This document shows, in pieces, positions 1 to 64,000 of a stretch of 64,000 nt of DNA. The stretch lies in the NCBI RefSeq assembly GCF_040436345.1, contig NC_133235.1:20484660-20548659 (forward strand). Reading direction: 5' to 3'. A model generated the notes under the pieces. That model made no database searches and was not told the origin of the DNA. It was given only the letters and a program-made list of their open reading frames with translations. This stretch comes from Pagrus major. Lineage: Eukaryota; Chordata; Actinopteri; Spariformes; Sparidae. The position numbers and the translations under genes are program-made. How positions within the stretch are numbered: position 1 is the first letter of the stretch; each line of letters opens with the position of its first letter.

Positions 1-2746
1 ATAGCAGAATCCAACCGGCAGTGTTGGTTTGGCACACTGTTTCTTTATTCCCTCAAGAAGTGGTAATGGTCTCACTAAGTAGCTACCTTAAAATGGTTGT
101 CAGTCTCTGTAACAGTTGTCTTTTCATCACAATTCACCTTCCAGTGGTTGTCAGCTGTTCCTGTAGTCCCAGGTCCCCCCCTCTTTTCTTTCAGCCTCCT
201 ATTTTATTATCTCCAAAGCTGTCTCTCTCACTCCCTGCTCAGCTGTCCTTTGTAGCGGCACCAAACACAATGACAGCTCCAGAAACACCCACTTCTACCA
301 AAACGCAATGCCTCCTGATTCCTGAGTGGTGTGAAAAGGGACAAGAATACAAGGGACAAGAAAAGAGAGAAAAACAGAGAAAATAGCAGACGTAAGGATA
401 GAGGCGAGAGATGAGTGGTGGAGGGGGGGGCTGCGATGAAAAGGGCTAGCGTTTGGAGAGAGGTGCTAAGCCTCAGCAGTCAATGGGACCCTTCCTCCTC
501 TAATCGGAGAGAATGCCTCTACATCGCTGTGATAATGGGATGCAATGGTTTTGTGAATGGAGGTAATAAAGAGAGAAATGGCTCACTGGTCCCTCGCTGC
601 CACCTTCCTTTTTCTCTCGGGTCTCTGTTTGCTCTTCTTTTTTCTTCCAGAGATGAAAATGAGGGGGTCAGAGACCTCCGACCAGCCCACCACTGTGCTT
701 GACAACCGGCGTTCACAGCTTCCACGGGTTCCTTATTGAACAGATCCTCAGTTAATAGGGAAGACCACCTCTTGATGCTTTATGGCCAACCCCCCAACAG
801 CATAACCACTAAAGCCGCTTCGAGACCTCCAGCTTTAGTCCTGTTAACATACAGATTTATATTCTGCCGTGTGGAGCCTTTTCACTCTCTTTTTCGCTTC
901 CTCTCTCTCTCCCACCACTCCCCCATTTCTTGCTCTCTCTCTCTCTCTCTTTCAGTCTCCCTCTCTCTCCCTCTCCCTCTTTAGTAGTCAGGATCCATCC
1001 CACTGCTGAATGGCTGCTTTGCCTGTGTGTCTGTGCTCACAGGGGAAGTCTCTCAATCTGGACGCCACCTTCACCGTGTTATTATTCTCTAAACTGCTCC
1101 AACAGCCTCCGCCAACATGTCTGCTTACATACAAGAAAGCCACAGGTTGTATGTTTATTGCACTGACATACGTAACGGAGTTCCAGAAATATCCACGTTT
1201 TTGTATTTTCATTCCAGTGCAAACAAGTAAAGCCAGCAAATACAAACAACCTGGTTAAATGGTTTCTTCATTATTTATTACATATGATTCATTAATCATC
1301 TTATTTAATTATGTATTGGCTTCTCTTGTGACAGCATGGGTTATGTATTGCTTTTTTTTCTTATTTATTTTTGTTGCTCAAAGCGATGGACTATTCCCAA
1401 AAGCATTTCACAGTCTGGCTATAGCAGTCCTTGGATATGGTTCATCATGGTGTGACTACATGTGAGTTTCAGGCTTCACCAGTAATGGAGTTGGTGATTT
1501 TATTGGGGTTAAAATGTCAGCACACCACGCTGAAAAAACCTTTTCATTTCTCCCCGGACCAAACAAGATTATCACTCATTGGCTACCCAGGGATGTCTCA
1601 TTATCATAACAATAGGTGAACTGCCAAGGATATGACCACAGCCCTTGAGGATTAAATCAATATTCTGCCCCGGTAACCAAGCACAGAGACCATAGCAACC
1701 ATTTTGCCACAACACTATAGAGGTATGCAATTCAGATAAAAACTACCATTTCATCCGTAAACTTCGGAGGAATGCTGTGTCAAACATACATTGTCACCGT
1801 CGAGATGCAATTTTAAAAATGCTCACAGAAGAGAATGCAGCATGACAGACTATCACAATCTTTTCACCTGACAGGCAATGCTGAGACTTAGATTAGGTCA
1901 ACCAGAACAATGTCTGAGGTATAGCAATTTCCAAACTACAAGACGAAAGCCGTTTTCTGCTCCTTCTACCCACAAGAAGTACAAGCTAAAATCAAAACAG
2001 AACTAAAGCCATTTAAAATGAGACATATTATGAAAAACTCACTTGTGCAGTATGTATTTGGGTATCCAAAGTGTCTAACAACCGAGAAACTGTAAAATAA
2101 CCACTAACTGGCTGAAAAGTGACTGAAAATCTATTAAATTGAGTGAATTTTACTCCCAGAATTGTCCAGTAACTTGCAAGCTCAAGGATGTGTGGATTTT
2201 ACTATGGACTACATTATCAATGAGGGCCAGTAACTTTACAAGGTCAAGAATGGATCAATACTGGCTGTCTGTGACCTGACTTCAAACTTGAAAGTTTTGC
2301 CATGTTGCTTTACTGTTTATTTTGTAGGTCAGCCTGTTGAATCAGGCATTAGCTTGTTGCTCGGCTAATGTGGCTACTGCCAGTCTGGTGCGATGTTGGA
2401 CTACTGTTGTAATATTGAGGGTCAGGAGAAACTGTGTGAACATTAAGCCTCATTTGAAGCCAAGTAAACAACAAGCAGTAGGTTTGATGCCGGGAACCGT
2501 TTTTTTGATGCTGCTTTTCATGTTTGTACTGCAGCATTAGCTCAGCTAGCATTAGCTTTGTTGTTATACACAGCCAGTTTTGCTATGGGATCCTCACCTG
2601 TATGTGCACTTGTGTTGCTGCGGTATGTACATTTACTTGATAGACATGCCCTGAAGATAACAATAAAAGTATGTGTGAAAAAGAAATAGTCAAACTGCAT
2701 GAATTTATTTGCTTGACAACTTTCATTAGCGCCTAGCAGTTAGCTT
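1..2746. other. Gene-poor stretch, no gene recognised
   Basis: No open reading frame here resembles a family I know. The longest frames (60 to 120 codons) have biased composition from CT-rich tracts and lack convincing splice context. A polypyrimidine tract followed by AG lies at about 630-650, but the sequence after it shows no recognisable domain. I see no RNA gene. Confidence 0.5.
894..982. repeat. CT-rich low-complexity tract
   Basis: Interrupted (CT)n and CCCTCT runs cover this interval. The apparent Leu/Ser-rich reading frames over it are artefacts of the repeat. Confidence 0.8.
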
Positions 2747-2988
2747 GGGATCATCCCTATGTTCCCGGGTCCTATGTTCCCCGGGTCCTATGTTCCCCGC
2801 TTTGTATGTGACTGGGGAACATAGGACCCTTTTTCTAATAAAGGGTCCCATGTTCCCCGCTGTTCACCCAAAGGGTCTTATGTTCCCCGCTGTTGCCGGT
2901 TGATGAACAAACTGGGGAACATAGGACCTTTTTTGGGAAAAACGGGGAACATAGGACCCGGGGAACATAGGTACGCTCCCGTTAGCTT
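2739..2988. mobile_element. Foldback MITE-like element made of 12-bp modules
   Basis: The element body is 2747-2980 (234 bp). The 8-bp direct repeat GTTAGCTT lies immediately on both sides (2739-2746 and 2981-2988) and reads as a target-site duplication. The ends are inverted (GGGATCATCCCTATGTTCCC against the reverse complement GGGAGCGTACCTATGTTCCC). Inside, the module CCTATGTTCCCC or a close variant occurs five times forward (2755, 2771, 2787, 2847, 2877). It occurs four times inverted, as GGGGAACATAGG, at 2814, 2914, 2944 and 2960. The whole element can fold into nested hairpins. There is no coding capacity. An 8-bp duplication would suit a hAT-type superfamily, but this is inference and I cannot name the family. 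Confidence 0.7.
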
Positions 2989-4259
2989 GCTACAAAGCTG
3001 CAGTTATTGGCCTGCTCTGCAGTGAGGTAGAGGCTAATATGGATCATATTCCTTCTCTAACGTGTGGTGGTGAAGGTTTGGTTTAGAAGCACTTCTTGTG
3101 GTGATATCCATGGTAAAAACTGCTGCTAACTAAAATCACCAGTGAAGCTGACCAAACAGTGAGCAGCACTTGACAGTATGAGAAAACTAAAATAAAACAA
3201 TTTACCTGAAAATGAGCATAAAATGTTTCCTTTAATAACTCATAACATCATGACACCTGAAATATATCAGGAACTATTCCATGTCAAAATGTCACTGACT
3301 TGATGACCATGTTTAAATTTACAAGTTGTTGATGCCTGACTCAAGGCCAGCTTACCCACTCCTATAGCTGCACTCTGTATTCACAGTCATGACTGGTAAT
3401 GATTAATGTGCTACAAACACTTAGCAGTGATGGATGATGCTGTGCTCATTTAACATATGAGGCCTTCACTGAGTTTTAATATGTCTTCATTCACAAACAG
3501 AGCCAAGTGAGTCAATTTTGCTGACAAACACTGACAAACTATAAAATCCTCCAGTATGGAGTCACATTTGAGATACTGCACAGGTACTTTAGAAATACTA
3601 CTCTACAATGACAATAAAGTTTAACTCAGTACATCAGTGAGCATGTAGGGAGTACTTGAAGATGTATACTGTTGTGGTGTTTGTTGAAAATACAATAAAG
3701 GGTGTCTACAGATATCAGACACTTGAATTTAATGCTTTTTATTCTGTTCTTCAACCAAATTAAGCACCTTAGTTTTGGACAAATCATATTTTTTTTTATT
3801 CAGTACTTTCATGTAAGTATAAAGGGATATAGTACATACAGTATGAGGTCCAGTGCAGAGGTAAGTTTTATGTTTATGGCTATTAGAGTGAGTTAGGTTA
3901 ATCAACATTGTGCAAGTGCAAATATAAAGTAATAGGACAGTATTACATTTAGTGTTTGGCTTTAAAGATTTGTAACATCTGAAATGAGGACTGCAGAAGT
4001 GCCCAATTCCTTTTGACAACAATAAATTAAAAGATGGATAAATGAAATTAGATATAATGCAGCAATTGAGACCTCACAAATTAAAACTTAACACTATTTA
4101 ATGACATTTAAGGCATAATATTTATATAATTGAATTTAAGACATTTTAAGACTTTTAAGGACCTGCAGATACCCTGCATTAATTACAAGAATACACACTA
4201 AAACACACCAACAGCAGCAATAATGTCTAAGGGACCATCTCCCAGTACTGGACTAGTCT
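2989..4259. other. Non-coding, AT-rich, nothing recognised
   Basis: AT-rich sequence with stop codons in all frames. One 97-codon minus frame (3729-4022) has no domain similarity that I recognise and no splice or promoter support. Confidence 0.5.
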
Positions 4260-4740
4260 ATTAAAACCAATCTAGTCTATTTTACTCGCCTGCTTTAGCA
4301 TCTCTACATTGGTTACCTGTAACATTTAAAATATTAATAATCATTTCAAGCACATTTGGGGTTGGCCCCTAATTATATGATGTACTTACTAAGACCCTTA
4401 TGAGCCTGAGTGCAGCCTGAGATCCTCCGGCAGAAAACTCTTAATAATTCCTGGGTCAAGGCTAAAAACCAGGGGAGACCGAGCCTTTGGAGTCCAGACT
4501 TTGAAACAGGCTGCTGGAGGAGATCAAGCAGGCAAGCTCTGTTTCTTTTTTTTAAATCTCTTTTTAAAAACACTTTTTTTCAGAATGGTTTTCTCCTGAA
4601 TTGGTCACTCTTCCATTTTAGTTGTTTTTAATGTGTTTTAGTTATTCTTACCTCGCTTGTTTAATTTATTGTATGAATTGTACTGTTGTTTATCTTTTAT
4701 CTGTAATTACTCCTGTTTATGTCTTTGTAACTTGTTTTTA
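4260..4740 (+). pseudogene. Decayed non-LTR retrotransposon 3' end (L2/CR1-like)
   Basis: Across several frames the plus strand keeps peptide islands typical of the C-terminus of vertebrate L2/CR1-type reverse transcriptase polyproteins. These are a LASLHWLPV-like block near 4295-4315, then SLRSSGRKLL and PGSRLKTRGDRAF-like blocks near 4418-4485. Frameshifts and stops separate the islands, so the copy is dead. Sequence after 4620 is T-rich (TTTTAATGTGTTTTAGTTAT and similar), as in LINE 3' tails. The left end is not defined. The family assignment rests on remembered motifs. Confidence 0.55.
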
Positions 4741-7142
4741 AAAAATGTAATATAGATAAAGTTATAATTATTAACAGCCTGTGGAGTGTGGTGGATGTGC
4801 AGAGGGTTGACTGTAACCTGTCTGACTTGTCCCATCAGTACTAACCTCAACATAGCAAACAGTGATGTTTTCACAGCTCCTGGTTTCACAGCTACTGAAC
4901 AATGACTTAAAATCTGAATATGAAGTAGATTGTGGTGAATAAACTGAACTGTCATCAGTGAAACAAACCTACAAACATTTATTCACATCTTAATAAATAT
5001 TCAATGTTAGAGTTCTGTGATTTTTGTCATTGTTGTTGCATAAATCTGCATTTGACATTCAATTTCCATGTTCAGTAATAGAATGCAAAATAGTCTTCAT
5101 GCTGATTTATTTGCATTCTCTGTACATTTGGATAATGTTGTCCTGTGCAGAGATTAGCAAACTTAAATTCCAAATTCATACTAGCAGGCATGCCTGTTGT
5201 TGCAGATTGGAGGATGAAAGTGGTGGACTTTTCAACAGTAATTGGCTTTCAAGTGGATGGTAGAATGCACAGCATAATGCAGTGAATATTAATGTGGAGG
5301 AGTAATATTTGAGGCGCTGCTATGCACTGCACTCTCTTTTTTGGGGGCCTTTGAATTTGACTTATCAATTGATGTTTTGAAAAATTCCTGGCCTAAAACA
5401 CCTCTGGCTTATAGATTACTAGACTCTTTCCAAATAACTGACAGTGTCATAACTGCATATATAACTAGTCCATATATGTTTGTAAAAGGAACTTAACACT
5501 GTAGAGATGCAACATAACATATAGGCTAGTCGACTCTAATGCAGCTGAAACAAGAGTGAGGAGCTTTTACTTTTTAAAATCACAATTCACAGTAATGTTT
5601 GATGTATGTGCCTATCGTATACAGCACTAGATATAATTCAGCTCTCAATCATAATCTATGCTCTTCCTTGGCCCTCTTTATTTGATCATACTTTGTGCAA
5701 ATGCTTTTAGGTAGAAATACTGTTGAGCAAAGGTCAGATTGCTTTTTTGCACATCCAAGAAATGTGTTATGTGTCTATAAATGCACAAAAGCTTTGTCTG
5801 GGATAATGCACATTAAAATGTTAAGCACTGGGAGAAATGATCAATGTGATCGAGTTCGACTGTATGGATCACTCACTGATACCAGGATTTTTGATGGCTG
5901 AAACACAGAGAAATTTTTTTTTCTCATCAGTTTTAATCTGAATTGTTTCATAACAAGCTTGCCATGGTTTAGCTTGGTTCACAATGCACAGTCACAAACA
6001 ATGTGATTCATACTGCTGGTGTGCTGCGCTGTATGTCTGCTGTCACCAAAGATGTGTTGCAAAAGCCTTGACAAAATCCTCTATACAAAAGTTAACCTGA
6101 TTTGACAAGTAAACATCTTAATTTAGTGAGTACAGAGAAACAACACAGCAGCACTACTCCCGCTCTCACTATGTGGCTATACGTAAAAGATGTTGGATAT
6201 TAATGTGCTATAATTACAACAGTTCAGCGAAAATTCCTATGACAAGCAAACCGCCCTGATATGATGTAGAGCTAAAAGGAGCAATTACGGTAAGTCATTC
6301 TTTGTGATGCCCAAGTAAGTTATGCAGATTTGGCAAGCACCTCAAAGGACGGATTGCCCTGTTAGGAACTGAACCCTGCACTAAAGCAGTCGACATTTAA
6401 GAGCACATACATCATGAAGTTAAAGACGGAGCAGCAGAGATGCAACACTGCACTGAACAGAGCAGCACCAGCAGGAGGGAGCAGAACACAAGCTGAACTA
6501 CTGATTAGACTGAAAGTGTGATCCTTTATAGCTATCCCAGCCTCTAATAACTTTGTTTTACTATATACAACGTTCTGCAGCTTAAACAAGTACATTGCAA
6601 CTCATACAAAGTCAATGATTAGAACTTTTTGAGTAGCTTAGATGTGTGTTACAGGCATATTTTTAGCCCTAAATCACAGTACACATCTCATCACTGTTTC
6701 CCACAGAATGGCCATGCACTTATGCCTTGCCTTTCTGTTTCTCTCTCATATTATGTTCTGCTGTTCTGTTGACTTTCTTCATCAACAATATGTTTTATAA
6801 AGTCACCCAACAAACACACCCTACGCTTTGGACTTTTTCATCCGTAATTCCATTTACACAACAGCAGGTGAGCCGCATATATGGGAAGCCTGTTGTTAAA
6901 TATGTAGCCTATTGAAACCAACGTGGTATCAAACAGCATCGCAGGACTACATCAAATAGAAGAGGTTGCGTCACAATCAGTGCGTTTACAGGAGGGATGT
7001 AGCCTCCTGTAAACACAGGTTTAGAGTGAGGGCAGATGGTCACCTAGTTAAATTTATAGCAAATGGTGTCATTCTTTCGGGTAGTTAAAAAATGCTGCTA
7101 AAAAATATGCTTCAGTGTGAATATATTCAAAGAAACAACTGC

Positions 7143-7174
<32 letters not shown>

Positions 7175-7177
7175 GTA

Positions 7178-7237
<60 letters not shown>

Positions 7238-8046
7238 CATACATACATACATACATACATGTATATATATGTATATATATGTTATATACACAAACTGTTA
7301 TATTTGTACACCAAACTGTGAGACAACTTGTGCATTCTGCAACTACAGTAAGTAATCAGTGCGGGTATCAAACTGCGCTTTGTTCTATTAACCTCCAAAC
7401 CCTGCAGAATAAAAAATAAAACAATCACTGCATGTCGCCTTTAGCAATATGTTAATATGAAAGGCTGCGATAAACAGAACAGGCAACATTTTTCTTTTTC
7501 TGTGACTGTCAGACAGACATATCAGTGTAGTAGATGTGCACACAGTCACCTTTTTTCTTCTCTTCACAGATGAAATAAGCAAACAGCAGAAAAATCTGCC
7601 AGACAACAGAGAAAAAGATGGCCTTCACAATACGGTCAACCAATAGCTGCTATACAACGTGTGTGGCAGTTGCTGCAAATGACCTTGCATAAATGCTGTC
7701 GGAGATAAAGGCCTATTCATATGTAATCTGCTGCTCTATATCTGCTGTGCACTCGTGGAGAACAAAATTGAGAGCATCCAAGACCTTGGACACAGAAATG
7801 GGAATGTGCTGAAGAGTGTTAGCAGTAATTACATATTGAAACTGTAACACTAATGTATCATTCATCAAAACAAATGTACCCATTTCTTAGAGAAAAAGAG
7901 ATATTTCAGTAAATCTATGAAGTATCAGAGGGTCAGGTCAGGTTTTTACAGCAAATTCTTTTCATATAAAACCTGAAGATAAATAACATGGATGAGTTTC
8001 TACTCTGCTGCTCACTTAAATATGTCCTGCCAAATATACACTATAT
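4741..8046. other. Non-coding stretch, no gene recognised
   Basis: Apart from the TA-rich microsatellite at about 7142-7280, this stretch holds no reading frame or RNA that I can identify. The short frames at 5024-5263, 5695-5901 and 6362-6595 show no known domain. Confidence 0.5.
7142..7280. repeat. (AT)n / (CATA)n compound microsatellite
   Basis: A long alternating TA tract with interspersed GTATAT passes into a CATA tetranucleotide run at about 7232-7260. The Tyr/Ile-rich frames on both strands are translation artefacts of the repeat. Confidence 0.9.
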
Positions 8047-8295
8047 TGGGGCACCACGTTATGGTCAAAAGAATTATATTGCGATTATTTAATTATTTGC
8101 AATTGTGATATGATTGACAAGGAGTGAGAATGATGGGGGGGGGTTTTCAGTGAAAATTAGAACTGTGATGCAAAAATTAACATCGTAATGATTAATATTT
8201 TGCTTTTATCCAAAAATTGCAGAATCTTGCAATCTGTATATTGCAGTTAGCCATATTGCGATTTTGATTGTATTTCAATTAATTGTGCAGCTTTA
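8047..8295. mobile_element. Short TIR-type DNA element relic
   Basis: The left end resembles GGGGCACCACGTTATGG and the right end reads AATTAATTGTGCAGC. The interior has ATTGCGATT and its inverse, and CAATTGTGATATGATT. A diverged relative lies near 11920-12191, sharing the CAATTGTGATATGATT core and the CCATATTG...TGTGCAGC right end. The family looks like a common teleost non-autonomous DNA transposon. I do not have a name for it. Confidence 0.5.
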
Positions 8296-8750
8296 CAGTA
8301 TATAAATTATAAAATGGAAGCTGACCAGATGTTTGTATTTTTGTGAGCTGAAGTATTTTGGGTGTATTGTATAACAGATAGAAATGTTTTCTTTTATGTT
8401 TTGTTTGTGAAAATTTGAATAAATAACTGCAACTTGCTAAAAGGATTTAAATAATGAGTCCAGTCTAATAAAGCTGTTACTGCTACAGCTCCACTGCTTA
8501 TTAGAGTTGTGATGTTTTTTGCTGTCACACTACTGTTCATTACTTTTACTTTCACTCTACAACACAATAGTCTACGTGATAGAGTGATGTTGCAGTAACT
8601 TTATCACATCTCCTGCTTACTTGCTATACAACCCCGACTACAAAAAAGCTGGGACGCTGCAAAATGTAAATAAAAACAGAATGCAATAATTTGCAAATCC
8701 TTTTAGACCTATATTCAATTGAACACGGTACAAAGACAAGACATTAAAAG

Positions 8751-9550
8751 TAGGGATGCTCCGATCAGGGTTTTTTGCCCCCGATACGAGTCCGAGTCCT
8801 TTGATTTTTGAGTATCTGCCGATACCGAGTCCCGATCCGATACTCTTATAATACATTTAAAAAATTAAAAAGATCGAAGAAAACTATCCAAGGTGTCCCT
8901 TATTTTTTATTATATTTTAATAAGTAACATACACAACACATCATACACAATTTTGCATGCAAGCAGTGCTTGAACATTCTCCAGTCAAAACAGAAAAAAT
9001 ACTCTTCACATTAGAACGTAGTGCAACTTAGACTCAATAGTCTCATATTAAAACAAACAGCATCTTAACTTAAAGTGCTAGAATAAAAATAAATACAATA
9101 TAAAATAAAACAAATGAGCCAGGTGTTTGTTTTTCAAGTGTCGAATTAAGTTTGTGGTATTAAACGAAGCTTTGTCCTTACCACCCCTCGATATCCCAAA
9201 TTTACATATCTGACAGTTTGCAACTGCATCGTTCTCGTCACTCACTTTAAAATACTTCCACACAGCAGACATGGTGCGCCACAACTCGCCACTCCGCTTC
9301 AAAACAAACTGGCGTGCTGGTCTTCTGCGCATGCGCATGTCGTAAACGGTGGTAGTAAATACTCATTTTATTTTTTTTTATTTTGAATCACCAATAGCCC
9401 ATATATCAACAATCTAATACAAATAATGACTAAATAAATATATATAAAACCGATCTCTGATCGGGTCGTAACGTCCGAGTCCCGATCGAGTCTTCAGTGG
9501 CGTGATCGGCCCCGATTTCCGAGTCACGTGATCGGATCGGTACAACCCTA
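8751..9550. mobile_element. Non-autonomous hAT-type transposon, 800 bp
   Basis: The ends are TAGGGATGCTCC (8751) and ...GGTACAACCCTA (9550), in the inverted TAGGG/CCCTA form typical of hAT elements. A perfect 8-bp direct repeat, ATTAAAAG, flanks it at 8743-8750 and 9551-9558, the hallmark target-site duplication of the hAT superfamily. Sub-terminal regions carry repeated CCGAT/ATCGG motifs on both sides, possible transposase-binding sites. The minus strand retains a BED zinc-finger remnant, but no catalytic hATC domain is present. Confidence 0.85.
9078..9338 (-). pseudogene. BED zinc-finger remnant of a hAT transposase
   Basis: This 86-codon minus frame contains MSAVWKYFKV, then ANCQICKFGI with the CxxC pair, then NLIRHLKNKH with the His pair. 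That is the BED-type zinc finger found at the N-terminus of hAT transposases and ZBED proteins. The frame stops soon after the finger, so the DDE/hATC catalytic part is missing. It lies wholly inside the 800-bp TIR element, on the strand opposite the host genes. It is probably non-functional; a small peptide cannot be excluded. Confidence 0.7.
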
Positions 9551-10014
9551 ATTAAAAGTTCAAATTCATAATCATTATTGTTTTTTGTACACTCATTATG
9601 AATTTGATGACTGAACCAAGCAAAGTGAGAAGAACAAATGTGCCACAACTTTCTTGGAACTGAGGTTGTAGGATTATTTGTGATATGGATGAATCTCAAT
9701 ATTGAGTGGAGCCTCAGTAGCATTTTTAAAGCCAATATAACTCAGCAAAGCATTGGTATGATATAATAGATGAGCATCATAAAGTGCTTTACCAGAGAGA
9801 GATGTGTTTGTATGATGAAACATACCATTTGTGTTCAGTTCCTTCAAGTGCCTCAAATCTCATCAATCAAATAGATAAAATGTCAGCGATATAGAGGCAA
9901 AGACACAACAGAGACGCATCATCACACAATATGGCTACATCTTTGAATCGTGTTACTGGCTTATACTTTAAACTGGTTTGTCAGTGTGAGGGGACATGTC
10001 AATGATATAAAAAG

Positions 10015-10715
10015 AACTGCAAATGATTAATCAATTTGTCAACTATTAAATTAATCAACAACTATTTGCAGGATCAAATTTTTAGGGATGCACGATATGG
10101 ACTTTTTAGCTGATACCGATAACCTATAATTACCTGCATCTCACGGCTGATACCCATAACAATTTCAGATCTTTGTATTTTAAAAATAAGTTCATAACCT
10201 GTAGTATATGCACCCCTGAGGGTAAAAAGGCTTAGATGTAGCGGGCAAATATGGATGATTTATTATTCATAGTTCTAATAAGGTTTATTGTGTTAAACTC
10301 AGACTTTTTCCCATCCTCTTAAAACACTTGCAGAACTCGTATTGCAAGTTTCAATTGTGTTGTCTTCTTCTGAACTTGAAAAACAATGACTCCAGCGACG
10401 ACATGTGTGGCTTGTGTCTATATGTCGTGCATCCCTACAAATTTTTCAAAAAAACAAAAAAACAGGTCAAAATTCTTTGATTTCAGCATCTTAAATGTAA
10501 ATATTTTCTGGTTTCTTTACTCTTCTATGAAAGTAAACTGAATATATTTGGGTTGTGGACAAAACAAGACATTTAAGGACATCATCTTTGGGAAAACCTG
10601 ATAAACATTTTTCACCACTTTCTGACATTTAACAGACCAAACAACTGATCCGATTAATCAAGAAAATCCTCGACAGAATAATCGACAATGAAAATAATCA
10701 TTAGTTGCAGCCCTA
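10015..10715 (-). mobile_element. hAT-like teleost repeat, interrupted by a second element
   Basis: The right end TTAGTTGCAGCCCTA (to 10715) and the interior blocks (GACAAAACAAGACATTTAAG-type region, CATTTTTCACCACTTTCTGA, AATCGACAATGAAAATAATC) belong to a repeat widespread in teleosts. Another copy starts at about 63852 in the opposite orientation. Imperfect 8-bp flanks (ATAAAAAG at 10007-10014, ATAAACAG at 10716-10723) match at 7 of 8 positions. It is split by a 355-bp insertion at 10083-10437. No coding capacity. Confidence 0.65.
10083..10437. mobile_element. Small hAT-type MITE, 355 bp
   Basis: The left end TAGGGATGCACGATATGGA and the right end CTATATGTCGTGCATCCCTA are inverted repeats. 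A perfect 8-bp direct repeat, CAAATTTT, flanks it at 10075-10082 and 10438-10445. The interior (GCTGATACCGATAACC and similar) is non-coding. Confidence 0.85.
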
Positions 10716-11825
10716 ATAAACAGGAGATCATGTTAAACTGAAATCAGAAAAATGGTCATGTGGTCAAAGTCAGTAGATTCCAACATGTTTTTAAAATAAA
10801 ATTAGGATGTAATAGGTATGCTCTTATACTGAATGACTCCAACAATCGCACACTGGGGACAATTTAGATGTCCAACTCTTCATCCCTCATAATAAAAGAA
10901 TATCTAGTAAAGAAAATACAGGCCTGGAGCAGGACCATTTTTATCCTAAATATCAGCATTAAAATCTAACACTTATCAAGATGTTCTACACATAAAAGTG
11001 TCCAGAATCAAATTTATTGAGGTAAACACACAATTACTAAACAAATAAGCCCAGATACCAAAATAAGAAATCATAACAACATCAACTAAAATTGAAATAC
11101 GGCACATTATATGTACAACATCAAGAGGGCAGACGAACCCACTAGGGGGCCTTAAAGCTGCACCACTTTGCATTTATTGAATGCAAAGTTATTGTCAACT
11201 TTATTGTAGAGTATGTGAATTTTTCTGATATCTGAATGTGATGAGAGGATAAATTGAGAATGTGCATAAACTATAATCTGCCACTGAAAGCATAAAAACA
11301 ATCATTCACAGAAAGCTGAAAAACTCCTGGGAAATTTGTGCAGTAGTTTGTTTGGACTCAAAATAGTTTATGCACCAAGTAAATGCCCACACACTAATTT
11401 AGACAAAAATTACCCTGGGCTTTTGAGGCTGGAGTCCTCGGCCTTTAATCCAGCCTTGCTCATAATACCATTTATTTCTAGTAAGCACATCCTCTGTGTA
11501 TTTTAATCTATCTGAAAGCAATGCAAGCCTTCAGGTGGATCAAGAGTGGGCTCACATAAACACTGAATATGACAGCTCAAAAGTCTTTTTCTATGAATAT
11601 TATGGTATCTAAATACACCTCTAGGTCTAAAATAGTTTATAAGCTTCAAGCTACATGGAAGATTACAAAGGATTACAGTGGGATCTACAGCAGGTATACA
11701 TCTGCCATAATAGGATTTCATGCAGCCTAATAACTGGTGCAAGAGTGCCACCCAGTGGACACAATTATTAAATGTAAAGGTGTAGACTCTTAGTATAACT
11801 CAGCCTCTGTTTATCACATTAGTGC
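10716..11825. other. Non-coding, nothing recognised
   Basis: AT-rich sequence with no identifiable gene. An 82-codon minus frame at 11503-11751 shows no known domain. Confidence 0.45.
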
Positions 11826-13030
11826 CTTACACAGTGTTGTAAAAAGTACCCGAAATAATACTTGAGTAAAAGTATAGATATCAGGTCTTCATTATTACTT
11901 AATCCTATTGTGGCTATTTTGACAGATTTTGCAATTGTGATATGATTTACAATTAGTGGGAATGATAATTTTGCATCAACATTTTCATTATCACTGAAAA
12001 AAAAAAACTCTATTAAAATAATTTGTATGCTTTTGTTTAATCATTGTTATGTTATGACCAGGGTATCCCTGCAGCACCACAGTACTTTATTATAATACAC
12101 ACATTTTACCACATTTTATCTTCTGCAGTTAGGATTTTACACTTGGCCATATTGTAATTTCAATAACATTTCAATGAATTGTGCAGCCCTAATATTAATA
12201 TTACTTGAGTAAAAGTCTTATAAAGCATCTGGTATTAAATGTATGAAAGCATAAAAAGTAATTTTCTGACATCAAGGATACTTAATTATCAAAAGTACCA
12301 GTAAAAGTAAATCATACTTACATGTATGGAAATATTGTATTGTATGGGTCAACCAATTATCAGCCTGGCTGATTATCGGATCCAATATTGAGCATTATTC
12401 TGAACTCTGCAAAGTAACTAGTACGGTTAGCAAATATCAAGTGGAGTAAAAACTACAGTATTTGCCTCCAAAATGTAATTGAGTTGAAATATATAGTAGT
12501 TGAAAATGAAAACACTCAAGAAAAGTGCAAGTGCTTTAAAATTGTACTTCAGTTCAGTGCTTTAGTGAAAGTATTTAGTTACATTCCATCACTGGCTGCA
12601 AGACTGCAATACAAAAATAACATTACAGTGTTGTTTAAAGTACCCAAAGGTCATAACAACGTAAAAATAAACAATGTCATGTTAAAATATTATTTTGTAA
12701 AAGTGAAAGTCATCTATATGAATAGTCCTTGAGTAAAAGTCTTATAAAGTCTTGGATACTACATTAAGTTTTTAAAGGAATTTTATGGCAATAATTGCAG
12801 ACCTACTCAAAAGTACAAGTAAAAGTAAGTTATACATATATTTACATGTATGTATATACTGTATATTATGGGTCACCTGGTCGATTATCATATTCAATAT
12901 TCAGCATTTTTCTGATTATCGTAATCAGTGTTGTGTTTTGTTTTTATGTGACTGTCGATGAAATAATTCAATTAAAAAATGCACAACTCTGGCTTGGATG
13001 CAGCCTAAAATCTTCAGAGTAACTAATAAC
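11826..13030. repeat. Cluster of diverged ACTTGAGTAAAAGTA-type repeats
   Basis: Blocks such as ACTTGAGTAAAAGTATAGAT, TTACTTGAGTAAAAGTCTTA and CTTGAGTAAAAGTCTTATAA recur at about 11850, 12200 and 12725, with AAAAGTAC-rich spacers. A relic of the family at 8047-8295 sits inside (about 11920-12191). The ACTTGAGTAAAAGTAC motif is a common component of teleost repeats. No gene is present; the short frames at 12484 and 12795 are within repeat DNA. Confidence 0.6.
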
Positions 13031-13399
13031 TTAAAGGTGCAGTATGTAGTTTTGGGGAAGAAATCTGAATCAATAAATAAAGATCTTTTTATGCCAAAAC
13101 AAACTAAATAAACAAACTTTCTTTGTTTTCATGACTGAATAAACAAACTGACTTTAAAGGACAACACAATTTCACTGTTTTACCGTTTATATTTGGCGGA
13201 TCCTGCCACCTTTCTAGCCTCAAACAGTGTTCTGGGGGACTTATTTTTTATTTCATTTTTGAATTTTACCGAAAAACAGCTTGTTTATTCAGTTATGGGA
13301 AATATTAATATTTCTGACTTGTATTATGGCCCTTATTAAATATAAAATATTGAAATTCTGAGTTTTAATTTCTTCTCCAAAACTACATCGCGCCCCTTC
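13031..13399. mobile_element. TIR MITE of the AAGGTGCAGTATGTAG type
   Basis: The left end AAAGGTGCAGTATGTAGTTT and the right end CCAAAACTACATCGCGCCCC are imperfect inverted repeats, about 18 of 22 matching. The interior is AT-rich and non-coding. It sits inside the ACTTGAGTAAAAGTA repeat cluster, whose sequence resumes at about 13405. Confidence 0.6.
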
Positions 13400-13716
13400 A
13401 GTAGAGTACTTGTGTAAATGTACTTAGCAACCTTTGATCACTGGCCTTACAATACTGCAATACAAATTTCAACCAAAACACTACCTGCCTGAATAAACAC
13501 TAAGACGTTTTACAGTCTTATTCCTCCTCGTGGTGATTAGGCTACTGATCGTCCGAAATCAAAGCAGGTGATCTAAATCAGTCACTAATGAACGCGGGCT
13601 ACATAAACAGCTGCAGGTGAGCCAGAAAACTGGGATAGTTATTCCTAAACTTACACGATAAAGCATCTGACGAAAGCAACTTTGTCAAAGTTCACACATT
13701 TAACACAGTTGCAAAA

Positions 13717-14170
13717 ATGACTAACGACATATCTAAAAAGAAAGGAAAGAGTTCGAGTGAGAAAAAGGCGAAAAGAAAGGCTAAAAGGAGAGAGACTTAC
13801 GCGATGTACATCTATAAAGTTTTGAAACAGGTGGGTGACAAAAAAAAAGAAGAAGAAGAGGCTTGAACTGCTTCGGTTTTCCTGTCTTAAAATTAACCAC
13901 CAGCCATTTCCCTCCCCCTCTTCCTTCACAAAGGTCCATCCGGACACGGGGATTTCAAGCAGAGCCATGAGCATCATGAACTCCTTCGTGAACGACCTGT
14001 TTGAGAGGATCGCCACGGAGGCGTCCCGGCTGGCTCAGTACAACAAGCGCTCCACCATCACCAGCAGAGAGGTGCAGACCGCGGTGAGGCTGCTGCTGCC
14101 CGGGGAGCTGGCCAAACACGCCGTGTCCGAGGGCACCAAGGCGGTCACAAAGTACACCAGCTCCAAATGA
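13717..14170 (+). CDS. Histone H2B variant with one intron (H2B.K-like candidate)
   Basis: This encodes a core histone that pairs with H2A in the nucleosome. Exon 1 is 13717-13830 (residues 1-38) and exon 2 is 13934-14170 (78 residues plus TGA), giving 116 residues; canonical H2B has about 124 to 126. The 103-bp intron has GTGGGT and a CAAAG acceptor, is phase 0, and falls exactly between YKVLKQ and VHPDTG. The histone fold is complete, including [26 protein letters not shown] and the C-terminal [10 protein letters not shown], which keeps the ubiquitin-acceptor lysine. The short basic tail starts [14 protein letters not shown] and is unlike canonical PEPAKS-type tails; RRETY replaces the usual RKESY. 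No histone 3' stem-loop follows the stop, so the mRNA is probably polyadenylated, as in replication-independent variants. It stands alone, without other histone genes. The human H2BK1 gene is, as I recall, also at 7q36.1 with the asb10-gbx1-agap3 block, so orthology is plausible but unproven. Confidence 0.88.
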
Positions 14171-15460
14171 AGACTTCAACGCACTCCGAACTGTTAGGAC
14201 AAATGTGCATGAGTGGCTTTGTAAGCTGGTTGATTTCTTGATTTCTTTAAGTGCATAAAGATTATTTTTTTTGGTTCCATGTTTTGATTCCCTTTTTTCT
14301 CCATTTAATGAGGGGGGAAGCTGTAACATGTCGTATTAACCACTAGATGGGGTAATTGCACAACTGTACTGCAGCCACATTGACTCAAAGCATTGTCTTT
14401 TTGATAAACAGACGTATAAACGAGATTATGACACGCATAGGGGATCTATCAGCTATGGTTAATGCAAGTTTTTGGTGCATTACAGCTCGAAATTTGATCA
14501 AATCAACTGTACACTGTTATAATAAAGCACAGGCACGAGATCAGTATCATGCTGCATTTATCTTTAACACCTATTAGGGGTGCAAGACATAAAAAAACGG
14601 GCATTTGTTGGGGTCAGTACCAAACAGACATGTTTTCCCACATCTGGAGAGCAAGATTTGCAGGCCAGTGCATCTCTGCAGCAAGATAATCCTGTTTTGT
14701 CACCTGTTTTTGCTGCTTCTTGTGATCTAGATATTGCATTGGCCATGTTGCAATATTCATATTTTGGTTTTGTTCAGCCCTTCTTATTTATTTGCACAGC
14801 ACTATTATTAGATAATAATTAGCTCTCAGATTATGCTTGACAGTCTGAACACTTGCACAGGGGTTTTTGAAAGACACATAAAAGGAAATTAAATTGTGTC
14901 TCTAATCAGGCATGTCAGTTATGTCCCTATCATGGTAATTATTTTAAGACAACAGCTAACCCCACATTGTCAGCATAACAGAAAACAGTGTGACAGCGGA
15001 TAACAATGTGACTCTTTAGTCAGTGGCCTACATATTTTATCGCCTAATGGATACTGATCACAATAAACCAGATATTAAAATATTAAATATTATTTCTGAT
15101 TACAGGAAACACAGTGATCACACACTTTGTTTTGAATCCACATCTGCACATCATCATACCCTCCTACCAATCCAAAGGCACCTGTGTCTCCTGACTTAAC
15201 AGAAATAGACAGGGATGCACTCAGTGCAGCAGCCATGACAGATGTGGTATTAGCCAGGTGACTGCGACCTGGAAGATTGATAACAAACCTAAGCTAACAT
15301 AGAAACTAACAAAGCTATAACTAACAGCAAGTCACATAATCTCTACTCGGTTTTAGCACTTTCTCTCCTTAATTTAATATTTCCCCTAATCAGAGACCTC
15401 TTAAACCTGATGAGGAAGCTTTGAGAGTCCACTGATACGACCACTACTTATACAAGCCTC
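14171..15460. other. H2B 3' flank and intergenic DNA
   Basis: AATAAA at 14521-14526 is a possible poly(A) signal for the H2B variant, about 350 bases after its stop. The stretch at 14575-14790 (GGGGTGCAAGACATAAA, TTGCATTGGCCATGTTGCAA) looks like a worn relic of the element family at 8047-8295. No gene was recognised in the remainder. Confidence 0.4.
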
Positions 15461-15770
15461 TTGTATCATGGCAAATCAGTGGCTACAGCTAGCATGCTTA
15501 CAGCTAGCCTTCTTGCTAGCGGACATCGTAGTCCCACTTCAATGATGATTACAGGTAAGGCTAACGCTAGCATTTGTGTTGACACGTCAAATTTTGAAAC
15601 AAAAAAAAAACATAGTTTGAGGACACTTACCTATGTTTTTGAAGACATCTCTAAATTTCTCAAAGTTTCCATCTGGCTGCGACAAAACAAATATCCCGCC
15701 TGCCTGCAGCAGCAACTTCACATTAAAAACAAAACGACAACTTGATATTGACGTTTCAACTGTTGAAACA

Positions 15771-15788
15771 AAGATGGCGGCCGGAAGT
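15771..15788 (+). promoter_or_regulatory. YY1/ETS-type composite promoter motif
   Basis: AAGATGGCGGCCGGAAGT joins a textbook YY1 site (AAGATGGCGGC) to an ETS/GABP site (CCGGAAGT). This pair is typical of the transcription start of TATA-less housekeeping genes, with the ATG inside the YY1 motif as initiator. The plus frame from this ATG (15774-15860) reads MAAGSKLSCQCLAKLEKLYD and a few more residues to a stop, and no family is recognised. On the minus strand an open frame continues to a GTAAGT donor at 15629. The site may belong to an unrecognised gene or to a repeat. Confidence 0.35.
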
Positions 15789-15860
15789 AAGCTTTCCTGC
15801 CAATGTCTTGCTAAATTGGAAAAACTGTATGATAGGTTATTTAAAAATATATATATTTAA

Positions 15861-18800
15861 AAAAATATGAACATAGATAGATAAATTTGAAATATAATTA
15901 GTATTTAAGATAAATTATTGGTAATGTGTTTTACAACATGAGAAAGAAGATTATCTATCTGTGCTTTGCTCAACAAAACAGCCAAAACAACCATCAGAAA
16001 TTAGTAAAAGAAATCACATAATCAAAGCTGTTGTTTACACTGGGGAAGTTGGGGACATAAGCATAATTAGTTAAAAATGTGCTTGCACAAATAAATGTTA
16101 ACTAACAAATGGGATTGCATTCATTTTGATGTGCCATTAAGCATTTTTTCCCCCACATTATTACATTGCCTAAAATCACATGTTGAAGACCACTTATTTT
16201 ATTTATTTTTTCTATCTGAGGCTTTGTGTTCCTACAACTTTTCAACACAGTAACGCCCTCGAGACTGGTATATGTGAATATCCATGAATATAAATTATTG
16301 TCCCTTAATTTTGAAATAATTTGCTCCTGAAAAATCCTTGAACTGTATCATTTTAAAAATGTGCCAACCCAGCTTATATTATAACATTACTTGTGACGTG
16401 TTTTCTGTTCCTACTGTTGGTTGTCAGTGATATTATCTCAGCCCTTACGTCCCCACCACTTTTCAACACAAATTGACGCCATCGCACATATTTTCTTTTT
16501 GCCAGTTCAATAAACAAGTCTTTGAGGGATCTAGAAACGTCTTCAAAACAGCAGTAAAATAGCTTTCAAAGTTTGTTTTTTATGTTTGTGAAAAACAGGT
16601 GACCTATAACCATCCTTCATCTCCCTTGTAAAGCGACGAATACATGAAAGGTCCAAACTGTTTTATTTTTATTTCAAAATATACTGACACAGTGTTCTTT
16701 TTTAAAAGTGATCTTTATCACCTCTGATGCATTCATCCAAACCCTGACAAGATCCATTATTCAGTTAGCTTTAAAAATGGACATATTTATAAACTGACAG
16801 GGGAGATAATGCAACATTGTATGCTTGTTATGTATTCTAATCAGACGACACTGTCAACTGAATAGTACTTGATTACAGGATAATCACACTAGCGTTTGCA
16901 CCAGTCCAATCTGCATAAAATGGAGGAACTGATAAAGGTCTCTCTAATTAGAATGGTGTTTACATCAGGCTTTACATACACCTATTAGGCGACCCTTGTC
17001 AACATCCTACTAAGCCGGGCTCACTTTAATAATGCACTTGGATGTGACTCCCACCACTGACTGTTATTGTTGAGATATCCATTTTAGATGTTTCCCAGCA
17101 TTCTTGGTAATGATATGAAATCTACAGATGTTATTATGAGGGTGATACAGTCTCTGATGGCAGTGACTTTGTTCATGATTATCATAGCCATTTAGGTTTT
17201 GTATCTTGCACCCTTTCCCATATCCCCTCTCATGCCCATGCCAAGCGGTAGTCATCGCTGCCTCCTTTAGGCAGACTGCTATGAACACATTATGGATGGG
17301 TGCATTAGTGAGTGATGCAGAGCACGGGCTGGCTTGCCTTGTTTTCGTGTGAGAGTGCATCATTAGAAAATGTTCCACTTGGCAGGGAAGCGCGTATTAA
17401 CTGCAACCGCAATGAAATGAGGTTGTGATAGATGGTTAAAGTTATACAGGACTATTAGGTTGAAATATGAACCTCTCAATTGTCATGATGAAACAGAGGG
17501 CTATTTGCGTGGTGATCAGTGCATTGAGAGACAATTGGAATCTGCAAAGACCCATACAATACATTATAGGTAGTGGGCTCAGAGTCGAAAGAGTACAGAA
17601 AAAGTAATCATGCTTCCACAGAATAGTTTGGAGCTACTGTTCAATTCAAGGCTCTATAAATTCATTTAGGTTCTCCACCAACATCTCGAGCATCGTGATG
17701 AAACCTGAGGGAGATTTGCAAACGGGGCACCTTTTTTTTAGCCCTATTGTTGACTCTGATGAGCCATATATATGGACGTAAACCAGTGTTGATTGGCCAT
17801 CAAAGGTCTTTTAATGGCATCAAAGACTAAGAGCAGACTGTGTGCGTCTGCCTTAATGTGTTCGTATGGAGCATCAGAGTCAATATGATATTTAGAAAAT
17901 TACAATAACCCAAGATGTAAATCAGAATGAGACGATTCCATAAATGCAGCGACTAGCTTCCCTTTAGATAGTGTAGCTAGCCAATTAAGCAAACTCATTA
18001 TCATGTTTCCATGGTGACCTCACAGTTATTCCGCCAAACTTCAGACCCTGTTTCTCTTTAACTCCCGACATGTGAACTGAAGTATGTAAATTGCATATTA
18101 ATTGCTGTACAGAATATACCAGACAGGATCTGACTTCCTCTGATAGGAATAACAATAAGTATCACATAAATCATTAAAATAAGAAACACCTGATGGATAA
18201 TTGAGTGCTCTGATGTCGTGGTGAGGCGCTCTCTAAACTTAGACTTTCTTTGGGTGCACTAGACTCCGTCTTAAACTAACAACAGATCCAATTGCAAACC
18301 CATTAGCATTTAATATTACTGTAATTACTGTGTACATTTCATTATGTTCTCAGTATATTAAATGACTGCTCAGTGTGGAGGGAGGGCTATAGTTTAATCT
18401 CTTTCTGTATTACTGTGTGCCACAGTACTCAAAACAGCATTAAGAGGCACATAATCAGAGGGAACTAATTGCCTATGATTGCATAAATGAAGTGCCTCAC
18501 TCTCATCAGGGCTGTTGCTGATGTCCAGCCTCTCACCGCCTTGGGAGAGGAAGGCGGCTGACCACAATGCAGAAAACCTCAGAGAGACAGCTACTGGTGG
18601 GTAATGTGAGGAAACCAAAGATTTAATATGTCCACGGGGGGCTGTGAGGGCAGGGGGTGTTACTACTGCTGATGTTTTTTTGTTGCCATCAGAGTTGCCT
18701 CCGCTTCACAGATAAAAAAAAAAGAAAAAGAAAAAAGAAACATGAATGCCCACCATTTGAGAAATGAATTTATCGAAGTCGCTGTCTTTTTCCCCATTAG

Positions 18801-19820
18801 TAAGTGTTTAGTTCAGCGTTTTAAATAATTGCGTTACCAGGAATGATATTTAAAATACATTTGGGAGTCAATGAGGCGGGAAAGTGCCTACATGTTTTGC
18901 TGATGACACCCGGGCCATTTGGAAGACATCAAAGTAGAGAGGAGGTAGCCCAGATGCATATTATAAACTCATTATGTATATCATTTAAAAGGATGTACTC
19001 CAGCCGCAAAAACAATATTCCTAGTCTCTCTCTGGTAATGTGTGTTTTCAAAGTTGAAACTCTTACTCGCCTTCAGTTTAATGTGGCATCTATTACCAAA
19101 CTGTAACATAAAATAAATGACCTTGATTTCCATACCAGAACAGTCGTTAAGGTATAGATGAGATGCAGCGATGCTTCTGTTTTCAAATGGGAGAGAAGGT
19201 AAGACCTCCCCGCGTATATCATGTATTTCTTCACCTGTGGTGCACACCGTGTTTTCCACAGAGCTTACGTACATCTTGATAGACTCCAACACAGACGTGG
19301 GTAAACATACATTAAAATATGTATAATACAGCAAATTTTGGCACGTGGTGATTTCAGAGCTTAAGTCAATCAGTATCAAAAGACTCAAAGGTAATTCTGA
19401 GCCATCCTCGCTCACCATGAGAACCTGTTCTTAGTGTCTCGGGAGTTTGAAGATGGGATCAGTGAAATTTCCACTAGCTCTGGAAAATGGCGGTCCATCA
19501 GTCAAAAGAGATGTTTGTCAGAAGCTTAGCGAGTAGGCTTAGCAGGCTTAATTATGCGCCGTCCCCTCCGCCATCAGAACACTACACGTGGGGCAGAGTG
19601 ACACAGCGGTTGCCAGTCATTCAGCCTAATGTTCTAATGGAGGGAGCCATGTGGATACATAAAATCCATTAAGGCTCTTGAATAAAAAAAAAAATACTGA
19701 GCTGAAAAAGACATTTTGCAAACACACACTCACAGGGGCTTACAAATAGCGCATTCTTATTTGCTCTTCCTCTGAGGAAAAAGTCGAGACAAAATTTGAC
19801 CTTAAAAGTTGTTGAAATGT
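15861..19820. other. Intergenic DNA, candidate conserved non-coding region
   Basis: No exon was recognised. From about 16900 to 18650 the sequence is free of obvious transposon ends, of mixed composition and rich in TAAT/ATTA cores (for example TCTCTAATTAGAATGG near 16943, AATTAGTATTT-like and GCATATTAATTGC). This is the look of developmental cis-regulatory DNA near a homeobox gene, but I cannot measure conservation. The frames at 18981-19418 (minus, 145 codons) and 17064-17378 (minus, 104 codons) show no known domain and no splice support. Confidence 0.35.
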
Positions 19821-20777
19821 TTAAAGGTCCAGCGTGTAGGATTTAGTGGGGTTTAGGAGGATCCATTGGCAGAAATAGAAAATATATATAAATATGTTTC
19901 CAATAACTTATGGAGTTCACCATGTTGCACCACCACGTTTCTACAGTAGCCCAGAACAGACAAACCAAACCCTGGCTCTAGAGACGTAAAATAGTACATA
20001 AAAATGGACAACGCTTTTCCTCTTCCTCCGACGACACAAAAATGAAACCAAAATATCCCGGATACGAGTCACGATACATCTTGCGCTGGTGATGTTGTTT
20101 GGAGCCAGAGCCTGCACAGTAGTGATCAAGCCACGGTATCGAGTTCCAGCCGATACACTCGCCCGACTCAGCCACGAGCAGGGCTGTCAATTAGAGAAGA
20201 TACATCAATGTGGTAAGAACTACCCAAGATAACTAACAAATCCTCATACCTAAATAACTGAGTGGGTAGATTGCCATTCACTCCCAAAAAAACACTGTTC
20301 CCAAAACAACGTACCAGTGACAGACATACCGGACCTTCGTTGTAAGCTCACTGTTTGGTTAGATTTAGGCGTAAAGTTTCACATGTGACATGAACAACGT
20401 CCACCTTGGTGAAAGTCCTGTGCTGGTTTGGCTCATTGATCCGTCCCCAACCTCCTCCCTAAGTGGAGTAATCGCTCTTTACTTTCGCCCGACTTCCTCC
20501 TTTGCTGCTGTATGAAAATTAAAGAAATCATTTTTGGGAATATTTGTTTGGTGTGCACTATGAGTTTTTAGTTTGGCCAACATGGAGGAGGATGTACTTA
20601 TGACCTATACTGTAGCTAACCACCAGGGGGCGATCAGCATGTTTTGGCTTCTCTCTTGGGGAGCTGTCATCATTATTTACAGTCATGCTTTTTAGTGTAG
20701 GGTAGGGTGAGGTGAAGGGTATTTTGTTCTTTTCGGTCTGCAACCTCATTACTAAATCCTTCACAATTGACCTTTAA
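19821..20777. mobile_element. TIR element of the TTAAAGGTCCAGCGTGTAGG type, about 957 bp
   Basis: The left end TTAAAGGTCCAGCGTGTAGG (19821) and the right end TAAATCCTTCACAATTGACC followed by TTTAA (20777) are inverted repeats of a family I know as abundant in teleosts. Near the right end ACCACCAGGGGGCGATCAGC also matches that family. The short Glu- and Cys-containing minus frames at 19941-20190 lie inside and have no transposase motif. It lies upstream of the distal asb10 exon. Confidence 0.6.
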
Positions 20778-21433
20778 GTCAGCTGTTGCTTTTTAACTTA
20801 TTCTTGAGTTTTACAGTGAAAACCCTGTTGAGAATGGTCATGTTAATGTTAAAGGTTTAAAATTCAATGACTTGACCCTTTACTGACACTATTCTTGCCC
20901 AACACTTTCTAGAGTAGATGAGGTGGAAACATAATAAACTCTGGAACATGTATTACTTGTATGTGCTGAACCTTAAAATTTGTAAATATAAAGCTACATA
21001 TATTTTTTTAAGGACGTTTAGTCTAATAAGATACTGTGTATTTAAAAAACAAAACAAAAAACATGTTCCATCACCCCAATAACAACATGTATTGTTACTA
21101 CATGAGTTTATTCAACTCATTTGATTTGTGCAGCCTGACAGAGACGCTTCACGACTGTGACTTTGCTGAAGGCAAACAGGGGAGGCTCGAGTGGCTGCAT
21201 GTGAGACATAAAAATAGCATTACTTGTCACACTGCAGGGAGGGTCTCATACCGAATATCAAAACAACTCTGTGAACCAACCCTGTGAACAGCCGGCAGGC
21301 ACATAGTGGACATTAGCCAGAGAGAGGCAAACAAAAACAGAAACAGAGAGACAGGCCCTCTTAGACATCTCCCTCGCTTAATCATACACATCTCAAGCAA
21401 CCACTTTTCTCCTCGAGAGGCAAGCCATTCAGC
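20778..21433. promoter_or_regulatory. Upstream region of the distal asb10 first exon
   Basis: The last 400 bases before the ATG should hold the promoter and 5' UTR. An AT-rich MEF2-like site, ATAAAAATAG, lies at 21208-21217. No clear TATA box at a defined distance was identified, and the transcription start is unknown. Confidence 0.3.
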
Positions 21434-21758
21434 ATGTCACGAGGCAGCTTTGTCTTCACATCCACGGCCTTACGCTCTCTTGAACGTGATGAGGACATGC
21501 TGGAGAGATACAAGTACAAGAAGCTGTTGGCCTCCCAACACCTCAATAGCTATATGCTGAAGAAGGAGGCCAGGGACAGGGCACCACTGAGGTCCATCAC
21601 TGCCCTGCCAGCAGCTGTCTGCCATGATCTGGTCGTCCACAACGCCCTATACACAGGAGACCTGGAGGCCCTGCAGCGCCTCTTTCCCAAAGGGTCCACT
21701 GCAAGCTTCATCATTGAGCCAAGAGGAGGGGACATGCGCTGGGTCGCCACAGGGGAAG
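21434..21758 (+). CDS. asb10 distal alternative first exon (1a)
   Basis: Starts MSRGSFVFTSTALRSLERDE and encodes 108 codons plus one base, ending with donor GTAGGA at 21759. The segment VHNALYTGDLEALQRLFPKG reads as a lead-in ankyrin-like unit. Phase 1 joins it to exon 2 as GEGLWSLSYEQEL. The ATG is the first in this frame after an upstream stop. An upstream non-coding exon cannot be excluded. Confidence 0.8.
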
Positions 21759-24700
21759 GTAGGAGAGCTGTCTTCATTATTAATTAATTCAGGAATTCAT
21801 ATCATTTTACAGAGCTATGTAGCTTTATTTAATTTCCTGGTGATTAGCATAAAAAATTAAGGCCTTTAAAAGTACCTTTTATTTAACAGAAGAGGCAAAA
21901 ATTACCTGTGTGTCTGTAAAAGAGAAAGTAAATCACTGTTTTAAATTTATGTTAATTTATGAGGAGTATGTAACTGGTACATGTGTTTAAAGACACAGTG
22001 ACTCAGTATTTATAGAAACAGAGCACGTGGCAGTATTTATAGAGGCCATCATATGTCCTCCACATAATCTGGATTCAATGTGGGCTCTCACTGAAGACAA
22101 AACAAGCACTTTGCATTTTTATTTAGTGGAAGACTAACATTTTGAGTCAGTTTTGGCTTGTTGATGACCTGGAAAATCATTGTGTTATTCTTCTCCTAAG
22201 TTTACTGAATGCAACAGAGCACTGTCCATTGACTTAGTGGATTTGCTGAATCAGTGGGCAGGTGACATGTCACACACCAGTCATTGGCTCCCGACACTGC
22301 GCTGGCAAAGTTCCCCAGGTCAACCAAAATATCACATCACACCGCCCTGAAATAGAACTGTCTGCACAAACAACCTACAGAAGTGCTTATTTCCTTCAGG
22401 AGAAACCACCCTTTAATAAAACTTTAAAACAAAAAATCTAGTTAGCTCCAGTATGGCTTATGTAGCACCTAAGATTAAATGGCGCAAACCAAAGACGTAC
22501 CGCCAGGACGTGATCGCCACAGCCAAAGCCACAGGTTGTGTCCTGCAGTTTTGGAACGCTCTACTTGTTGGTGATGAGCTAACGATTCTCAGCATCGTGG
22601 TGGACGACGAGTACGACTACCTTATTGATGCCATTTATGACACCAGCAACGTAGAGGAATGGAAGAACTTCAGATTTAACTACAGATGCCTGCGTAGGTT
22701 TATCAGAACTTTGATTTTTTCTAAAAGTTATGGTCTTACTTTTCATCGGGGTATCAGGGTGTTTTATCGAGTGTTATTGAGTATTAGGAAGAGTCATGCA
22801 ACTACTTATGCTTTGAAAAGTGTTTTTTATGATCCTAAGGGTTGAGCTCAAAGTTGACATTCTGCCAAATGTGCTCCCCTGCTGGCAGGACTGTGGTCAC
22901 TGAGTTATGAGCAGGAGCTGACCACACCGCTTCACATCACAGCCGGCCGAGGCTTCACGGACTGCCTGAGGCTCCTGCTGCAGCGTGGGGCCAATGTAGA
23001 CCTGGCACCTGGAGGCAACACCGCCTTGCACGAGTCCTGTGAAAACTGCCAGCCAGAGTGTACCAAGCTGCTGCTCATGCACGGTGCTGATGCCAACGCT
23101 GTCTCGGAAGAGGGCCTTATGCCTTTGCACATTTGCACAAGCCCTGAATCCCTAGAGTGAGTAGATCAGAAGTGCATGAAGTGCTTCATGTAACGCAGGG
23201 GTTTCCAAAGGGTATGTAGAGAGATTGTGGAATAGCTCAGCTAATTTGAAAAATGGCTCATGACTTGATATTTAGCAGCCACTGTGGGTAAATGCTAAAA
23301 CATTTTGCCTGTGTAAAAGTAGCACAAGAGCACAATCGACAAGTCAGTGAATTCAATCAGTTATGCCAGTTATACCATAATTTTACTCTTACTTTACTCT
23401 AAATGTTCTAACCTTAGCTAACATTAGCCGTCCTTGACTTGGATTGAAATGAGCAAGGGTGTATTTATTGCTAATGAACTGAACTTTTGTAAGAGAAGGA
23501 TTGTGTACACCAGCAGCTCCTGTTGAGAGTGCTTTGAAACTAGCGAGCAGTCAGAGATGGTAATGGATAGCTAAAAGCGCCGCTTATAATACAGTGGTCA
23601 GAATAGAAATTGATTAAACCCACTTGAAAAACTAAGTACCCACCCTAAACTTTCACAAATTCACGATCTTGTAAGAAAATTAGTATTATAATATCCCCTT
23701 TTATAAAAGTTAGGGTGTCAAACAACTTTTCAACTGTACGTCTCTTAGCGTTTCCCTGCGGTATTACTGTTGGCGCAAATGCAGTGTTAGCAGCATGGCT
23801 ACTGCCAGCAGCCTGGCTACCATCCAAAGAAAAAAACAACTGTAAGAATCTAAATTTGACCAAGAAGCGCTGATCTGATCATATAGCTACTTTGTAATTT
23901 CAGAAATAATTGGGAAAACAAGGTTTATAGGGAACAAATCTATACAGGGATGGTGTAATTTTTCTACAGCCATTACAGTGTGCAGTCAGTAATTACATCG
24001 TGTTGATATGTTAAAGCAAAAAAGTTTTAAATGACAAATACATAACAACTTCAGTACAAATTAAGCTTCTTTAATTCTGCAGATGTGCCAAGTATCTCCT
24101 TCAGTACGGTGCAGCAATCAACGGTCGCTCTACCGATGAAGATGACACTCCCTTACATGTGGCAGCCAGGAACGGCCTCCCAGACCACACTGAGATCTAC
24201 CTGCGCTACGGAGCTGCTGTGGACAGACAGAACGATGAGGGTCTCACACCCCTGAACGCTGCTTGTTCCCAACGCCAGGAGCTGCAGGAACTTCAGCGTT
24301 ACTTCAAGACGTGCCAGATCCTCCTGGGGGCGGGGGCCAACGTCCACACAATGGACCAGGACAGAAACAGTCCTCTGCACATGGCCTGTAAGAATGCAAA
24401 TTCAGACATAGTGGATCTGCTGCTGGCTAACGGTGCCCGCGTTAACGACATGGACTACGGCGGTGAAGCTCCCATGCACAACATCCTGAAGGTGGTGTGC
24501 TACAAGATTTCCCATCAGCCCGAGAGGATTGTCCGCGCTCTGCTCAACCATGGTTCTATTCGGGTGTGGCCTGGAGCTCTGCCCATGGTAGGAAATCAAA
24601 TGCATTTCAGACTGGATAAAGCATTCCAGATTGGTTTCTAGTATATTGTATTTGCAGTATGAACCAATTATTCATCAAGGTGGCTCATTCTGCGTAATTA

Positions 24701-26220
24701 GCAAGTGCTGCACATGTAACACCTTTAAAAGAGTCTTGAAACACTAAACTGTTCCTTCCAGACTTCACAACTTCACATTCACATCATTCCCATTTCATGA
24801 CACAACATGAAGTGTTGCACTCTCTGCGGGAAACAGACTACAACTATCAGTGAACCCACGTGCACTAGACAAAATGCCTGGTTCCTAATTAGGCAAGTGT
24901 TAATAGGAGATTAATTAGCACTAATTGCATAATTTCCAGTTAAACCCCTGGAGGGAAGACCAATCTGTTCATTTCACAAGTGTTTAATTACTTTATTTCT
25001 TCAGTTCTATGCAGTCACAAGCTCGCTCACGAACTTAGATGATGATTATATGGATGCTGTCTCTTTGCTCGGTGTTGTGCCGTTTCTTTTAGGTTATGAA
25101 GCACTGCTCTGCGTCTCCACGCACCATCGAGGTTCTTCTGAACGCCTACAGTCACCTCAAAGTCACAGACACCTGGGTGGAGTCTGTGTCGCCGGAGGTG
25201 TTCAAGGCAAGCTCATTAAATAATGGAATTATGATTATGGTTCAACCACTGTGGGTGTTTTATGATAAATGTTTTTTTTTATTGTGCCAAATATTTTATT
25301 TCTTCATCTTCTCTCTCTTCTTTAATTTCTATAGGGTGTTTGCATGGCCAGATCTAGCATGTTTAGGGCACATTGTCTGGACATCAGCGAGAACATAGAA
25401 CAGGGATGATTGATATTTTTTCCCTTGGAGTACCAAAAATAGCAAACACCTATTGTACTGTACTGTGTGTTAAGCTAAAAAATGGCATTAGGATCCCAAG
25501 TTCCTTTGAATTTTTGCACAAAGAGTCACTTTGCCCTCTGCGCTCAGATTATAAAAAATAATCAATAACTACTATCATTTTTTTTTTCGTTATGGTACCA
25601 CATGCCCCACTTTGAACAGCCCTGTCATAAAAACGCCACTAAAATCAATGCTGATTGATTTCATTTTGATAGTTTAACAGCTCTTAAACATGGGGTGACC
25701 CACCACATATATTGAGTAGTAGAAGAAACTCTGAGATGTGGCCTTTAAATACAGAATCAATTTACAAAAACATAATGATGATTATATGAATAAATGTACA
25801 AAAAGATGTAATGTCTTTTGCATATTGTGCAGGATGTTTGAAGCTGTCCTGGGCAATATTCAGTATTTGTAAGGGGATAATATCTACAGCAGGCCATAGC
25901 TAATAGTATATTTAATTACTTACATGATGTTTATTTAATTATTACTGCTTATTGATGTCAGAACACCACTATGATTGGCTGTGAAGTGAGACAAATCTCT
26001 GATCTCATGTTTATCTGTGCTTTTATCCACCCAGGAGCACAAAGAGTTCTACGAGTCGATCTTCTCTCTGGCGATGACTCCTCGCTCCCTGCAGCACTTG
26101 GCACGCTGCAAGCTCAGGACCTTCCTGGAGGGCCGCGTACACAAGGTGGTCCCTAAACTGGGTCTGCCCACCTTCATCAAGAACTACCTGCTGCTGGAGT
26201 ACAGAGGCTACATCCACTGA
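21434..26220 (+). CDS. Ankyrin repeat and SOCS box protein 10
   Basis: Predicted substrate receptor of a Cullin5-Elongin B/C ubiquitin ligase. The distal-start form uses exons 21434-21758, 22889-23156, 24083-24587, 25093-25206 and 26035-26220 (465 residues). The proximal-start form uses 22453-22693 in place of the first (437 residues). Both first exons end in phase 1 and join exon 2 in frame. Ankyrin-type units run from TTPLHITAGRGFTDCLRLLL through NTALHESC, MPLHIC, TPLHVAARNG, TPLNAACS and SPLHMACKNA to APMHNILK. Then comes RALLNHGSIRVWPGALP, a segment typical of ASB10/ASB18. The C-terminal SOCS box has BC-box SLQHLARCKLR (residues 394-404 of the short form) and Cullin-box LGLPTFIKNYL. Length and exon joints agree with my memory of human ASB10. 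The intron after 25206 appears to use a GC donor. ASB18 is the close paralogue; the adjacent gbx1 favours asb10. Confidence 0.9.
22004..22055. promoter_or_regulatory. Duplicated TATTTATAG motif around an E-box
   Basis: CAGTATTTATAG occurs at 22004-22015 and again at 22031-22042. CACGTG lies between them (22024-22029) and CATATG follows (22050-22055). The AT-rich motif differs from the MEF2 consensus at one position. The cluster is about 400 bases upstream of the proximal asb10 exon and could serve an alternative promoter. Function is inferred. Confidence 0.3.
22453..22693 (+). CDS. asb10 proximal alternative first exon (1b)
   Basis: Starts MAYVAPKIKWRKPKTYRQDV and ends in DEYDYLIDAIYDTSNVEEWK, then NFRFNYRCL, with donor GTAGGT at 22694 in phase 1. 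The final codon completes as CGA, giving RLWSLSYEQEL across the junction. That arrangement (a WRDFRFN-like motif before LWSLTYEEEL) is what I recall of human ASB10. The open frame runs on to a stop at 22843-22845 if the 195-bp intron is retained, which would give a truncated 130-residue product. Confidence 0.85.
22889..23156 (+). CDS. asb10 exon 2 (ankyrin repeats)
   Basis: Acceptor GCTGGCAG and donor GTGAGT bound this exon, which begins in phase 1 and ends in phase 2. It encodes LWSLSYEQELTTPLHITAGR onwards, with ankyrin consensus blocks LRLLLQRGANVDLAPGGNTA, TKLLLMHGADANAVS and EGLMPLHICTSPESLE. The following intron is 926 bp. Confidence 0.9.
24083..24587 (+). CDS. asb10 exon 3 (ankyrin repeats)
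   Basis: Acceptor ATTCTGCAG and donor GTAGGA bound this exon. It continues CAKYLLQYGAAINGRSTDED, then TPLHVAARNG, TPLNAACSQR, QILLGAGANVHTMDQDRNSP, DIVDLLLANGARVNDMDYGG and RALLNHGSIRVWPGALPM. It ends in phase 0. Confidence 0.92.
24896..24937. promoter_or_regulatory. Homeodomain-type TAATTA cluster in asb10 intron 3
   Basis: CCTAATTAGG, ATTAATTAGC and CTAATTGCAT lie within 42 bases (cores at 24896, 24922 and 24932). Such TAATTR cores are bound by Antennapedia-class homeodomains, including the GBX type. The intron is otherwise unremarkable. Confidence 0.3.
25093..25206 (+). CDS. asb10 exon 4
   Basis: Acceptor TTTCTTTTAG precedes VMKHCSASPRTIEVLLNAYS; the exon ends VSPEVFK in phase 0. The donor appears to be GC (AAG|GCAAGC) rather than GT. 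The only in-frame GT alternative, before GTGTTC, would remove VFK and has a poor consensus. Confidence 0.85.
26035..26220 (+). CDS. asb10 last exon (SOCS box)
   Basis: Acceptor TTTATCCACCCAG precedes EHKEFYESIFSLAM and then the SOCS box, ending YRGYIH and TGA at 26218. The BC-box binds Elongin C and the LP-containing Cullin-box would contact Cullin5. Confidence 0.92.
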   Translation, partial: EHKEFYESIFSLAMTPRSLQHLARCKLRTFLEGRVHKVVPKLGLPTFIKNYLLLEYRGYIH

Positions 26221-26775
26221 GAGCTCTTCGTGTGGAGATTGAGTGCTGCTAACTGTGTGAGAAAGGAGCGGCTGTTCATAATATTATAACAGTTCAGATC
26301 ATGATTAAAACAGTGACATCAACTGTAGCACTATCCCAGCTCTCTTCATATTTATAAATAAGCTTTTGATGAGGAAGAATCAGCTGCTTGTTCTCTGACA
26401 CTTTGATTCCAGATCAATCTTTTCAGCACATGTTTGACGTTTCACCACAAGAGGGAGCTATAGACTAGAGTTGATAAAGAATAATAACAGGTATTTAATT
26501 GTGTGTTTTATATTCTATTTATTGTATGTTCACGTTATTATTATTATTATTTTTTACTTCTGCACTTGATAGTAAAGATGCTCAGACGCTCGTATTTTTA
26601 TACATGATGATTTTCATTGTAGTTTGATGTTAATGCGCAGGGTGAGGATGTGTTGCACACTGAGGACTGACATAAAATATTTGCATAAATAAGTATTCCC
26701 ACCGATGTGATTGTAATTAGGCGTTTTGTATCAGAAAATATGCTTGATATAAAATAAAACAACCCACCGTGGCTA
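26221..26775 (+). terminator. asb10 3' UTR with poly(A) signal
   Basis: The sequence after the stop is AT-rich. AATAAA occurs at 26753-26758 (in ATATAAAATAAAACAAC), a plausible cleavage signal about 535 bases after the stop. Confidence 0.45.
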
Positions 26776-28868
26776 TGAAATCTAGACTTTCTTTTGAATT
26801 ATTTCCTGTTTTCTTACATCTTCTCTTTTTATTTCTCTCTCTCTGATGCTTTTGCTTGTAGTCTGATAGAATAAGAAAAATAATGACAAATATTTTTTTT
26901 TAAAAAGAAAGCATAAAATAAACTATAAAAAAGAAACAACATTTCAGGAATCAGATTTTTTTAATTATTATTTTTTACAAAGATAAGCAGAAAAATCAAA
27001 TGACAACTACATTAAATCATGTTGAACACACTGGTATTTGTGCTTTAATCAAAAACATTCCGATGACATTATTCGCCTTTGACTTGGTCATCTGATTCAG
27101 AATGAACGACAAGCTTTGACACAACGAGCCAAAGGAGCTCAGTCATTCAGTCGTTTCGGGAAAAAGAGTTATATAAGTTAAAATTATCTGCAGACGTATT
27201 TATTCATTTTACACTGTATTGAAAAAAAAGAGACAGTAGTGACATTTTTTTAATCACCTCTTGTGACAATTAAAATATGCACTGTGTTGCCAGACATTTT
27301 TTATGAGGCCTGTATTTAGACTTTTTATATAAAACAAAGCCATAAAATAAAATAGATCCATGCTGTGAGAACGTTAACTCCCAAGATTCGTTGATTTTTC
27401 AAATAGAGAGTGTATGAAGGAGCTGTGTAACATGAGCAGAGACAGAGGGGAGAGGAGCTCGACAAATGGTTTCAATAGATCAAAGAGAGGTGCTGCTGAA
27501 GTCACATGCAATTATAAGAATTAGCCTGGCCTGGCCCTCCACTGCTAATCAGAGTCGGTGGTGATATGTTTATGTCCTCTTGCAATCAGACGACCAGTTG
27601 GAGAGCCCGGGCACCCAGGACTCAATAGGGCTAATCATCATCAGTTCCCATTGCCATTTAAAAGGTGAAATGATCTGCGATTAAACCAGTGCTTAAAGAA
27701 AAGAGAACAGTGATTTTTTTTTTTTTTTTTCATCTTCTCATGCATTTTTGATCAGGGATGAATTACAGCTCCAAAAGCGCAGAGCAAAAAAAAAAAAATG
27801 TGTGCGTCATTTAATTTATAAAAAGAAAAACCTTTCAGACAATGACGTTAAAGTTTATTATTCAGATCTTTTTAAATCAATTCCCTCGAGTTCAAACATA
27901 TTTGACTTTGGCCACTATATGTCTGCTGTTGACCTCGGAGCAAACGTCTTTTATCTGACTCCAATTTCGCGCAGAGGATCTCTCTCCGGGGAACAATTGT
28001 TGCAGCACTTCTTTTCCTGCTTTGTTTTTGGCCGCGCTGAATGGGACAGAGAGCGCAGAAACATCTGCCTCTCCTCCTCCCTCCTGACTCTGATGCCCAT
28101 CGGCCCCAATATTCCAACAAAAGCCACCGTTGTTTTACGCTGTCCCTTGCATCCAGAGTAATTACTTATCATCAATCAAAATTAATAATAGCTGATTGGG
28201 TTGGTGTGGTCAACGATTATAGAAGGGGAAGGACTGGAGCAGTCTCTCACACCGTTTTGCAGTCAATGGTGAACCTGGCAAAAGGAGGAGGAGGGCTTGG
28301 AGGGGGGGAGGCGGGGGTGCGACCCGTCTATTTGGTCTCCACTGGGAAACTACCGCCTCTCAAGACGGCCAAAAAGTCAGAGGCTGAATAAGGAAATGAA
28401 GCGTAATTTGAGGAAGATGGATGAGCCCCCAGGGAAACACCCCCTTTTCATTCCTCTTGTATTGCAGATGATAACCAATGCGCTCTCGCCCTCTCCCTCT
28501 CCCTCTCTCTCTGCGCGCACACACACACGGCGCACGGAGGGAGGAGTTGCAGAAAAGGGGAGAGGTAGATAGATAGAGAGAGCGTGTGTTTATGTCTCAG
28601 TGTGTGACAAATAAGAGGGAAAAGGTAGCGGCGGGGCACACAACAAAGCGACCCGGCTGACTGACGCTTATAGAGGGGAAGAGATCCGGAGAAACGTCCA
28701 CTCCAGTGCGGGATGACAACGCAGAGGGAGAGGATCTACTTTCAATTCGCCAAGTCGTCTTTGCACTGAAAGTTTTTGCGCGTCGCTCGAAAGGAGGAGA
28801 GGAGAGGAGAGGAGAGAGGACACCTGCTTTCCAAGTTTCCACCAAAATAAAAGTGTTTGCCTGCGAAG
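26776..28868. promoter_or_regulatory. gbx1 upstream region and 5' UTR
   Basis: No other gene is seen; the frames at 27748-28161 and nearby lack domains. The segment 28150-28205 has a dense set of homeodomain/PBX-like cores (GTAATTACTTATCATCAATC, TTAATAATAGCTGATTGG). A CCAAT box lies at 28475-28479. The last 300 bases are purine-rich with a GGAGA run near 28795-28820 and probably form the 5' UTR. A short upstream reading frame of 18 codons starts at ATG 28713 and ends at 28769. The transcription start cannot be fixed from sequence alone. Confidence 0.4.
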
Positions 28869-30460
28869 ATGCAGCGACCAGGCGGCCAGGGGACGGCGTT
28901 CTCAATCGATTCCCTCATAGGGACCCCTCAGCCCAGACCGGGACACCTGCTCTACACGGGCTACCCCATGTTCATGCCGTACAGACCTTTGGTTATCCCA
29001 CAAGCTTTATCCCACTCTCCTTTATCGTCTGGTATACCTCCACTCGCACCTTTGGCTTCTTTTGCGGGACGCCTCACGAACACGTTCTGTGCCAGTTTGG
29101 GACAGGGGGTGCCGTCCATGGTCGCGCTCACCACGACGATGCCGAGTTTCTCCGACCCTCCGGACAGTTTCTACCCGCCACAAGAGCTCCCGGGTCCCCG
29201 TCTGAGCGCCGCCGATCCCGGAGCGAGGAGGCAGGAGAGTCCGCACTCCGAGGAGCTGCACAGCCGGGACAAGGGCTCCGAGCTGCTCAACTTCTCGGAA
29301 ACTTTTCAGACAATATCAGGTGAGCTGGGCCTCGTTACTTTTTTCATGATATTTGATCAAATCCACAACTCAAGGCTGCTGCGTAAAAAGTGGCCACCGT
29401 GCGTAAAACGGGTTAAAATAGAGATCGGTTGTGTTTGGTGTCAGAAATGCTCTCAAATTGAAAGTAGAAGCCATCTTACATCAGTTTTGTCAACGAAATA
29501 TTAATAATGCAGCATTTGTTATAGTCGAAATTCTTGGGGATGCAACCTGATTATATTTGAGCTAAACATTTCAAAGAACAGTCATAGAAATTATTCCTGA
29601 ATTGTTCTTCACTGATAAATGCTGAGCCACATTTTAAAAAACTTTAGTAGAAGTATTTTGTAGGCAGACCTGAATTAAGTTGCCAAAAACGCAGCAAGAC
29701 GCGTAAAAACTTAGAGAACAACTCAATGTTCACAGCTGTAAGGCCCAACATGAGATCAGTTAATGTTTCTACTCGTGCGAAACATTTTCAGCACTTATTT
29801 CTTGGCTATTAACTTTATCAGCCTCCTTTAAAAAAAGACAATGACTGATGTGTATTGTCGTGAGACATTGCGTAATGGTCCTTTTTGGCAACACAGACTC
29901 ATGAAGTGACTCAACGTGTGTTTGTTCTTTCTTCGCATTTTCAAGGTGAGACCAAACTGTACAGCTCAGACGACGAGAAGCTGGACCTAAAATCGGCAGA
30001 CACGGTGTGCAGCGACCGGGAGGACAGCTCCGCGGACAGCGAGAACGAAAGTTTCTCGGACGGGAACAACTGTGGCTCCCTGTCCCAGAAGAGCAAACTA
30101 AAAACCGGCTCGCAGGAGGCGCTACCGACCGGCAGCTCGGCGGGGAAGAGCCGGAGGAGACGAACAGCTTTTACCAGCGAGCAGCTGCTCGAACTTGAAA
30201 AGGAGTTTCACTGTAAAAAGTACCTTTCTCTGACTGAACGCTCCCAGATCGCGCACGCACTCAAACTGAGCGAGGTGCAGGTGAAGATCTGGTTTCAGAA
30301 CCGCAGGGCCAAATGGAAACGGATCAAAGCCGGCAACGTTAACAACCGGTCAGGAGAACCGGTGAGAAATCCCAAAATTGTGGTCCCCATCCCGGTGCAC
30401 GTCAACAGGTTTGCTGTGAGGAGTCAGCACCAACAAATAGAACAAGGGACCAGGCCATGA
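28869..30460 (+). CDS. Homeobox protein GBX1 (gastrulation brain homeobox)
   Basis: DNA-binding transcription factor of the Gbx family, involved in neural patterning and acting in the nucleus. Exon 1 is 28869-29319 and exon 2 is 29946-30460, separated by a 626-bp intron with GTGAGC and TTTTCAAG, phase 1. The product is 321 residues. The N-terminus [18 protein letters not shown] carries the Eh1-like FSIDSLIG motif, which binds Groucho/TLE co-repressors in this family. A Pro-rich region with [20 protein letters not shown] and [17 protein letters not shown] follows. An acidic Ser-rich segment ([16 protein letters not shown]) precedes the homeodomain at residues 219-278. The C-terminus [20 protein letters not shown] and ending [11 protein letters not shown] is of GBX1 type, not GBX2. 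The in-frame TTG four codons upstream of the ATG is not the start. Confidence 0.96.
30149..30328 (+). other. gbx1 homeobox (Antp-class homeodomain)
   Basis: Encodes 60 residues containing [20 protein letters not shown] and [14 protein letters not shown]. Trp48, Gln50 and Asn51 are present (residues 266, 268 and 269), which predicts TAATTA/TAATTG recognition. It is entirely in exon 2. Confidence 0.96.
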
Positions 30461-30899
30461 AAAACCCCACAAATACTAATGATAAAAGAAACACTTACAT
30501 TGACTCTATGTTCCGCTGATTTGTTGAACGCATGAAGCACAAAAAGGAGGATTCGATTATTTTGTCTGAGAGGTGAGACTGAGCAGAGAGGAAGATCAAT
30601 TATTTGGCAATATTGCTGTCATTTTTATTTATTGTTCTGTGAATATGTAAATATAAATGGGTTAAAAAATGGTACAAATGGGCACTATGAGATGAGACTG
30701 TAAAGATTTTTTAAGTATTTATATGTAGGGCCAAACTGTTCTGTTGGTTATGTGCATGTCCTCATTTGGTGAATTTTTTCGTTTTGTGTTTCGTACGATT
30801 TGTTGACCACATTTGCATGTAAAGAATTTTTACATTTTTTTTTTGTTTGGCGGCTGTAGGATCCACCTTTGACAGCTATTTGTGCAAAAAAAGAATAAA
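30461..30899 (+). terminator. gbx1 3' UTR with possible poly(A) signal
   Basis: AT-rich non-coding sequence follows the stop. AATAAA at 30894-30899 is a candidate poly(A) signal, about 435 bases after the stop codon. Confidence 0.35.
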
Positions 30900-31378
30900 A
30901 AAGAAAAAAGATGTGAAGGAAATAATGACCAAACAAGGGACACCTGTAAAGTATATTGACCTAATAAATCGCTTTATACGAAAAGTTGGAATCCACACTG
31001 AATCATTATTGTGCAGGGAGCAGAGGAACAGTGTTCACATGGTGGCGAAAAACATCTCTAGGAATTGTTTTTATTTCGCAAAAATGAGAAATGTGGCCTA
31101 AAGTGTTTAAATATGGCGATTAATCTTGAATAACAAGCGTTCCCTCATAGCACAGAATGCAGTTAGGTGGCTGTTTTTATATTATTTAACACATTTAAAA
31201 TAAAAACCATCACGTTTTTGTTTTTATCCTGAAGAAATCATTTTCAATTTCATGACAATATTTATACACAATTTCTGAATTCATGAAGGCTTTCACCTAA
31301 AAAGTGTTGGTGTTTCAGAGCATCAGCGTTGCAACCCGAAGATTCATTCACACATTTGTGAATTTTAGTCACAAATTA

Positions 31379-31380
<2 letters not shown>

Positions 31381-31433
<53 letters not shown>
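31381..31433. repeat. (ATT)n microsatellite
   Basis: Uninterrupted ATT trinucleotide repeat, about 17 units. Confidence 0.9.
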
Positions 31434-33127
31434 CAAACATTAAATGTAAATGGTAGGTCTTCTTTTTTTAATACCAGCAGTGATTGATTCCTCTTTAGGA
31501 AGCCACGTTGTCTCAAGTGGACTGATTGATCCTCATTAGACTGCAGACATTCAACACCCTGTAATGAACTTATCCATCAGTCACTGCAGAGAGGGAACCT
31601 AACAGTAGGCAGCCCCTCACTAACCTGACAGATGGACATTTTTATTTAGGTAAAAACAATTAAACACTGACTCTCATGTAAAAAAGAAATCCCAGCATGA
31701 AGTAAAAAATTAATAAGAGGTTTAAAATCCAGCTAAAAAGATAATGTTTCTGTGGCATAATCACACGATGAATACAAGGCTTTTCTTAAATAATGTCATT
31801 TTCTAGAGAGATTTGATATTTACTCAAAAATATAGATACCTGTTGAGAATTCTTACAAAACTATTAAAATGAGGTTTTGAATGATCCAAAGGGAGAATAT
31901 TTGGTGGGGTTTAACACGATTGTAAAAGAGACTTCCAAACAAGACAGTTTTGTGCAGGAATAAAAGCCTTTACCAGATAAATTAAATCATTTCCTATAGT
32001 TTTGTTTTTAGTGACATTAGTAATTAAAATGCAGCTGCCTGCTCACTCAGACCAAACATGGAAACTTACATGGCAATGTAAAAATTACAGAGCTGCACTA
32101 TTTAAATAATCTGCAACTAAAATAATGTCTGGCCACATAACTATCCAGTTACAGGAAAGAGGAAAACCAGGCTTGATGTTTTATGCAAACTTTCATATAC
32201 ATGGTTTCTCTGAAGTGTTTCCAGAAAAGGCTCATGTTGGAATAATTTCACTTCAGCTCAGATGAGAAAAAGTGATTTTTAAAAAAAAAAACGTTTCCAA
32301 AATAGACTCGAGCCTCGAGCCATGTTTAACCTGTTGAAGTGTGATGATAGGGCGAGATTCTTCACATATTTTAGTAGTGTTAATATTTCATAAAATTAGT
32401 CAGCCCTTTTCTTAATCAGTATTTCGCCCAAATATAGGTTTTGGACGAGAGTGTTTTTAATAAACCTTCTTCAATACAGCAGGAAACAGATTATTATCTC
32501 GCTCATGGACGCACACACTCGAACATGACTCTATCTCACTTTGACCTCAGAGCACAAATAGACATATCATGACCTGGGCAACCCATGAGTAGTAAAGTTT
32601 ATTCCACTGTCCACCTCATACATCAAGACTGTGACACTTGGATGGGGATTCAAGGAGTGATGAGATCGTGTGAGAGGGAGCAGTGGAAGTTTTATTATGG
32701 CCCAAGAGCTGACTAATATAGGCGGTCAATTCCACGACGCCGTGCCAGAGTGCAACAGCTATTTCGGTGCCCATGAGCTGCACGGTGGAGAGGTGACGAT
32801 GAGGAGCCATGACACAGCTCAGACACTAAGTTCATGATGGTTGTTATTATCAGGATGCTGTGAGGAGAGTTTCTCCGCTGGTGTGTGCAGGAAAGAATAA
32901 TCACCAGCAACATCTCGTAGGTTTTTTTTTTTATCCAAAACACTCAAAAATTAATATCTCATCACTTTATTTGTGAATTTGTTATTCCTTTATGTACCTT
33001 ATTCAATTAAAGCTACATCTGAAGACAGTATCTGTATCATTCTGCCATTCTGCTCCTTGAATCGTAAATTGAAATATCAGAAGTTCTCTCCAGCAAAGAC
33101 ATTAAACCATTTCCACATTCCCCACCT

Positions 33128-33150
33128 GGAGAGAGAGAGAGAGAGAGAGG
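33128..33150. repeat. (GA)n microsatellite
   Basis: A run of GA dinucleotides within purine-rich sequence. Confidence 0.8.
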
Positions 33151-33625
33151 GAAGAGAGGGATATCATTACTTGCTGGTTGTGTGAGTGCAGGCTGCTCAA
33201 CGCCGACTGGAGGCCTGACTTCATGGGAGGGTCCGGACGGTCGTGGCTACAGTGATGTATGGGCAGATGCATCAAATCGCACAAGATAAACAAGCGATGA
33301 GTTTCATCAGGGCCATCATAGCTTTAATTTGGCTGCCTAATGAGTCAGATCTAGTGGCGGAGATAAGAGTTGTCAGAGGCCCAGCTCTAATGAATTTCTT
33401 GCCACTTGTAATCAAGGTTGCCTGTCTGAGGGGGGATGATTAATGGAACCCTGGAGGATTCCCTCGGCCCTCAGCCTTCATTACAGCTAATGCATTCTCA
33501 GGCAAATTAACAGAGAAATGCAGGCAAAAGCCAACGGGGAAGGGGAGAGGAAGAGAGAGTGGAAGAGGAGAAGGGGAGAATGGGAGAGAGAGAGCGATGG
33601 GAACAGAGCGTTTATGTAAGACAAA

Positions 33626-33650
33626 GGAGAGAGAGAGAGAGAGAGAGAGG
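33626..33650. repeat. (GA)n microsatellite
   Basis: A second GA run, about 0.5 kb after the first, within a purine-rich segment at 33530-33730. Confidence 0.8.
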
Positions 33651-34984
33651 AGGGTGAAGAGGAAGATGGCATGGTGGGTATGAAACAGCCAGGTTGGCAG
33701 CAGGAGAGAGGGAGAGAAAGAGAGGAAGGGATGAGCTGAAATCCACTGATTAGCAAGATGGAGATGAGGATGGAGACACGAGTTTGGGGCAGTCAGAGAG
33801 GGCAGGGTGCAACATGGATGTACTGGTCAGACATGATGGAGCTGAACTTGATGAATGGATGTTCAGGTCTTGGGGGGAGGAGAAGGAAGGAGAAGAGTGG
33901 ATATAATTACTGGTTAAAGAGGTTAAAAGGGTGAAGGGAGGAGGAAAAAACTTATCATGACACACACATATGTAAGACAAACCACCTTAAAGCAACATTT
34001 ATGTTACAAGCAGGCACCTCACTGACTGCTTGCTAAACAGGCTGTTAAAGTGGCCCGTGGCCAAGCAGCTCCTACATGTTATGGAAATATGGATTTAATG
34101 TTTGCAAATATGGTCTCGTCAGGTCTTTGTGTACCCATCCATCAGCCTCAGACCCACCTCTGCAATCTTGGAGGCAATTTGTCTGAGAAGAGGTGGGCGG
34201 CAGAGAGCCCTCCTCACTGTTTAGCATGCCCTGATGAAATATCAAAACACACAGCAGTGCAAGCAAGCGCTCCAGTCTCAGCACAACAAACACGAGTGGC
34301 CGAGGTCTGCCAGGGCGTGAGGCACGGTAATAAATTACAGGACACATTCTTGTGGTGGTTTTTCCTCAAGAGATTTGGTATGAGTAGGACTCAGTTTGGG
34401 TTAATTTAAGCACGGTGGTAAAATTCTGACATTTAAAGCCCCTGAAGTGTTGGCATCAGAACTAAAGCTGCTATAATCAATATTTATTATATTAACAATG
34501 GATCACATTTAAAGGTTTATATGAAAGAGGTTGTTGGCAGAGAATTATCACCTGACACTGCAGTTCCCCTCAGACCTGAACCTTTGGAGCTTTTTTTTTT
34601 TTTAGCATTGTTTTGGTTTTCTGTCCACACATTTTCCAGGTTTCCAGCAGAAAAGAAAGCTCTAAAAACTCACTGTATAACACCTTCCCAGCACCATACA
34701 GCAGACTAAGAAAGTTAGCGACTTCGCTGGTGAACATAGTGGAGCATTTAGCAGCTAAACAGCCATATATGTTCCTCAGGAGGTGGTGGAGACCAAAAAT
34801 AGAGCTAAAAGGTGAGTAAATATTGGACTTATATTTCTCATGGGGACAAGAGCACAACTAAAGTTCTCCATGTTAACTTAAAAGTTGATGATATGACAGT
34901 TCTCGTAAGTGGCTAGACTTTTGTTATATATTTTGTTTTGTACTGATCTTAAATGTTAAAAATCAAAGAAGTCTGTAATTCTAT

Positions 34985-35560
34985 TAAAGGTGTTTCATTT
35001 GGTTGCCTGTTGCTATAACTTCCAGGAGAGAGTCAGGACATTTAGCCTGTCTCTCTCCCTCTCAAATTCAGAAATCTGCCTACAAGCACCTCCAAAGCGT
35101 TAAATTGACATAATATACCCTGTTTGTTTGATTCATACAAAAACAGACAAATAAAAATGGCAATTTGTGTTTTGAGAGGGAGTTAGCTGGTGTAAGTTTT
35201 TTGCTAAACCAGGCAGGCTGTTTGCTAGGCTAGGCTAATCACCTCCTGGATGTAACATTTCTACATTAACACTTCTGAATGTAGAAATGTTACATTCAGG
35301 AGGTGATTAGCCTAGCCTAGCAAACAGTCTGCTTGGTTGCAACAGACAACAGAGGAAACAGACCTCTGTTGTATATTTTGTTGTGTTATCATAAATGATG
35401 CCAACAATGTTCACACCCAGAGAAATATGTAATTTAGGGTAGGCGTAACTGTACGTTTCATTTGGTTTCCTGTCGGGAGAGTCAGCGACTGTTGAAGGAA
35501 GTCTGAGACTGAGACTAAACATAACATGAATGGAACATTACCTCGACTGTGAACATTTCA
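34985..35560. mobile_element. TE-derived block containing a 50-bp-arm hairpin
   Basis: The left arm is 35218-35267 and the right arm is 35278-35327, 49 of 50 positions matching, with a 10-base loop. Homology continues outward with mismatches for about another 10 bases on each side. The sequence left of the hairpin (35108-35250) is related to a block at 37479-37640. Two direct matches, GTTTCATTTGGTTGCCTGTT near 34993 and GTTTCATTTGGTTTCCTGTC near 35455, flank the hairpin. This suggests two copies of one repeat joined head to head. Confidence 0.6.
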
Positions 35561-36600
35561 TTAGCGATGGTGGTTGTTTAACAATGAAGACAACAACTCC
35601 CATGATCCCACACTACTTTTGTTTTGATTTAGAGACCCCTAGTGGCACAAGTTACATACTTTGTGTCTCAGTCTTTATCTTTAGCATTGAATATTCATGA
35701 CGAAATAATCAAAAATCAAAGTTAAAGAAGATTTTACAGATTTGAAGGTTGACAGCCACCAAAATCCAATTAACTGTCATCAGATTATAATTGAAATGTT
35801 GCTCAATCCTGATTTGTGTGATACATGCCATGACATTTCTCAAAATCAGCCCTGGCCACTTCAAAATAGTGAGAAATGAAAAGGAAAAACAGAAATATTT
35901 CATGTGAAATAACCAAAAAGAGAACAGTGTGCTCATGCAGGACCCCATTACCACCAGTATGGAAGCTGATTGATGAAATAAGTTTTCAGAGCCTTTAAGC
36001 GTGACTCGGTGCATTGTGGCTCCATGTCACTCCAGCGCAGAGGGAGGAAGAGGAAACACTAAAGAGAAACCAGGTGATAAAGCGCAAACAATGCCGGCCA
36101 ACAGGGAGAGGAAGGGGATGAAGATATGCTGAGACAAGATTAGCAGGAAATAAGAAGTGGATTAGTGAGGGCTTGACTCCTCTGAACACTGAGACCTTTC
36201 ACTTTTCCCCACGGTGTTGTGCCGCCTGACACTAAGCCCGGCTCTTTATCTTAATCCTCTTTCAGCAACTGTGGGGGGGTCCCACAAGCAGGAAGTGGAG
36301 AGGTTTCTTTACTTACCTCAAGGCAGGCTTGGTCGAGTCATCTCTGACACATTAACAGGACCGAGTCTGTTCCAGTGATATTGAATTCCTCCGTGAAGTT
36401 TGACGACGGAAACATTCAAAAGGGAGGAACATGAAATGGCTCGTTGAAGTGATAGTGAGACTTTTAATTTGAAAGAGTCTCACCTCATAAGTTAAGCACT
36501 GGCCAAACGTTTGTACAGAGGCGACAGGAGCGTGATGGATGATGAATGAACACGTACACGAGACAAATGTGTCGATTTCCCTAAATTCAGGGAAGGCTAC

Positions 36601-39600
36601 ATCGTTTTATTTGAGTGTTTATTAATAGGTCAACAGTCAGCCAAGCATCCAAGCATACAACATGTTACTCTTTAGCTTTTGCTTTGTTTCACGTTCTGAA
36701 CGTAAAAGGAATTACAATAGGAAAATTAACTCGAACAAAAACAAAACAAAACAAAAAAGATATTTACATACTGCATTATAAATATGTCAAATGTACATCA
36801 TTATACACAAGTACCAAAGGTGGTCGGTTAATGTCGAGACCAAACAGAAGTACCTTAAAAATATGCCTAAAGAGAAACAAAAAACAACATATCAAAATAT
36901 GGTTCATGGGTCAAGGGGACTGTTGACCTAAAACCAGTTTAGTATGTTTCTCTAGGAGGAGCTTGTCTTCAGATAAAAGCATTAAGCTAATATGTACACT
37001 TTACGTTGTGTTTGGGGAGAAAAAACAGGCAGGTTTCTAGTGTTTCTTTTTTCAGCATCTACAGAATGTAAATGAGGGTTCAGGTAACCACTATACACAT
37101 TAAACTCCTCTCAGTAATCCCCTCGGACACTGAAAATTAAGTTATTGAAATAAGTTGTCGAAGTCGAGTAGAAATCGGAAATAAGGCCAGTACCAGGGTA
37201 CAGTACAAGTAACTTTGAAGGTATCTGGTTGAATTTTTGGCCGGTTTTGGGATGTCTTTAAGAAATTGTTCAACATTTTTGAGAAAAATGTCTATTTGCT
37301 TTCTTGCTGAGTGTTAGATAAGAAGATTGATACCACTCTCACGTCTGTGTGCTGAGTTTGAAGAGACAGGAAGTGGTTAGCTTAACTAGCATACAGATTA
37401 AAAAAGTAGAGGGACACAGTTAGCTGCACTCTTTTGACAGTGTCTCCAGTGTCGGTTTTGCCGAAATGAGATAATAAATTAACATAATATACCCTGTTTG
37501 TTTGATTCATACAAAAACAGAAATGTAAAAATGACAATTTGTGTTTTTAAGAGGGAGTTAGCTGGTAAAACTTTTTGCTAACCAATCGAACGATTTACTA
37601 GGCTATGCTAATCACCTCCTGGCTCCAGCTCCGTAGGTAAAGATATGATATGTTCATGACATTTCCAAATTAAAACCTCTAAAAACAAATATAACCTCTG
37701 TTTTTTAGTTTGCTGTGTACTAACAGTATCCTTAACTGCTTCCCAATAAGTTCTCTGTACTAACTTAAAAAGTGATGATATGTCAGTCCTCTAAAATGGC
37801 CTGAGTATCAGTAAAATGGAGGTTTAAAGATATAATATGTAACATTTACGCACCAGGCTAACTGCTCAGATAGGCTAATCATAAAGATGTAACATTTCTG
37901 GATTCAAATTTAAGAAACAACTAGACTTTTGCTGTATATTTTGTTGAGTTGAGTACTTTCATTATCTTAAACATTTCCGACAAACTTCAAGCTTCATGAA
38001 ATCAGTAATTTTAGTTAAAAGTGTGAATTCGGAGAATGTGACTAAATGTAGGGTGAATAAAACTTTAAAACATAAACGTGTTCTTTTAATTTTGATTGAA
38101 ACTAAACACTCAGAAGATGAGAGTGGTATCGATCGTCTGATCAAACCTCTGATCAAGAAAGCAAATATTTCCCATAAATGTCAAACTAATCCCTTACAAT
38201 ATCACTCTCCTGGATTAACAAACATCCTCTTTTGACCACATATTCATTCGCCGTGGGCTCTGACAACAGGAATACTGTAAAGCAACAACAGAATCATGAA
38301 GATATAAGGTACCAAGTTAAAAACTTGCTCTGTAAACATATACATCCTGCCTTTGTAAACTCATAAAATAAAACGGTTTAAAACCTTAAAAATGGCAGTT
38401 GAGTAAAAGGGATAAAACACTGTAGACATTGTGCCAACTCCACCTGTATTCATTTCTTAACCAAGTCCTTATTACTATAAATGAATTGGCTTATCATGTC
38501 GGAGGAATACTGTACATTTGTGTTAATGCAAAGAGAGTCAAACCAATAATGTTCCCTCTAATGAGCTGCCTCGCTCATTTTAATCCCTAAATGTCACTCT
38601 CACTTGAATGTATTTTGTTAACGCCCTGCTTTTAGACTGACAGGTTCTCAGGATGGGGGAAGGTTTAAGGAAAAGGTTGTTTTTTTTTTTAAACTCTAAA
38701 AGTCAGAGTCAATTCTTATAAGGAACGAGGTGAAGGAACAAGAACTACTTTTTTTTACAGATGTCTGTACATTGAAACACAGTTATGTCCCAAAATTATT
38801 CACTGTAGGTCTCTTCTCTCCAGTGTCCTTTCTCCATTGTTAACGAACAGAAATGCCCAGTCGCTCTCTGCTGCTGCACACGGTTAAAGACGAAGACGTA
38901 AAGCACACGGTTATGTATGGATGCACACACACACACACAGCACCATATTTGTATTTCACAGCAACAAAAGAGGAAATACTCTCAAGAGTACCAATTGTAC
39001 AGCTTTTGGCCACAGGAGGGTGAAGAGATATTCCAGTACGCTCACGGTTTGAAAATCGTGTGAATCTGGGTCAAACAATTATCAAGACAATCTGGTCAAT
39101 CGGAGGATTACTCCAACAAAGACATCATAATGGTACAATTTACCTGTTTCAATCAAACCTTTGAATCTGAATGAATTCTGATTGAAGAGGCACGCTTACA
39201 AAACCATGTGGCTCAATGGTCATAAAACATTAAGCCCCTTAATTCCTTTATAGTCATGGACACTTTTACTGGAGGATCACGATAAGGGTGGCAAAAGGAA
39301 ATGATTCACTTTCACCCGAAAAGGAATTGTGCAATCAACTCCTTTATGATGATCCGAACCCATTTTCCTGTGAATTAAGTATCTAAATCATTTGGACTCT
39401 TCAACCGTAATTGCTTTGCCTTTGTATATGAATAATATGTCAAGAGTTTGATAGCTGTGTTGGAGACATGCATCATTACTAAAGCTGCAACAGCCACTGA
39501 TATCATGGAAGATTTAGTTTCTTTCCCACATCATTGTTTTGTCACTTGTAAAACTATTCCTCACAGTTTTATGTTATTACGCCTCGGCTTGGAAAATTTG

Positions 39601-40048
39601 AGGGAAGTTTCTCATTCACGTTCATTATAAAATCAGTTCGTGTCGCGGAGGGGGAAGACATAAAAGGAAATGTTCAAGCATTAAGGAAATGCTTTTCGTA
39701 GGGTAGGTATGAATGCCAAAGTAAGTCATTTGTTTGGTTGACGCTTAAAAAACAAAAAGAAAAAAAGCTTAAAGCTGATCATGATCGTTTCAGACCAAGA
39801 TTGAATGAATTCAACAAACAAAACAAGAAACAAATAATCATATAAAACAATGTACAATGTCCGAACCCCAAACACCCACTTCTTCTTTCGGCGTAGTGGA
39901 ATATCAACAATGAGTCCATCCCTCCTGATATTGCTCCGTTGGTACCGATTCTGGGTTACACAGTGTGAAATAGAGGAGGAAGTACTGGGAAGAGAGACAG
40001 GGGTGGGTTCGGGGTTTTGCGTGTTTGTCTGCGGCTGCTCTCCGGCTC
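36601..40048. other. gbx1-agap3 spacer, agap3 side; possible long agap3 3' UTR
   Basis: No reading frame is supported. TTTATT at 36606-36611 and 36618-36623 would read as AATAAA on the minus strand and could end a 3.4-kb agap3 3' UTR. Nearer signals may be used instead. A transposon relic lies at 37249-37640. The extent of the UTR cannot be decided without transcripts. Confidence 0.3.
37249..37640. mobile_element. Teleost repeat relic, second copy of the 35.1-kb block
   Basis: TTGAGAAAAATGTCTATTTG, CTTTCTTGCTGAGTGTTAGA and GATTGATACCACTCTCACGT, followed by GGAAGTGGTTAGCTTAACTA, match a dispersed repeat I know from teleosts. The part at 37479-37640 shares ATAATATACCCTGTTTGTTT and GAGGGAGTTAGCTGG with 35108-35250. 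Confidence 0.55.
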
Positions 40049-53555
<13,507 letters not shown>

Positions 53556-55661
53556 TTAGCACTTAGCAACATGCACATCGGCGCTTTAAAATCTGACTCT
53601 GCAAGTCAGCGGCACAGCTCAGTGATTGAAGCCCATCCATGCACGAATGCATGATGGAGGGGGCTTCTGCTGATTTCAGCAACACTCAAATGATTTCTTG
53701 GCACATCCTGTGCTCCCGACCGCTGTGGTTTTGTTTGATGATGGCTCAAAATCTGCAACTCATATGGACATTTTAACCCTTCAGCTGGATGGAGTCAAAG
53801 GACTATAAAGACCAACCAGACCAGTGACCAACAGCGACACACAATATCACCGTTATAAAATAACATTTTTGTCATTTAACGTCTTATTTTGATGTCTTAA
53901 GCATCTAATTTGTACTTTTACTCAAGCTGTAAACCTGGACGTACTGTTGAGTCAGAGAGTCTCTGGAATCTTATTGATCATAGATCTAAGCTGATAAATA
54001 AAACTTATTTTCTTGGCAAGAAAATGCACATTATTTTTAATTTATTGGTTCCAAGAAAAAGAACCCATCTGTTATGTGATGACGGAGAAATCTTCAGACT
54101 ACTTCACATGGAAAGAGACCAGCTTCCTAACTCACTTACCCAATGATCTTAGAGTGTTAGGGACAATGTGCACATGTGTGTAAAATGCATATTCCTATGA
54201 CAAATGTGTGTGTTCATTGTTTTATTTTATTTTGTTTTATTTAACTTTGAAAAATTACCAATGTGGGAGAATTATTTTCTGAGAAATGATGTTTGTCCTT
54301 GGATGCAAGTGATGGTGCTGTAGTTGTTGAATAAATCTGAGAATTCCCAGAATGAGAGTCATTTTAGACGCAGATTGTATCATCTGTTATCAATGCTGTA
54401 CTATTTAGCTTCAGCCCACTATATTTTTTGTTGAAATGTACCTAAGAAATCATAGTAAACTTCTACCTCAACGTTTTATGTACACAGCCTTGTGCCTTTG
54501 ACTAAACAAATGAACAGACAGCTGTTTATCTTCTGTAGATGTAGATGTAGATGTAGAAGTGTGTAGAAGTTCTGAGGAACCATGAGTTTTTGGGGATATG
54601 TCAATGGAGATATTAGGGAATTAATTATTGACATATCAGCCGGTACACACACATTTTTTGCAATGATCCCTTAAAGGTGGTTATCAAACACAAAAATATG
54701 TAATGGAGGAAGGACATTTTACAGTTTAACAATAAACTTAACATCGTCCAAAATGAGGTCAGTGTGCTGAACTAGTAAACTCCACTCCACACACCCTAAA
54801 TTATCCCAAGCATCTTTTTCTGTATTATGTTCTGTAATATTTGGCGCAAATCGGACAACATACATGATCATACCAATAAATCTGTGATAGGCCAATATCG
54901 GCCGATAATATCAGTAGACTGCTATATTGACCGGGCTCTAGTAACAGTCACTTTCCTGGTGTGTCAACTTTCCCTCAGCCTGTGTCAGTCAGATAACCTG
55001 AGCACTACATCATCTATTATTACCTGATGAACATTTTTTGTGTTGACAATCAGGTCGTTCCAGCTCTGATCCCAAAAATCTTGGTTTTGTGATTCCCCGC
55101 ATTTCTCTAAATGACTTTTGATGACCCCCACAACGCCATACAGTACCAGATTTATTCTGGTTTCAAATACAAACAAAATATCTTGCTTAACTGCTAGTTA
55201 TTCTATTTTTTATTTTTTAAATATGAAACACAAAACTAGAGATTTCATTGACATTTTGAGTATTTTGTCTTTCAGCATACTGGACAAAGCTACAGATTGA
55301 ATATATACAACTCAAGTCTTATATATATATGTTTTTTTTCTTAAATGCATTTGTTGTTTTTTAATTAATTATTTTTTTAACAAAAAGAAGATTTTGCTCC
55401 AAACTGTCTTTGAACATTGTGAGCTGGTTGTGCTTTTCTTTTTTTTCTTTGTATTTAACTAAGATTTATGAAAATGTCACCTGTCGTTTTCAAACAAGAG
55501 GTCTGACACGACATATGTTCCAACACATGCTCTGTAATGCCTCCGCTGCTCAGAAGCAATTCATTAACAGCGTACAGTACAATGTGACTCTTGTAACATC
55601 TCTGGTCTGTGCACATGCTTGAGCTCGTAGCCAAATGATTTGTAATTACCTAATTATGTCT

Positions 55662-55686
55662 ATGCAAATAGTCATCTCATTTGCAT
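55662..55686. promoter_or_regulatory. Inverted pair of perfect octamer (POU) motifs
   Basis: ATGCAAAT at 55662-55669 and ATTTGCAT at 55679-55686 are exact reverse complements nine bases apart, close to GTAATTACCTAATTATG. Octamers bind POU-domain factors. The position in a presumed intron of a gene next to gbx1 fits an enhancer, but this is inference. Confidence 0.35.
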
Positions 55687-58600
55687 AAACCATGTTTGGA
55701 GGACTGGAGGCAAGTAGACACAAGGGGAATGTTTTTTTCCTGAGTAGCTTTGTCATTATTTTTTAATAGAAGTTACATTAAAAAGAAAAATGGGTTAACT
55801 ATACTTCTAATGCGATCCTTTCTGACTTTCTGATGCGCGAGGAGACGTCGGATAATAAATTAACTCTGTGTGAGTTAGAAAATGACGGCAATCTGATGAT
55901 GATAGGATCATCACACAAATCATCTAATCAAAGAAACACTTTATATTAATAATCAATTCACCCTCCTTGGTGCGAGACACAGCCCTGTGCTGTTAAATGA
56001 CAGATGTCTGATGGACGGCACTAATGTAGCAATCCCTGTGCTGCGGTGGAGGGCCATCTCTTCAGGGGGAAAGCGATAATCCAATTAGCTCGACACCGAC
56101 TTCAATTATCTGATTTAGTTTGTGGAATCGACTACAGGTCACAGAGAATCAATAAACCCTTGGAAGACTCTTTATTTAGACCAACAGTGAGAAAGTCTCT
56201 ATGTGGGGGAGACACTTTAAAGCACTGGCGAGGGTTAAAATACAAAAATCTCTGTTTGATGGAAATAAAAAAGATAAAAATATTGAAAGAAAGCTTGATA
56301 AATTGGCGTACACAAAGTAGAAAATCAATATTCCCTCATCCAATATAACTCCAGGTACAATAACTAATGCATCTGATTATAATTTGTGCTTTCCCAGACT
56401 CAAATGTTGTTGTACTTGTGTTTTTCATCTTTTTGAAAAACCTGAACAAAGCTAATTATTCTGTTGGCTGCCCAGGCAATAAATTGGAGGCATTAAAACA
56501 CTTTCATTATGGAGATTAAAAAAGCAACGGATGGCTGCTTTCTTAAACTGATGAGTATACAAGGGAAAACAAATCTAATTCTCCATGCATAGTAATGCAC
56601 ACGCGAGACGTACTGTAGCCACTAAAGAGACAGAGGAGCATGTGCGGCAGGAATCTTTATGTGTGACATAGGTATTGTCATTACACGCAGCTCCAGCACG
56701 GCGATACTACCGTTTAATGCCGTCCAGAGTGCAGCATTTCAGCTCCATAAGCCGAAGTAATTCTGCTCCGTGTGAGCATGATGCTGAGGTCAAAGTGGTC
56801 TTCTCAGAGACTGTAAATCTGAGTGCGAACAATGTGTCAAAGGTATCACTGCCATCTTACAGGCACCTGCCATGATGAGCTTGTAAAAGGGTCATTAGCG
56901 CCTCCTGCTATCACTCAGCGGTTGGAGTCAGCACATGGCCAGCAGAGGAGCGATCACCTTGTCACATTAACATGAGCATTAACCTTCTGACCAGATCTAT
57001 CTGCGAGCCTACAATCAACAAGTTCTTTGCCAATTAGAAATAAATTAACACAGCTCTGCCAGTGGGCGGACATGGAAGAACACAATTTAAAGCCAACGGA
57101 GGAGCCAACTGTGAAGAATGAGCAAAATATGATTTTCCTTAATTAACATGGCATAATAAAAAGGAAATTAGAGCGTAATGGCCACAGAGCTACAAAGAGG
57201 AAGGAACAGATGAAGATACACATCTTCGTCCACAATTTACATGGATCATAAAACTGTTTGGGAACCTCTCAGTCACAGATGTTATTCATCAAATACTTGA
57301 TGGCTTCTAGCAGGAACAATTTAATAAGCAGAGTGTGTGGAAAATAATAAATAATTACTTCAAAATACAGAAATGGATGGTACATGCATTTATTTTATAC
57401 ACCTACTTCACTACCACAGAGTAAAGTATTGCGTTTTTTTACTATGATTCGACGAACCATCCGTCTATCAACTTCAACCAATCAGATTAACAGAGGGAGA
57501 GCACTACCACCAGTGGAGCCAGTTGGTAAATCAAACTCTTAGGGAAGCCAGTCGAGGGAAGAGTGAAAACATCTTTTCTATCGAGAAGGCCTTCAGTGCC
57601 GTTCAATAAAATATTCTCTCCAGTCCTGATACAACGGATGCTATAGCAGCATTTAGGCTAACCGCTTGAGGAGCCACGGTCATAGCTGCCAGTAGTTCTT
57701 CATAGGATGCTGATTTGTCGAAACCACTGTGGTTCGGCCACAAGCAGATAACTTGAAGCAGAGCAAGACTGAAACTGCCTCACGAGGTAAAAACCTCTTG
57801 TGTGGCCCTTTGAAGGGGGTCCAGCCTCCATGTTGGGAACCACTGGAGTAACGTACCAAACTGTACATGAAGTATTAGCTCCACCTCAACCAGCTACAGC
57901 GGTAAAATGCAACTTGATACAACAAGATTACCATTTTAAGTACATTTAGCTGATACATACAGCTATATTTTCACTTAATAGGCTTTTAGAAGCAGGACTG
58001 TCACTTGTGATGTACTTTAACATTCTTATATTGCTACTTTTACAGGGGAAATGGATTTGATGATCTATTTTTGATCATTAAAAGAAAGTCTTTCCCTTTT
58101 TTTAAAAACCCCCTCCAGTCAAAAAAGTGTCTGTCTTCTTGTTCCTACAGTTGAATGTTCGAGCTCCACTGTGTCGAATGGTGTTTGTGCAGAGTTTGAC
58201 ACTAGAAGGATGTTTCCAGATTACAGCACATATACTGAATGGACTTCACAGCAAAGTAGGAGACATCTTGTGTTCAGCAGTTAAATAAAAATGTTAGCAT
58301 ATCCATATATTCTGGAAGGAATAGGTGCCACTTTAAGTATTTCAATGTGGCAATTATACTTTTTCCAGCAAAAACCATGTCCGACACACATTAGAGATAT
58401 TGCCTGAACACACGTGTGGAAGGGATCTTTAGAGTCATTTAGCTGCTGTATAAAAGGTGTTTGTTTGACCTGAAAATCAAAGTGGGACATGAAAGAAAAG
58501 AGGGTGACCTGAAGATGGTGATTCCTCTCGCTGAGTATGAGCAGCAGATGTACCGCCGAGGACCTGTGGACCAGATTAGCACCGCGGGGGTTTGGTGCTG

Positions 58601-58809
58601 AGCCCAGCTGTGCCGTCTATACGGCAGGCAGCATCTATTCTGTCTAAGCCTCTCAAAGACCTCTGGAGACCGGTGTGAAGAACCCTTTAGAGAGGACTTA
58701 GCAAACAGTTCTTAGCCTTGAGGACTCCCTTTTTTTATCCACTTGGCTATAATGATGGCGAGGTGCAGAGGTCTATACAAGGTGAGCTATTGTTTTGGTG
58801 TGCAGGACG

Positions 58810-58840
58810 TGTTGTGTTGTGTTGTGTTGTGTCGTGTCGT
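58810..58840. repeat. (GTGTT)n short tandem repeat
   Basis: About five GTGTT units pass into GTGTC. Confidence 0.75.
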
Positions 58841-61800
58841 ATGCATGCATCAGGCAGTCACTTAAAGAAGTGCTTGCCGTTCCCGTGAATTAACGAGCAG
58901 TTGGGAAGAACAGGCCAAGGCGGTGCCATCTGTAAATGTCACAGGCACTGCTTGCTCATTTTACACATCATTAAAGCCAATATTCCTAACCTGTATCAGA
59001 GCAATCAGGAGCAGGCCATTACTGCGACAGGGGCCCCAGGGGAACCACGACCAAACTCAGAAAGAAGAGAACGGGGAGGGAGAGAGAGATAGAGCACGCT
59101 CTTTATCTATCTGACACACACACACACGAGCGCTCGTGTACACTCGCACACTTCTGCACACTTCTACATGCACATGCTCAAACAAACAGGGAGCACAATC
59201 CACCTTCCAACAATAAACAAACTCATGAAATCAGCACCAATACCACTACCCTAATAGCTAGTGCATTTAACAACAGAGCCGAATGAAAACAGGGCCAATT
59301 ATACATGTATCTGTGGGCAGTGTGTATGGAGCCCAAATGAGAATCTTGTTATTCCTTTCCCTCCATACTGTGGCGCTCAGACAGCTAAGCCATTACAAGA
59401 GTGGAGGCTCCAGGGACAGCTTTCGGAAATGAGAGCGAGTAAGGGAGTGACAAAACAAAGTATTGAGATAAACACCCACCATTAGCACAGGCAGTTAAAC
59501 CTCCATTTCCTAATCCTCAGCTGGACTCCAGAGGATATTAACCCTTAGTTGACTAAGGTGCAGGACAAAAGGATGCTGGATTAAGTCAGAAAGACCATAT
59601 ATAACTTCAACACCGCTTTTGATCGACAGACAATGCAAGTTAGCTTGCAATGAAAGAACAGGAAGACCATGATTTCTGGTTTCAGTCGATCTGTAGATGA
59701 GTCAGGAGCAATGAGACTGGGTGTTTTTCTACCGCAGGAACTCTCCCGAGGGATTGGAAACCTCTGGAGCAACATTTCAACCACAGAGACCACGGTCTGT
59801 TCTGGGAACATCATTTTGCCCCCCAAAAAGTCCCTGACCAGGGGGTAGTAACCCAAAAGTAACATCAAGGGTGAACATCAACAGAGCCTTTCAAAACCAT
59901 TGTTACAAGGTGCCTCACAAAATACAATACCATGCAATATAGGTGCGAATCACAGAGAAATAATACTAAACAAAACACAATAAAATAGGGAATTCATGTG
60001 TTTTAACTGCTGATTGTTTGAGTAGTTGATTAGTGTTTTATTCCAACCACCATTTTTTAAAACTCTGTGGCTTCCAATCAGTTTATTTTTTTGTTCATTG
60101 CACTTCGACACATCAACATGGAGAAGAAACATACGACATACAACGCTTTTTCGTACGTCGTCAAACTAATTTGCCAATCTAACCCTGCAAAACATCTGTA
60201 GTGTGTGTGTGTAGGGTGTGAGACAGTCAAAAGCCTTAATGATGAATAAAAGTTGAAAACTAATAATTATTAAAAATGAAAGAAGAGAAATATGTGGTAA
60301 CTTGTTAAATTAGCAGCGTTGTTGAGACATTCAGACGATCTCTTTGCCTTTAAGGCCGTCGTCTTGTTAGTTAAGATGCTGGATGCATGTGATGTTGATC
60401 ACAATTCAACATCACTGCAAACTGGTTTTGATTTTGGTAAAGGAGTCTTGTTATTACTTTTAAGAAACATGGCATGCTTAATTCTGATTAGTCAAAACAA
60501 TTCGTCATTGTCCAGTTAGTAGTAACTACGTCTCTGATCCCATTGGACCCACATTATTTCATGCATGATGCTCCCCGGCTTTATCCAATCATAAATTATC
60601 TTTTCCAGCACCCTCCATCTTTCTGTAGCCCGACAAAGGTTTACCATTAGAACCAAACTACTGTTCAACTTTTAGCTCATTTAGAGATTTCTGACATTTT
60701 CTTCATATTCATGTGTACAATTAAAGACACTGGTAGATCAGCAGGGTCGCAGCAGTTGACTCTGTTTGACATTTTTGAGCAACACGACATGACATTTATT
60801 TTAAACAATTGTGTTGAAACATGTTAATATATCAGTTTTGTTTTGTAGTCACATTCTCTACCAGTGTCCCTCCCACTACACATTAACGTCAACATTTTGT
60901 TGCTACTGGGCAAATCCATTCTACTTTTCTATTTCCACTGATTTCATACGGACAGATTTAATATTCCTCAGCCACGAAGTGAAGAAGAAGCTAACACTAC
61001 CTCCCTCCTTTTGGATTCTGTTTTAAATTTAGGAGTTCACTGTCTCTACCCTTAAAAATAATCTCCCTGTCCTCCTCTAGTTGCTGACACAATCCAGTAG
61101 AGGAGTCCTTTCAACCACTTAACATTCAATCAATTCAAAATTGTAAAATAAAACAACTTGATTAAAATCCATTATTGCATCTTTCATTAAACAAGAGGTT
61201 TCTTAACCAGTTAAAGTGTGATTTCATTAAAAAATGTAATTCATCCAACCACATTACAAACACAGTGCTCTGCAGCACATTTGAGTTCATTATAGTTTAT
61301 AGAGTGCATGTTGCAGTATGAGTAATGCTTCCTTTAGTTTTCTATCCTCTTTTACAACTGTTAGATTATCCTTATAATGTGCAAGTAAAGCGTAATATGA
61401 TTGGGTTTGATTTGATGTCTGTCTGCTTCAAATGTAAATAAAGACCTTAACAACCTTCTTTACATTAAATGCATCCAGGCAAACACTTAGCTCTCATTTC
61501 CTCCTGATTTCTGTGACCTTAGCGTGAGTAAATATCTTCATCCATAAAAACTGCAAGAATCAGGAAGGAGCCTCTTGTCACAATCTCACAATCTCTCTCC
61601 GTTCCTGCACCTCCATTTCTGCTCACATCGGACGAGCTAAAAAACCCCCCTCCCAAAACAATGAGCATTTGATACACTTTCTTTAAAAGAGAAATACATT
61701 AATGATGCTCCCTGACAGTCTGCATTAATCAGAGGGGGCTCCCCCTGAACACAACTCTTTATCGGCCATCGATTTTCCAGTGGGTTTATGGCGAGCGACA

Positions 61801-62405
61801 CACCGAGAAAGCTCGTCGCCGGGCGGCTGCTGGGAAACACATTACGGGGCTGTCAGTTGTCTCGCCATGCATCCTGCATCATTCTTTAAGCACATGAGAA
61901 GTTCATTACAGCACACAGCTCTGACAGTGCATAGGATATTAGGGGCTGTGTCCGTTGTGCATATCCTCTGTGGAAGTGCAGCAGCACAGACATTCATACA
62001 TACGTTATCCAAAGTGATTAGAATTAAGCTTTACATTGATTTTAAATAAATGCATTCGAAAGCTAATATAGGCTATTAGCTCAAAGTTTGCCAAAAAGAT
62101 GTTATGCCATTAAGCTTTTCTTAATAATATAAAATATGTGTAAGATAAGCCATGTCTAAGAGTCTCTCTAAGTACTGTAGTCCCATATTTGGAAATGATG
62201 GTGCAGCAGCAACAGTTTCTGCAGGCTTCCTCCTACATCCTACACGTCCCATGTTGACCAAAATGATTCCTCACCTTAAGACACGCGACGCTGTTTTGAT
62301 TTATGATGCTTCACAACTACTAAAATTCAATTTCAGCCTGCATTGCACGCTTCTGATTGCCCCGTAAATGAGATAAACTGATGGCAATTTATTCAAGGAT
62401 CCCTA

Positions 62406-62442
62406 CCTCTCCTCTCCTCTCCTCTCCCTTTCTTCTCCTCTC
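62406..62442. repeat. (CTCTC)n pyrimidine tandem repeat
   Basis: TCTCC pentamers form a short homopyrimidine tract. Confidence 0.75.
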
Positions 62443-63851
62443 TCAACAGGAGACACAACTCACATCCCAGACTTGGCTGAATCCAATATTTAAGCGATAT
62501 GTCTGTATTGCAGAGCATTCAGCAGAACAGACAAGGTGATGCTAATAGAAAACCACCTCACACAGGACCGTGAGAGAGATAGAAAACAGTGTGCGTGTTT
62601 GATGACGTGAGGAACATTCAGAATCTGCTTCCTCAAGTCTGATTGCTCTTAGATTTCCTCCTCGGAAGTAATCTGACTTCAATTATTCCTGTGTAAGGGC
62701 AGTTATTGATGAGATTTGATGATGTTTGATAAGGCCAACCATCACTCATTCTAGGCTTTAATGTGACAGTGTAACGCTGCCAGGAGAGTCCCATTAAGGG
62801 CTAAGTAATGTCAAATAAAACAGAAGTAATGGACATTACTCTTCAGAACTATTCTGGTAGTAAGTAATCATACCAATTATTCAAAATGATCAGATCTGAG
62901 ATTAACTTTCACCAATACTTCTCCAGCAAGAAAAGAGCACTACTTATCTGTGAGGTGCTGATGATGTTCACTCTAAACAACAATGTGTCCAACAGACCCA
63001 TTCAGACTTTAAAGAGAAGCTGTCAGAGTCCATGATAAAAAAGTATAATGATTATAAATGCTTAGCCCCATTTAGGAGGCGTCAATGCCATTGTTGTTGT
63101 TATCCAGCGTATCAATCTTGTTGATTGATCATCCCGCTCTGGTGACATCAGTTTTATGGCCTCTGAAATGCGTCCCAGTGTTTTCACAATGCCATCCAAT
63201 TAGGGTACTCCATTCATCATTGGGCTGGAGAATCATTATTAATTGGGTGGAGAGCCGACTGCCACTCCCCTGCTGAGGAGGGCCACGGCTTCTGGAGATC
63301 AGGCCATTCAGACGACGGTGAAAGAAATGGGGGGCTGTGAGGGTGCACTGCGCAGGGGGCCACAAAGAGACACAAAACTACACACCTTTATGTACTTCAC
63401 AGGCAGAATATAGAAGATTACACACTCTTTGTTCCACAGTGACTGCAGAAATCTTTGAAAGGGAAGTGGAGTCAGTGTGTGGCTGCTTTATTGACTTTAC
63501 AATTGCAAATAAGAAAATGTATGTAGCGCATACTTCCGCCAAGGCCCAACAATCCCCTTTCATATTCACTCAGAGATACCAACCTAAATACACCTGATTT
63601 TACGCCTGCATCAAGATCCATGCATTACCGCAATGTTAAAGAAAGTGAGAAAATACCCTGGATCTGCACCAGAAGTTTATGGGTTCTATTCTGGGCCGAC
63701 AAACATCATTCATCCAAGTTTCATGGAAATCAGTTTTATAGTTTTTGTGTAATCCTGCTGACAAACCAGCCAACCAACCAACGAACCAACAAACAAAAGG
63801 ACAAGGGTGAAAACATAACCTCATTATCAGAGGAAATAACATGACAAGTAG

Positions 63852-64000
63852 GGCTGCAACCAATGATTATTTTTATTGTTGGTTAATCTAATAAATAAAT
63901 TAGTTCGTTTACTTCGTTAGTTTACTTCTCTATGCTGAAATTCTAACAAAGTAAGTCAGATGATATGTTTTCTATTAGGAGTTGGTTCATCAAGATAATA
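63852..64000 (+). mobile_element. Start of a hAT-like repeat cut by the window edge
   Basis: AGGGCTGCAACCAATGATTA then TTTTTATTGTTGGTTAATCT matches, in inverse orientation, the right end of the element at 10015-10715. The element continues beyond the window. Confidence 0.6.

Follow-up and report, generated by a model that had tools for sequence, protein, structure and literature searches.

A solitary, intron-split H2B gene of Pagrus major that is very probably an orthologue of the histone variant H2B.K

The histone variant H2B.K was named by Raman et al. (2022), who describe an intron in all orthologues, trace syntenic orthologues to bony fishes and include zebrafish among the species searched (PMC8857922). 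Its expression is reported mainly from ovaries and early embryos, with records from ovary and oocytes in mammals, ovary in chicken and testis in pig (PMC8857922). Fish are listed among the animals that have H2B.K, and H2BE1 is given as the former symbol of human H2BK1 (PMC9526256). The human gene, whose protein is UniProt A0A2R8Y619, lies at 7q36.1 (PMC11742582), where it is directly adjoined by ABCF2 (PMC9526256), and the wider 7q36 region includes GBX1, AGAP3, ASB10, ABCF2 and TMUB1 (PMC8484335). On cattle chromosome 4 the gene order, with micro-RNAs omitted, is ASIC3, CDK5, SLC4A2, FASTK, TMUB1, AGAP3, ASB10, GBX1, IQCA1L, H2BE1, ABCF2, CHPF2 and SMARCD3 (PMC7655849), and the corresponding turkey region holds SMARCD3, CHPF2, ABCF2, ASB10, GBX1 and AGAP3 (PMC8470100).

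In the 64-kb stretch of Pagrus major DNA analysed here (the window, C21:20484660-20548659), an H2B protein of 116 residues is encoded on the plus strand by two exons at 13717-14170 (Table 1). The preliminary description had proposed a 103-bp phase-0 intron after YKVLKQ, and the two-exon reading with its GT-AG borders bears this out. Scored with a simple splice-donor matrix, the donor ranks 15th among the 3431 GT sites of the window; without splicing, the exon 1 frame enters the intron for 11 codons and then meets a stop. The exons are unequal in composition, third-position GC rising from 0.50 in exon 1 to 0.86 in exon 2.

Table 1. Coordinates of the H2B gene and its neighbours in the window
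Feature	Positions	Strand	Description
Exon 1, very probable H2B.K	13717..13830	+	38 codons: 24-residue tail, start of histone fold, end at YKVLKQ
Intron	13831..13933	+	103 bp, GT-AG, phase 0, borders CAG|GTGGGT...CACAAAG|GTC
Exon 2, very probable H2B.K	13934..14170	+	remaining histone fold, C-terminal helix with conserved lysines, TGA stop
Candidate poly(A) signal AATAAA	14521..14526	+	first after the stop, 351 nt downstream
Ankyrin/SOCS-box gene (putative asb10, by position)	22858..26193	+	ankyrin repeats; SOCS box about 26077-26193; span bounded by the first ankyrin ORF and the SOCS box, excluding the undefined 5' end
gbx1 homeodomain ORF	29876..30460	+	Pfam Homeodomain; best PDB match GBX-1, E 8e-39
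ArfGAP/ankyrin gene, part (putative agap3, by position)	40049..52599	-	ArfGap about 52366-52599; ankyrin ORFs at 40-41 kb

The protein matches the Pfam Histone family (PF00125) with an E-value of 2.6e-24 and aligns without gaps over 93 residues to the H2B of PDB entry 8grq. Its core is identical to human canonical H2B at 81 of 92 residues, and this identity together with the Pfam E-value places the H2B match beyond chance. The 11 core differences from the human protein are K34R, S36T, S38A, V39M, V41I, K57R, G60S, I69L, G75T, H82Q and I94V; Drosophila H2B differs from the window protein at 8 positions of the same core. Ahead of RETYAMY stands a basic N-terminal tail of 24 residues with a net charge of +9, and the whole protein carries +15 versus +18 in human canonical H2B. 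The full fold, the C-terminal lysines and the short tail agree with the preliminary reading of an intact fold behind a diverged tail.

Two hallmarks of replication-dependent H2B genes, the lack of introns and a 3' stem-loop, are both missing from the window gene. A histone stem-loop pattern gave no match on either strand of the whole window; the same pattern, applied to the other H2B genes of the genome, detected a stem-loop 22-31 nt past the stop in 22 of 23 intact copies, so that its failure to match here carries weight. Rfam models returned nothing at gathering score on the window, and a permissive scan of 14150-15200 gave six matches, all with E-values of at least 1 and none a histone 3' element. 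The 133 nt downstream of the stop fold no better than shuffled sequences (z +1.44). When human H2A, H2B, H3 and H4 were searched against the window by tblastn, the sole significant locus was the H2B gene (exon 2, E 2.2e-46); the best H2A match had an E-value of 1.2, and no H3 or H4 line appeared at E ≤ 10. Pattern, Rfam and tblastn results over the window thus concur with the earlier claim of a solitary gene that has no stem-loop.

The surroundings of the gene fit the synteny of the mammalian H2BK1 block, with an ASIC gene on one side and the ankyrin/SOCS-box, gbx1 and ArfGAP/ankyrin genes on the other, the ASB, AGAP and ASIC assignments being made at family level. Domain and PDB matches uphold the location beside ASB, gbx1 and AGAP genes given in the preliminary description. 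Upstream of the gbx1 homeodomain, an ORF at 28851-29501 without a Pfam match is presumably the first exon of gbx1. The ASIC exon lies on the minus strand to the left of the window, less than 1 kb from its edge, and its best PDB matches are ASIC1 entries, whereas the cattle block contains ASIC3. Four motif patterns, ABCF signatures included, detected no ABCF2-, CHPF2- or SMARCD3-type neighbour in the window and the 60 kb upstream; unlike the human and cattle H2B.K genes, which ABCF2 adjoins, the fish gene thus has no ABCF2 found beside it, and the local gene order differs. Elsewhere in the window, six-frame Pfam searches of 1-13700 found nothing except a BED zinc finger, in an ORF at 9081-9362 on the minus strand that is probably a DNA-transposon remnant, and four of six frames of 14169-21272 gave no match.

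We then compared the gene with the H2Bs of the same genome (786 Mb, 25 contigs). A protein search returned at least 28 matches at E ≤ 0.01, and of the 28 listed, 23 are intact H2Bs in a single piece, two are the exons of the window gene, two are pieces of a decayed copy of canonical type and one is a weak match (E 0.0097). The 29 genomic stretches examined resolve into 23 intact H2Bs, one decayed copy, four that match H2A or H3 best and one without a significant match. All 23 other intact frames are intronless, and the window gene is the sole exon-split H2B among the matches listed. At core sites 36, 39, 41, 57, 60, 69, 75 and 94, the residue of the window protein occurs in none of the 23 copies. 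Over 92 codons, dN between the window gene and these copies is 0.095-0.105 and dS 0.755-1.34 (ratio roughly 0.08-0.13), and this low dN relative to dS argues for strong constraint on the fold. At C13:16321500-16323200, a second H2B shows no stem-loop match in the 250 nt after its stop; it is intronless, encodes 126 residues with a canonical fold and N67 as in human, has an AATAAA about 270 nt past its coding frame, and is possibly a replication-independent H2B of canonical type.

Could the gene be a canonical H2B specific to this fish lineage, which left the clusters and gained its intron later? Only 10-12 of 92 core residues separate it from the 23 copies, one of which shares Q82 and four of which share R34. 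Yet it keeps N67 where 22 of the 23 have S67, and its intron and location agree with those described for vertebrate H2B.K (PMC8857922; PMC7655849). The tree also speaks against such an origin: among 10 distinct rows over 92 columns, with a midpoint root and a bootstrap that is unsettled, the human canonical protein lies together with every canonical H2B of the fish on one side of a branch supported at 100/96, and the window protein falls on the opposite side with Drosophila H2B. Placement inside the canonical fish H2Bs had been named beforehand as the outcome that would count against an H2B.K identity, and the opposite was obtained. We consider a relocated canonical copy very improbable. I41 and S60 are common to the window protein and Drosophila H2B and are absent from human canonical H2B and all 23 fish copies. 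On a tentative and rather unlikely reading, H2B.K would be a surviving older animal H2B lineage rather than an invention of bony vertebrates; the retention of I41 and S60 as in Drosophila would then make the vertebrate canonical H2B a homogenised newcomer.

That the gene is decaying or a pseudogene is less probable again, given a frame that stays intact across a good splice pair and the low dN/dS noted above. A truly decayed copy at C1:35.27 Mb (C1:35268467-35270697) looks quite different, being frame-shifted and lacking residues; this copy was considered as an H2B.K retrocopy and rejected, since a canonical copy matches it better (139 versus 91.7 bits). Orthology with H2B.N, the other intron-bearing mammalian H2B, finds a point in its favour in the intron reported at an equal fold position in H2B.K and H2B.N (PMC8857922), and is nonetheless the least credible of these readings. 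H2B.N is described as sharing 42.4% of its fold residues with canonical H2B (PMC11742582), as restricted to mammals (PMC9526256) and as mostly missing the C-terminal helix (PMC8857922), whereas the window protein keeps 81 of 92 human canonical core residues and a full C-terminus. On this evidence we reject the H2B.N, canonical H2B and pseudogene readings for window 13717-14170.

Taken together, the window gene is best read as the fish orthologue of H2B.K (human H2BK1), with a probability of about 0.93. Set against the published genes by their descriptions, it has the single intron inside the histone fold that is given as a feature of H2B.K. The preliminary description was right in recalling human H2BK1 at 7q36.1, in the same block (PMC11742582; GBX1, AGAP3, ASB10 and ABCF2 at 7q36, PMC8484335), and the conserved vertebrate H2B that it envisaged, with intron-bearing orthologues and shared bony-fish synteny, is already in print (PMC8857922). 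As such, the gene adds another fish orthologue to a variant already known and is not a discovery; the published H2B.K is thereby confirmed in a further fish genome, with a clean contrast to the 23 other intact H2Bs of the same animal. In two fish papers that use the gene name hist2h2l, no link to the window gene was found, and a preprint about histone mRNA of maternal origin (PMC12803260) had no bearing on the gene. The literature matches listed, which lie mostly outside subscription journals, included none on the function of H2B.K in fish. A search for H2B.K relatives in viral contigs gave five pattern matches, none confirmed by tblastn.

By analogy with the known family, the protein is most likely a replication-independent nucleosomal H2B of the oocyte and early embryo. 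The gene would be transcribed without coupling to S phase into a spliced, polyadenylated message, chiefly in the female germline and oocytes and perhaps also in testis and early embryo. Its product would pair with H2A and replace canonical H2B in nucleosomes, giving chromatin with a different tail and the usual C-terminus, and the changed tail and few changed fold residues may alter how the chromatin of the egg and early embryo is packed or modified. As mouse is reported to have no H2B.K orthologue (PMC9526256), a fish with one intact copy offers a convenient system for testing an oocyte role of this H2B.

Among the described systems, the canonical H2Bs of the same genome share the histone fold and C-terminal helix with the window protein and differ in being intronless and, in 22 of 23 cases, in carrying the stem-loop. 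The sea urchin cleavage-stage H2B is reported to group with vertebrate H2B.K without firm support and to be intronless (PMC8857922). Mammalian H2B.N bears an intron as well, but the window protein is far less diverged and has a complete C-terminus. Within H2B.K itself, the 24-residue fish tail is short and lysine-rich and contains no glutamine, in contrast to the polyglutamine tract reported from mammals, and the fish protein has 11 fold substitutions of 92 where 16 are reported for human H2B.K (PMC11742582). Like H2B.K, the Pagrus major gene is solitary, has one intron in the fold and neighbours of the 7q36.1 type, and encodes a protein with a diverged N-terminal tail and a slightly lower net charge.
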